NCBI GenBank assembly: GCA_026545225.1
Contig: CM048846.1
Coordinates: 91,141,270 to 91,205,269, forward strand
Reading direction: 5' to 3'
DNA from: Cornus controversa
Lineage: Eukaryota > Streptophyta > Magnoliopsida > Cornales > Cornaceae
Length of the DNA stretch: 64,000 bases
Below the pieces are notes generated by a model. The model was not told where the DNA came from and ran no database searches. It saw only the letters and a program-made list of their open reading frames with translations. This document shows, one piece after another, positions 1 through 64,000 of this stretch (the stretch's first letter is position 1; each line of letters begins with the position of its first letter). Position numbers and translations under genes: made by a program.

Positions 1-1452
1 TTTCTTGATTTAAGAAAATTAATTTTTGAATAGGAGAAATTATATGACATCGTTTTATAATTTAAGATAAAAATCATAAAAATTATTTCATGATGTGGCT
101 CTAGCTATATGAAATGCATGCTTTATATCTTCTTCTTTTTACTTTATTTATTTAAAAAAAAAAATTTTTAGTAAATAAGTTTTTTTTAACAATGATAGCC
201 TCGGAGATGACATATCCCAACAAATATAAAAATTAACAAATAAACCAAATCTGTTATAATTTCTATTTTGCAATGGAATATTTACATTGTGAAACACGGG
301 GGCAAAAATAGTGAAAAAGTAAATGGCTAGCTATAAAGGATAAACTTAAAAAGGCTTTTTTGAGGCTTCACGGCATCATTCAATCTATTAGATCATATGC
401 TCATAGTACTATGAAATTGTCCCTAACATTGTTGTCTAGTTGCATTTTATGACAATGAAAAAGGGATACTTTCTTTTGCATGGTCATTAGAGAACACTGA
501 AGTGGAATGAAAATTTGACTTATTTATGAATATCCTGCCTCTAATTATTAGTTATTCATTATTAATTACTATTCGATAAAACTTCTAAATATGGCCATGC
601 ACCAAAAGCTCTTATACTTGTCTAAGCTAAATCTATTGCTACTTTCTACCATTTTTAGAAGGATATCCTGCTGTTACATTTCAAAGTCAATTAGAGGTCT
701 TTTTTAAGCTGTGAAGATAAGGTCAAAAAAAGCACTACTTTTGTAGATGTTGTAGATGCTTGTCTAGACAATGGCATGGAAAGTGAAAGCTCAACTTTTG
801 TTGACATAAAGCAACTCAGACAAACGAAAGCAATAATGTTGTGTTGAATAAAAAGAAATTCAATTTAAAATTTAAATTAAAATTTTTTTCAATTGTAAAT
901 TTAAGGTATCAATTTGGTACTCATATTAGATGTGGGACGTAATGCAATAGATACCTAGGTACCTGCAGAGAGCACTCTAAAAATAATGGCGTGCTGCTTC
1001 TAACTCTTAAGTCTTAAATATGTGAGAGAGAGAGAATCACTAATTAGTTGAAGCATTAGGCTGTAAGCTTCCTTTGTTGGTTAATCTGTAGATTTAGATT
1101 TGTTTCAATTATTTAGCATGACCCTTTGTCTTTCTAAAAGTTGATTTATAAATGACAATGGAAGCTTACTTATCTTCAATTATTGATGTGGGAAGAAAAG
1201 ATGCTTTTATGATGCCTGCCCACTTGCTGGTGTCGCATGAGTTAAAATAGTATCTATGCATGAATCACATCAAGTGGGGTCCAATGTGATAATGGATAGT
1301 TCACATTAAAGTTAAATTAAGGGTACTCTCTTGGGAATATTTTGATAAAAATCTATTTCAAGGATATAATTAATATTATATTTATGGTGGTTTATTGTGT
1401 GTATTATTTCACTACTAAAATTGCATTTAAGGTGAATATTATTTCAAACATA

Positions 1453-1537
1453 GTTTTCATAACTATTATATCTTGAGAGTTACTATATATAAAGCCTCCA
1501 CGATATAGTTTTCATAATTATTATATCTTGAGAGATG

Positions 1538-1595
<58 letters not shown>

Positions 1596-1622
1596 CCTCC
1601 ACGATATATAAAGCCTCCACTA
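1453..1622. repeat. Tandem duplication expanded by a (TA)n tract
   Basis: A block of about 55 bp (starting 'gttttcataa', ending 'cctccacgatata') occurs twice in direct order, and its last part a third time. In the second copy the short TA stretch has grown to about 54 bp at 1539-1592. The pattern fits replication slippage. Confidence 0.8.
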
Positions 1623-1846
1623 TCGTTCAAAAGGACAAATGTACTTTTGTAAATATATACTTTCCTAACAACTTTATATTATATATTCCTATCAACTTTA
1701 TATCACATAGGCGTGACATTTCACTCTTTGTTGTGGGATTGTCACGGATTGGCGGACCATACGGAGAGGGAAGTCCAAGGAGCTTTTTGTTTGTGGAGAT
1801 ATAACATCACATTAATCATTTTATTCCTTCCCAATGACCTAGTGGT

Positions 1847-2700
1847 GCATTTCTCGTTTGATATGAGAAGAATAAAATGAGAATGAAAATAAAATATAAA
1901 TGTCATTTTTATTTTATTGTTTGGTTACAAATATGAAATAAAGTAGGAATCAAATAAATTTTAAATCAAATTGTTCAAAATACTCCTCCTAACTAGTGAC
2001 AAATAAATTAAACTAATAAAAGTGTAGTTGTGGAGGAAGATAGCGATGTGGAGGTGGTGTGGTGGGGGAGGTGATGGGAATGGCGGTGTGGTGGTGGAAA
2101 AAGGTGGCGATGTGGAGGTAATGGAGGAAGGTGGCAATGTAGAGGTGGTAGCGATGGTGTATGTGGTGGGGGTGGCGATGGAGGTGGTGGTAAAGGAAGG
2201 TGGCGATGTGGAGGTGGTGTGGTGGTGGAGGTGATGGGAATGGTGGTGTGGTGATGGAGGTGGAGATGGCGGTGTCGTGATGAAAGAAAGTTGCGATGTG
2301 GAGGTAATGGAGGAAGGTGACAATATAGAGGTGGTAGCGGTGGTGCATGTGGTGGGGGTGGTGGTGGAGATGCGATGTTAAGGCGACGGTGGTGGTGGAA
2401 GAAGGTGGCAATGTGGTGGTGGCGGCAGTAGTGGGGGTGGCAGCGACGGTGGTGATGATAGAGTCGGTTGTAATGGTAGTGGTGGTGGTGGTGGTAGAGG
2501 CGGTGTGTTGGTGGAGGTGAATGATTTTTTTTAATCTTACTAAGAGTGGAATGCTCATTCCATATATTTAATTATGGAATGAATTTTCATTCTTGAAAAT
2601 GAGTTTTCATTCTAAGAGAATGACCATTTCTACTTTAAAATTCATACCAAATAAAGGAATGGATGAAGTAAGCATTCTATTCCTGCATACCAAACACAGT
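1847..2700. mobile_element. Possible non-autonomous DNA element around a minisatellite
   Basis: The left edge (cgtttgatatgagaagaata) and the reverse complement of the right edge (tgtttggtatgcaggaatag) are similar, and both are followed by sequence rich in GAATG motifs. This looks like imperfect terminal inverted repeats enclosing the GGT-rich minisatellite at 2024-2521. I could not find a clean target-site duplication, so the class is open and the boundaries are approximate. An alternative is that two unrelated GAATG-rich tracts flank the minisatellite by chance. Confidence 0.35.
2024..2521. repeat. GGT-rich minisatellite
   Basis: About 500 bp of strongly strand-biased sequence built from variants of 'ggtggcgatgtggaggtggt', with nested repeats of 20-100 bp. 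One strand is almost free of C over long runs. Long open frames here (His/Thr/Pro-rich on the minus strand, Gly/Val-rich on the plus strand) follow from the repeat and are not taken as genes. Confidence 0.85.
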
Positions 2701-4612
2701 ATAAAAGGTTTTTATAATTATTATATGTTACTTCGAAAAATATCCAGGGCGTCTCTCAATTTCAGATGTTAGTTTTCTTACATTTAACAAAAAAAAATTT
2801 TTGTGTTCTTTATTTTACTCATTCAAATTAATCTATTATTCTTTTCATTATTTTATAAATTGTGAACCTCGATAATTCTATCTTTGAAGTTCAAATTATG
2901 CTAAAAATCATGTATATGATTTTCATTCAATTTATAAATGTATTTAAATGTTATAGCCTTGTTATTTGTATTTTTTAGGTTCAATTAATTTTATGTCGTA
3001 ATTACAATCTCTAAATGTCATTTTACTAAATGATAACTTTTAACATTAATTGACAATAAGCTCATTAAAGTGGATTAATAAAAAAAAAAAAATTAAAATG
3101 TCAAAACTACCCTCGGTTGTGGTAGTGCTGGTGAGGCATTGATGGAGAATATATATATATATACACACACACATAACATGTTAATTAGGATTAGAAATTG
3201 AGATTATTTTGGCACAAAAGTATTATATCTTGAAGATACTTTTTTAATTGTATATTAGATGTGATTTTGTTTAACGAATAGTTAGTTAGACAGGGGTGTC
3301 AGAATAATTCACAAAAACTTTAATTTGAGATTAATTAAGCCAAATCTCAAAAGAGGTCAAAGTAATTTACCCTAATTTTTTTTATCGGAATGTCTTCTAT
3401 ATTGTGTCAAATTACAAAATATATGCAAACTGACCACCATACGCATGTGTTCTATATTTGTAATATGGTGTTGATTTTGGTTCGTCTTTGTTTCTATTCA
3501 TCTGCTCTATTTGGAGGCATGTCATGTTTTTGTGATAAGTTAAATTTTTCGTGTTGTTGGTTCAATTTAGTTATTTGTATTCAATCATCTGTTTAGTTTA
3601 AGGGCATGCACTCTTTGCCCAAACCTGCCAAATTTTTGGGTTGGACTCGGATTCCTTTGGTTAAGCCTGCCGTAGTGCCTCTGACTTAAAGAGTGCCAAA
3701 CACTCACTTCGTGCTCAATGGTCATGACTCATAAATTATCAGATTCTTGTTGAGTAAAATATTGATAGCTTACCTTTGAACAAATATTATCATTCTAGTC
3801 TACAGGGTGGGCAAAATTCAACAGTTTCATGACTAATATTTAACTGTCATTTCAGGGAAAAAAAAAAACTTCCCATCTGATCCATATATAGTATAGTGCT
3901 TAGATCAACTGTCTGTTTCTATTGCTACAGCTAATATTGTAATTACTGTTGGATACAGAAGAAAATGTGGTGGATGAACAATGTCGATTCTCTGTATGTT
4001 GGAAGATTTAGTCTTTTGAGTTTTCAACTAGTCCATGGTTAGTAATTTCATGAAACCCCTTGTGTGATTGCAACAAGCCAAGATATAGACCAAAATAATA
4101 TTAAATGGATCATGTTTGGCATATATAATCATTTGATCATCCAAAAGGTTCACTGGAAGTTTAACATATGTACTTTCAGTGGCACTTAAATGAAGTCTCC
4201 TTAGATAATTAATCAGCTGTTCAATGGCACTTTACCAATTTCTCCAACAATTATTGATCACTTTATGCATTAGATGGTCCTGAAGGGTTATGTTGAGGGC
4301 TGACCAGATACTAATCTCTTTGTGAAAGAAATAGAAAATGCATTTTTCCAAAGCCTCCTAAGCATGGAAGGTCAACAGCTCCATTAAACTAATTTAAGAT
4401 TCTGCAAGGAGTTGTCAATCCTCCATTTTTGGCATGCATGAACATTGGCTATGTATGAATCCAACAAATTCAAGTGATACATGTGAATATAATATGTCTA
4501 TAATAGAAGAGAAATACCATCGTCTCACATATCTCTTACACATTAAAATGCTTAGAATTGGCACAATATCCAAACTCAGAAAACTTGTTCATGAATACAT
4601 ATCTTACAATAC

Positions 4613-4696
4613 TATCTCTGCTGCATTTTTTTACGTTCACCAAGTCGGCTTTGGAATCAATGATTTTTTCTACTAGGCTGACATACAAGAGGAACT
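4613..4696 (-). pseudogene. Scrap of the cluster membrane-protein gene
   Basis: On the minus strand this reads FLYVSLVEKIIDSKADLV and then loses frame. It corresponds to LLYVSLVEK..DSKADL, about residues 538-553 of the soluble domain of gene C. Only about 84 bp remain, and neighbouring sequence does not match the family. It is the outermost detectable member on this side of the cluster. Confidence 0.7.
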
Positions 4697-5283
4697 GCTA
4701 TCGGATTTGATTGTTATTGCGCGTAAGATGCTATCGGATTTGATTGTTATTTATATAGCTTATTCCCTGTTGTACATGTGGCATTCATGCCATCCTGATT
4801 AATTGATTTTGTATGCCCAACAAGAAGTATATGCAATATTCACTACTAGCTGTTGTGTATGGAACAATTGAGGGACTCATAGCTTCTGATAATTGTATAC
4901 TGATACGACACACTTGTAATCCCTAACTATTCAAAGATTGAGATAAAATATACAGATAAAGTTGGCTATTGGTTAAGATCGATTATCAGGAACAATCAAT
5001 TGCTTCAGATGACTAATATTTGAGTGGGCATGCAAGAACAGTTGCTATTTGATACTACAGCAAATTTAAATGATATCTAAACAATGAACTTCCTCGTATG
5101 AATTAATACTACATATCTGTATTATCACTTAACCAAACCGTGCTAATTAAAGGCTTTACACAATAGAATTGAAAATGAGAATTCATACAATATCTAAATA
5201 AAGGAAACTCGTTAACAAGTACATACTACATACCATACAACTATACTAATTATAATATGTCAGTATTTTCTCAACCAGACCTT

Positions 5284-6303
5284 CTACTCAATAGATATCT
5301 GCAACTTACCAGAACCAGAAGATATGCCACTATTGGATGAAGAAATGAAAGCCAAGGGAGTTCTCAGCTTCATTAAAGCACGCCACTCATCAATATATGC
5401 TGCTTCATCAGGATTCAGACAAGGAAGTTCATGTCGTTGAAGGATTTTCAAGATATCTTCAGTCTCACCAAGAAGATGAGCTGCATGCTCGACACTCCTC
5501 TCCCTCATTTCTATGGCACTGCAAAAGCATTTCATAGTTATAACACGTGGAAAATTGGTGAGGCAGGCACCCAATATGTCCGCGATCATAACAGATAATT
5601 GGTCGAATAGTCCTTCATTTGTTTGGTTATTGTGGCCTTCGAGGCCCAGCAGCATTGTTTGGCTGATTCTGTACATTGAATTAGCAGCAATAGCCTTGAT
5701 GTGCCAGCTCAGAGGATTTTTCTTCTGATTTCCATTCATGTTTTCCTTAAATTTAGTGACAGTAATCTTAGCTATGTCAGCAAGTTTCTCAAGAGTCTCC
5801 TTAGAGGTTTTTACTTCAAGAGCAATTTTCCGGAGATCTTCATCTAGCCACTTGTGGGAAAGATCAACTTCTAACCACACTATGTCTGCAGCATTTCTGA
5901 TGTTTACCGAGCCTCCTTTAGCATCCCAGATTTTTTCAACGAGGTTGACATACAAGAGCCCTTCTCTCACGCTTTGAAGCAACCAGTTCACCTTGTGATT
6001 ATCAATGTTTGGAAGTGCAATGGCAATACTTGTTAGTGTAACCACAGGAAGAGACCAACAATTGGGAGGTTCTTCAGAATCAAGAGATGGAACTTGGTCA
6101 CTGTCAAACTTTGCCACCCCCTCGAAAGTAGTTGATTTATCTAGAAGCTCTTTCAAATATTCTGGCTGCTGATTTTTACCCTTTCGAATGAAATGATTTG
6201 TAGCATTCCTGTTCTTCTTCACAAGCTGTAAAGGAAGTTCCTCCTCACCTTCAAGAAACAAAACATAACGGCTGAGATCAAGCTTTGTACCTGGCAATGA
6301 TTC
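5284..6303 (-). pseudogene. Gene A, C-terminal part (soluble domain)
   Basis: This encodes the last 337 residues of cluster member A, starting at LPGTKLDLSRYVLFLEGEEE and ending at the natural stop. It contains all family landmarks of the soluble domain: the LDL..YVLFLEGEEELPLQ entry motif, the AKFDSDQVPSL..EEPPNCWSLPVVTLTSIAIALPNI block, NAADIVWLEVDL..KWLDEDLRKIAL, and the C-terminal LLGETEDILKILQ and DEAAYIDEWRALM stretches. The reading frame is open throughout. It is separated from its N-terminal part (11902-13256) by an LTR retrotransposon at 6304-11901. Dropping the element and one 5-bp target copy gives the frame ...G-S-E-S-L-P-G-T-K, so the gene was open before insertion (789 codons). 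As it stands this half has no membrane part and no start of its own outside the LTR. Confidence 0.9.
6299..6303. repeat. Target-site duplication GATTC, left copy
   Basis: The 5-bp GATTC directly left of the 5' LTR is repeated directly right of the 3' LTR (11902-11906). This is the length expected for Ty3-type integration and fixes the LTR ends as TG...CA. Confidence 0.92.
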
Positions 6304-6941
6304 TGATGCAGGAGCATCCGAGTCAGATGATGCTGAGCTGTCAGATGACACGTTGATGGCACTGAAATATCTTGAGTTGGCAGATCAGCGTAAAGATGGC
6401 AGGAAACCGTGACCTTGTCACTAATTAGGGTATTTTTGGATGTGATTCGGTATTTTGGCCATAACTTTGGCTACAGGTGTCAGAATCGCCTTTATGACCA
6501 CAATTCGGAAAGCTTGGTTCGGCGCGCACGTCGTGGGCACCTAGCTAAAGCTGGGTGAGTCTGTTTTCGAGGTCAAAATCCACTGTTTTCCCCTCCGAAT
6601 CCCTAATTTTAGTTATTTCTTTCCTTTTTTGGTAATATTTATTTTGTTGATTAGGAAGTGATTCTGGGCTTGATTTGGGCCAGAATTCTGGTAACTTTCT
6701 TCTTTTATTTCGTATTTTATTTTGGCAAGAATATTAGGTTTTTGCTATTTTTGGTAATGTTGACGAAGCTTAGCTATATAACCCGGCTTGTGGGTTGATT
6801 CGAAGGTACTTTTTGATTTTGAATAATAATATTGAATACCAGAGACTTTTCTCTGAGTTTTTGGGCAATTCTCGTGCTTTCTTTCTGTTTATTTTCTGTT
6901 GCCCTTAGCCTACAGAATAATCACTATTCTGTCCGGCGTCA
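6304..6941 (+). repeat. 5' LTR of the CRM-like element
   Basis: The LTR is 638 bp, begins TGATGCAGG and ends GGCGTCA. A TATA-like stretch (agctatataaccc, about 6772-6784) is followed by a likely transcription start region, as expected for the U3/R junction. It matches 11264-11901 with no difference that I can see. Confidence 0.95.
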
Positions 6942-6943
6942 GT

Positions 6944-6955
6944 TGGTATCAGAGC
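6944..6955 (+). promoter_or_regulatory. Primer binding site, tRNA-iMet type
   Basis: TGGTATCAGAGC lies 2 nt after the 5' LTR. This is the complement of the plant initiator tRNA-Met 3' end used by many plant LTR elements. Confidence 0.9.
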
Positions 6956-6992
6956 TTTCAGCATCTTCCTGGGTGAGATTTCATCAGTTTTC

Positions 6993-9900
6993 ATGGCTGG
7001 TGGTCGTGGTCGTGGTCGTCGTGGGCAGGTTCCGAACGAGGAAGCCCCACACCGTGATCGTAATGTTCAGGATTTGATGATCGAGGATTTACAGAGGCAA
7101 GTTGCAGAGTTAACCCAGCGTCTAACGGCGCAGACTATCAGTGACCGTGAGGTGGAAGATCACGAATCTGATTCCAGTTCCGACAACCCGTTTCACAATC
7201 GTGCTCGATTCTGGGGGCACCGTGGTCGGGAGGAACGTCATGGAGACCTCGGTTTCAGAGTGGATCTGCCCGAGTTTTCGGGTACGTTACAGGCCGAAGG
7301 ATTTGTCGATTGGATGAACGAAGTGGAGCGTATCTTTGAATATAAAGAAGTCCCAGATCGTGTCAAGGTGAAACTGGTCGCCATCAAACTCAAAGGCAGA
7401 GCCTCTGCATGGTGGGAGCAGTTGAGGCGATCACGAGACAGGCAGGGCAAGGCCAAGATCACTGATTGGCAGAAGATGAAGAAGAAGATGAAGGGTCACT
7501 TCCTTCCTTTCGGCTACATTCAAACCCTGTTTCAGCGACTTCAATCGTTGAGGCAAGGATTGAGATCGGTTGATGATTACACAGAGGAGTTCTATCAATT
7601 GATAGCCCGGAATGATTTATCTGAGACAGAAGAGCAGACGGTGGCGCGGTATTTGGGAGGATTGCGGCAGCCCCTGCAAGATATCCTCAGCCTTCACTCG
7701 CTTTGGACTGTTTCTGAAGCATACCAACGCGCACTTGCTGTGGAAAAGCAGCAGAATCGGAGGCCAGTGATCAGGAGCGATCAAAATAATCGGCCAGTTC
7801 GACCTCAAGAACCCCGTCCTGTCCAGCCGACACCACAGGGTAATTCTCACTCGAATATTAGATGTTTCAGATGTGGTGAACAGGGACACAGAGCGAATGA
7901 GTGCAGGAAGCCTGCTAGTCAGAAGGGTAAAAATCTCCTGATTGAGGAAGACGTGGTAGACGAAACTGAGGAGACTGGAGAGCCTATGTATGACGATGAT
8001 GAAGATGAAGATGTGCTGTATGGAGATGGCCGTGAGAATCTGGTCATTCGTAAAAGTCTACTGACTCCCAGGGGCGATTCAGGGGATGATTGGTTGAGAA
8101 CCAATATTTTTCACACGACTTGTACAGTTGCAGATAAAGTCTGCAAGATGATCATTGACAGTGGCAGTTGTGAGAACGTAGTGTCTGAAGAGGCTGTCCA
8201 GAAATTACAGTTGAAGACAGATCGTCATCCCAACCCGTACAAATTGTCATGGCTGAATAAAGGCAGTGAGGTAAAGGTGGATAGGAGATGCCTAGTGTCT
8301 TTCTCGATTGGCAAGAAATATTTTGATAATGCTTGGTGTGATGTTGTGGCTATGGATGCTTGTCATGTACTGTTAGGCAGACCTTGGCAGTATGATCGCA
8401 GTGTTACTCATGACGGACGAAAGAACACATATTCCCTTAGCATCAAGGGGAAGAAGATTGTGTTGGCTCCTCGTCGGGAAGGAGCCAGTCCTACCCCGGT
8501 AGCCAAAACTACTAACCTGCTTTCTATGTCCAGGTTTTTAACTGAGATTGAGCATAGGGACGTGGTCTATGCTCTGCTGCCTTGTGGGAATAGCGCAACC
8601 GACGTGAACGAGAATCCAGACTTACCAACAGAGGTGCAGCAACTGCTAACAGAGTTTTCTGACCTGATGCCAGAGGATCTTCCTCCGGGGCTACCGCCTA
8701 TGAGGGATATTCAGCATCAGATTGACCTTGTTCCGGGGTCCAGTTTGCCTAATCGACCGGCGTATCGCCTCAGTCCCAAGGAATCTGAGGAGTTGCAGCG
8801 GCAGGTAGTAGAGTTGCTGGAGAGGGGCTACATCCGTGAGAGTATGAGCCCATGTGCAGTTCCTGCTCTGTTAGTGCCGAAGAAGGATGGCTCTTGGCGT
8901 ATGTGTGTTGATAGCCGAGCAATCAACAGGATTACAGTGAAGTACAGGTTTCCAATTCCCCGTCTGGATGATATGTTAGACCAGTTATCCGGTTCCAAGG
9001 TCTTCTCAAAAATTGACCTTAAAAGCGGTTACCACCAGATCAGAATAAGGCCTGGGGATGAGTGGAAGACAGCGTTTAAGACGCAACATGGGTTGTATGA
9101 GTGGATGGTCATGCCTTTTGGGCTGTCCAATGCGCCCAGCACATTTATGAGGTTTATGCATCAGGTTTTACGGCCTTTTATGGGGAAATTCATCGTAGTT
9201 TACTTCGATGACATCCTCATCTATAGCCCGACATGGATGTCACATTTTGATCACCTCCGTGCTGTCTTTGATATGTTGAGGACAGAGCACCTGTTCGTCA
9301 ATCAGAAGAAGTGTGCTTTCTTCACTACTTCTGTAACTTTTCTGGGTTTTGTGGTGTCTACTGATGGTGTTCATGCAGATCCGTCGAAGATAGACGCGGT
9401 TTTGGAGTGGCCCAAACCGAAAACCTTACACGATGTTCGAAGTTTTCATGGATTGGCATCTTTCTACCGTCGGTTCATCAGAAACTTCAGCACTCTGATT
9501 GCTCCAGTCACAGAGTGCCTTAAGGGACGTGATTTCCATTGGTCCGAGGAGGCAGAGGCCAGTTTTCATCTGGTCAAGCAGAAGATGACAGAGGCACCAG
9601 TTTTGGCACTTCCCGACTTTGAGAAGGTGTTTGAGGTAAACTGTGATGCATCTGGGGTGGGCATTGGTGGTGTTCTGAGTCAGGAGGGGCGTCCAATAGC
9701 TTTTTTCAGTGAGAAGCTATCAGGATCGAAGAACAATTATTCCACCTATGATCTGGAGTTTTATGCCATCATTCAGTCCCTAAAGCATTGGCGTCACTAC
9801 CTAATACAGAGGGAATTCATTCTCCTCACTGATCATGAGGCTTTGAAATACATCAATGGCCAGCACAAGCTGAGTAGACGGCATGCCAAGTGGGTGGCAT

Positions 9901-11372
9901 ACTTGCAAGAGTTCACATTTGCACTGAGGCACCAAGCAGGGAGTCTGAACCGTGTTGCAGATGCACTAAGCCGTCGTACGTTGCTCCTCACCACCATGAG
10001 CACCAGAGTTGCAGGTTTCGATACATTCTCTGATGTGTATGCTGCAGATCCTTCCTTCGGGAGGATAATTCAGGAGGTAATTGATGGTCAACGCTATGAT
10101 TATATTTTGCACAATGGTTACCTGTTTCGTGGATTAAAGTTGTGCATCCCAGATTGTTCACTAAGGCAACAGATTATTAGTGAACTTCATAACGAGGGTC
10201 ATTTTGGGCGAGACAAGACGTTGGGTCTGATCTCTTCTAACTATTATTGGCCCAAGTTGACCAGTGACGTGGCTCATTTTGTGGAGCGTTGTTATGTGTG
10301 TCAGCGGTCCAAAGGAGTTCTCACTAATGCGGGCCTGTACACACCTTTACCGGTTCCTGAAGCTCCTTGGCTTGATGTCAGTATGGACTTTGTGTTGGGC
10401 TTACCTCGTACCCAACGGGCCGTGGATTCTATTTTGGTTGTGGTCGATCGATTTTCCAAGATGGCCCATTTTGTTGCTTGCAGGAAAACAATGGATGCTG
10501 CCCGGGTCGCCCATCTTTACTTCAAGGAGATTGTGCGTTTACATGGTATTCCCCAATCCATTACCTCAGATCGTGATACCAAGTTCATGAGTCAATTTTG
10601 GAAGAGTCTATGGGAGAAACTGGGAACGAAGTTGAATTTTAGCAGCGCCTACCATCCTCAGACAGATGGTCAGACAGAGGTGGTGAACCGGAGTTTGGGA
10701 AACCTTTTGAGGAGTTTGACAGGAACTAAGCCAAAGCAGTGGGATTTGGCATTACCTCAAGCAGAATTTGCTTATAACAGGTCAAAGAACAGATCAACAG
10801 GAATGAGCCCATTTGAGATTGTCTATGGTCAGAACCCATCTGGGGTGCTTGACTTAGTCCCTATTCCGCGCGTGGGTCGTTTCAATCGTAAGGCAGATGA
10901 GATGGCAGAACATCTTCGAGGTATCCATGAGCAGGTCAAGCTGGCCATTCACGAGAGTAATGCCAAGTACAAGGTTCAGGCTGACAGCCACCGTCGTCAA
11001 GTACTTTTTGACGTTGGTGATTTTGTTTGGGCGGTATTAACTCGTGATCGTTTCCCTGTTGGAGAGTATAACAAGCTAAAGGAGCGAAAGATTGGTCCCT
11101 GTGAGATCCTGCAGAAGATCAATGATAACGCCTACAAACTACGTCTCCCCAGTCATTTGAGGACTTCTGACGTCTTTAATGTGAAACATCTGAGTCCTTG
11201 TTTTATGGATTCCGATGAGGCTGTTGTAAACTCGAGGACGAGTTCTTTCCAACCCGAGGTGACTGATGCAGGAGCATCCGAGTCAGATGATGCTGAGCTG
11301 TCAGATGACACGTTGATGGCACTGAAATATCTTGAGTTGGCAGATCAGCGTAAAGATGGCAGGAAACCGTGA
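6993..11372 (+). CDS. Gag-pol polyprotein of the CRM-like element
   Basis: One frame of 1,459 codons. In order: a Gly/Arg-rich start; a gag region; a CCHC zinc knuckle (CFRCGEQGHRANEC, about residue 290); an aspartic protease with the IIDSGSCENVV active-site region near 388; a reverse transcriptase with YFDD near 737; RNase H starting near 880 (NCDASG); an integrase with an HHCC zinc finger near 1066-1106 and the DD-E core; and a C-terminal module with KLKERKIGPCEIL. The last 36 or so codons lie inside the 3' LTR, an arrangement reported for CRM-type elements. No separate chromodomain is visible. The fused single frame is normal for many chromoviruses. Confidence 0.95.
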   Translation: MAGGRGRGRRGQVPNEEAPHRDRNVQDLMIEDLQRQVAELTQRLTAQTISDREVEDHESDSSSDNPFHNRARFWGHRGREERHGDLGFRVDLPEFSGTLQAEGFVDWMNEVERIFEYKEVPDRVKVKLVAIKLKGRASAWWEQLRRSRDRQGKAKITDWQKMKKKMKGHFLPFGYIQTLFQRLQSLRQGLRSVDDYTEEFYQLIARNDLSETEEQTVARYLGGLRQPLQDILSLHSLWTVSEAYQRALAVEKQQNRRPVIRSDQNNRPVRPQEPRPVQPTPQGNSHSNIRCFRCGEQGHRANECRKPASQKGKNLLIEEDVVDETEETGEPMYDDDEDEDVLYGDGRENLVIRKSLLTPRGDSGDDWLRTNIFHTTCTVADKVCKMIIDSGSCENVVSEEAVQKLQLKTDRHPNPYKLSWLNKGSEVKVDRRCLVSFSIGKKYFDNAWCDVVAMDACHVLLGRPWQYDRSVTHDGRKNTYSLSIKGKKIVLAPRREGASPTPVAKTTNLLSMSRFLTEIEHRDVVYALLPCGNSATDVNENPDLPTEVQQLLTEFSDLMPEDLPPGLPPMRDIQHQIDLVPGSSLPNRPAYRLSPKESEELQRQVVELLERGYIRESMSPCAVPALLVPKKDGSWRMCVDSRAINRITVKYRFPIPRLDDMLDQLSGSKVFSKIDLKSGYHQIRIRPGDEWKTAFKTQHGLYEWMVMPFGLSNAPSTFMRFMHQVLRPFMGKFIVVYFDDILIYSPTWMSHFDHLRAVFDMLRTEHLFVNQKKCAFFTTSVTFLGFVVSTDGVHADPSKIDAVLEWPKPKTLHDVRSFHGLASFYRRFIRNFSTLIAPVTECLKGRDFHWSEEAEASFHLVKQKMTEAPVLALPDFEKVFEVNCDASGVGIGGVLSQEGRPIAFFSEKLSGSKNNYSTYDLEFYAIIQSLKHWRHYLIQREFILLTDHEALKYINGQHKLSRRHAKWVAYLQEFTFALRHQAGSLNRVADALSRRTLLLTTMSTRVAGFDTFSDVYAADPSFGRIIQEVIDGQRYDYILHNGYLFRGLKLCIPDCSLRQQIISELHNEGHFGRDKTLGLISSNYYWPKLTSDVAHFVERCYVCQRSKGVLTNAGLYTPLPVPEAPWLDVSMDFVLGLPRTQRAVDSILVVVDRFSKMAHFVACRKTMDAARVAHLYFKEIVRLHGIPQSITSDRDTKFMSQFWKSLWEKLGTKLNFSSAYHPQTDGQTEVVNRSLGNLLRSLTGTKPKQWDLALPQAEFAYNRSKNRSTGMSPFEIVYGQNPSGVLDLVPIPRVGRFNRKADEMAEHLRGIHEQVKLAIHESNAKYKVQADSHRRQVLFDVGDFVWAVLTRDRFPVGEYNKLKERKIGPCEILQKINDNAYKLRLPSHLRTSDVFNVKHLSPCFMDSDEAVVNSRTSSFQPEVTDAGASESDDAELSDDTLMALKYLELADQRKDGRKP

Positions 11373-11901
11373 CCTTGTCACTAATTAGGGTATTTTTGGA
11401 TGTGATTCGGTATTTTGGCCATAACTTTGGCTACAGGTGTCAGAATCGCCTTTATGACCACAATTCGGAAAGCTTGGTTCGGCGCGCACGTCGTGGGCAC
11501 CTAGCTAAAGCTGGGTGAGTCTGTTTTCGAGGTCAAAATCCACTGTTTTCCCCTCCGAATCCCTAATTTTAGTTATTTCTTTCCTTTTTTGGTAATATTT
11601 ATTTTGTTGATTAGGAAGTGATTCTGGGCTTGATTTGGGCCAGAATTCTGGTAACTTTCTTCTTTTATTTCGTATTTTATTTTGGCAAGAATATTAGGTT
11701 TTTGCTATTTTTGGTAATGTTGACGAAGCTTAGCTATATAACCCGGCTTGTGGGTTGATTCGAAGGTACTTTTTGATTTTGAATAATAATATTGAATACC
11801 AGAGACTTTTCTCTGAGTTTTTGGGCAATTCTCGTGCTTTCTTTCTGTTTATTTTCTGTTGCCCTTAGCCTACAGAATAATCACTATTCTGTCCGGCGTC
11901 A
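11264..11901 (+). repeat. 3' LTR of the CRM-like element
   Basis: This is the second 638-bp LTR, TG...CA, followed by the right GATTC target copy. It contains the gag-pol stop codon (ending 11372) in its U3 part. No strong polypurine tract is obvious just upstream; the best candidate is the purine-richer stretch around 11230-11262. Confidence 0.95.
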
Positions 11902-11906
11902 GATTC
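11902..11906. repeat. Target-site duplication GATTC, right copy
   Basis: This is the partner of 6299-6303. It lies in codons for ...S-E-S of gene A. Confidence 0.92.
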
Positions 11907-13256
11907 TGATCCTGTGTGATTGTTTGAGGCAGTAGATGTAGATATGATCTTCTGCTTTAACAGCTTGTAGTAGTGTCCAAATGACAAGATGAACGAGCTT
12001 ACTAAGAAAATAGAGATGAGCAGAATTAATTTGCTAGCCAAGACAATCACAGTTTGAACTTTTATAAAGAAGTCCAAAATTAGATTCTTCGTTTTATGAA
12101 CAAATTTTCTGCATTTTTTACCTCGGACTCTTAAAGCTAAGGGGCTCTCTCTCCATTGTGCTAGCCTTTCGATCCAGTAATTCTCTATTTTCAACTCAAT
12201 TTTGTAGCTTTTTAAATTTTCTTGCGAATACCTTAATCTTAAGGTGGTGAACGCTCTAAATGTCGGGGCAATTGTACCTACTACCACCCCAAAAGACTGA
12301 ATCACTAGAACCACAAAGGTAGACCATCTATAACTCGATCCAACGTTGACCGGATTATAATCGTTGAACAGATTATAAGCATTGTACAGACTGATAGGGC
12401 TGGTCAGGGGTATCTTGAGATTCGCTTCTGCTAAAGTGACTGCAGCCAAAAAACAGATTGTCCCTGAAGCATAGCAGGTAACGGAACGAGCCATAACAAA
12501 CTGAGGGCTACCAGTTTCTGCCATCATCCAATATTTTTTTACATTCTCTTTCAATTTCTCAATTGTAAACTTTTCAGTTTCCTCTGATTCCTCACTCGAA
12601 ATCATTTCGTGCATATCATCATAATTCAGTTGCAGATGCTTTTTGGTGGTGGAAACCGTCAAAATTGAGAAACTCATTATTACAAGCAAAACAAGCATGA
12701 AAGACAGAGCTGCAATGTGTTCTATCATGAATAAAGAAATTATTACTTCAGTTTTTAATTGGATGCAGACATTCACAAAAATGGTGATCACAAGAATGGC
12801 CAAGGCTGTTATGTTCATGAAAATTTCTCTGTCATTCATGGTTGCTAAAGAAGGCAGAAAATTACCTATCGCTGTAGACATCAAAGAGGTGCTGCTAAGT
12901 TTTGCCAGCTGATCTATAGGGGTTGGCATATTGGTACTTAGATCCACTGGCAGCTTCGTTGCTACAGCTAATAGTGTCAGGGAAGCGGCATTGAGAGTGA
13001 AAAATTTACATGGAAACCACAGTTTTCTGTGGCGAAATCCGTGGAAGACATCAGCAGCCATTGCAAGGGAGCAGACTAGAGATGCTGCTCCAACATAGAG
13101 GCCGATCCATGGCATTGGTGATTCAAATCGATTTTCCTGTTCCTTCTTGATGATCTTCTCCGTGCAGCAGAACATACTGATGTCACTGTACAAGGACTCG
13201 TCCCCTATCCACTTCCTGTTACAGAGGTGTTCGCACATGGACAAAGGTGTACCCAT
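11902..13256 (-). pseudogene. Gene A, N-terminal part (membrane domain)
   Basis: This encodes residues 1-452 of cluster member A from ATG at 13256. A variable N-terminus (48 residues, four Cys) precedes the family core PWIGLYVGAASLVCSLAMAADVF. By eye there are about eight hydrophobic segments, at about 49-70, 82-103, 119-138, 144-166, 178-200, 254-277, about 300-328 and about 385-415. The conserved AETGSPQFVMARSVTC motif lies before the sixth. The linker ends NNHTGSES, where the retrotransposon begins. No frameshift or stop occurs before the insertion. Upstream DNA (13257-13600) matches upstream DNA of copies C, E and H. If expressed, this half would give a membrane-only protein with a few residues read from LTR antisense. 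Confidence 0.9.
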
Positions 13257-14884
13257 GGTATGTCAATGCTGACTTTTTTTTTTTTGTGGGGGAAAGGCAA
13301 GAACTTGGGTTGTAGTTGTTGGTCCTGCGAATGCTACTACTATATGTGTGTGTGTGTTTTCAAATAGTGCGCTTCCAAGTTAAGTATTGTGTATAGAAGT
13401 ACTAGACTTGTTCCATTAATAGATTGTCAAGTACTAACAGAAGAAATTAATTATATTGGTTGAACAATTTCTATCAATCTTCCTGGAAGCCTCGGTGGAT
13501 GTTATAAACTTGAATTTCTGAAGATAATAATAATAATAATAAATTTAATTGTGAATATTCCCTAAGAATTAGTGCAATTAGAGTTTACTTAGAACGTTAA
13601 AAAGTGGTGCTTTGAATTGGTGCAATTATATGAATATTCCATATATAGATGTGGAATTTTTGCTTTTAAATGTTCTTCCCGTTTCTCCTTCCGGTACTAG
13701 TAGTTTCAACACCACTTGTTCTACCATTTTCCTGGAAGCTATGTAGAATGTGATTAATGCTAATTTCTGAACTGAAACAGAGTACTTAAGGAATTGTCCA
13801 AGTGTACACCACTTGTTGACTATTATTAGACTTTATTCTATTAATAAATTGCTAAATGCTATTCACTGATGGATGGGCCATATTGTGATATACCGATTGG
13901 TGCTGCACTTCTCAAGCCAATTGGTCTTCTAAATGCGAAATTTCTTGCCACATTCATAAGTCAATAGAAAGAAAATTAAAATAGAGAATTTTCCCCTTAG
14001 ACAGACATAAAGCAACCTAGACAAGTCATTTAGTGCCGTGCACCAAAAACTCAGAATACCTTTTTGGAACTTTCATCGAAGCTGGACCCAACTCTTCAAT
14101 TAGTCTTGAGTTTTGAATTATATAGAATTTGGCTTCCTCCAAATTTGACAAATTTTTATCAAGTGCCGATCAGTTAAATCTTCGAGTTTTGTATATTAAA
14201 AACTTGGCTCTCAAATCAAAATCATGTAATAATAGGCAGACTAAAACAAAACTATACTGCCTCAAGCCCATCGAAATATCTATTGTACATGATATCAATA
14301 CTCAATGTATATCAACTAATTTCCAGTACATTATAAACACAATATCGAAACCCAATGTATTTAATTATATGGCAGTATGTAAATTTTCATTTTATATCTT
14401 TACCTTTTGCTACTACATTCTTTGTTTAATTTGTCATTTTTCTCCATATATCTAATCATGCATCTTTTAAGTCTTTTATTTCTTGATTTATTATTTTTAG
14501 TAGACATATTCAATAATATGAATAAAAATAATCATAAACAAAATATACAAATATTAATAAGAGTACAAAAATAAAATAAATTAAAAAACAATAGAATATT
14601 CAATATTATATGGCTATCACTGAAATGGTCCAAGTGCAGTCATGTCTAGATGTTGCTGAAGGCTCTACCCTGCCTCTAAAGTCTCCATGTTGTGATGAAT
14701 GAACGATTTCTGCTATGATTGTCACATTCACGAGTCAAGCGCACAGAGGAAGACCAAAATAAAAAACTAGAGATTTTCCGTAGTGCTTTTATGGACATCA
14801 GTTGGAAGAAAAACCTTTTGTTTAGACATGAAGCAACTTAGAAGAGCCAATTTAGAGCCGTGGACCAAAAAGTTGCACGGCTCT

Positions 14885-14948
14885 AAATACCATTAGACTC
14901 TTCTAATAGTAAAATACCATTAGAAGAGTCTAATGGTATTTTACTATT
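14885..14948. repeat. Two overlapping perfect inverted repeats
   Basis: The arm at 14885-14907 pairs perfectly with 14919-14941 (23 bp, 11-nt loop). The arm at 14905-14924 pairs perfectly with 14929-14948 (20 bp, 4-nt loop). The shared middle segment can therefore fold either way. The block probably arose by palindromic duplication of a short stretch. No function is evident. Confidence 0.85.
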
Positions 14949-15361
14949 TGATATATTTTTATATTAATTCTAATTATATAAAAGTGTAGTGAGGGACAGT
15001 TGTAATCATTCTAAACATTGTAATTCGTTTGTTTTTTTACCATATATACTCGGCAACTCTGCGGATGTAGCCAAAAAATCTTAATTAGTAGATAGTTTTC
15101 TCGAAATCAGTTGAACGTGATCGATGTTATTTTCACAACTGAAATAAAGAATTTTGTCCAAGTGTGCAAGTTTCCGTAAAACTTTCATATTAGACTATTA
15201 TCTACTTACTTTATTAGACTTTGTTCCACTGATAAATTGCTAATTACAATTCAATACAAATTCTAAATATGGGGAATGTATTTTTCTTATAAACTGTGGG
15301 GGATGTTACTTCTATCACATTCCCAATTCAAGTAGAGGAAGACGGAAAAAAAAAAATCAAG

Positions 15362-16081
15362 TGAAAAGTGTTAAATACGTAAATATTTTTGTATAAGTCA
15401 CTTTTTGAGCCAATACTATTTAAAACTTGACATATTTATAATTAGGCCACCAAAAATGATGAAAAATTTAACTAACTCAACAAAAATCAAGCTAATATTT
15501 GTCCACATTAAACTCCTTGATGAATTACAAATTTTTTGAGTGGTCGAAGTATCGAGGCTGTCTAGAATTTGAAAGTGCATGTGGACGGTTCATATGGACA
15601 TTTGTTAGAAGTGAAATCCTTTGATTATAGACAAAAGAGAAGACAAGTCGTATTTATGTAATACTTTAACGGCATGATATTATAATTTGGGCACAAAACA
15701 TTAAATAATGTAATTTACTAAAACTTTTAGTGCACAATATAATAGTTTTACTGCATGATGTTATAATTTTACTGCATAAAATATTATTGCAAGGGATAAT
15801 TTGGTCATGTGTATTGAGGAATAGTAAAAAGTGTCAAATACATAAATACTTTTGTATAAGTTACTTTTTGAGCCAATACTATTTAAAACTAGACATATTT
15901 GTAATTAGGCCACCAAAATGGTGAAAATTTTAATTAACCAAAAAAAAAATCAAGCGGATATTTGTCCACATTAAACTCCTTGATGAATTACAAATTTTCT
16001 GAGTGGTCAAGTATCGAGGCTGTCCGGAATTTGGAAGTGCATGTGGACGGTTCATATGGACATTTGTTAGAAGTGAAATCC
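15362..16081. repeat. Direct duplication of about 256 bp
   Basis: 15362-15619 and 15826-16081 are about 90% similar in direct order. They begin 'aaaagtgt.aaatac' and end 'gttagaagtgaaatcc', and are separated by about 206 bp of A/T-rich sequence. No coding content is seen. Confidence 0.85.
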
Positions 16082-17299
16082 TTTTGGTATAGACAAACAG
16101 AACACAAGCCCTAAAGCTGAATACTAGTCTTCTGAAACAGTGAAGGATTTGCCGTGTTTCATTTTCTGAAACAGTGAATGTGATTGGTGTTGCATTTCTC
16201 AAGTCAATTGGTCTTCTAATTGCCAAGTCTTTGAGAAGAAATATCAAAGTGTAAAGGTGATGTCACTCTAAAGTTGCCAAGTCTTTGAGAAGAAATATCA
16301 AAGTGTAAAGGTAATCACATTAATTGTTTAGACACAAATTAAGCAACTCAGTCAAGTCATTTAGTGCCGTGCGCCAAAACTGATAACGACTACTAGTTCA
16401 TTGAATGGGACCGCTACCTATAAGGTCACAATGTATCTTTTAATGTTTCTCGGATCAAGTTTGTTTGGAAGGAGTTCCAACAACTAGAGATGCAATCCAG
16501 GTGGCTTGAAGGGTTATTCCTAGCCCAACCCGAGCTATGAGGAAGGCTGCCAAGGTTTGGTTAACTTTCTCGAATTAGAAAGAGCCAGCTCAAGTCCCAT
16601 GATGATCTTAGTCTGGTTGGTCAAACTCGTATCTAATCCAATCAAGTTCTATCTATTTTTCTAACCGTTTACATGCGAGTATATATAGATAAATCTAAGT
16701 TCAAATTTTTACTTTTTGGTTCAGCTCAGCTTAAAGTAATCCGGTTAAAAATTGAGTTTTAGTTTTACATTATATTGCTTCAAAGCATACAAAATTCGAG
16801 AAATTTAAAGTAAATTTCTTAAAAATTGTGAACAAATTCGTAGGAAATTAATATACAATAAATTAAAAATTAATCAAAAAGAAGTTGGAAAGCAACGGTG
16901 ATCATAATTTAAAATATAATAATATATTTAAAATTAAAAATATATAAAAAAAAATTAGAATTTGAGTTTGAATTGTCTAATCCTAACTAAGATTATCGAT
17001 TAAGTTATAGTAGGAAGAATTACATGCCAATAAAAAAATAAGGGCATACCCTTCATACCCTTGTGAAATTACCATGTATTGAATAGACTCGCTTCCAATA
17101 AGAGGAGCAATAGAACACCGAGCATGGTAAAAAGAATTAAGCAGCATATGGATCACAATAAAATCTTCATGCATGTTATCATCACTTCGAGGTCTTCAAC
17201 ACTAATACCAACGACATCAATGTCTTCGAGTTACAATTAATAGAATAGAATAGAATAGAAAGTTGTTGATTAGCGGATGACAATTTGAACTGAAAAAAT

Positions 17300-17410
17300 T
17301 AGAGGGTATACAACTAGAGACCGTTATACAGTAACGGGCCTAGAAACCAGAGGGTCTAAAACTAGGATCTCATACCAATTCTAAGGGCCCAAACCCATAA
17401 AAACAAAAGA
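17300..17410 (-). repeat. Shared repeat fragment, perhaps a LINE 3' end
   Basis: The 'aaccagagggt' and 'ataccaattctaagggccca' motifs recur at 34378-34530 and 46905-47050. On the minus strand the longer copies run into a tail like 'ttctctttttcatcaat', which resembles the 3' ends of plant L1 elements. Only the tail is present, so the family is uncertain. Confidence 0.4.
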
Positions 17411-18138
17411 CCCGTTATACAGTAACAGGCGATTCGAATGGCAACCGAATCGAGATCCATGACATGAACAGAGTCAACTACAGATTTATGAAATCTCCAG
17501 CCGTTCGCAAAAATGAAATTTGTTCCTGTTGATGCAGTTGAAGATATCAAGGGCTGATAGACTCTTCTTCAATCCTCTGCAGATCAAAGAGGTTGGCGAA
17601 TTGTTTCTGCAACAATGAGGACGATTGGGCAAGAAAATGATGGATGTAACAATCTGGATCGTCCTAAATGTGAAGCTGAGACGTCTGATCATCAGAGAAA
17701 CTGCAGATGAATGAGCTGGGAGGTCCCACGCAGCTGCAATGGACCTGGTAGTCACCGAATCTTTCCTGGAGATGAAAGGAGGCAATTACAAACAGTCTCA
17801 GAGTGTATAAACAAAATGAATAGGTAAGCCGTAGTGGCTGATAATTTATATACTTGTATTTAAGGGAACTAATATTCATATCAACAACTATCTAATCAAC
17901 TGTGGACTACTCATTTGCTATGAGAAATTTGTCAAAACAAATGCTTGGCTCAAGGCTTCTGGTAATTGAATATTGATGCATTATACTTATTATGTATCCT
18001 TCCCTAAACCCAAGGACCGAGATGAAATGGAGATAAAATTAGGTTTTGGTTGCTCAGGATGACAAATATTTGAGTCACATGCAAGAACAGTCGCTATATT
18101 CGACTGCAGCGCATTCAAATTATACTAAACGCAAAACC

Positions 18139-18172
<34 letters not shown>

Positions 18173-18316
18173 TATAAGACAACATACCTGTGCTAATTAT
18201 AGTCCTTACTCATTTGAAAGCTGGGGATTCATGCAACATTACCAGTTTTAACTCCTACAAAAGTACATGCCATACAATTATATCACTATATGCCAGTATC
18301 TTCTCAAGCACACCTC

Positions 18317-19340
18317 TTACTGACCAGCTATCTGTGGCCCTCCAGAACCAGTAGAATCACTTAATGAACAAGTTAAAGCCAATGAATTCTCCTGCTTGAT
18401 TAATGTACGCCACTCATCAATATATGCCACTTTATTAGGATTCAGACTGCGAAGCTAAAGCTGTTGAAGGATTTTCATAATCTCTTCAGTTTCACCTAGA
18501 AGTTGAGCAGCATGTCGGACACTCTTCTCCCTCTTTTCTATGGCACTGCAAAAACATTTCATAATTATGACACGCGATAAGTTGGTGAGACAAGCACCCA
18601 ATATATCCGCGGCCATAGCAGATAATTGCTTGCCCTTTTCATGCTCTAGCAGCAGGGATTGACTTATTCTGTACATTGAATTTGCAACAATAACTTTGAT
18701 GGGCCAGTTCAAAGGGCTCTCCTTTAGATTTCCATTCATGTTTACCTTGAATTCCATGACAATACTTTTAGCAACGCCAAGAAGTCTCTCAAGAGTCTCC
18801 TTTGAGGTTTTTCCTTCAAGAGCGATTTTTGGAAGATCTTAATCTGGCCATTTGCTGAAAAGATCAACTTCTAACCACACTACCTCTGCTGCATTTCTGA
18901 TGTTAACCAAGTCAGCTTTGGAATCAAGGATTTTCTCTACAAGGCTGACATACAATAGGCCTTCCCTCATGCTTTTGTGCGACAGCTCCTTTGTATGATT
19001 TTCAATGTTGGGAAGTGCCATGGCGATGCTTGTTAGCGTGTAACAAAAGGCAGAGTCCAACAGTTAGGAGGTTCTTCAGAATTTAGAGATGAAATTTGGT
19101 TGTTGTTAAACTTTGCCACCCCCTTGAAACTCGTAGATTTTCCTAAAAGCTCTTCCAAGATATTTAGGCTGCTGCTTTTTACCTATCTGAATCAAATGAT
19201 ATGCAGCATCCCTGTTGTTCTTCATGATCTATAGGGGCAATTCCTCCTCACTGTCAAGACTCAAGATACAGAACAAAACCGCAAAGATCCAACTGTGAAC
19301 CAGGTTTTGATTCTGATCCTGTGTGATTGTTTGAGGCATT
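18317..19340 (-). pseudogene. Pseudogene B (soluble domain only)
   Basis: This is a copy of the soluble half of the cluster gene, closest to gene C. It starts abruptly in the linker (...NNHTGSES region) and ends at the family stop. Damage relative to gene C: a stop in the LLQQ.L stretch near 18456; a 27-bp in-frame deletion near 18628 that removes NQTDGRMFE; a stop near 18841 in the KW.DEDLRK region; and small frameshifts near 19040, 19155 and 19258. It has no membrane domain; instead an LTR fragment abuts it at 19339-19413. Several of its defects are shared with pseudogene F at 47794-48810, so both come from one already dead copy. Confidence 0.9.
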
Positions 19341-19413
19341 GCAATTCAATTTTAGAAAACATAGTGGATAGAACCACAAAAATAATTTTTATTTATTTTA
19401 AAATTTTCCAACA
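19339..19413 (-). mobile_element. LTR fragment joined to pseudogene B
   Basis: On the minus strand this reads TGTTGGAAAATTTT... and matches the start of the LTR-like sequence at 57635. The same fragment adjoins pseudogene F at 48809-48883. It is a short, old remnant. Confidence 0.55.
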
Positions 19414-20150
19414 CCTAGCTCTCAAGCAATTCAAAATCTTTCATTCACCTTTTTGTGTAATATCTTTCAAATAAAGAGCCACGATCTAGGTGTACGTTTC
19501 AAGTGGGTAATTATATCTGGCCAATTGAAGGACTCGTATCTTAACCTGTGAACTACGCATTTGATATGAGAAGTTTGTCAAAAACAGGAGTATTGGGCTC
19601 CATATGGTAAGTCATTTGTTGTGCTGGGAACAATTGAAGGACTCGTAGCTTACGGAAGTTGAATACTGATAATCATATTTATCCTTGTTGGTTAAGATTA
19701 TCTGGAAAAATTACTTGCTCAGAATGACTAATTTTATGAACGGCATGCAAGAGCAGTGGCTATGTTTGACTGCAGCAAATTCAAATGACATCTAAGCAAC
19801 AAAATCCTTCATATGAATTATATATAAATCATAGCTTTACATCAATATCCTTCCCTAAACCCAAGGACCGAGATGAAATGGAGATAAAATTAGGTTTTGG
19901 TTGCTCAGGATGACAAATATTTGAGTCACATGCAAGAACAGTCGCTATATTCGACTGCAGCACATTCAAATTATACTAAATGCAAAACCATATATATATA
20001 TATATATATAAGACAACATACCTGTGCTAATTATAGTCCTTACTCATTTGAAAGCTGGGGATTCATGCAACATTACCAGTTTTAACTCGTACAAAAGTAC
20101 ATGCCATACAATTATATCACTATATGCCAGTATCTTCTCAAGCACACCTC

Positions 20151-22430
20151 CTACTGACCAGCTATCTGTGGCCCTCCAGAACCAGTAGAATCACAGAATG
20201 AACAAGTTAAAGCCAAGGAATTCTCCTGCTTGATTAATGTACGCCACTCATCAATATATACCACTTTATTAGGATTCAGACTGGGAAGCTCACGCTGTTG
20301 AAGAATTTTCATAATCTCTTCAGTTTCACCAAGAAGTTGAGCAGCATGTCGGACACTCTCCTCCCTCTTTTCTATGGCACTGCAAAAACATTTCATAATT
20401 ATGACACGCGATAAGTTGGTGAGACAAGCACCCAATATATCCGCGGCCATAGCAGATAATTGCTCGAACATTCTCCCGTCAGTTTGGTTCTTGCCCTTTT
20501 CATGCTCAAGCAGCAGGGATTGACTTATTCTGTACATTGAATTTGCAACAATAACTTTGATGGGCCAGTTCAAAGGGCTCTCCTTTAGATTTCCATTCAT
20601 GTTTACCTTGAATTCCATGACAATACTTTTAGCTATGCCAAGAAGTCTCTCAAGAGTCTCCTTTGTGGTTTTTCCTTCAAGAGCGATTTTTCGAAGATCT
20701 TCATCTTGCCACTTGCTGAAAAGATCAACTTCTAACCACACTATCTCTGCTGCATTTCTGATTTTTTCCAAGTCAGCTTTGGAATCAATGTTTTTTTCTA
20801 CGAGGCTAACATACAAGAGGCCTTCCCTCATGCTTCTGTGCAACCGCTCCTTGGTATGATTTTCAATGTTGGGAAGTGCCATGGCGATGCTTGTTAGCGT
20901 AACCAAAGGCAGAGTCCAACAGTTAGGAGGTTCTTTAGAATTTAGAGATGAAATTTGGTTGTTGTCAAACTTCGCGACCCCCTTGAAACTGGTAGATTTT
21001 CCTAAAAGCTCTTGAAGATATTTAGGCTGTTGCTTTTTACCTATCTGAATCAAATGATATGTATCATCCCTGTTGTTCTTCATGATCTGTAGGGGCAATT
21101 CCTCCTCACCGTCAAGATACAGAACAAAACGATTTAGATCCAACTGTGAACCAAGTTGTGATTCTGATCCTGTGTGATTGTTTGAGGCATTAAATTTAGA
21201 TAGGAGCTTCCGCTTTAAGACCTTGAAGTAGTCGAAACATGACAACAACGGGCTTAGTAGAAAACTGGAAATGAGCATAACTGATTTGTTAGCTGTGACA
21301 ATCACAATCTGAACTCTAATACAAAAGTTCAGAATTAGATTCTTTGTGTTGTGAACAAGTTTTCTGCATACTAGGCCCCGGATTTGTAAAGCCAAGGGGC
21401 TCTCTCTCCACCCTACCAGGTTTTCGATCCAGTAATTCTCTATTTTCCACTCAGTTTTGTAGCTCTTGCCTCTTTTTACTGAGCACTTGTATTTTATGGC
21501 AATGAACCATCTAAATACTGGGGCAATTGTACCTACTCCCACCCCGATTGTTTGTATCACAAGAACAAACAAGATTGACCACTTATAATCCGATTTGAGA
21601 TTAAAGGGACTATATATGTACAACAAATACATCCTTATCTCCGCTTCTACTAAAATGACAGTGGTCAAAGAACATATTGCTCCTAAAGCAGAGCAGGTCA
21701 CAGATCGCGCCATCACAAATTGTGGACTACCTGTTTCTGCCATTATCCAATATTTTTTCACATAATCTTCCAGTTTTTGGACATTGACCATTCCAATTTC
21801 CTGTGATTCTTCAGTTGAAATGATTTTATGTAAGTCATCATATTTGAGTTGCAAATGTTTTTTAGTGGTTGGGACAGTCAAAGCTGAGCAACTCAATATT
21901 AGAAGCGTAACAAGCATGAAAAACATAACAATTATATGTTCTATTTTAAGAATACCATCTAATATGCCAGTGCCTAATTGGATGCAGATATTGACAGAAA
22001 TAGTGATGACGAGAATAGCCAAGGCTATCATGTTCATTAGAATATCTTTGTCATCCATAGCTCCTAAAGATGGCATAAAATTACCTATTGCTGTAGACAT
22101 CAAGATGGTGCTGGTAAGTTTCGCCAGCTCATCTATAGCGGTTGGCATGCTGGGACTTAGATCCACTGCCAGCTTTGTTGCTACAGCTAATAATGTGAGG
22201 GAAGCGGCATTGAGAGTGAAAAATTTGCATGGAAACCACAGTTTTCTGTGGTGAAACCCGAGGAAGACGTCAGCAGCCATTGCAAGGGAGCAAACTAGAG
22301 ATGCTGCTGCAACATACATACCAATCCATGGCATTGGTGCTTTGTATTGTTCTTCCTTCTGACAGGATCGGTTTATCATTTCTTCACGATAGTACTCGTG
22401 ATTGATGGCCAAATGATCGCAGAGAGACAT
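20151..22430 (-). CDS. Gene C: two-domain membrane protein, function unknown
   Basis: Intact single-exon gene, 759 residues. A 33-residue variable N-terminus precedes about eight hydrophobic segments (about 34-55, 67-88, 104-123, 129-151, 163-185, 239-262, 284-308, 366-398). The motif AETGSPQFVMARSVTC (about 231-246) lies before the sixth. A polar linker with NNHTGSES (417-424) leads to a soluble, mainly helical domain (about 429-759) opening with LDLNRFVLYLDGEEELPLQ. Conserved blocks follow: EPPNCW (500-505), TLTSIAMALPNIE, AAEIVWLEVDLFSKW (560-574), and LLGETEEIMKILQ near the C-terminus. There is no signal peptide and no catalytic signature I recognise. I recall similar sequences annotated only as uncharacterised plant proteins. 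A MULE lies 96 bp upstream of the ATG and separates the gene from its ancestral upstream DNA. The ATG was chosen because no upstream in-frame Met exists and its position relative to PWIG fits the other copies. Confidence 0.9.
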   Translation of the reverse strand: MSLCDHLAINHEYYREEMINRSCQKEEQYKAPMPWIGMYVAAASLVCSLAMAADVFLGFHHRKLWFPCKFFTLNAASLTLLAVATKLAVDLSPSMPTAIDELAKLTSTILMSTAIGNFMPSLGAMDDKDILMNMIALAILVITISVNICIQLGTGILDGILKIEHIIVMFFMLVTLLILSCSALTVPTTKKHLQLKYDDLHKIISTEESQEIGMVNVQKLEDYVKKYWIMAETGSPQFVMARSVTCSALGAICSLTTVILVEAEIRMYLLYIYSPFNLKSDYKWSILFVLVIQTIGVGVGTIAPVFRWFIAIKYKCSVKRGKSYKTEWKIENYWIENLVGWRESPLALQIRGLVCRKLVHNTKNLILNFCIRVQIVIVTANKSVMLISSFLLSPLLSCFDYFKVLKRKLLSKFNASNNHTGSESQLGSQLDLNRFVLYLDGEEELPLQIMKNNRDDTYHLIQIGKKQQPKYLQELLGKSTSFKGVAKFDNNQISSLNSKEPPNCWTLPLVTLTSIAMALPNIENHTKERLHRSMREGLLYVSLVEKNIDSKADLEKIRNAAEIVWLEVDLFSKWQDEDLRKIALEGKTTKETLERLLGIAKSIVMEFKVNMNGNLKESPLNWPIKVIVANSMYRISQSLLLEHEKGKNQTDGRMFEQLSAMAADILGACLTNLSRVIIMKCFCSAIEKREESVRHAAQLLGETEEIMKILQQRELPSLNPNKVVYIDEWRTLIKQENSLALTCSFCDSTGSGGPQIAGQ

Positions 22431-22517
22431 TGTATTTTTTCTGCTTTAATTATAACCCTTCTTTTTTTTTGGGAGAAGTCACTTGGGTAGTAGTTGTTGG
22501 TCCTGTGAATGCTACCA

Positions 22518-22526
22518 TAAATGTAT
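22518..22526. repeat. MULE target-site duplication, left
   Basis: TAAATGTAT (9 bp) lies directly outside the left terminus and is repeated at 33249-33257. Nine base pairs is the Mutator superfamily length. Confidence 0.9.
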
Positions 22527-22748
22527 GGATTAGAATCCGCTCCTGTGAGGATTCAGTCCTGTTCCAGCCGGTGTGACATATGTGGTTGTGGGTAAGCCAC
22601 ATCACTTACTAAACTTTACTAAGCCACCTGACCAAAATGGATAAAAAAATTAACTGAGGCTAGCAGTATAAACCATTTACGCCTTTATACGAATACATAT
22701 ACAAAAAGCATTTTTCCCGCCCAATTTTTTTATCATCTTCTTCAGCCA
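22527..22748 (+). repeat. MULE left terminal inverted repeat
   Basis: About 222 bp, ending inward at 'cttcagcca'. It matches the reverse complement of 32974-33248 in a series of blocks with small gaps; the best stretches are 22652-22712 and 22717-22748. Confidence 0.9.
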
Positions 22749-22870
22749 TATATATATATATATGTACACACACACACTTTAGTTAGCATCTTTATTGGCT
22801 AAAAATAGATCGTTTTCAACAAAAACGCTCAACGCAAGGATACGCGCTCAAGGCTCTCTACTCACTCTGG

Positions 22871-22911
<41 letters not shown>

Positions 22912-23738
22912 CCAAGTTGGTATCTTTGGTGATAATCATGAATGTTGTGTATATCTTTGGTGATATTATTGATTTTGAATCTGACATTGGTGCTTATTTA
23001 TTTATATGGGATGGGGTACGAGCTGAGTGGTTGTGGGATTGGTCATTTATACAATATGGGTTTCTTGATGTTATGTTTGGTGTTTTTATACTTTGGTTCA
23101 GTCAATTTACCAGGTGGATTTATTTTTAATGATGTCGATTTCGAAATCTATGTTTTTTTCGTGAACTTACCTTTCACCAGGTGATTCTACCCTCTATGTA
23201 CCCCTTCTCTGTAGCTCCCTCATCCAAGTGAAAGACCATAAATGAGAAAGCCAATAAGTTGTTAACTGTCATGATAAAGACAATAAGTTGTTAACTTTCA
23301 TGATAAAAGTGTACGACTAAAAACTCAACAGATGGTATTAATCTTTGAAATAAGTCTAAAAGCATTCCAGTAGCCTTTCACTCATTGACTAAACTAATTA
23401 TGAAAACTTAGAAGAATCTGATGCCAATAAAATAGAAGTAGAATTTTTATTAGGCAGGTAATTAATTGCAAAAGGTGTCAACTGAAGGCTTTATCACACT
23501 TTCTGAGAAAGCCACGTCAATGAAATCACCACTATTGTTACATTTGCACACTAGCCTCTTGAGTGTTATATCAAGTTAATTTTAATATTTCTTTTCTAAA
23601 GTTATGACTGTTATTTTATTTGGTATAAAACGCTTAGAAACAAACTCACCATTTCTTTCTTGGTTCTTCAATAATTAAGGGAACAAATAAAATACAAACC
23701 ATAGCTAGAGCAAAAATAATAGGCTGAAAACTTTAAAT

Positions 23739-24692
23739 GAATGTTACATCCTAACTAAAACATAACATATAGGAAACATGAATTCTATGTTGCATCCCAA
23801 TCTTAAGGTAACCGATTGCCCAACTTAAGATAACAAGTTGGAAATCTAAAATGTATGGTACATCCTAACTTATGGTAATAGGCAGGAAACTTAAAATGTA
23901 TGGTACATCCCAACTTAAGGTAACAGATTGGAAACATAAAATGTATGGTACATCCCAACTTAAAGTAACAGATTGTCCAAATTAAGCTAACAGTTTGGAA
24001 ACCTAAAATGTAAGGTACATCCCAACTTAAGGTAATATATTGAAAACCTAAAATGTATGATACATCCCAACTTAAGGTAACAGATTGTCCAACTTAAGAT
24101 AACAAGTTGGAAACCTAAAATGTATGGTTACATCCCAACTTAAGGTAATAGATTGGAAACCTAAAATGTATGATACATCTCAACTTAAGGTAACAGGTTG
24201 CCCAACTTAAGGTAACAGGTTGGAAACCTAAAATGTATGATACATCCCAACTTAAGGTAACAGGTTTGAAACCTAAGATGTATGGTACATCCCAACATAA
24301 GGTAACAGATTGCCCAACTTAAAATAATTGGTTGGAAACCTAAAATGTATGGTACATCCCAACTTAAGGTAATAGATAGGAAACCTAAAATGTATGATAC
24401 ATCCCAACCTAAGGTAACAGGCTGCCCAACTTAAGGTAATAGGTTGAAAACCTAAAATATATGGTACATCCCAACTTAAGGTAACAGATTGCCCAACTTA
24501 AGATAACAGGTTGAAAACTTAAAATGTATGATACATCCCAACTTAAGGTAATAGGTAGGAAACCTAAAATGTATGATATATTCCAACCTAAGGTAACAGG
24601 CTGCCCAACTTAAGGTAATAGGTTAGAAACCTAAAATGTTTGGTACATCTAACAGATTGCCCAACTTAAAATAACAAGTTAGAAACCTAAAA
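23739..24692 (+). repeat. Minisatellite inside the MULE (45/73-bp units)
   Basis: About 950 bp of tandem units made from two modules: 'cccaacttaaggtaacag' followed by 'ttggaaa', and 'cctaaaatgtatggtacat'. Short units are about 45 bp. Longer ones of about 73 bp hold the first module twice. The array ends about 350 bp before the transposase ATG and is confined to the MULE. Repeats near MULE ends can bind transposase or drive transcription in some families; here that role is only an inference. It is not a CRISPR array, because there are no unique spacers. Confidence 0.92.
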
Positions 24693-25047
24693 TTTGTGCA
24701 TTTATGGCTTATCTTACACTAATAAAATATTTACATTTAGAGTTTCGTATGCTATAGACTTGGATGCAGTTTATTTCTGACTAATTATGTGAGATGACAC
24801 ATCGTTTCTGTTGTTAATTTTCCTTCATAATTGGTAGGGCATGTTTGGAGGCAGAGTGTGCAAACATGGAGTGTTTGTCTTGAGAAGTTACATAGGACTA
24901 TGTAAATGCATTGCTAGGACATGTTTGGGACAAAGCGTGCTAGGGCATGTTTGATGTTATACTTAGATTAACTGATAAAATTCAAGTCAATTATGATTTA
25001 TTTAGCTGAATTGTGTTCTATATATGTTTGTTATTGAAGTTATTCAA

Positions 25048-28000
25048 ATGGAAGTTGAATTAATTAACATTGAAGACACAACAAATGCTTCAATTCTTGA
25101 GCCTGAGCAAATAAAATGGAAACCAAGGTTTTCGATGGAGTTTGATACTGAGCAAGACGCATATGATTTTTACAATGCATATGGGGGTAGAATCGGATTC
25201 AGTATTCGAAGAGAATATTTTAATAAAAGTCGTGTTACTGGAAAAATTACATCCAGATTGTTTGTTTGTTCCAAGGAGGGTATTAGGGTGAAGGACAAAA
25301 GGGATATATCAACAAGAAATCCTAGGGCTGAAACACGAACTGGCTGCGGTGCACTCATGCATATTAAATATAACAACGATAAGGGAAAGTACTTCGTTTC
25401 TAAATTTGTGGAAACTCACAACCATCCTTTGATAATTGAGGAGTGCACTCACATGATGCCTTCGCAGCGAAGAATTACTGCAATTCAAGCCATTGATGTG
25501 GAGTTTGCTTCCGATTCAGGAATTGCGGTTCGTAATGCATATGAGTTAATGGGAAAACAAGCTGGTGGGAAACAATCTATTGGCTTCACTAAGCTGGATC
25601 AACAAAATTATATAAGGACTCGAAGACAAAATGAGCTTCAATTTGGAGATAAAAGTTGGCTGATGAATTATTTTTAGACTCAGGCCTGCGAAGATCCTTC
25701 ATTCTTCTATGCTGTGCAATTAGATAATGAAGAAATGATAACTAATATATTTTGGGCAGATTCGAGAATGATAGTTGATTATGGCCATTTTGGAGATGTC
25801 ATAACTTTTGATACAACATACAAGCTTGTCCACGGCAATTGGCCTTTTGCATTGTTTCTCGATCTTAATCATCACCGGGAGACTGTTGTATTTGGGGCAG
25901 CCTTCATGTATGACGAGACTTCTGATTCTTTTGCTTGGTTATTTGATACATTCCTGAATGCGATGTCTAGTAAAGCGCCAAAGACGATTTTGACTGACCA
26001 AGATGCAGCAATGGCAAAGGCATTAACGCAGGTTATGCCCGGGACGAAACATCATCTTTGTACGTGGCACTAATGCAAAATGCACAAAAGCATCTTGGCC
26101 CATTTTTTGAAGGTTACGAAGACATCAAAAATGTGATATCCAAATTCATGTCTTGCATTGAGGAAGAAGATGATTTTTTAGTCAAATGGGAAGAAATGTT
26201 AACATTATATGGTGTTGTTGATAACACATGGCTGGACAACTTGTTTGGTTTGAGACATAGATGGGCTAAGGCATTTGTTAAAAATGTGTGGTCCGCGGGA
26301 ATGCGTAGCACACAGTTGAGTGAAAGCTTCAATGCTCGATTGAAGGAGTACTTGACGAGGCAACTAACACTTCCAGATTTCTTCAATCACTTTGAAAGGC
26401 TGTTATCCGACAAGCGTTACAAAGAGTATGAAGCCGAGTATGGTTTGCTCTATAAGCTACCTAGACTCCAAAGAGATTGTGAAATTTTAGTTCAAGCCGG
26501 AAAGACTTACACAAGGAGGATATTTGAGATTTTTCAGGAAGAATTCTTAGTAGCTTGTGTCAGCGAGAGAATCATTAGCTATAGTGCCATGGATAGTAAT
26601 GGACACTGGGTTTATAAAGTTGGCATTCATGAAAATGGGGTGCAACGATGCGTGACAAGGACAGATGATGACCAATTATCTTGTTCATGTGGAAAATTTG
26701 AAATGGAGGGTATTATGTGCAGTCACACTTTGAAAGTTCTTAAAGAGGTGATGAACATCAATGAATTGCCTTCTCAATATATATTACCAAGGTGGACTAG
26801 AAATGCTAGACATGGTAACTTGGATGAAATTCTTGCTGGTGAAGTTATGGTGGATCCTAAACTTGAAGTCAGGCGACGACATAGGATCCTTTGTCGTATT
26901 CTAATTGAAATATCTTCCATTGCATCGGAAACCAATGAAGGATACAATGATTTATTACTAAAGGCGATGGAATGGAAAAAATCTGCACAAGGAAGTTCTA
27001 CTCAAAGTTCAGCTGGGAAAGAAGCAAGTTTACCACCTACATCCACTGGAATAAATGCCAAGGGCTTGAAGACTAAAGATACATCTAAAGGACGAAGGCG
27101 TAGGATAAAATCTGATTTGGAGAAATCTGTGGAGAAGAAGAAAAAGGCTATAAAACGAAAACTTAAGGTATTTACCAAAATTTCATCGTTTAAGTTAGGA
27201 TGTAACATACATTTCAAGCTTCTATGTGTTACTTTTAAGTGGATATGTAACATACATTTCATATTATCATAATATCATTGTATACTATTATATATGGATT
27301 TTCTTGCATTGTGAAACTGTAAAATCTTTGAACATTTTTCTTCTGTTCTAGAAATCCAAGGACACTGGTGTTTCTGAAGTGGCAGGTAGTAGTGGTAGGA
27401 GGACAAGCCCCTCTTATATTTTAGTCAATGTGAGTATTGTTGTCACTAAATGAGATCTAATAACTTGTTTGGATAACATCTACATAGTAATTTGTTTATT
27501 TTGTTTACAATATAATTCTAACCTAACAGAGGTACATTATTTGTTTTTTGAAGGGTGCTGAAATTCCATCTGAATTTCTCAATGATCATTGTTATGTGCC
27601 ACCACCTGTAATGCACAAAAGACAGGGTTGCGAACCACCTTATAGTTCCGGTATTCATTTTGGTCAACCCATGACTCCTTCAAACCAGGTAAGTGAGGTG
27701 ATACAATTTTATTTTGGTAATGGAATATAAATTATGGCTTTCATTGCGTAATCTCTAATGAACACTTAAATTTTTGTAGACTAATATTGGTGATACGTGT
27801 ATGTTTTCATCAGAATTATTCAATACTCCTTCTTCCTATGACGAATCATGCGCGGCTGATATGGCAAGTGAATAATATCTACTTTTTCACCTTAATATTT
27901 TATTATGTTATTATATTTTAAGCTTTAATTGTGATTTAAATTGACTTTGGGCATGTTTTCTCAAGTTCCTCTTTAATTTGTATAAGATTTAATAGTAACT

Positions 28001-28222
28001 ACTCTCATATGCTACATGCCTTTTTATTTTGAATGCACATTAAATGTTTGTTTTAATACATTCAGATTTCAATAACTCTGTTTTGAAATGCAGGCCTCAG
28101 GTAACAATTGCTACAACATCAATCTTGATCTTAGGCTCAGTCATTCAACTTTCACGCCAACGTCCCATATGCCAATCCCGGAGATTAACCGTAGTTCACA
28201 ACAACAACTGTTTAAAACTTGA
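25048..28222 (+). pseudogene. FAR1/FRS-type MULE transposase gene, damaged
   Basis: Five exons by splice signals and frame: 25048-27167, 27352-27429, 27554-27688, 27780-27863 and 28094-28222. All introns are phase 0; the fourth uses a GC donor (ATG|GCAAGT). The product has a FAR1 zinc-binding DNA domain (FDTEQDAYDFYNAYGGRIGFSIRR ... CSKEG ... TGCGALM ... ETHNHPL). A MULE transposase core follows, with ITFDTTY and TDQDAAMAKAL carrying the first two acidic residues and HHLCTWH after them. A SWIM zinc finger (CSCGKFEMEGIMCSH) and a basic Lys/Arg-rich region close exon 1. Defects: an in-frame TAG at 25675-25677, and loss of one base near 26071 after CTWH. Otherwise codons are well kept, so loss of function is fairly recent. 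ATG 25048 is preferred over the in-frame ATG at 25024, which is weakly supported. TIRs and TSD show this is a transposase, not a resident FRS regulator. Confidence 0.88.
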
Positions 28223-28560
28223 GTTGGAAGGGCTTATGTATTTTTTACATGTCTAGTTGGTATATAACTAGCAATTACATTTCTCAGCTGTATGTTAAGT
28301 TGATTATCCTTGAATGTACATGACTCAAATGGACAAATGATGAAAACAACTCTTTAAAATGATCACAATCTAACTCATGATGAGGCAACTATATGTCCCC
28401 TGGTTGATCATAACCCTAAGATGACAATCTGATGTTATGCTATTGCTAAAGTTGCCCAGCAAATCTGCACCTACCCTGAAACACTCCATTCCAACCCAGA
28501 CAATATCAGAACACTTGAGCTAAATTTCATAGCCAAAGGTACCAGATAGCTTAACTTGGT
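28223..28560. other. MULE interior after the transposase, no gene seen
   Basis: AT-rich sequence between the transposase stop and the SINE insertion. It presumably includes the 3' untranslated region of the transposase. A small minus-strand open frame here (28471-28755) has no motif and spans the SINE. Confidence 0.5.
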
Positions 28561-28574
28561 TGATTCAATGCCAT

Positions 28575-28650
28575 AGAAAAAATAAAAGAAAATAAAAAGG
28601 GCTAGCCCTGGGTACAAGCCTCCTGCCATTGTGGGGAGGCTGTGTGCTTG
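28575..28650 (-). mobile_element. Short SINE insertion with 14-bp target duplication
   Basis: A 76-bp insert is flanked by tgattcaatgccat at 28561-28574 and 28651-28664. On the minus strand it has a GC-rich head (cagcctccccacaatgg, then aggcttgtacccagggctag) and a T/A-rich tail, resembling the 3' part of a plant tRNA-derived SINE of the Au type. It is truncated at its 5' end. It inserted after the host sequence was already part of the MULE, or was captured with it. Confidence 0.65.
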
Positions 28651-29780
28651 TGATTCAATGCCATGTAACTTTGCAAAATTTAAATGTTTATGATAGTTAT
28701 GGTTCTGCCAAGGTAAATATGCAAAAATGCACATGTTCACGACAAAAACCAACACAACAGTTTAACAATAATGCTAAATGAACTAGCATGCTTATTATGG
28801 TAAACAGAGTAATAATAGAGTATTCACAAGTTTCAAGGCTCAATATTATTAGCAAAATAACTTCTGTTGCTTTCACTTTGCAGGTAACTCTGTTGACATT
28901 GCCTAATTAATTCTGATGGAAACAAATACCATAGATAGCAAGCTTATCTTTTTTTTCTGGTTTCCTTCTGAGTTTTCACTTTCCTTATTTCATTTTATAA
29001 GATCGTATAATCTAAACTGAGCATATAACAATCATGATATTTTTGTTTTTTGGGGCAAGTAAGATTATATTAACAAGAAGCTAGATACACAATATATACA
29101 AGGGGAATACCCCAGGACTTTACAAGAGAGAAATTCTAAGACAATTATATGCCAAGATCAAAGATTACTTGTATAACCCAATATCTTTCTGCAGTCAAAA
29201 TCAAGCAGCATCGTATGAAATGTATTTGACCGGAATGCAGCTCAACATAGAAGGTAAAAGGATGGCAGAAAAGCAAGTCCATGGTAGCCAAACAAGGTTT
29301 GATGGGACTAATGAACTAAGCACAGAAAAGAAAGCAAAAAAAAAATAGAACCAGCTCCAAATTGTTCTATAGCATTTGCAATCACCTCAGGCAGCGTATT
29401 GCAAAGCAACATTCGACTCCACAATGCTGTCAGCCCAACAGAGAGTAACACAAGTACTCCAAAATTAAGTACAAGGGGAAACGCAGGGTGGCACACAAAG
29501 GAAACAATTCCAATAAGGAGTGGGAGACGCAGGGGGAGAGTTCAAAAGAGTATTATGTTTCATTTCACAAGATTATAGGAAGAATAATTGATACGAGGAT
29601 TGGCACAGTCTGCCATGCAGAGCCAAGTTTTATGGAAGTTGTAGGTGATGCCACATCATATAATCCAACTAAATTTTTTTTAAAATATCAGTAATTCAGG
29701 TAGGCTCTGCATAACAATAAAGTTGGATGTCCCCTTGCCATTTAAACATATAATTTAACAAGAAAATGGGCATTTCATAC

Positions 29781-29840
29781 CTCAATCCCATTCGCCTCGA
29801 AGTCCTCTTGTAGAACAGATTGCAAGGCAGAAATTGTAGT
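29781..29840 (-). pseudogene. Captured proteasome alpha-6 exon (penultimate)
   Basis: On the minus strand 20 codons read TTISALQSVLQEDFEANGIE. They are bounded by a good acceptor (...ttgtacag) and donor (gtatga). The sequence closely matches the segment before the last exon junction of plant 20S proteasome subunit alpha type-6 (PAA1 as I remember it: TAISALQSVLQEDFKATEIE). It lies within the MULE, 1.1 kb from the final exon of the same gene, but in the opposite orientation. No earlier exons were found. Confidence 0.85.
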
Positions 29841-30021
29841 CTGTACAATGGAAAGAATTCGGTGATATTAAAAATTCAAAAATATATATGTATGTGTGTG
29901 TTGGTATTCACAAAGTATAAGACAATCACAGATCCGTTGTTGACATCCCAAGACAATCTCAAGGAAAAACACAAAAATAATTGAGGGATAACATAATTTT
30001 TATTCTGTTTATACATCTTTT

Positions 30022-30198
30022 CAGAAAGGGAGGAGGACTAAGCCCGTTGGTATGCCATGGAAGACAATTGTGAGGACAAAAGAAGCATTGATGCAATCAT
30101 TGAAAAAGCATAAAAACAACAAAAAGTGCGTTTTGAAAACAAAAACAAATAATGAAACTTTTGGCATAAAATGTATACATATATTTTTATTTTACTTT
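30022..30198 (+). other. Possible captured exon of unknown origin
   Basis: After an acceptor-like 'tacatcttttcag' there is an open stretch reading KGRRTKPVGMPWKTIVRTKE, continuing with a Lys-rich run to a stop at 30207. The first 40 or so codons look protein-like (basic, balanced) and the rest is AT-rich noise. I cannot name a source. It may be chance. Confidence 0.25.
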
Positions 30199-30959
30199 TT
30201 ATTCTAGAACAATCAAGTATCACTCTTCAATCTAAAGAGAACACAACTCAATTGCTGGGAATGGGCTACACATCTCTTTTGAATTTATCTACCCAAAACA
30301 TGATGTAATTTTAGTTTAACCAGCCCAATTAAGAGGAACACTACAACTGCTCCACTTAACTGTGCAAATCCCAATTCATCTCCTGGTAACATTCCTCTTG
30401 TAACAGAATTGAGGTTGAACTAAATACAGATGCCAATTTTATCTGTTCATTTTCATTTCTATAGGTAATTTAAATCCTATAAGTTTGTCAATAGCGTTGT
30501 ACTACAAGTGCTGACATGTCATTTGAAAGGAAGGGGTGGGGTTAAATTCTTGTACATAAATCTTAAATTTCAAAATCTCCATTGGTACTTGGCAGAACTC
30601 AGCAGCTGTTGTACTATTCTATTAGTTGCAATCTTTTAGTCAATAGGTATAAAAGAGGATCTAGAGGAAGTGTATATGTGGTAGTCCTCCACTTGTTCAT
30701 GCTTATCTGTTCCATTAATTCAATCTTTTCGGTCAGAGTTGTGGCTGAGTTTGCCAGAACTTTACACGTATGTACATACGCGCGTGCACATATATATATG
30801 ACATAGAACATTATGGGTTGACAATTATGTTCATCCGATTTAATAGATTTTAATTTTGATTCTGCAGACTGGTCTGTCCAAATCTGGGAGAATGCTTGTT
30901 GAATTCATTTGTATGTGGCATGCATTTATTTATTTATTCTCTTTTGTTACTGTTAACAG

Positions 30960-31052
30960 GTTGGAGTTGTGAGGAAGGAGAATCCTGTGTTTAGAGTGTT
31001 GTCCATGGAGGAGATTGAGAAACATTTGATTGCCATAAGTGAGTGTGATTAA
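30960..31052 (+). pseudogene. Captured proteasome alpha-6 last exon
   Basis: After the acceptor 'ttactgttaacag' there are 30 codons and a stop: VGVVRKENPVFRVLSMEEIE, then KHLIAISECD. This closely matches the C-terminus of plant 20S proteasome alpha type-6 (VGVVRAENPEFRALTTEEIE, then EHLTAISERD in PAA1 as I remember it). The exon start coincides with the junction following the exon at 29781-29840, but here it is on the plus strand. The functional gene is not in this window. Confidence 0.88.
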
Positions 31053-32078
31053 GTACTGGTCAGAATCTGAAAATGCATTCAAGTAGTCATTCAGATTTTA
31101 TAAATTGCAAGACTCGCTTTTTCATTCGACTAATCATTAGACCTATTATTAAATCAGATTGCCTGAGTTTTAATTGTAACAGTGGACTTTGATTTTGAAC
31201 TACAATTGTAATTGTAATTGTCTAAAGCATTTGTTGGACTTTGACTTTCTCTCAAAGAAATAAAGAAAATAAATGGACATCGAATGCATGAAAAGATAAA
31301 AATGAAAAGAGTGTAAGTAGGATAAATAATAAGTACAAACCTACAATTGCGGACACAGGCACAATGTGTGAGACAATGCTACTAAAATTAGATTACTTAG
31401 AAAATGTGTAACCTAGAGTTATGAATCCAAGAGGAAAAACAATAGACTTACAAGTTGTATTGAGTGGTAGGGCTTGAGTGTCAGTACATAACATCAACGC
31501 CTTCTTGTGAACAGGTTTAGTTTTGCCAGTAATTAGAATTTTATGAGGGTCACTGCAACACTGAACCATAAAATGAGGTTTCACAATTACAAGAACAGGT
31601 ATATGTAGAAAAATCTCAAGAATTTATCTACTTTTTGAAAGCCTCAGAGGCTATAACCAGCAAAGAGAATGGGAAAATTGCACCTTAACAACAATTTTAA
31701 CACCAAGGAATTATGTGAATGAGGTTTTATGGCAAAATCATGTTTGAATTTGAGGGCAACCACCTGACCTTACAGAAGAAGTAAAGGTCAGGTATCTGAC
31801 CTCATCCACCCTTCCAAGGCTGAATACTGGATAATGTTAATCCTTATAGTAGGTCGCCTCCTGATGAATATATTCATATCTTTATAATAAAATTTTCTTT
31901 CACACATAGGCAAAACTCACTGCTATACTGAATTGATCCTTTCTGTTTCTTTCTTTTGGTAAGTAAAATTAAATGTTTGAGTTGAATTTTTTTTTTTTTT
32001 GAATGGTATGTTTGAGTTGATCTTGTTCAACAAAACTCAAGCCAGATGACATAATTCAATTATTCCACTTAAATTTAT

Positions 32079-32133
<55 letters not shown>

Positions 32134-32270
32134 CCTAATCTTACATCCCTCGCTAAACCTAAATAAAACCCTTAAAATTGAAAAAGGGTGAATTGCTAAA
32201 ACTGAATAAAACCCCTAAAATTGAAAAAAAATCATTTAATCTGATTAAACAAAAATAAATAAAATCAACA

Positions 32271-32301
<31 letters not shown>

Positions 32302-32973
32302 AACAGAAAGATATACAAATACAAAGGGAAAAATAAAAATTAAGAAATTTATACACACAAATACAAATACGAGAGAAAAATATTACCTTAAAAACAATAG
32401 AAATTCGGAACCTAGCATCAATCAAAATCGTTGATGACTGGAAAAAAACCCTCTTAACCCAAGAAACAATTGTTAGGGTATTGTGAGTTGAAATCGATGA
32501 ACCCTAGACTTAGAGATAGAGAGAGAGAGAGGGTGTACCTAACCAGACTTGGTGCTGCAACGAGGTGAACTACAGGTGCTTCTACAGATACTTCTACAAG
32601 CGATGCTCTGGATATGGAGGATTTACTGAGTCGGCAAAATGAACTGCTTGATCTACTGGTGCTAACTTCGATTATGCCACGGCTTGATCGTGAAGGCTCT
32701 CCTCACTCACTAACAGCATCTCTATCTCTAGCTGGATGTGGTTCTCGATCATATATGAAGATCAGAATCAGTACAAAAAGGATAAAATTCAAGAAATTAG
32801 AAATTGGCTGAGAGAATCGTGTGAGAGGGAGGAGAGAGAAAGAGAGGGGTGGAACTAAGAAAGGTTTCAATCAAAAAAGAAAGAGGCTTGAAGAAAGAAG
32901 GCTTGAAATCTTCTTCGGGTATGTGGATCTGCTGTGCTTTCACTGGAGTCCGGGGGTCTGCTCTGTTTATGAT
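31053..32973. other. MULE interior, right part, no gene recognised
   Basis: Contains a (TA)n tract at 32080-32129 and a smaller one near 32274-32300, and a repeated pair of phrases 'taaaacccctaaaattgaaaaa' at about 32165-32225. An open frame at 32614-32811 (MEDLLSRQNELLDLLVLTSI...) follows a (ga)n tract and could be the start of another captured transcript, but no family is recognised. Confidence 0.5.
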
Positions 32974-33248
32974 TGGCTGAAGAGGACGATCGAAAAATTG
33001 GGCGGGATTGAGATGGGTTTAGTTTGGGCGGGATGGAGAGTAAAATCAGATATAGGTATATACTGCTTTGTATATGTATTCGTATAATAAGTAAATGGTT
33101 TATACTGCTAGCCTTCAGTTCTTTTTTTAATTGGAGGTAAATACACAAAAAGGTAAGTGATATTTACCACATATGTATGCAATAAGTCCCTCGATTTGAG
33201 CGCACCGGCTGCGACTGGTTGGTTCCAAACAGGAGAGGATTTTAATCC
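32974..33248 (-). repeat. MULE right terminal inverted repeat
   Basis: About 275 bp, reverse complement of 22527-22748 with extra bases in gaps. The outer end on the minus strand reads GGATTAAAATCCTCTCCTGT; the inner end is 'tggctgaagagga'. Confidence 0.9.
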
Positions 33249-33257
33249 TAAATGTAT
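33249..33257. repeat. MULE target-site duplication, right
   Basis: TAAATGTAT, a perfect match to 22518-22526, followed directly by the cluster upstream flank (gttccactaatagattgtcaag). Confidence 0.9.
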
Positions 33258-33829
33258 ATATATATGTTCCACTAATAGATTGTCAAGTCCTAACATAAGA
33301 AATTATGTTGATTGAACAATTCTATCAATCTTCTAGAAGCTCAGGAGGATGTGGTTGGCTTTACATTTCTCAAATTATTTTAGAGTTTTTTAATTGTGAA
33401 TATTATCCTAAGAAATGGTACACTTAGAGTTTACTTGGAACAATAAAAAATGTTTTCAATAGCTTGCACGAAAACTTCTAAAAATTATATCGTGCATCCA
33501 TCATATTTACTTGTTCATCCATCATGGTGGGACCAATCACGTGGATGGGTGAGAAAATACTTTTCCAGTTTTCCTTCTCCAACCAATCAAGTGAACGGGT
33601 CAAGACTCAAGACTCAACTAATTTTTTTCAAACTATTTGATTTGACAACTCAAATAAAATATTTTAATTGCGAAGCTTCTCAGGAGGACTTGTACAAAGT
33701 GTAGGAGTGTTTAGATTTCCCAGAAAGTTTCAACACGTTATTAGACATTGTTCCACCAAGTTTTCCTAGACCGTTATCATATCCCCAATTCCAGTCACTA
33801 GCGTAGACCTAATAAAAAAGAGAGAGAAA

Positions 33830-34125
33830 TGTTGGAAGTTTTAATATTAATAAAAATTATTTTATAATATCATGCACTATCCTTCTAAAATTAGATAACA
33901 ATGTAATTATCAATACTTATTGAGGCGGGGTTATATTTATCAATTTATCGTCTAATTGACTATATAATATAGCATTGAACCGTCACTTTCTAATTTTATT
34001 TGGTAAAATTTAATTATAATGTAATATTCTTAAATTATTTCAAAATCTTCCATTTACCATTGTGTAATATTCTTAAATTAATAAGAGCCACCGTCTAGTT
34101 TTTTTGTTACAAGTAAAAACATGAC
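33830..34125 (+). mobile_element. Diverged LTR-like remnant
   Basis: Starts TGTTGGAAG and follows the LTR at 57635 through several phrases (ctaaaattagat, ttatcaat, ggggttata, tttatttggta). Its end resembles 19425-19515. It is an old, incomplete fossil. Confidence 0.4.
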
Positions 34126-34140
34126 TATATTTTTTAGAGT

Positions 34141-34312
34141 AATGCTACATGTCATGAAAATATTTCATGAATTTTTATCTTGAATGATGTGGCAATTAAA
34201 TGGTGAGTTAGTATTGGTGGGATTCCCCATACACAGAATCTCAATGGTATTATCACCTGTCACATCATTCATGATGGTAATTCATGATAAAATTTCATGA
34301 CGTTTAGCATTT
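34141..34312. mobile_element. MITE family 1, copy a
   Basis: Inverted ends: aatgctacatgtcatgaaaa at the left, and at the right the reverse complement of aaatgctaaacgtcatgaaa. The inner parts are also palindromic (ttgaatgatgtgg / cacatcattca). It is about 172 bp, with further copies at 39444, 40751 and 44922. Confidence 0.75.
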
Positions 34313-36419
34313 CCCTATTTTTTAACAAGCATGTTCTTGGATCCATAAATAGTTTGAAAATTCTCCGATCTCCAACCTTTCTCTCCTGGCCGATTCAAAA
34401 AAAAAAATTTCTTTTTCCCACGAAAGAAAATTGGATTGATGAAAAAGAGAACAAGGGTTACACAAGGCCCAAAGAGAGGGTTAAGAAGCCAGAAGGTATA
34501 CCAATTCTAAGGGATTTAAATGCCAAGAAAGACCAAAAGAAATAAAGCCGAAAGAAATGAATGGTGAATCTCAAGGACCTGGTAGCGACCTAATATTTGC
34601 TGGAGATCGAAAGGCGACGATTACTAACAGTGTCAAATCTTATAGAAAATTGAATGGTAGTCTTCTCTTGCTGTTAGATTTCCATTTTTTTTGGAATCTC
34701 ATTGATTGTCGTACAAAATGAGTATTTATAATTGAAAAATGATAAGGAATCCGACTCTTTTAGGCCGAGTAAAATCCGAGCACTCCACTCTCTGCCTAGT
34801 GTATTGCTTCTTAAATAGAAATTCTTTTTCTCTCTGTACTAAATGCTCATCATTTGGTAAGTTAAAAAAGGTCATTTAAGTTTCACAAAATTTCCAATGG
34901 GTGCCATAAATTATAAAGGAATGTATTTAGAAACGTTTTTTGGCATAGCTAAAAATTCAACACTGAACACAGTGTATAACCCATATATCAAACGTTCAAG
35001 TGCATAATTTTTCTACATATAATACAAAAGTAATTAAATACATCCTTAGTTGTGTTCTCTGATATCAAGTATGAATGAAATAAAAATATCCTTAGTTGTG
35101 TTCTCTGATATCAAGTATGAATGAAATAAAAATTCAAAAAATATTTTAAGTAAATTTCTTTTTTAAAAAAAATAATATATACAGTATTTAAAACATGCTA
35201 AATTTCATGCCCTTATCTCTTATTCAACTTTTCTTCTCTCTTCCTCTCTCTCTTTTTCTTTCTGTAACAAAATAAATAAATGAAAATTAGAAATTATTAG
35301 TTATTTGCCACTAAAGAAATGGTTCAAACCACCATATTGACAAATCTTTATATTTTTAATTTATTATTTAATGATAGTTTTCTATTAGTAATTTTTAATC
35401 TTCATATTTAAAAAAAAAAAATTAAAAAAAATAAGCAAGAAATGATTAGAGGACAAAGTTATTATTATATTTTATTAGATGTTATAGTAGTTAAATCCAA
35501 TTAGAGAGAGCGCATGTAACAAAAATGCAGACTTCAAGTGAAAAAAAAGCATGGTTCTCTCGTAATGGTTAATTAATGACATAAATGGTAAATCTTAAGA
35601 AATGTAGAGGCTTAATTTTTGGATTCAAAGATAGAATTTATTATGAAAGAGAGAAAAATCTTTTTTTTATTGAGGCAAAACACGTGCCTTACCAATACAC
35701 CATTCCAACTCTACTCGACACAAAACGTTCGGACTCCTTTGGTCAATCTCATGCTTTTAACTTTGTATCCCTGTGATGATGTGGTGCTAAAGCAAATCTA
35801 TGCAATAGTCGCTACTGCTGGATAGATCATATTGGCATATACAGTGAAGGATGGAGCTCAACCAGCCCTGTCGTCTCCTAATTGATGAATAGGTGAGCCA
35901 TATATAGTGGCTGATAATTTATATACTTGTACTTAAGCGGACTAATATTCATATCAACAGCTATCTAATCAACTGTGGACTACCCATTTGCTGTGAGAAA
36001 TTTGTCAAAACAAATTCTTGGAACAACTACTCAAAGCACGCTTCTGGTAATTGTATATTGATATACCATACCTATCCTTCCCAAAAAACTCAAGAATTGA
36101 GATTAAATGGAGATAAAATTAGGTTTTGGTTAAGATTATCAGGAGAAAAAATGACTTGCTTAGAATGACAAATATTCGAGTTGCATACAAGCTACAACAG
36201 TTGCTATATTAGACTGCAGCACATTCAAATGATACTAAATGAAAATCCTGCATATGAATATTATATACCTATATTATAACACAGCATATACCTGTGTTAA
36301 TTATAGGCCTTGCTCATTTGAAAGCTGAGAATTCATGAAACATACCAGTGTGAAATCATACAGAAGTACATACCATACAATTATAGCACTATCTGCTAGT
36401 ATTTTCTCCAGCATACCTC

Positions 36420-36588
36420 CTACTGAACAGCTATCTGCGCCTCACCAGAACCAGAAGAATAACAGAATGAATAAGTTAAAGCCAAGGAATTCTCTTGCAG
36501 TCTTGCTTGATCATTAATGTACGCAACGCATCAATATATGACACTTTGTCAGAATTCAAACTAGGAAGCTCACGTTGTTGAAGGATTT
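36420..36588 (-). pseudogene. Stub D: last 55 codons of a cluster gene
   Basis: Contains the family stop and the C-terminal stretch up to the ..QQRELPSLN region, in the C/B/F subtype, with small indels. It breaks off at 36588 after 'gttgttgaaggattt'. From there the sequence is the 3' flank of copy E instead. The stub therefore marks a recombination or deletion junction between two cluster units. Confidence 0.85.
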
Positions 36589-37026
36589 GTTTGTCAAATT
36601 AATCTGTAATTGATTTTTGCATGACTAAAATTCATACTGAATGAGTTTCCTTAAAACTAGAGATATCTTTTACCCTGTAATTGATTTTCACAATTAGAAT
36701 GATTGATGGTGCATACGATGCTATCGCTTATAAAATCAATCACTTACTCAAATGTCTCTGATATTTGAGTGACATGCAAGAACAGTTACTATGTGATCGT
36801 GCAGCAATTTCAATTACATATATAACTATATTATCACTTTAACACCTGACAGACTTGTTTAATTAAATCCTTTACAACATCGAAACTGAGAATTCATACA
36901 ATATCTAAATAAAGGGAACTCAATCGCAAACAGAAAGCAAGTACATACCAAACAAATATATTATAATATGCCAGATTTTTTCTCAAGCAGGCCTTCTACC
37001 CAATGGCTAACTCCAATTCGCCACAA

Positions 37027-39331
37027 TCAGAAGATGATGTCACGCCACTCATCAATGTAAGCCAATTTATCAGGGTTCATACTAGGAAGCTCGTGCTCTT
37101 GAAGGATATTCAAGATCTCTTCAGTTTCGCCAAGAAGTTGAGCAGCATGCAGGACACTTTTCTCCCTCTTTTCTATGCCACAGTAGAAGCATTTCATCGT
37201 CATGACACGCGGTAAGTTGGTGAGACAAGCACCCAATATATCAGCGATCATAATAGATAATTGCTCGAATAGCGTCACATCAGTTTGGACATTGCTGCCT
37301 TCGTGGTCTTGCAACACAGTTTGGCTGATTCTGTACATTGAATTTGCAGCAATAACCTTGATGGGCCAATTCAGAGGGTTCTCCTTCGAATCACCGTTGA
37401 CGTTTTCCTTGAACTCAATGACACTGTTTTTGGCTATGTCACGAAGTTTCTCAAGAGTCTTCGTGGAGTTGTTTCCTTTAGGAGTGATTTTCTGGAGATC
37501 TTCATCTAACCACTTCTGGAAAACATGAACTCCTAACCACACTATGTCTGCTGCATTTCTGATATTTAGCATATCACTATGTCTGCTGCATTTCTGATAT
37601 TTAGCATATCACTTCTGGCATTCAAGAATTTTTCTACAAGGTTGGCATACAAGAGGCCTTCACTCACACTTTGAAGCAACCGCTTCACCTTGTGATTTTC
37701 AATGTTTGGAAGTGCAATGGCTATACTTGTAAGAGTAACCACAGGAAGAGACCAACAATTAGGAGGTTCTTCAAAATTTAGAGAAGGAACTTGGTTACTG
37801 TCAAACCTTGCCACCCCCTTGAAAGCAACAGATTTTTCTAAAAGCGCGTTGAAATATTTTGGCTGCTGCTTTTTACCCATGTGAAAAAAATGTTCAGTAG
37901 CAACGCTGTTGTTCTTCACACTCTGTAAGGGCAGTTCCTCCTCACCTTCAAGATACAAAATATAATGGCTGAGATCCAGCTCTGTGCCATGCACCGATTC
38001 TGATCCTGTGTGATTGCTTGAGGAGGTATTTTTAGATATGAGCTTCTGCTTTAACTCCTTGTACAAGTTCCAAAAAGACAAGAATGGACTTATTAAGACA
38101 AGAGAGATTAGCATAATTAATTTGCTAACCCAGACAATCAGAATTTGAACTCCTATACAGAAGTCCAGAATTAGATTCTTTGTGTTATGAACAAGTACTT
38201 CGCTTCTTTGGCCCCTTTCCAGCCTACTAGCCTTTCGATCCAATAATTTTCTGTTTTCAACTCAGTTTTGTAGCTCTTGACTCTTTTCTCTAATAGCCTT
38301 AATCTTATGGTGTTGAACAATCTAAATGTCGGGGCAATTGTACCTACTACCACGCCAAAAGACTGAATCACAAGAATTACAAAGGTTGACCACCTATAAC
38401 TCGATCCAACGTTGCGTGGATTAATATAGGTGGAACCGCCGATGTATATAAATATCCTGATGTGGGCTTCTGCTAAAGTGAATGCAACCAAGAAACAAAT
38501 TGCCCCTGAAGCATAGCAGGTAACTGAACGAGCCATAACAAACTGAGGGCTACCAGATTTTGCCATCATCCAATATCTTTTTACATTTAATTTAAAATTT
38601 TCAATTGTGAACTTTTCGGTTTCCTCTGATTCTTCACTCGAAATTTGTTTGTGCATGTTATCATATTTGAGTTGAAGAGTCTTTTTGGTGGTAGAAATCG
38701 TCAAAGCTGAGAAACTCAACACTAGAAGAAGAATAAACATGAAAGAGAGAACTGCGATGTGTTCTATACTGAAAAACGTAAATATTGCTCGAGTACTTAA
38801 TTGGATGCAGACATTCACAATAATGGTGATTACGAGAATAGCCAAGGCTGTCATGTTCATTAGAATATCTTTGTCATCCATAGCTCCTAGAGATGGCATA
38901 AAATTACCTATTGCTGTAGACATCAAGGCAGTGCTGCTAAGTTTCACCAGCTGATCTATTGGACTTGGCATCTCGGTGCTCAGATCCACTGGCAGCTTCA
39001 TTGCTACAGCTAATAAGGTCAGGGAAGCGGCATTCAGAGTGAAAAAATTGCATGGAAACCACAGTTTTCTGTGGCGAAACCCATGGAAAACGTCAGCAGC
39101 CATTGCAATGGAGCAGACAAGAGATGCTACTGCAACATAGAGGCCGATCCATGGTATTGGTTCTTCAACTTTATGCTTTACAGCCTTCACTATCTTCTCA
39201 TTTTTATAATCGAAGCAGCAGGTATAGCTGATATGAAAGTAGAAATATAGGAGTTCCCTGCATTGCGTAGAATTGTTGTCATCTATTATGTAATAGCGAT
39301 AATCCTCGCAGGTGGCCGAGTATCCCTGCAT
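37027..39331 (-). pseudogene. Pseudogene E, young twin of gene H
   Basis: Nearly complete copy of the membrane-protein gene, very close to H. ATG is placed at 39331 (MQGYSATCEDYRYY), which aligns with the H start (MHEPSATCENYRYY); a longer frame reaching 39448 runs into a TA microsatellite and is not credible. Two frame-breaking changes are visible against H. The first is a 25-bp deletion near 38208, in the region encoding ERPLDLQVRGQ after the seventh membrane segment. The second is a 35-bp tandem duplication at about 37537-37606, inside the NIRNAADIVW block. All eight membrane segments, the linker (SNHTGSESVHG) and the C-terminal domain are otherwise preserved. A truncated membrane-only product of about 385 residues is conceivable. 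Confidence 0.9.
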
Positions 39332-39411
39332 TGCATAGAATTTGTCGCCGGATGAAAGGCAAGAGCTTGGGTTGTAGACTTGTAATTGTTGGTGCTGTGA
39401 ATGCTGCGTAC

Positions 39412-39442
<31 letters not shown>

Positions 39443-39443
39443 G

Positions 39444-39614
39444 AGCAATGTTACACGTTAAGAAAATATTTCATGAATTTTTATCTTGAATGATGTGGTA
39501 ATTAAATGGTGAGTTAGTATTGGTGGGATTCCCCCATACACGGAATGTATTATCACTTGCCACATCATTCATGAAGGCAATTCATGATAAAATTTCATGA
39601 CGTTTAGCATCTCC
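39444..39614. mobile_element. MITE family 1, copy b
   Basis: Left end gagcaatgttacacgt, right end (reverse complement) gagatgctaaacgtcatgaa. It lies within the TA/AC microsatellite upstream of E and is absent from the matching position upstream of H. Confidence 0.75.
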
Positions 39615-40036
39615 AATATATATATATACATATAGCTTCCGTGTTAAGTCTGTTCTACAGGAGTATTAGACTTGTTCCACTAATAGATTGTCAAGTACAA
39701 ACCGAAGAAATTCTATTGGTTAATTTGGTTGAACAATTTCTATCAATCTTCCTGGAAGCTTCGGCGGATCTTATAAACTTGAGTTTCTTAAAGTTTTTTA
39801 ATTGTGAAGATCTATACTAATTAGAATTATAATTGGGCAATATTGAAACCGTCCTTTCCAGTAATATGGCTGGTCTACTTGGAACAATATAAAGTGGTGC
39901 TTTGAATTGATGCAATTATATTAATATTGCATGTGGAATTGGTGCTTCCAATTGTTCTTCCGGTTTCTCCTTCGAGTAATAGTAGTTTCCATGTTAAATT
40001 TTATGTAGGACGTAACATTATTACATATGAAGCACT

Positions 40037-40383
40037 GATACTTTTTGGAGGCCTTTTGGATATATATTCGGTACCGATACGGACAGGATACGCCCAGACA
40101 CGTATCGGATACTCCCGGGAAGTATCCGATTTTTTTAAATAATTTTTTTATTTTCAGATACGTTTCGAATACGCCAGAATACATTTCAAATACGTTTTGG
40201 ATACGTGGTAGATACTTTTGGGATACGTTTGGACAAATTTGTAATTTTTTTTATAAAAAAGATGGTGGCCATATTGTAATATTAAAAAGCTTAGTTAAAG
40301 GTGGAGTTTAATTTGTAATAAATTAAAAGATCTTTCAATGTTGAAATTTTTTTTTTAAATTAAAACTTAAAACTTAATTTATG

Positions 40384-40434
<51 letters not shown>

Positions 40435-40522
40435 CCGTATCCCGCCGTACCCATATCCTTTTTTTTTTTAGATTTATCGTATTGTCGTATCCGTATCCGT
40501 ATCCCGTATCCGTATCCATGCT
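40037..40522. mobile_element. GTATCC-rich repeat element, possibly hAT-like
   Basis: Edges read aagcactgatac at the left and, reversed, aagcatggatacggatac at the right. Variants of 'gtatccgtatcc' and 'ggatacg' recur near both edges, and a (TA)n tract lies at 40385-40431. This fits a non-autonomous DNA element with subterminal repeats. A target duplication could not be fixed, so class and ends are uncertain. Confidence 0.4.
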
Positions 40523-40750
40523 TTATAAATTATTAAACTTTGTTCCATTAAATAATTGCTAAATACTATTCAATACATATTTTAGATATGGTGAATGTAT
40601 TTTTTCTATTACAAAAAAAAAAAAAAAAATTTTTCAGAAGCTGAGATGATGTAATCCTATCACATTCGGGCATTCCCAAATCAAGTAGAGAAAAAAAAAA
40701 TTTGTGATAATGAAAGATTTGTGCTATTTTTTCTCGAAGTTCTGGAGAAT

Positions 40751-40969
40751 GAGCAATGCTACACGTCATAAAATTATTTCATGAATTTGTATCATGAATG
40801 ATGTGGCAGGTAACGTGGAGAGTTAATATTGGTGGGATTCCCCCCATACACAGAGTCCCATGATATTATCACCAAATTTTACCAATACTAACTCTTTACG
40901 TTACCTACTACATCATTCGTGCTACATCATTCATGATACAAATTCATGAAATGATGTTTAGCATTTCTC
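40751..40969. mobile_element. MITE family 1, copy c, with 9-bp TSD
   Basis: 219 bp, left end GAGCAATGCTACACGTCAT, right end reversed GAGAAATGCTAAACATCAT, flanked by CTGGAGAAT at 40742-40750 and 40970-40978. The 9-bp duplication points to the Mutator superfamily. The interior is largely palindromic (ggtaacgt... / acgttacc). Confidence 0.88.
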
Positions 40970-42020
40970 CTGGAGAATGTACTTACGTGAGCATGCATGT
41001 CACTTTCACAAGTCAATTAGTGGAAGACGGAAAGAAAATTCAAATAGAGATTTTTCCGAACATGGATTTAAATCGGTTGGTATTCAAACTCAGACAAGTC
41101 ATGCATTGCGGCAATAACTAACAATGACTTTTTGAAACTTTCATTGAAGCTTTTGAGTATGGCGCTTAGTTCATTGAACCCGATTTAACTCTCTCACAGT
41201 TGTTCTTCAATTAGTCTTGGCCCCCTTAAAATTTGACAAATTTTTCTTAAAGGCCCCTCAGCTAAGTCAATATTTGAAACTTGGCCCTCACATCAAAATC
41301 ATGTAATAATAGGCCGCATTGTTACAAAACTCTACTGCCTCAAATCCATCGAAATATATATTATACATGATATCAATACTAAATGTATATCAACTAATTT
41401 TCAGTACATTATAAACACAATATCAAAACCCAGTGTATTTATATATATGGCAGTATGTAGATTTTTGTTTTATGGCCTTATCTTTTGCTAGTACATATAT
41501 TGTTTGTCTAATTTGTCATTTTTCTCCATATCTCTAATGCATGCATCTTTTAATATTTGTTACTGTAAAAGTTTACAATTCATTTTATTGATTTATTTTT
41601 TTCCACACCACCATACCACATTGTTTAATGTGCTTGTTATGATTTTCTTTATTTAAATCTTATTAAATTGGTCATTTTAATACTAAATTAAGTAAATATG
41701 TCTCATTTTCTACAACTTTTTTTAATTAATTCTTTACTACACGATTTTTTATTCATTTATAAATTTTTAATGCTATGTGCATGTTAATTGCTTTGGATGT
41801 ATTTTATTTGATAGCATGTATATCTCACATTTTATTTAATCTTTTTGTTCAGTTTTTATACAAATTTATGTCATGCTTGACTAGACACATGACAAAATTA
41901 ATTTCTTATATTTTTGTTCTTGTCTGTGGCTGAAGTAGTTAAATACTATTCCATACATATTTTAAACATGGTGAATGTATTTTTCCTAGAAGTTGAGAGG
42001 ATGCAAACGATTTATGCTAT

Positions 42021-42308
42021 GGAAAATACTTACCTACTCATCGGTGTGTAGGTGAGCCATCCTGACCGCTGATGTGTCCCAATAAAAAATCAACACATTA
42101 GCTTTAATTACAAAATTAAATTTAAAATGCAATAAATAAGTATAATAAATGAGGTTTAAGATGTAATAAATAAGTATAATAAATGAGATTGACCTAATTT
42201 ATTATACTTATTTATTACACTTTAAAACTGACGTGTTCAATTTTTATTGGGACACATCAGTAGTCAGGAGGGTTCACCTACACACTGGTGAGTAGGTAAG
42301 TATTGTCC
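42021..42308. mobile_element. MITE family 2, MULE-type
   Basis: 288 bp with inverted repeats of about 75 bp, starting GGAAAATACTTACCTACTCA at the left and GGACAATACTTACCTACTCA at the right. Flanks TTATGCTAT (42012-42020) and TTATGTTAT (42309-42317) form a 9-bp duplication with one mismatch. Inner direct repeats 'aataaataagtataataaatgag' lie at about 42130-42187. No coding content. Confidence 0.88.
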
Positions 42309-44921
42309 TTATGTTATTTTCTTGGAAGCTGTGGAGAACGCGAGCATCTCACTTTTATAAGTTAATCAGTAGAGGACTGAAAGAAAATTCAAGTAGAGAT
42401 TTTCCCGAGTGTTGATGGACGTTGTCACATTGGTTGGTATATATCAAAATCATATTGTTTAGACATAAAGGGACTCTAGACAAGCCATTTAGTGCTGTGG
42501 CCCAAACTTGAGAATGGCGTTTCGGAACTTAATTACTACTAGTTCATTGAACCGCAGCCTTAACACTAGGTCACAATGTATCTTATCTTAGACTGATTGT
42601 ATCTTTCAATTTCTCTAGCATTATGAGTTACGAGAGTGTCCCTTCTGCTAGGCTTCTCTATTGCTTAGTCATTATTTTGTTCTCAAATTTATTATATATC
42701 ATTCAATTAGTTTATCTATTTTTCTCTCTTTTTTTTAAGTTTTTTATTTCCTGATTCATTCTTTTTAGTAGACATATCCAATAATATAAATAAAAATGAT
42801 CACAAACAAAATATACAAATAGCAAATAATAATAGAGTACAAAAAATAAATTACAATAGATCCTGACAATAACATTCCTAGTGTAGAGGCTATCTAGATG
42901 TCGTTGAGGGTTCTACGCTGTCTCTAGAGTCTCCATGTTTTGATGAATGAACGATTTCTAGCTGTTATGACTGTCAAATTCATGAGTCAAGCAGAGGAAG
43001 ACCAAAATAAAAATCCAGTAAAGATTTTTCCTAGTGCTTTTACGGACATGATCAGTTGGAAGAAAAACTTTTTGTTTAGACATGAAGCAACTTAGAAAAG
43101 CCTATTTAGAGACGTGGACCACAAAGTTACAGTAGTTTTTTTGGAACTTTCACTGAAATTGCATGGTTTACCTCGGAATCAAAATGAAGAGCCTTCGCAC
43201 GTAATATGGTATGTGATATGAATAAACACTGTAAGCCGTTTTACAGATTGAGAGAGTGACATTCCGCTTGGGACTGAAAATCATAATCTCCTGAATTTTA
43301 TATAGTTATATTATTGTGAATGTAGGCCTCATATCCAATCACGCAATTCTTCTCTGTTTTGTAAGTGTGGTGTTTGTTTATTTTTTTATCAATTTCTTAA
43401 TTGCGTTCTTGATTTGCCAATGTTTGTCATAATAACAATTTTACTTAAAAATTGAAATAACCATAACAGTTGGCAGAGAAGAGGGATTTATGGGATGTGT
43501 TCTACCATGGAGTCTTTGGCGTTCAAATCTTTCATAATCTTAGGAGTCTTTCTCACCATGGATGCACGGAATTGGTTCTTCGAACTGTTCTTCCTGTTTC
43601 TCCTTCCAACACATGTTCTACTTTTTTCTTATGTTCAAATCTAAAATTCTTAAAATTTCGACCATTTTTATGGAAGTTGTATAGAAAGGAGAAATGCTAA
43701 ACTTCACAAACCCAATCCATGAATTTTAACTCAACTGACATGCATATTTGGTCTCTCTTCTACTTAAACCCTAAAATTTCAAAGCAATTTCTGCAATTAT
43801 ATTGCACTTCTTCTCTAATCTCGAAAAAATGAAGATCAAAAATTCTGTTTATTGAATCTAAATTGATCTTATGAAGTGCTATCAAATATATAATTTCATT
43901 CCCCTTTCTCAAGCTTTCAGACCCTAATCCTCCATTACATTAGACACTAAAACTCCATTACATTGTACCCAATGCCACCCCCACACAACCTGTAACCCGA
44001 TTATGCTGAAATCAAAGACTATTTATTGTTCTTCGCTTTTTTTGTGTGTGAATGAAATCTTGTCAGCATCCTTATCCTTGAAATTGTCGATGATGGTAGA
44101 GAACTAGAGATTAATGGCGAAACTTGATATGTTTCAAATGCATGATCCAGAAGGAGGCATGAGGCATATGCATAACAGACTTGATTGATTGTTGGAATTT
44201 GATAAATCAATAATGGATCATAAATTGTCGGTCACGTGATTGCCTCAAAGATGTCATGTTATTGGCCACGTAGATTTGTGATATAAATCTCAAAATTATT
44301 TTGAGATGTGTAGCACCGCTCGTATAGAATGTGATTGACTATTTTAATTCATAGCTTCTCATAAAGAATTGTCCAAGTGCATGTCCAGATTTCCATAAAG
44401 TTTCCATGTTAGACTATTATCTAGCACGTTATTAGACTTTGTTCCATTAATAAATTGCTAGTAATTAAATTCTATTCAACACATATTTTAATTATGGTGA
44501 ATGTATTTTTCCTTAAAGCTGGGAGAATGTTATCGCTATCAACATTCTCAATTCAAGTAGAGAAAGAAACCATAGAAAAAAATAAAATAAAATCAATTAA
44601 GTAGACATTAATTCATGAGTCATGCAGACGAAGACCAAAATAAAAACCAAGTAGAGATTTTTCTTAGTGTTCTTATGGGCTTATGGGCATGATCGGTTGG
44701 AAGAAAAACCTTTTGTTTAGACATGAAGCAACTTAGAAAAGCCTATTTAGAGCATTGGACCACAAAGTTACAGTAGTTGCATTGAAATTGCATGGTTGAC
44801 CTCAAAATCGAAACGAAGAGCCCTTTGTAACGCTTAATTAAGATCTACTAGAAACAGTCATCACTGTTAACCGACTGTTCAATAACATCACAGCAATTGT
44901 GAAGTGTATGCCTCTCCAAAT

Positions 44922-45126
44922 GAGCAATCTTACACGTCTAGAATAAATATCTAAAAATATATCTTGAATTAATGTGGCTGGTGGTATAGTGCATTATTTT
45001 AGGAGATAAAATTAAATGATGAGTTAGTATTGATGGAATTCCCCAGAGTCCCGATAGTGTAATACATTTGTCACATAAATTCAAGATATATTTAAAAATA
45101 TTTATTCGAGACATGTGGCATTTTTC
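44922..45126. mobile_element. MITE family 1, copy d (diverged)
   Basis: Left end gagcaatcttacacgtct; right end reversed gaaaaatgccacatgtctcg. Flanks tctccaaat and tttccaaat suggest an eroded 9-bp target duplication. More diverged than copies a-c. Confidence 0.65.
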
Positions 45127-47793
45127 CTTTCCAAATTTCCATAAAACTTCCATGTTTGACTATTATCTACGACATTATTAGACTTTGGTCCACTAATAAA
45201 TTGCTAATTAATATTCAATACAAATTTTAAATATGGTGAATGTATTTTTCCTAGAAGCTGTCGGATGTTACCACTTTCACATTCCCACATTAAACTCCTT
45301 GATCAATTACAAACTTTCTGATATCAACCAAAAATCATTTTTATTTATTTATTTTTTTTCATTGTGAAATTCATCCATCCTGATCAAATAAAGATTGTTA
45401 AACAAATCTGAGTGTCCATGATTCGACTACTATCACGGTGTATGCCAGTATCAGTAAGGTATTACAACAAATGTATGCAATAATCACTGATGGATAGGCC
45501 ATAAATATTGTGAGATATATAGTGCAGGCTTGTGCTGAACTAGCCATGATCTCTCCTAACCAGGGAATGGCACAGTAGCTGATGAATCATTTTTCCTGGA
45601 AGCTACCAGGAATGTGATTTGGTGTTGCATTTCTCAACTCAATTGGTCTTCTAATTGCCAAGTCTCTGAGAAGAAATATCAAAGTGTAAAGGCGTGTCTG
45701 AATGCCGTGGGCAAAACTTGAGAAAGACCGGAAGAAAATTCAACACACCACCCCATATCACTTTCATAAGTCAATCGGTGAGAAAGACTAGAAGAAAATT
45801 CAACACCACCCCCCTCCCCCCGGGTCAGGCCATTTAGTGCCGTGGGCAAAAACTGAGAATGACTTTTTGAAACTTCCATTGAATCTTTGACTACTGGTTT
45901 ATTGAGAGGGACCGCTAACTATAAGGTCACAATGTATCTTTTAATGTTTCTCCAATCAAGTTGTTTGGAAGGAGTTTGAACAACTAGAGACGCAATTTGA
46001 GTGGCTTGAAGGGTCTTCTCTCGCCCAACCCAAGCTATGAGAAAGGCTTGACTTTCTCATATTAGGAAGAGCCACAGCTTAAGTCCTGTGATGGTTGGGT
46101 TAGTGTTGGTATCTAATCCAATCAAATTCTATTGATTTTTGCTGACAGTTTAAATTTTCTAAACAAAATACCTTGCACTAATGGGCAAACTTACATGTGA
46201 GTATATATAAATTAATCTAAGTTCAAATATTTACTTTTTAGTTGAGCACGGGTTAAAGAAATCTGGTTAGAAATTGAGTTGTTCTCGAGTTCGTTTTAAA
46301 TTATATTGCTTCTAAAGATACAAAATTTGAAAACTTTATTGTAAATTTCTAAAAGAATTGCAAACAAATTCATCGGAAATTAATATAGAATAAATTAAAA
46401 ATTAAACGAAAGGAAGTTGGAAAGAAGATGGTGATCATAATTTGAAATATAAATAATATATTTAAAATTAAAAAAATATAAAAAATAAATAAATATTCGG
46501 ATTTGGGTTAGGCTTGGGCTCGGATTGCCTAACCCTTGTCAAATTACATGAATAGACCCGCTCAATTCCAATAAGATGAGCAATAGAACACCGAGCATGG
46601 TAAAAAGAATTAAGCAGCACATGGATCACAAATTCACAATAAAATCTTCATGCGTTATAATCACTTGGAGGTCTTCAAGAGTAACACCAACGACATCAAG
46701 GTCTTCAAGTTACAATGAATAGAATAGAGAGTTGTTGATTAGGGGATGACAATTTGAACTGAAAAAATCAGTTAAATGATTTCCAGGTATCAGTTCTGCC
46801 ACTGCAAAAATTATGATTGGTGGCGCATTTGATGCTTTTAGATATGATTCCTATTTATACATCTTTCCCCCCATTGTAGAGTTCATGCCGCCCTGATCAT
46901 TTCTTTCTCCCGAAATGCATGAAAATTATATTGATGAAAAAGAGAACAAGGGCTACACAAGGCCCAAAGAGAGGGCCTAGAAACCAGAGGGTATACAATT
47001 AGGATCCTATACCAATTCTAAGGGCCCAAGCCCATAAAAACAAAAGACCGTTATACAGTAACGGGCGATTCGAATAGCAACCAAAATGAAATTTGTCCAT
47101 GTTGATGCGGTAAAAGATATCAAGGATCCATAAACTCTGCAATCTTCTGCACATCTGAATTGTCTATGCAACAATGAGGACAATTGGGCATGAAACAATC
47201 TGGATCGTCCTAAATTTGAAGATGAGACGTCTGATCATCAGAGGAACTACAGATGAATGAGTTGGGGACTCTGGGGAGGTCCCACGCAGCTCCAATCGAC
47301 CTGGTAGTAACCGAATCTTTCCTCGAGATGAAAGGAGGCAATTACAAACAGTGTCAGAGCATATAGACAAAATGAATAGCTGAACCATAGTGGCTGATAA
47401 TTTATATACTCGTATTTAGGCGGACTAATATTTGTATCAACAACTATCAAGTCAACTGTGGACTACCCATTTGCTATGAGCTGAAATTTGTCAAAACAAA
47501 TGCTTGGCTCAAGACTTGTATATCCTTCCCTAAACTCAAGGACTGAGATGAAATGGAGATAAAATTAGGTTTTGGTTGCTCAGAAACGTACAGTTGCTAT
47601 ATTCGACTGCAGCACATTGAAATGATACTAAATACAAAATCCTGCATATGAATATATATACCTATATTATAACACAGCATGCCTGTGTTAATTATAGGCC
47701 TTAGTCATTTGAAAGCTGGGAATTCATGCAACATGCCAGTGTTAACTCGTACAATTATATCACTATCTGCCAGTATCTTCTCAAGCACACCTC

Positions 47794-48810
47794 CTACTGA
47801 CCAGCTATCTGCGGCTCACCAGAACCAGAAGAATCACTGAATGAACAAGTTAATTAAAAGCCAAGGAATTCTCCTGCTTGATTAATGTACCCCACTCAAC
47901 AATATTTTATGCCACTTTATTAGGATTCAGACTAGGAAGCTCACATTGTTGAAGAATTTTCAGAATCTCTTCAGTTTCACTAAGAAGTTGAGCAGCATGC
48001 CGGACACTGTTCTCTCTCTTTTATATGGCACTGCCAAAGCATTTCCTAGTTATGACACTTGCTAAGTTGGTAAGACAAGCACCCAATCTATCTGTGATCA
48101 TAGCAGATAATTGCTCGAACAATCTCTCATCAGTTTGTTTGTTGCTCCTTTCATGGTCCAGCAGCAGGAACTGGCTGATTCTGTACATTTAATTAGCAAC
48201 AATAACTTTGATTGCCTTGAATTCCATGACAATACTTTTAGCAACGCCAAGAAGTCTCTCAAGAGTCCCCTTTGAGGTTTTTCCTTCAAGAGCCATTTTT
48301 GGAAGATCTTAATCTAGCCATTTGCTGAAAAGATCAACTTCTAACCACACTACCTCTGCTGCATTTCTGATGTTAACCAAGTCAGCTTTGGAATCAAGGA
48401 TTTTCTCTACAAGGCTGACATACAATAGGCCTTCCCTCATGCTTTTGTGCAACAGCTCCTTTGTATGATTTTCAATGTTGGGAAGTGCCATGGCGGTGCT
48501 TGTTAGCGCGTAACAAAAGGCAGAGTCCAACAGTTAGGAGGTTCTTCAGAATTTAGAGATGAAATTTGGTTGTTGCTAAACTTTGCCACCCCCTTGAAAC
48601 TTGTAGATTTTCCTAAAAGCTCTTCCAAGATATTTAGGCTGCTGCTTTTTACCTATCTGAATCAAATAATATGCAGCATCCCTGTTGATCTTCATGATCT
48701 GTAGGGGCAATTCCTCCTCACTGTCAAGCCTCAAGATACAGAACAAAACGGCAAAGATCCAACTTTTAACCAGGTTTTGATTCTGATCCTGTGTGATTGT
48801 TTGAGGCATT
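47794..48810 (-). pseudogene. Pseudogene F (soluble domain only)
   Basis: Sister of pseudogene B. It shares the abrupt start in the linker beside the same LTR fragment, the stop near 48311 in the KWLDEDL region, the frameshift near 48510 (gcgcgtaacaaaagg), and the shifts near 48627 and 48727. Its own damage includes a deletion of roughly 60 bp near 48205, around the NGNLKESPLNWPI stretch, and small indels near 47850-47910. It lacks any membrane domain. Gene G starts its 3' flank about 600 bp further on. Confidence 0.9.
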
Positions 48811-48883
48811 GCAATTCAATTTTAGAAAACATAGTGGATAGAACCACAAAAATAATTTTTATTTATTTTAAAATTTTCCAACA
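48809..48883 (-). mobile_element. LTR fragment joined to pseudogene F
   Basis: Same 75-bp LTR start as at 19339-19413, at the same junction with the pseudogene. It was therefore in place before the segmental duplication. Confidence 0.55.
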
Positions 48884-49423
48884 CCTAGATCTCAAGCAAT
48901 TCAAAATCTTTCGTTCACCTTTTTGTATAACATCTTTCAAATAAAGAGCCATGATCTAGGTGTACGTTTCAAGTGGGTAATTATATCTGGCCAATTGAAG
49001 GACTCGTATGAGAAGTTTGATATGGCCATCATCTAGGACTCGTATGAGAAGTGTGAACTACTCATTTGATATGAGAAGTTTGTCAAAAACAGGAGTATTG
49101 GTAAGTCATTTGTTGTGCTGGGAACAATTGCAGGACTCGTAGCTTACGGAAGTTGAATACTGATAATCATATTTATCCTTGTTGGTTAAGATTATCTGGA
49201 AAAATTACTAGCTCAGAATGACTAATTTTATGAACAGCATGCAAGAGCAGTGGCTATGTTAGACTGCAGCAAATTCAAATGACATCTAAGCAACAAAATC
49301 CTTCATATGAATTATATATAAATCATACCTTTACTCAGGCAGAGAATTCGTACATCTAATTAAAGAAAATTTACATACCATACTACAATTATATTGTCTA
49401 TATTTTCTCAAGAAGCCACCTAC

Positions 49424-51745
49424 TCAATAGTCAATAGTTACTTGCAATTCACCAGAACCAGAAGATGATGTATCATTGTTTGATGAAGAAATGAAAGCTA
49501 AGGGACTTTCCTGTTTGATTAAAGCACGCCACTCATCGATATATGCTGCTTCATCAGGATTTAGTGGAGGGAGTTTATAGTGTTGAAGGACTTTCAGAAT
49601 CTCTTCCGTTTCGCCAAGAAGATGAGCTGCATGTTGAACACTCTTCTCCCTCCTTTCTATGGCACTGCAAAAATATTCCATAGTTATTACACGAGGCAAA
49701 TTGGCGAGGCAAGCACTCAATATATCCGCGATCATGACAGATAATTGCTCAAATAGTCTCTCATCAGTCATGTCGCTGCTACATTCTTGGTCCAGCAGCA
49801 CAGTTTGGCTGATTCTGTACATTGAATTTGCAGCAATAGCCTTGATGGGCCAATTCAGAGGGTTCTCCTTCAACTCTCCTGTCATGCTTATCTTGAATTC
49901 CATGACAATGTTTTTAGCTATGTCAGCAAGTCTCTCAAGAGTTTCCTTGGAGGTTTTTCCTTCAAGAGCCATTTTCTGGAGATCTTCATTTTGCCACTTG
50001 CGAAAAAGGTCGACTCCTAACCACGCTATATTTGCTGCATTTCTGATGTTTGCCAACTCTCCTTTGCCATCCAGAAATTTTTCTACATGACTGACATACA
50101 AGAGGCCTTCACTAATGCTTCGAAGTAACCGGTCCACCTCATGATTTGCAATGTTTGGGAGTGCTATGGCAATGCTTGTTAAGGTGACCACAGGAAGAGA
50201 CCAACAATTGGGTGGTTCTTCAGAATCTAGAGATGGAACTTGGTCACTGTCAAATTTTGCCACACCCATGAAACTAGTGGATTTTTCTATAAGCTGTTTC
50301 AGATATTTAGGGTGCTGCTTTCTACCCTTGTGCATAAAATGATCAGTAGCATTTCTGTTGTTCTTCATAATCTGCAGGGCTAGTTCCTCCTCACCTTCAA
50401 GATACAAAACGTAACAGCTAAGATCTAGCTTTGTATTAGGCCCCAATTCTGATCCTGTGTGATTGTTCGAGGCAATAGGTTTAGATACCAGCTTCCGCTT
50501 TAACACTCTGTAGTAGCGGCAACATGACCATAATGGGCTTATGAATAGAACTGAGACCAGCAAAACTGATTTGCTAGCCACGACAATCACAATCTGAACT
50601 CTAATACAGAAGTCCAGAAATAGATTTTTTGTGATGTGAACAACTTTTCTACACTTTTGGCCTCGGATTCGTAAAGCCAAGGGGCTCTCTCTCCACCACA
50701 CAAGCCTTTCCATCCAGTACTTCTCTGCTTTCAACACAGTTTTGCTGCTCTTGCCTCTTTCCTCTGCGAGTTTCGATCTTATGGCAGTGAACCATCTAAA
50801 GGTTGGAGCAATTGTACCTACTAGCACCCCAATAGACTGAATCACAAGAACGAAGAAGATTGACCACTTATAATCCGAATCGAAATTGTATGGATTATTG
50901 GTGTACACCAAGTAAGTCCTGAGCTCCGCTTCTGCTAAAATGAATGTGGTCAGAGAGCATATTGCCCCTGAAGCAGAGCAGGTCACAGAACGCGCCATCA
51001 CAAATTGAGGATTACCGGTTTCTGCCATCATCCAATATTTTTTCACATCCTCTTTCAGCTTCTGGACAGTGAATGTTTCGGTAATTTCTTCTGGAACTTC
51101 ACTTGACGCCTTTTTATGTACATCAATGAACTTCAGCTGTAGGTGCTTTTTAGTGGTTGGGACCGTCAAAGCTGAGAAACTCAATGTAACAAACAAAACA
51201 AGCATACAAAACATTACAGCAGTATGTTCTATGCTAAGAAAATTACTTAATAGCCCAGTACCTAATTGGATGCAGACATTGGTAAGAAGAGTGATTACAA
51301 AAATAGTCAATGCTGTTATGTTCATGAAAATTTCTTTGTCATCCATGGATCCTAAAGATGGCATAAAGTTACCTATTGATATACACATGAAGGTGGTGCT
51401 GCTAAGTTTTGCCAGCTGATCCATTTTGCCTGGCATGTTGGTACTTAGATCAACTGGCAGCTTCATTGCTATAGCTAGCAATGTCAGTGAAGCCGCATTG
51501 AGAACGAAAAATTTGCATGGAAACCAGAGTTTTTTGTGGCGAAACCCATGAAAAACATCAGCGGCCATTGCAAGGGAGCAGACTAGAGATGCTATTGCAA
51601 CATAGACGCCGATCCAAGGTATCGGTGCTTTGTTTCTTTTTTCCTGTAGTTTCTTATTCAACATGTAAGACATGTTCTTTCTTTCTTCTTCTTTTTCCCC
51701 AGCTTGATGACTCTTTTTTTCTTTGGAAGTTTGGATGAAAGGCAA
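49424..51745 (-). CDS. Gene G: two-domain membrane protein, function unknown
   Basis: Intact single-exon cluster gene, 773 residues. The N-terminus is distinctive: about 40 charged residues (EKKSHQAGEKEEERKN) instead of the Cys-containing leaders of A and H. An internal Met at 51673 (MSYMLNKK) is an alternative start closer in length to gene C. The membrane core starts PIPWIGVYVAIASLVC at about residue 41, with about eight hydrophobic segments to about 410. AETGNPQFVMARSVTC is kept with one change (S to N). The linker reads SNNHTGSELG, then LDLSCYVLYLEGEEELALQ opens the soluble domain. EEPPNCWSLPVVTLTSIAIALPNI, NIAWLGVDLFRKW and LLGETEEILKVLQ follow. It has a Ser-rich C-terminal tail (ISSSNNDTSSSGSG) shared with A. 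Its upstream DNA past about 51800 does not match the flank shared by A, C, E and H. Confidence 0.9.
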   Translation of the reverse strand: MPFIQTSKEKKSHQAGEKEEERKNMSYMLNKKLQEKRNKAPIPWIGVYVAIASLVCSLAMAADVFHGFRHKKLWFPCKFFVLNAASLTLLAIAMKLPVDLSTNMPGKMDQLAKLSSTTFMCISIGNFMPSLGSMDDKEIFMNITALTIFVITLLTNVCIQLGTGLLSNFLSIEHTAVMFCMLVLFVTLSFSALTVPTTKKHLQLKFIDVHKKASSEVPEEITETFTVQKLKEDVKKYWMMAETGNPQFVMARSVTCSASGAICSLTTFILAEAELRTYLVYTNNPYNFDSDYKWSIFFVLVIQSIGVLVGTIAPTFRWFTAIRSKLAEERGKSSKTVLKAEKYWMERLVWWRESPLALRIRGQKCRKVVHITKNLFLDFCIRVQIVIVVASKSVLLVSVLFISPLWSCCRYYRVLKRKLVSKPIASNNHTGSELGPNTKLDLSCYVLYLEGEEELALQIMKNNRNATDHFMHKGRKQHPKYLKQLIEKSTSFMGVAKFDSDQVPSLDSEEPPNCWSLPVVTLTSIAIALPNIANHEVDRLLRSISEGLLYVSHVEKFLDGKGELANIRNAANIAWLGVDLFRKWQNEDLQKMALEGKTSKETLERLADIAKNIVMEFKISMTGELKENPLNWPIKAIAANSMYRISQTVLLDQECSSDMTDERLFEQLSVMIADILSACLANLPRVITMEYFCSAIERREKSVQHAAHLLGETEEILKVLQHYKLPPLNPDEAAYIDEWRALIKQESPLAFISSSNNDTSSSGSGELQVTIDY

Positions 51746-52805
51746 GAGGGTTGTGCTTGTTGATTCTGCTGATGCTTCTATTTATATTTACAAAAGGCAT
51801 CCCTGCTGTATTTTTCAGTACAAGTATTTTAGATTTTTTCTCCACTGACCCTTTGTTAATCACTATTAAAAAAAGAGAAGTGGGGGTGGATATGAACATT
51901 TTCCACCAATATACCTGCAACTTGGAAGGCAGCTATCCAGAAAGGGATTGGTACATCTAGAATGACATTTTTAAATTTTTTTTTTACCTTTTCTATGTCA
52001 ACATGAATAAGAGTGAGGATGAAAAACATAATCTCATTAATTCATTAAATTATTAGCCACCAATTAAGCGTTCATATTGGTTTATTTATATATGTGTGTG
52101 CGCGCGCGTGTATTGGTAAGACTCTTTTAAGATTTATTACAAGTTCGCCTTCTATTATAAAGAGATTGTATTAGAACAGGTAAATTTCTTGTAGGATTCT
52201 ATTTTGGTTGTGTTTTTTTGTTAGGCTCTCTCTTGGTTGTTGTTTACACGTATTAATTTGTTCCCAACTCATTCATAAAATTGTCTTTCTTCTTTCCTTT
52301 TTCATATCTAAAACTAAGTTATGTATTTCATAAAACTAGTTTATGTTTGTTTGTTCAAAAACCATCAAAGTGAAGTGTTTAGAGAGAGAAGAAACGTTGG
52401 TGATAGTTTTTTTCTTTTAAAATAGTAAGATATAATGGTAATTATCGTAAATAACAGACCAAAGAAAATTAACTACGAAATTGTTGGAAAATACAATTAC
52501 ACACGTCAAACCCTCAACTAGCGAATGTTAAGCAACAGTCGCCCTAGCGACTGCCACTAGCACTCCTCATTTTTTAATACGTGTAGTTTTTTATCTTTTT
52601 TTTGGATTTATTTTTATATGTCTGTTTGGCTCAAGATTTCTTGTAATACTTCTTATTTGATTGTGTTGTTGAGAGTAAGGATGCTCATTTAATCCGTGAA
52701 TCCAATCCCAACCAATCCGTGCAGTTCAAGTTAGTTTTTTAGTCCATCGGTTGGGTGATAGACTCACAAGTAATTTGTAGGGTCTAAAAACACAATCTAA
52801 TTCAA

Positions 52806-52855
<50 letters not shown>

Positions 52856-53384
52856 CTCTTTTTAACCCTCAACTTTTCTCAATTGTTCTTCACATTCTTT
52901 AATATTCTACCAAGATCGTCTTTTATTTGTTTTGTAAGTAAGATATTCTTATATTTTATCATTACAGTGGTCTTACATGTTCCAGGATTTCAATTAATAT
53001 ACAGAGGCAAACTATCAAAATTAAAGGATGGACAATGATAAAGATTCTTTATCATGTAGTTATAATGGATTATTTTATCTCAATATCAAATTAGGCTAAA
53101 AAAATTAGAAAAACTATTTGGTTTTTGATCCAATCCAACGGATTGGATTGGATTGATTTAAGACTCCCATTGGAATAGATTGGTTTCAAATTTTATTAAT
53201 CCGCATTAGTTTTGTAAATTAATTAGCTAGGAATCTAAGTTCATAAATTATCTTGGAAATTCAAAAATCTTTTCCCAAACCAACTCATCTTTCACACTCC
53301 CCATTGGAGCCACGTGGATACCTAAAGCACTCTCGGAGAGTTGAAAATAACTCTGATCCCTAGCGGAGTTACACATAATATTCA

Positions 53385-53573
53385 TTGATTTCTCTTAAAC
53401 TTCAACATTCAAATTGTTCATAAATCACCTTTAAATTTTCACATACATTATCATACACGAGGTAAAATGGGTTCTGTCGATTTCTCTTAAACTTCAACAC
53501 TCAAATTGTTCATAAATTACCTTCAAATTTTCACATAAATTATCATACACAGGAGGTAAAATGGGTTCTGTCT
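53385..53573. repeat. Tandem duplication of about 93 bp
   Basis: Two direct, adjacent copies starting 'gatttctcttaaacttcaac' and ending 'gaggtaaaatgggttctgtc', with a few differences. Confidence 0.85.
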
Positions 53574-55429
53574 ACCTGTATTCTTTTTATGTTATCGCTT
53601 TGCTATGTCAGATAAAGAGGACAAATGTAGACACGAAATTTTGCCCTCCCTTTATTTTCGGCTATTTTTCACCACTCAAATTTTGTAAAGCCCATTATTG
53701 ATCATGACTGAGGAGTCCAAAAGACTGCATAACCACAACAAAGGTGGAATTCTATCATTTCAAATCACTCCCAATTGTTTTCATGAATTGTGGAATTGCC
53801 TCTAAATCTCATACCCCAATTAGGGTTTCAGTATACTAATTCCAATTTTCAGTCAACATCAAGGAGACCTAAACATTTCAAATCAACTCCAAATGTGGAA
53901 TTTCATCACTATTCAAAATTTTGAATTGATTTCACCATCCAATTGTAAAGTCAACCCCAAATCGAGTCCCAATTAGGGTTTTCTGAACCCTATTTCAATC
54001 CCTATCATTGTCGGAAGGTCATAATCCCTCATCAAATGTAATCTAAGGGTTCAAAACATCATCTTGGATCAAAATACATTTAATTACACTATTTGATTTC
54101 AAATGAGCCCATCCAATTGGGTTAATTTTGAGAAATTAAGCAAATTAGGGTCTTTAGGCGCACATCACAGATTTCTGATTTCTCAAGTCCCCACCTTACC
54201 ATCATCAAATTGATGCTTCCATAGTGAAATTAAAGTAATTTTATCTAGAAGCCATCAAATTTTCTTTTCGATTAGACTACTACCGTCAGATCGCATAAGA
54301 GTCACCGCGTTCGTCCGCATATATTCTGGATTTTGAAATCTTTATCTTCCCATTATAAAAATCTTAAATTGATCCTCCCATGATTAAATTTGGGTTATTT
54401 AACCTAAAAGATCTCAAAACCGCTTAATCGCAATATACCATCAAAAGGCTTCTAAAAGGGACTAAACCTGATCAAAATTGGATTTTTTGATTTAAAATCA
54501 ATAAATATTTCTAGCTAGAAGTTATTGTCACAGTTGGACATTTTATGTTTTCAGCTTTAATTAAGAGGGTTATTTTCTTTGTGGGAAAAGCAAGATCCTC
54601 CCCTCCCCCCTGTTGGCTCCATTAAATTTTTGTACATATATGTATATAATTTATATAATTTTAAAAATTAATGTCCCCCATAAAATATTTTTTTGTAAAA
54701 AAAAAAATCTCTAATTCTTTTTTTCATTTCCTTCTTACTCTTTCTTCTTCTTCAATTTTTTTTTTTATTCTTTTCAAAAAAAAATTTGCATTCCCTTTCT
54801 TCAATTAAACCTTAATTTTTTTATCTTCAAAGTTCTCTCTCTCTCTCTCTCTCTGTATATATATATATATATATTATTTTCTTCTTAAAAAATTTCTTCC
54901 TCTTGCACTCATGTACACGGCATGTGTAGGAACCTTCTTTTCTCTCTTCTTATTTTTTTTTATTCTCTTATTTTCAAAATTTATCACAAGAATTTTATAT
55001 ACTTAAGGCTTGTTTGGTAATCGTAAATTGTTTTGTGTTTTTGTTGACAAATTAGTGAAAAATATAAATAAGTCACGAAAACATATTTCGTAGCGTTTAT
55101 TACATTTTGCACAATATTGCGTATGTTTTAAAAAAAAAAAGGCCCAATTCTGAAAGCAAAAAAAAAAAAAGGTCATTTTCACTTATTTTTGCTATTGTAG
55201 CTAAAAAAAAATATTTTGTTTTGAAATAAATCACTACCACCCAAAGAAAACATTGCTATTTGTGTTTCATATGAGATCGAAAATGCAAAATAGAAAGTGT
55301 TGCCAAAATAACTTTTAATGTATGTATTTTATGTTTTTAAATTTTTTTACACCAATTTTTCTCAAAAAAAAAATTTATTTTATCATGTCTAGCTACAATG
55401 CTCCCTTGAAACAAATTCGTTGCTCCGTC

Positions 55430-56130
55430 CCTATATATGTGTGTACATATACATGCATGTTCAAACTTCGAATAGCTTTCATGTTGAGTATTGTATATGG
55501 ATATATTAGACTTAGTTCCACGAATGGAATCAAAACTATTGTCCCGTTGCCTTTCGAGAGACTCCAGAGGACTTCATTGACTTTCTGGCAAGGCCATGTT
55601 CACAAGGACTCGAATGGATACAATTTCTATCAATCTTCCTAGAAGCTTTAGAGGATGTGCTCGGCTTCACGTGTATGACGATAATTGGAGTTTTAAAATT
55701 GTGAGTATTCTCCGAAGAAATGGTGCAATTAGAGTTCAGTTGTAACAATAAAAAAAATGTAGTGTATTTTGTCTTCACCTTATTGTCCTTGACTTCCAAA
55801 AAAATAATTGTTGTGCAGGAAAGCATCTAGAAATTGTTAATACACAGTAATAAAAAACACTGTTTATTTCCTCTGGCACCAAAATCAACACGATTCTCCT
55901 ATATTGTCTGTATATTCTACCATGGCCAAAAGAAAGTAATATTAAATGGGACATGTTTGGCGTACTTGTATAAATTTTGTGGCCGTCCAAAACCTTTGGT
56001 AAAGTTTCTTTTTCGAATGGAAATAAAAATGTTAGAGGAAACATCACAGATTAAAGTTGGTAAGAGTCCGCATTGACCAACAGTGGAGTAGAATAATTAG
56101 CTCTGAATGGCATCACTCATTTTTTGCTAA
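55430..56130. repeat. Orphan copy of the cluster upstream flank
   Basis: 55470-55760 matches the flank upstream of A, C, E and H (for example 61490-61690), and 55975-56130 matches 61690-61850 closely. The order is the same as upstream of H, but no gene body follows on the minus strand below 55430. A cluster gene may have been lost here. Confidence 0.75.
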
Positions 56131-56331
56131 GGATATGTTGCCTCTCTCTTCACTTGATCAATCGATTGAAGATCGCTTCTTAGATTTCTTATTGATCAAA
56201 TTACTAGATTGTTTTGTTTCTTCTACAACTGTTTGTTGGTGAGGAATGAAAAGAAGATCTCACTACGAAGGGGACATAACATTTGTTGAATATTCGTGTT
56301 CTTCCAGTTACCCTTCTACCAAGATTGTGAC

Positions 56332-56904
56332 TGTAGTAACCCTTCTGGACAGGTGTGAGTGGGCGGGTGCGAAGACAGACACTAGGCTGAGCTACCACAC
56401 TAACAGGGTACAGGGTGCTCAATCCCACATCGCCTGGGTGTGGAAAAGGGAATGTGCTTATATGTAGTATGTTCTCTTCAAATGGTATGAGGCATTTTGG
56501 GGTCAAACCCAAGAGCAAATTAAACCATGCGGGCTTAGGCCCAAAGTGGACAATATCATATCATGTGTTGGAACGGGGTATTACAGCTGGTATCAGAGCC
56601 TGAACCTAGCCGAAAGTGTGCTGACGAGGACGTCGGACCTCGTAGGGGGTGGATTGTAGTAACCCTTGTGGACGGGTGTGAGTGGGCGGGTACGAAGACA
56701 GACACTGGGCTGAGCTACTACACTGACAGGGTACAGGGTGCTCCATCCCACATCGCCTGGGTGTGAAAAAAGGGATATGCTTATATGTAGTATGTTCTCT
56801 TCAAATGGTATGAGGCCTTTTGGGGTCAAATTCAAGAGCAAAACCATGCGGGTTTTGGTCCAAAGTTGACAATATTATACCATGTGTTGGAGTGGGGTAT
56901 TACA
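56332..56904 (+). mobile_element. Complete TRIM retrotransposon
   Basis: 573 bp in total: LTR 56332-56585 (254 bp), 69-bp interior, LTR 56655-56904 (250 bp), flanked by GTGAC at 56327-56331 and 56905-56909. The LTRs start TGTAGTAACCC and end GTATTACA. The interior holds a tRNA-Met primer site (TGGTATCAGAGCC, 56588-56600) and a purine tract (56642-56654), with no coding capacity. This is the definition of a terminal-repeat retrotransposon in miniature. The LTRs differ at a number of sites, so it is clearly older than the CRM-like element. It does not show the 5S-like sequence of Cassandra elements. All structural parts are present. Confidence 0.93.
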
Positions 56905-57634
56905 GTGACGTTAACCGAAAGTTTGTAGCAATTGGACGAAGGAGTTGCAAGAATAAATCTAAGGCGTTCCGCATCAAGTTCTTGTCAGAATGAAGTGGTT
57001 GTGAGTCTGGGATAAGTCTGTTGTACTTTGCTTCGACGATAGTGGATTTAGTTCTTTGAGGCAATAGCCTCACCTGTCATTTTTTTCATTATGAGTTTTT
57101 CACGTATATCTGGTGCATTCTTACTTTGGACTGAAGGTTGACTGTTTGTCATAATATGTTCAGGTGACATACCGTGATAATATGAAGCAACCTGTGGATA
57201 GCTTAGGCTAGATATGGGATTAACTCCATATTGATAAACCCTCACACTAGACAAGAGGTTGACAGTTTGTTCTAATATGTTCAGGTGACATACCGTGATA
57301 GTATGAAATAGGACGGATAATGAAGTGTAAGTTTAAACCAAATGCAGTTTGCGCATCTCATGAAATGCAGTAAAAATCACACTATATTTTCTCGAATCCT
57401 AGATGAAATCAGTTTTGAGACCATAAAACTATTTAGATTAATATATTACTTATCTATGTATTCATAATCTACTATTAAGAAAGTATATGGAGGAGAGTGT
57501 TTTAAAGTTTCAACCCATCTATTTCGATAATTATTTTTCTAAAATAAAATGAGTGGTCACTCGACTTTTTTAAAGTGTTACAATCCACAATGTTGTTTTT
57601 ATAAAATTTAAAGTGCATGGATCAAGTGGGAGAT

Positions 57635-58262
57635 TGTTGAAAATTTTAAATAAATAAAATTATTTTTGTGATCCTATGCATTATGTTTTCTAAAATTGGA
57701 TTGCAATGTGATTATCAATAATTGATGAGTTGGGGTTATACTTGTCAATTGTGGTCTAATTAATAGTATAACATTTATACCTTTAGATTATGGTTTTTCA
57801 ACTTTATTTGGTAGGATTTAATCCTAGCCATTTATATCTAAGTTTTATAGGAAGAAAAACTTAGGTATGTTTATTTTAAAAGAAATCGTCCCCCGGTTGT
57901 TGTTATATATAAAGGTTTCAAAAATCTTATTAAGTTCGATCGAAGAATAACTCTCAGAAGGGGACTGCTTTTAATTTTAATTGGAATTAAAATTTTCTTG
58001 CAAGAAACTAAAGATGTTTTAAGGTTATGTCATCAAATAGGTAGGATTACTTTGTGGGATTGCTTTTAATTTAAATTAGAATTAAAATTGAATTAGGATT
58101 ACTTTGTGGGATTGCTTTTAATTTAAATTAGAATTAAAATTGAATTAATTTGAAAAATTAAGCAAACCAACGAGTAAATCTAATCACCCCTCTAAGTTTT
58201 AACCAAGCTTTCGCAACCGCTTCCGCACCGTGCTACTCACAATTACTTTTGCCAATGAAAAC
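57635..58262 (+). mobile_element. Probable Copia-type 3' LTR remnant
   Basis: A purine tract AAGTGGGAGAT directly precedes TGTTGAAAATT, a typical plant Copia PPT/LTR junction. The LTR appears to run to about 58262 (right end uncertain). Within it, about 50 bp including 'ggattactttgtgggattgc' is tandemly repeated near 58040-58147. Only a little of the interior may survive to the left. Related fragments occur at 19339, 33830 and 48809. Confidence 0.5.
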
Positions 58263-58289
58263 AAACTATGAATTTTACTTGTGGGTTCA

Positions 58290-58552
58290 GGCTCTGATAC
58301 CAACTGTAATACCCCGCTCCAACACATGGTATGATATTGTCTGCGTTGGGCCTAAGCCCGCACGGTTTTACTCTTAGATTTTACCCCAAAATGCCTCATA
58401 CCATTTAAAGAGAACACACTACATATAAGCACATATCCTTCTTCACACTCAAGCGATGTGGGATGGAGTATCCTGTACCCTATCAGTGTGATAGCTTAAC
58501 CCAGTGTCTATCTTTGCACCGCCCACTCACACCGTCCACAAAGGTTACTACA
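58290..58552 (-). mobile_element. LTR and primer site of the TRIM family, minus strand
   Basis: 58305-58552 is an LTR closely related to those at 56332 and 56655 (start tgtagtaacc, end gtattaca on the minus strand), followed by the tRNA-Met primer site at 58290-58302. The expected second LTR is not found on the left, where the Copia-like remnant begins, so this is a partial copy of the TRIM or of its larger relative. Confidence 0.85.
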
Positions 58553-59059
58553 ATTATTCTATTCTTGATTCTTGGCTTCGCCTTTGTCAGTTGTTGCTAG
58601 AATATATACTTACTTGGTCTCCATGTGATTGACGTTTGCATTTGTTCAAATCTGTAATTGATTTTTACATGACTAAAATTCATATTGAATGAGTTTCCTT
58701 AAAACTAGAGATATCTTTTACCCTATAATTGATTTTCACAATTAGAATGATTGATGGTGCATACGATGCTATCGCTTATAAAATCAGCCAGTTACTCAGG
58801 TGCCTCTGATGTCTGAGTGACATGCAAGAACAGTTACTATGTGATCCTGCAGCAATTTCAATTACATATATAACTATATTATCACTTTAACACTTGACAG
58901 ACTTGTTTAATTAAAGACTGAGAATTCATACAATATCTAAATAAAGGAAAACTCGATGGCAAACAGAAAACAAGTACATACCAAACAAATATATTATAAT
59001 ATGCCAGTTTTTTTATGAAGCAAGACTTCTACCGAATGGCTATCTCCAATTCACCACAA

Positions 59060-61348
59060 TCACAAGATGATGTCACGCCACTCATCAATGTAAGCCAATT
59101 TGTCAGGATTCAGACTAGGAAGCTCGTGTTGTTGAAGGATATTTAAGATCTCTTCAGTTTCGCCAAGAAGTTGAGCAGCATGCAGGACACTCTTCTCCCT
59201 CTTTTCTATGACACAATAGAAGCATTTCAGAGTCATGACACGCGGTAAGTTGGTGAGACAAGCACCCAATATATCAGCGATCATAATAGATAATTGCTCG
59301 AATAGCGTCGCATCAGTTTGGACATTGCTGCCTTCGTGGTCTTGCAACACAGTTTGGCTGATTCTGTACATTGAATTTGCAGCAATAACCTTGATGGGCC
59401 AATTCAGAGGGTTCTCCTTCGGATCACCGTTGTTGACGTTTTCCTTGAACTCAATGACACTGTTTTTGGCTATGTCACGAAGTTTCTCAAGAGTCTTCGT
59501 GGAGTTGTTTCCTTTAAGAGTGATTTTCTGGAGATCTTCATCTAGCCACTTGTGGAAAACATCAACTCCTAACCACACTATGTCTGCTGCATTTCTGATA
59601 TTTAGCATATCACTTCTGGCATTCAAGAATTTTTCCACAAGGTTGGCATACAAGAGGCCTTCACTCACACTTCGAAGCAAGCCCTTCACCTTGTGATTTT
59701 CAATGTTCGGAAGTGCAATGGCTATACTTGTAAGAGTAACCACAGGAAGAGACCAACAATTAGGAGGTTCTTCAAAATTTAGAGAAGGAACTTGGTTACT
59801 GTCAAACCTTGCCACCCCCTTGAAAGCAACAGATTTTTCTAAAAGCTCTTTCAAATATTTTGGCTGCTGCTTTTTACCCATGTGAAAAAAATGTTCAGTA
59901 GCAATCCTGTTGTTCTTCACAATCTGTAAGGGAAGTTCCTCTTCACCTTCAAGATACAAAACATAATGGCTGAGATCCAGCTCTGTACCATGCACCGATT
60001 CTGATCCTGTGTGATTGCTTGAGGCAGTATTTTTAGATATGAGCTTCTTCTGCTTTAACTCGTTGTACAAGTTCCCAAATGACAAGAATTGGCTTATTAA
60101 GACAAGAGAGATTAGCATAATTAATTTGCTAACCCAGACAATCACAATTTGAACTCCTATACAGAAGTCCAGAATTAGATTCTTTGTGTTATGAACAAGT
60201 ACTTTGCTTCTTTGGCCCCGGACTTGTAAATCTAAGGGTCTCTCTTTCCAGCCTACTAGCCTTTCGATCCAATAATTTTCTGTTTTGAACTCAGTTTTGT
60301 AGCTCTTGACTCTTTTCTCTGATCGCCTTAATCTTATGGTGTTGAACAATCTAAATGTCGGGGCAATTGTACCTACTACCACGCCAAAAGACTGAATCAC
60401 AAGAATCACAAAGGTTGACCAATTATAACTCGATCCAACGTTGCGTGGATTCATGTATTCCTTGCTGTAAATAAATATCTTGATGTGGGCTTCTGCTAAA
60501 GTGAATGCAACCAAGAAACAAATTGCCCCAGAAGCATAGCAGGTAACCGAACGAGCCATAACAAACTGAGGGCTACCAGATTTTGCCATCATCCAATATC
60601 TTTTTACATTTACTTTAAAATTTTCAATTGTGAACTTTTCGGTTTCCTCTGATTCTTCACTCGAAATTTGTTTGTGCATGTTATCATATTTGAGTTGAAG
60701 ACACTTTTTAGTGGTAGAAATCGTCAAAGCTGAGAAACTCAACACTAGAAGCAGAATAAACATGAAAGAGAGAACTGCGATGTGTTCTTTACTAATGAAA
60801 TAAGCATTTATTACTCGAGTACTTAATTGGATGCAGACATTCACAATAATGGTGATTACGAGAATAGCCAAGGCTATCATGTTCATTAGAATATCTTTGT
60901 CATCCATAGCTCCTAAAGATGGCATAAAATTACCTATTGCTGTAGACATCAAGGCAGTGCTGCTGAGTTTCACCAGCTGATCTATTTGAGTTGGCATCTC
61001 GGTGCTCAGATCCACTGGCAACTTCATTGCTACAGCTAATAAGGTCAGGGATGCGGCATTCAGAGTGAAATAATTGCATGGAAACCACAGTTTTCTGTTG
61101 CGAAACCCATGGAAAACGTCAGCAGCCATTGCAAAGGAGCAGACAAGAGATGCTACTGCAACATAGATGCCGATCCATGGTATTGGTTCTTCAACTTTAT
61201 GCTTCACTATCTCCTCATTTTGATAATGGGAGCAGCAGATATAGCTGATAGCAACGTAGAAATTTACGAGTTCCCAGGGGTCATTGAAATTGTTGCCATT
61301 GATTGTGTAATAGCGATAATTCTCGCAGGTGGCCGAGGGTTCATGCAT
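59060..61348 (-). CDS. Gene H: two-domain membrane protein, function unknown
   Basis: Intact single-exon cluster gene, 762 residues. The N-terminal leader of about 56 residues is Cys- and Tyr-containing (SATCENYRYY ... ISYICCSHYQ) and has a weak hydrophobic stretch. The core starts PIPWIGIYVAVASLVC at about 55. About eight hydrophobic segments follow to about 420, with AKSGSPQFVMARSVTC in place of AETGSPQ. The linker is SSNHTGSESVHG. The soluble domain opens LDLSHYVLYLEGEEELPLQ and carries EEPPNCWSLPVVTLTSIAIALPNI, NAADIVWLGVDVFHKWLDEDLQK and LLGETEEILNILQQ. It ends at LAYIDEWRDIIL without the Ser-rich tail of A and G. It is the functional-looking twin of pseudogene E. A long (TA)n tract starts about 75 bp upstream of the ATG. 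Confidence 0.9.
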   Translation of the reverse strand: MHEPSATCENYRYYTINGNNFNDPWELVNFYVAISYICCSHYQNEEIVKHKVEEPIPWIGIYVAVASLVCSFAMAADVFHGFRNRKLWFPCNYFTLNAASLTLLAVAMKLPVDLSTEMPTQIDQLVKLSSTALMSTAIGNFMPSLGAMDDKDILMNMIALAILVITIIVNVCIQLSTRVINAYFISKEHIAVLSFMFILLLVLSFSALTISTTKKCLQLKYDNMHKQISSEESEETEKFTIENFKVNVKRYWMMAKSGSPQFVMARSVTCYASGAICFLVAFTLAEAHIKIFIYSKEYMNPRNVGSSYNWSTFVILVIQSFGVVVGTIAPTFRLFNTIRLRRSEKRVKSYKTEFKTENYWIERLVGWKERPLDLQVRGQRSKVLVHNTKNLILDFCIGVQIVIVWVSKLIMLISLVLISQFLSFGNLYNELKQKKLISKNTASSNHTGSESVHGTELDLSHYVLYLEGEEELPLQIVKNNRIATEHFFHMGKKQQPKYLKELLEKSVAFKGVARFDSNQVPSLNFEEPPNCWSLPVVTLTSIAIALPNIENHKVKGLLRSVSEGLLYANLVEKFLNARSDMLNIRNAADIVWLGVDVFHKWLDEDLQKITLKGNNSTKTLEKLRDIAKNSVIEFKENVNNGDPKENPLNWPIKVIAANSMYRISQTVLQDHEGSNVQTDATLFEQLSIMIADILGACLTNLPRVMTLKCFYCVIEKREKSVLHAAQLLGETEEILNILQQHELPSLNPDKLAYIDEWRDIIL

Positions 61349-61421
61349 TTCATAGAATTTGTCGCCCGATGGAAGGCAAGAGCTTGGGTTGTAGACTTGT
61401 AGTTGTTGGTGCTGTGAACGC

Positions 61422-61490
<69 letters not shown>

Positions 61491-63424
61491 CAAATAGCTT
61501 CCATGTTAAGTATTGACTATAGGAGTATTAGACTTGTTCCACCAATAGATTGTCAAGTACAAACCGAAGAAATTCTATTGGTTGAACAATTTCTATCAAT
61601 CTTCCTGGAAGCTTCGGCGGATCTTATAAACTTGAGTTTCTGAAGATAATTAAAGTTTTTTAATTGTGAAGATCTATACTAATTAGAGTGGAAATTTTGT
61701 GGCCGTCCAAAACCTTTGGTTAAGTTTCTTTTTCGAGTGGAAATAAAAAACGTTAGCTGAAACATCACAGATTAAAGTTAGTAAGAGTCCGCGTTGACTG
61801 ACAGCGGAGTAGAATAATCAGCTCTGGATGGCATCACTCATTTCTTCGCTAAGGATATGAAGCGCTCTTGTTTTGTTCTTTTGCTGAGGTCTGCCTCCTT
61901 GTTATTTTTCTTGCTTCTTAACAAAGTTCACTTGATCAACAAAAAAAAAAATTTGTAAAACTTGCAAACAAAATTCTGGGCATGGCATGGCATCCAACAG
62001 CCCAGGTTGGCATGCTGACAGTCTTTGTGGGCCACAAGGCTGTCAAGGACTTAGTCATGGGCATGCCATGACATAGGCTGTGGCGTGAAAGGTTGTCGAT
62101 GGTGTAACAGCAGGCATCATTCAATCTAATAGATCAGTATGCTAACAGAGTAACAGGTCTAGGAAATAATTTTTCTTGATACGAGCAAAATATTGTCAGC
62201 TAAGCTGCGGACAAGACTCCATGGAATGGGTGCTTTGAACTGTTTTTCCTGTTTCACCGGCCTTCCAGTACTAGTGGTTGTTTTAAACAGCACATGTTCT
62301 ACTCTTTTTTTTTCTTTCAAATATAAAATTCTTACTTACTGGATGGAAATTTCTACCATTTTCCGGGTAGCTATCGTTTTAATATCTAAACTGAAATAGA
62401 CTATTTTAATTTGTAACTTTTCATAAGGAATTGTCCATGTTATGATAAATACCACAAACTAAGAACAAAATCAAAAATTTGAACACACATCACATAAAGA
62501 ATAAAAATTTAAGTGGTTTCACTGTACGAAAACTAATAGATTACAAATTTCAGTCTCCAAACTCTCTATCTAATTGTGACTATCAATGTTCTCACATCAC
62601 ACATCTTAAACTCTAAATTCTCTTATATACAAGACTACAAAAGAGCTCTAAAACTCGATCCATGACCTTGTATAAGAAAAATGGATTAAAAGACTTTTCA
62701 TCAAAAAATGAGTCACACGTCGAAACAAAATTCAGGCCACAACTTTACAATTACAAATCAAGTTTTCCTAAGCTTCCTAATTCCTTTTCAATTCATAATT
62801 ATTTCTAATTTGGATGTTTCCCAGAAATCTGAATAAAAGATTAGGAGCATTAAAATTTTCCGTTTTGGTCCAGTTACATATTGGAAGTAGCACTCTCATT
62901 ATCATTACCCCTGCCATTAATCTATTAAGACTAGAATTTAGAGGTCCCTGTAAAGATTAAGTACCCTAACTTAGATAGCCTTTCTTTTTTTCTTTTCTAA
63001 TTTTAAACTATTAGAAGATCTCATAACCTAATTACCTGGTTTTTACAGTCCAATGTTCATATATGCCTCTTTCTTTGAAAAAAAGGTATAAATAATGTTT
63101 ATTTCTTCTCAGAGCCTCTTTCATTGAAAAATCATACGACCTCCGTGAGAGTCTCATGAGCACCGAGTAGGATTCTGTAATCTGGGGTTGTACTCAGGTT
63201 TCTTTGTTTGTATTATTTGTCTGTTTGGCTTGAGGGCATGCCCTGTTTCTGTTGTATTATGATTTGCCTGTTTTAGGGTGGATATTATGCCCCTCCAAGT
63301 TTTGTACTTGCATTGTTCTTTCAAATCAAGAAAATAATCAATAAAAATTGTGGAGAAGAAAGCAGGTTGTTAGCTCTCACTCACTTTCTTTGATCCCTTG
63401 AAATTTATGCAAGTGAAACAGAGA
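61349..63424. other. Intergenic region between H and relic I
   Basis: A (TA)n microsatellite lies at 61424-61487 and shared cluster upstream flank at 61490-61860. After that the sequence is mostly unique and AT-rich. No gene is recognised; the minus-strand frame at 61936-62124 and the plus-strand frame at 62193-62399 have no motifs. Confidence 0.6.
61424..61487. repeat. (TA)n microsatellites of the window
   Basis: The longest TA tract, about 64 bp, lies upstream of gene H. The homologous site upstream of E has about 25 bp (39412-39436), and the site upstream of A has a short TG tract (13340-13360). Other long TA tracts lie at 1539-1592, 32080-32129, 40385-40431 and 52810-52850. Confidence 0.9.
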
Positions 63425-63930
63425 AGGTCACAGAACATGCCATCACAAATTGCAGGCCACCTGTTTATACCATCATCAATATTTTGTAACATCTTTTAGT
63501 TTCTCAACTTTCTACTTTCCTGTTTCCTTGGGGATTTTTTCTTTTTTTATATAAGTGATTTTGTCCACTTCATTCCATCAGTGATAAATATTCTTTCCTA
63601 GTTCAAAACTCTAAAGCTGATAAACTTAATTTTAGAACTTAAAAGCAATGAAAGAATGCAAATTGAAACCAGAAAAAGTTCTTCGCATAAAAAGTAAATA
63701 ATTCCAGTACCTATTAGAAGGTAAACAACATTCACAAATATGCAACATGTGTGATGACAAGCTCTAATACCCAGACCTGTTACATTCATAAAAAATTGTC
63801 TATCATTCATGGATCCGAGAGAAGGAATAAGATTTCCCATTTTAGTACACATCAACATGGTGCTGGTAAGTTTTGCCACCTGATCAGAATACCTGGCATG
63901 CATGAGGCAATTGAGATCCATTGTCACCAA
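63425..63930 (-). pseudogene. Relic I: membrane-domain remnant of a cluster gene
   Basis: Minus strand. 63598-63930 keeps DQVAKLTSTMLMCTKMGNLIPSLGSMNDRQFFMNVTGLGI, the third and fourth membrane segments, then decays with a small insertion around ACHHTCCI. 63425-63490 keeps a form of LQFVMACSVTF, matching the PQFVMARSVTC motif. First and second segments and the soluble domain are missing, although the latter could have lain where the sequence is now too diverged to see. It is the most diverged member and shows the cluster probably continues beyond the window. Confidence 0.85.
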
Positions 63931-64000
63931 ATTAAGAATTTATATTCCACCACTCTCACAATTTTAATTTGTATGCCCTACAAGAAGTGTATGCAGTATT

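Follow-up and report, generated by a model that had tools for sequence, protein, structure and literature searches.

A proteasome alpha-6 gene fragment with an inverted middle, carried by a CACTA element and by a Mutator-like element in Cornus controversa

Features of the locus

The window, that is the whole stretch of DNA analysed here, comprises 64,000 nucleotides of Cornus controversa (contig CM048846.1, positions 91,141,270 to 91,205,269). It contains a Mutator-like element (MULE), inside which lie two exons of a gene for the 20S proteasome subunit alpha-6 (PAA):

Positions 22527-33248, plus strand: MULE of 10,722 bp, with terminal inverted repeats (TIRs), a 9-bp target site duplication (TSD) and transposase domains.
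Positions 25024-28222, plus strand: MULE transposase gene with FAR1, MULE and SWIM domains; the window copy has an in-frame stop and a frame break.
Positions 29781-29840, minus strand: PAA exon A, the penultimate exon, 60 nt, residues 197-216, reading TTISALQSVLQEDFEANGIE.
Positions 30960-31052, plus strand: PAA exon B, the last exon with the stop, residues 217-246, reading VGVVRKENPVFRVLSMEEIEKHLIAISECD.

The initial annotation had described two consecutive PAA exons on opposite strands, about 1.1 kb apart and with splice sites kept, and this description holds for the window copy. The exons are separated by 1,119 bp. On the minus strand exon A is flanked by AG at 29841-29842 and GT at 29779-29780, and AG directly precedes exon B. 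Joined together, they align without gaps to the spinach PAA chain 7qve_B (246 residues) over residues 197-246 (E 4.8e-15). The similarity to PAA lies beyond chance: a tblastn search of the whole window with spinach PAA scored 41.6 and 37.4 bits at the two exons and 20.0 bits at the next-best match, against a top score of 25.8 bits when the window was resampled 40 times with a first-order Markov model.

The surrounding element has terminal inverted repeats and a TSD in the 8-11 bp range expected of MULEs, the 9 bp TAAATGTAT at 22518-22526 and 33249-33257. Similarity between the inverted ends is interrupted (22641-22705 against 33131-33067, 88%). The domains of a MULE transposase are spread over three separate open reading frames (ORFs), with Pfam matches to FAR1 (9.6e-28), MULE (1.2e-25) and SWIM (3.3e-06). 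These ORFs reach 25024-27272, and the exons on to 28222 were assigned by eye. Jittery transposases are FAR1-like. Ten ORFs, out of 72 with a length of 38 aa or more, were compared with Pfam, and none scored above a curated cut-off.

The insertion site can be read from paralogous upstream regions of the window. In three of the four compared (near 13.35, 39.43 and 61.44 kb) the flanks of the MULE are present on both sides with no MULE between them; in the fourth, near 51.7 kb, the right-flank match is absent. These regions differ from the MULE site by an AT-rich stretch. The ORF at 20151-22430, a member of a tandem gene family, has its start codon 96 bp from the insertion point, which lies upstream of it.

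The MULE also contains a minisatellite at 23713-24693 with units of 45, 67 and 112 bp. A unit recurs, inverted, at 27188-27259, and a sister MULE on C9 has about 30 extra 45-bp units after its transposase. These are possibly transposase-binding repeats.

Source of the captured fragment

The host assembly searched comprises 771.7 Mb in 61 contigs (denoted C1, C2 and so on). Exon matches identified three PAA genes, at C1:92486533-92494729, C1:95867661-95875101 and C7:58496515-58501316. The load of the element matches the gene at C1:95867661-95875101 through introns and 3′ flank at approximately 91%, whereas the other two genes share only short blocks with it (up to 244 columns, 74-85%). We therefore take this gene as the source. 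An alignment that included the introns had been proposed as a means of recognising capture from genomic DNA and of finding its breakpoints; it delivers both, since the match through the introns supports capture from genomic DNA and the breakpoints are defined as follows:

Positions 29443-30466, minus strand: inverted PAA piece, from source C1:95873445-95874494; 90.7% identity over 1,057 columns, gaps counted.
Positions 30462-31185, plus strand: forward PAA piece, from source C1:95874509-95875234; 90.65% identity over 738 columns, gaps counted.
Positions 30462-30466, no strand: inversion junction, a 5-bp microhomology TAGGT where the two source alignments overlap.

Besides exon B, the forward piece holds intron sequence and roughly 130 bp of the 3′ flank. 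Among aligned bases alone, the window differs from the source at 58 of 1,012 positions in the inverted piece and 44 of 712 in the forward piece. In the source gene both exons lie on its plus strand, at C1:95874097-95874156 and 95875012-95875104.

By BLAST, the inner inversion junction was found at five further places in the assembly: C9:17.83M, C4:29.01M, C2:61.81M, C6:57.89M and C9:51.19M. This count rests on a genome search in which the best candidates were scored, the six copies being those among the matches listed. The inner junction and the right capture limit, 95875234, are identical in all six. The left capture limit, 95873098, is common to three, and the remaining three are without the left piece. 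At C9:17.83M and C4:29.01M the order reads source 95873098-95873448 (plus), 95874503-95873445 (inverted) and 95874509-95875234 (plus), and the copy at C2:61.81M retains approximately 90 bp of the left piece. Just the 23 last bases of the inverted piece are left before the junction in the C6 and C9:51.19M copies; exon A is thus lost there.

The three pieces tile a single 2.14-kb stretch of the source, C1:95873098-95875234, which runs from within one intron through exon A, the following intron and exon B into the 3′ flank. The inverted middle of about 1,060 bp is bounded by ACCTA (95873445) and TAGGT (95874509), which are inverted repeats of each other. Across the joints some 5 bp are lost and 4-5 bp doubled, with ACCT kept at both. 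In the C9:17.83M copy some other sequence, about 865 bp in length, is inserted at the left joint; most of it recurs at C1:116.31M and C3:10.35M. Taken together, the tiling and the common junction and limits point to a single event that was later amplified. Opposite orientation had been thought to require either a second rearrangement or two capture events. The rearrangement is indeed there, an inversion now placed to within a few bases; two captures are rejected, since the load tiles one source stretch.

The PAA pieces of the six copies, which lie on four contigs (C2 twice, C4, C6, C9 twice), are 0-6% apart; the window belongs to C2, and its junction is at C2:91171731-91171735. A single origin is also supported by base changes. 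All six have the exon B changes T>M and R>C. In the inverted piece the source alone deviates at 31 scored sites (four copies), in the forward piece at 28 (five copies, without that on C6, which equals the C9:51.19M copy there). Some of these source-only differences may have arisen in the source gene.

Placing the strand switch by A/T skew was also tried and rejected. The change point fell at 30157, also in two of three wider stretches, and at 30436 in the third; the strength of the skew was matched by 2 of 500 Markov nulls and by 7 of 171 background stretches (two of them with the same sign). With the true joint at 30462-30466, these estimates are 26 to 305 bp off.

The CACTA carrier

The copy at C2:61.81M is a complete CACTA element of 11,686 bp (C2:61807929-61819614), with CACTA...TAGTG termini (CACTACAAGAA...TTCTTGTAGTG) and a 3-bp TSD, TAT/TAT. 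Subterminal repeats occur in its first 450 bp, GTCACTAATA eight times and ATTAGTGACG seven times; in a control stretch from the middle of the element no 10-mer occurs more than twice, and one occurs twice. The PAA pieces sit at 7719-9606 of the 11,686 bp, between the CACTA ends as in a Pack-CACTA. MULE ends and a MULE transposase were looked for in this element and neither was detected. A TNP2-type transposase was not found either, and there was no Pfam match in five listed ORFs of at least 100 aa (longest 172 aa), which were read from two stretches such that an ORF across their joint would be missed. The element is nonautonomous. A genome profile for PF02992 scored 150 places.

This complete CACTA is just one of the three copies outside MULEs. 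In the stretches examined, the C9:17.83M copy shows just a CACTA-like 3′ terminus, TTATTGTAGTG, and the C4:29.01M copy neither CACTA nor MULE ends. Inside the window MULE, CACTA sequence surrounds the fragment:

Positions 28328-32886, plus strand: CACTA-derived segment inside the MULE, truncated at both ends.
Positions 28993-29451, plus strand: second dispersed fragment, adjoining the PAA piece, with 95% identity to C2:100205979-100206436.

The segment at 28328-32886 is made up of four pieces, collinear with positions 3393-11386 of the C2 CACTA apart from deletions. The CACTA part ends at CACTA position 11386, 300 bp before the CACTA terminus, both in the window MULE and in that on C9, and three MULE relatives have different sequence left of 32881. 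In the C6 MULE copy the PAA fragment likewise lies within CACTA-derived sequence. The exons had been regarded as captured by the MULE. This claim is not supported, since in the window, C9 and C6 copies the fragment is embedded in CACTA-derived sequence, unlike a fragment acquired directly as in a Pack-MULE, and it is also present in a complete CACTA in which no MULE part was detected.

Two smaller observations concern this CACTA sequence. At 28561-28664 in the window there is a 76-bp insertion between 14-bp direct repeats, TGATTCAATGCCAT, which is SINE-like by eye. Upstream of the load in the C9 MULE, at C9:51192984, a CACTA 3′ end is followed by TAT and then by CACTA internal sequence, so the CACTA content of that MULE is itself rearranged, apparently by insertion of one CACTA into another.

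Sister copies of the MULE

The MULE on C9 (C9:51177241-51196142, 18,902 bp) has the TSD CACCACTGT and a single 758-aa open frame holding FAR1, MULE and SWIM domains. That on C6 starts at C6:57878208 and has the TSD CTCTTTATG. Only 5 differences separate the two in 11,116 bases compared, covering the right 11.1 kb of the 18.9-kb element, and their likeness ends within one base of the TIR end. Near-identity combined with distinct TSDs indicates that the load has moved recently.

Counting the window, six places in the assembly span at least 714 of the 723 positions of a MULE left-end query. At C1:27481836-27497940 stands another MULE of this family that has both its ends; it is absent among the listed places matching the CACTA or PAA load and is a possible load-free relative.

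Origin of the inverted fragment

We consider it highly probable that a CACTA element captured one contiguous stretch of the PAA 3′ end, the middle of which became inverted, and that a truncated piece of this CACTA later came to lie in a spreading MULE. Such a history would begin with a CACTA DNA transposon taking up 2.14 kb from C1:95873098-95875234. A block of approximately 1,060 bp with exon A would then have flipped in the acquired copy, probably inside the CACTA rather than just before uptake. The joints at ACCTA/TAGGT, the loss of about 5 bp and the insert of about 865 bp would point to repair by end-joining or template switching. The flipped copy would have spread as CACTA load until a truncated CACTA piece became part of a FAR1-type MULE, either through insertion of a CACTA whose ends were then lost or through capture of CACTA DNA by the MULE. 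Transposition of the MULE would have brought the load to the window site and, recently, to C6 and C9.

That the PAA fragment travelled in a CACTA first, and only later within CACTA sequence in a MULE, is the most likely order of events. FastTree trees of the copies are star-like, with supports of 0.17 to 0.96, and this order therefore rests on structure, namely the truncated CACTA in the MULE and the lack of any detected MULE part in the C2 CACTA. The reverse order, in which a MULE captured the exons in a Pack-MULE event and CACTA copies obtained the load from it, would fit the position of the fragment between MULE ends with TSDs in three copies, and gene capture by MULEs is known (PMC2528002, PMC8903248, PMC3310237). 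However, the C2 CACTA holds a larger part of the load, arranged alike, and the CACTA part of the window and C9 MULEs breaks off short of the CACTA end. A CACTA removing cargo from a MULE is not expected to leave CACTA sequence behind in it. We therefore regard the reverse order as very unlikely.

Somewhat less improbable, albeit still unlikely, is that the PAA stretch was inverted as a rearranged chromosomal pseudogene before a CACTA took it up. Because the inversion junction is in all six copies, they do not tell whether capture or inversion came first. Against a prior pseudogene, the junction was found at six places only among the best candidates scored, of which three are MULEs and two more show a CACTA terminus on one side or both. 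Independent capture of each exon has hardly any claim on the data: opposite strands would fit it, but the pieces overlap by 4-5 bp, lack about 5 bp and keep the original order save for the inverted middle. It is equally far-fetched to see an assembly artefact at 29.8-31.1 kb. The inverted junction recurs at five further places in the assembly, on four contigs in all, with PAA pieces up to 6% apart, which argues against a local misassembly.

Fate of the fragment

Seven codons differ between the exons of the source and the window, and six of these differences replace the amino acid; from these changes, the window exons look unselected. In the C9:17.83M copy both the acceptor and the donor of exon A are altered, and in the C4 copy the acceptor of exon B. 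The remaining copies retain those splice sites that could be read; an exact-string search for exon A in the C2 CACTA gave no match. In view of the splice-site losses elsewhere and the replaced codons, the splice sites kept in the window are not evidence of function.

The element matches 22 of 40 source 21-nt windows exactly in exon A, 26 of 73 in exon B and 35 of 113 in the 3′ flank, and the load has 9 and 0 exact 21-mers in common with the other two PAA genes. By its anatomy, with exons on opposite strands, a transcript from either element end would be antisense to one exon. Small-RNA effects of the load on PAA are thus possible by sequence, although any such effect would be partial, the other two genes being nearly without common 21-mers. 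Silencing through a hairpin RNA was considered as well and rejected: comparing 21501-34500 with its own minus strand (E up to 1e-3) revealed no inverted repeat between the PAA pieces.

That the load is functional, its antisense transcripts and small RNAs tuning the source PAA gene, appears improbable. The exact 21-nt matches would permit it, and gene fragments borne by transposable elements have been proposed as siRNA sources (PMC2773423, PMC8903248). Against this stand the replaced codons, the splice sites lost in two of the six copies and the partial reach of any effect. There is likewise only a small chance that the whole represents a relay between superfamilies in which a fragment, captured and flipped in a nonautonomous CACTA, went on to a MULE family whose transposase frame is open, is still spreading and, through transcripts antisense to one PAA exon from either MULE end, could feed small-RNA control.

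Comparison with known elements

Transposons commonly capture genes in plants, and there are good descriptions of such capture both for CACTA elements and for MULEs (PMC1947982, PMC2528002, PMC3310237, PMC8903248); it is the relay and the inversion that are unusual here, and they are well resolved. Soybean Tgm-Express1 (PMC1947982) and grapevine Cactavine-5 (PMC2528002) are CACTAs carrying host exons together with introns, as here, and the PPR gene fragment of Cactavine-5 is oriented opposite to the transposase. In contrast to both, here an internal inversion of known position sets the exons of a single gene opposite each other, and a second superfamily carries the load as well.

Pack-MULEs (PMC3310237, PMC9168764, PMC8903248) resemble the window element in their common MULE ends, 9-bp TSD and internal gene fragment. 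They differ in that the present fragment lies within CACTA sequence. Moreover, Pack-MULEs are described as nonautonomous, whereas the present family, with a transposase that is broken in the window copy, includes the C9 copy with its predicted 758-aa open frame. The grapevine Jittery-like MULEs of PMC2528002 carry cargo downstream of the transposase in either orientation. The cargo is downstream here too, but theirs is ULP1 and here it is the PAA 3′ end in CACTA sequence. Short microhomology is also common to our junction and the Pack-TIR gap-filling model (median 2 bp at breakpoints), which is based on animal elements (PMC8277862); here the microhomology is 5 bp and lies at an inversion within the load.

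Among the papers searched, none brought a proteasome together with both Mutator-like elements and Pack-MULEs, and none dealt with a transposon-captured gene fragment of a proteasome subunit alpha. Nor did the matches listed on captured fragments in opposite orientation and on antisense small RNA include a gene whose exons had come to lie on different strands, which is a weak negative. Viral contigs scanned with PAA and the MULE domain yielded no confirmed relative. How DNA transposons acquire gene pieces is not settled, and a review (PMC13317346) allows that an undiscovered mechanism may exist. In this genome, relay and single flip alike can be traced almost base by base, and the order of events is testable because the source, the three pieces, both joints, a complete CACTA and recent MULE copies are present in one assembly. 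The transposon that carries a gene fragment need not be its captor, which is a caution for catalogues of Pack-MULEs.

Surroundings of the element

The tandem family next to which the MULE inserted occupies 5284-6351, 11865-13256, 20151-22430, 37027-39448, 49424-51745 and 59060-61348 of the window. Its proteins, of up to approximately 770 aa, are 59-94% identical where aligned, and six ORFs tested gave no Pfam match. One gene copy is interrupted by a Ty3-type LTR retrotransposon (6303-11902) with a 1,459-aa polyprotein, whose two 640-bp repeats are 100% identical.
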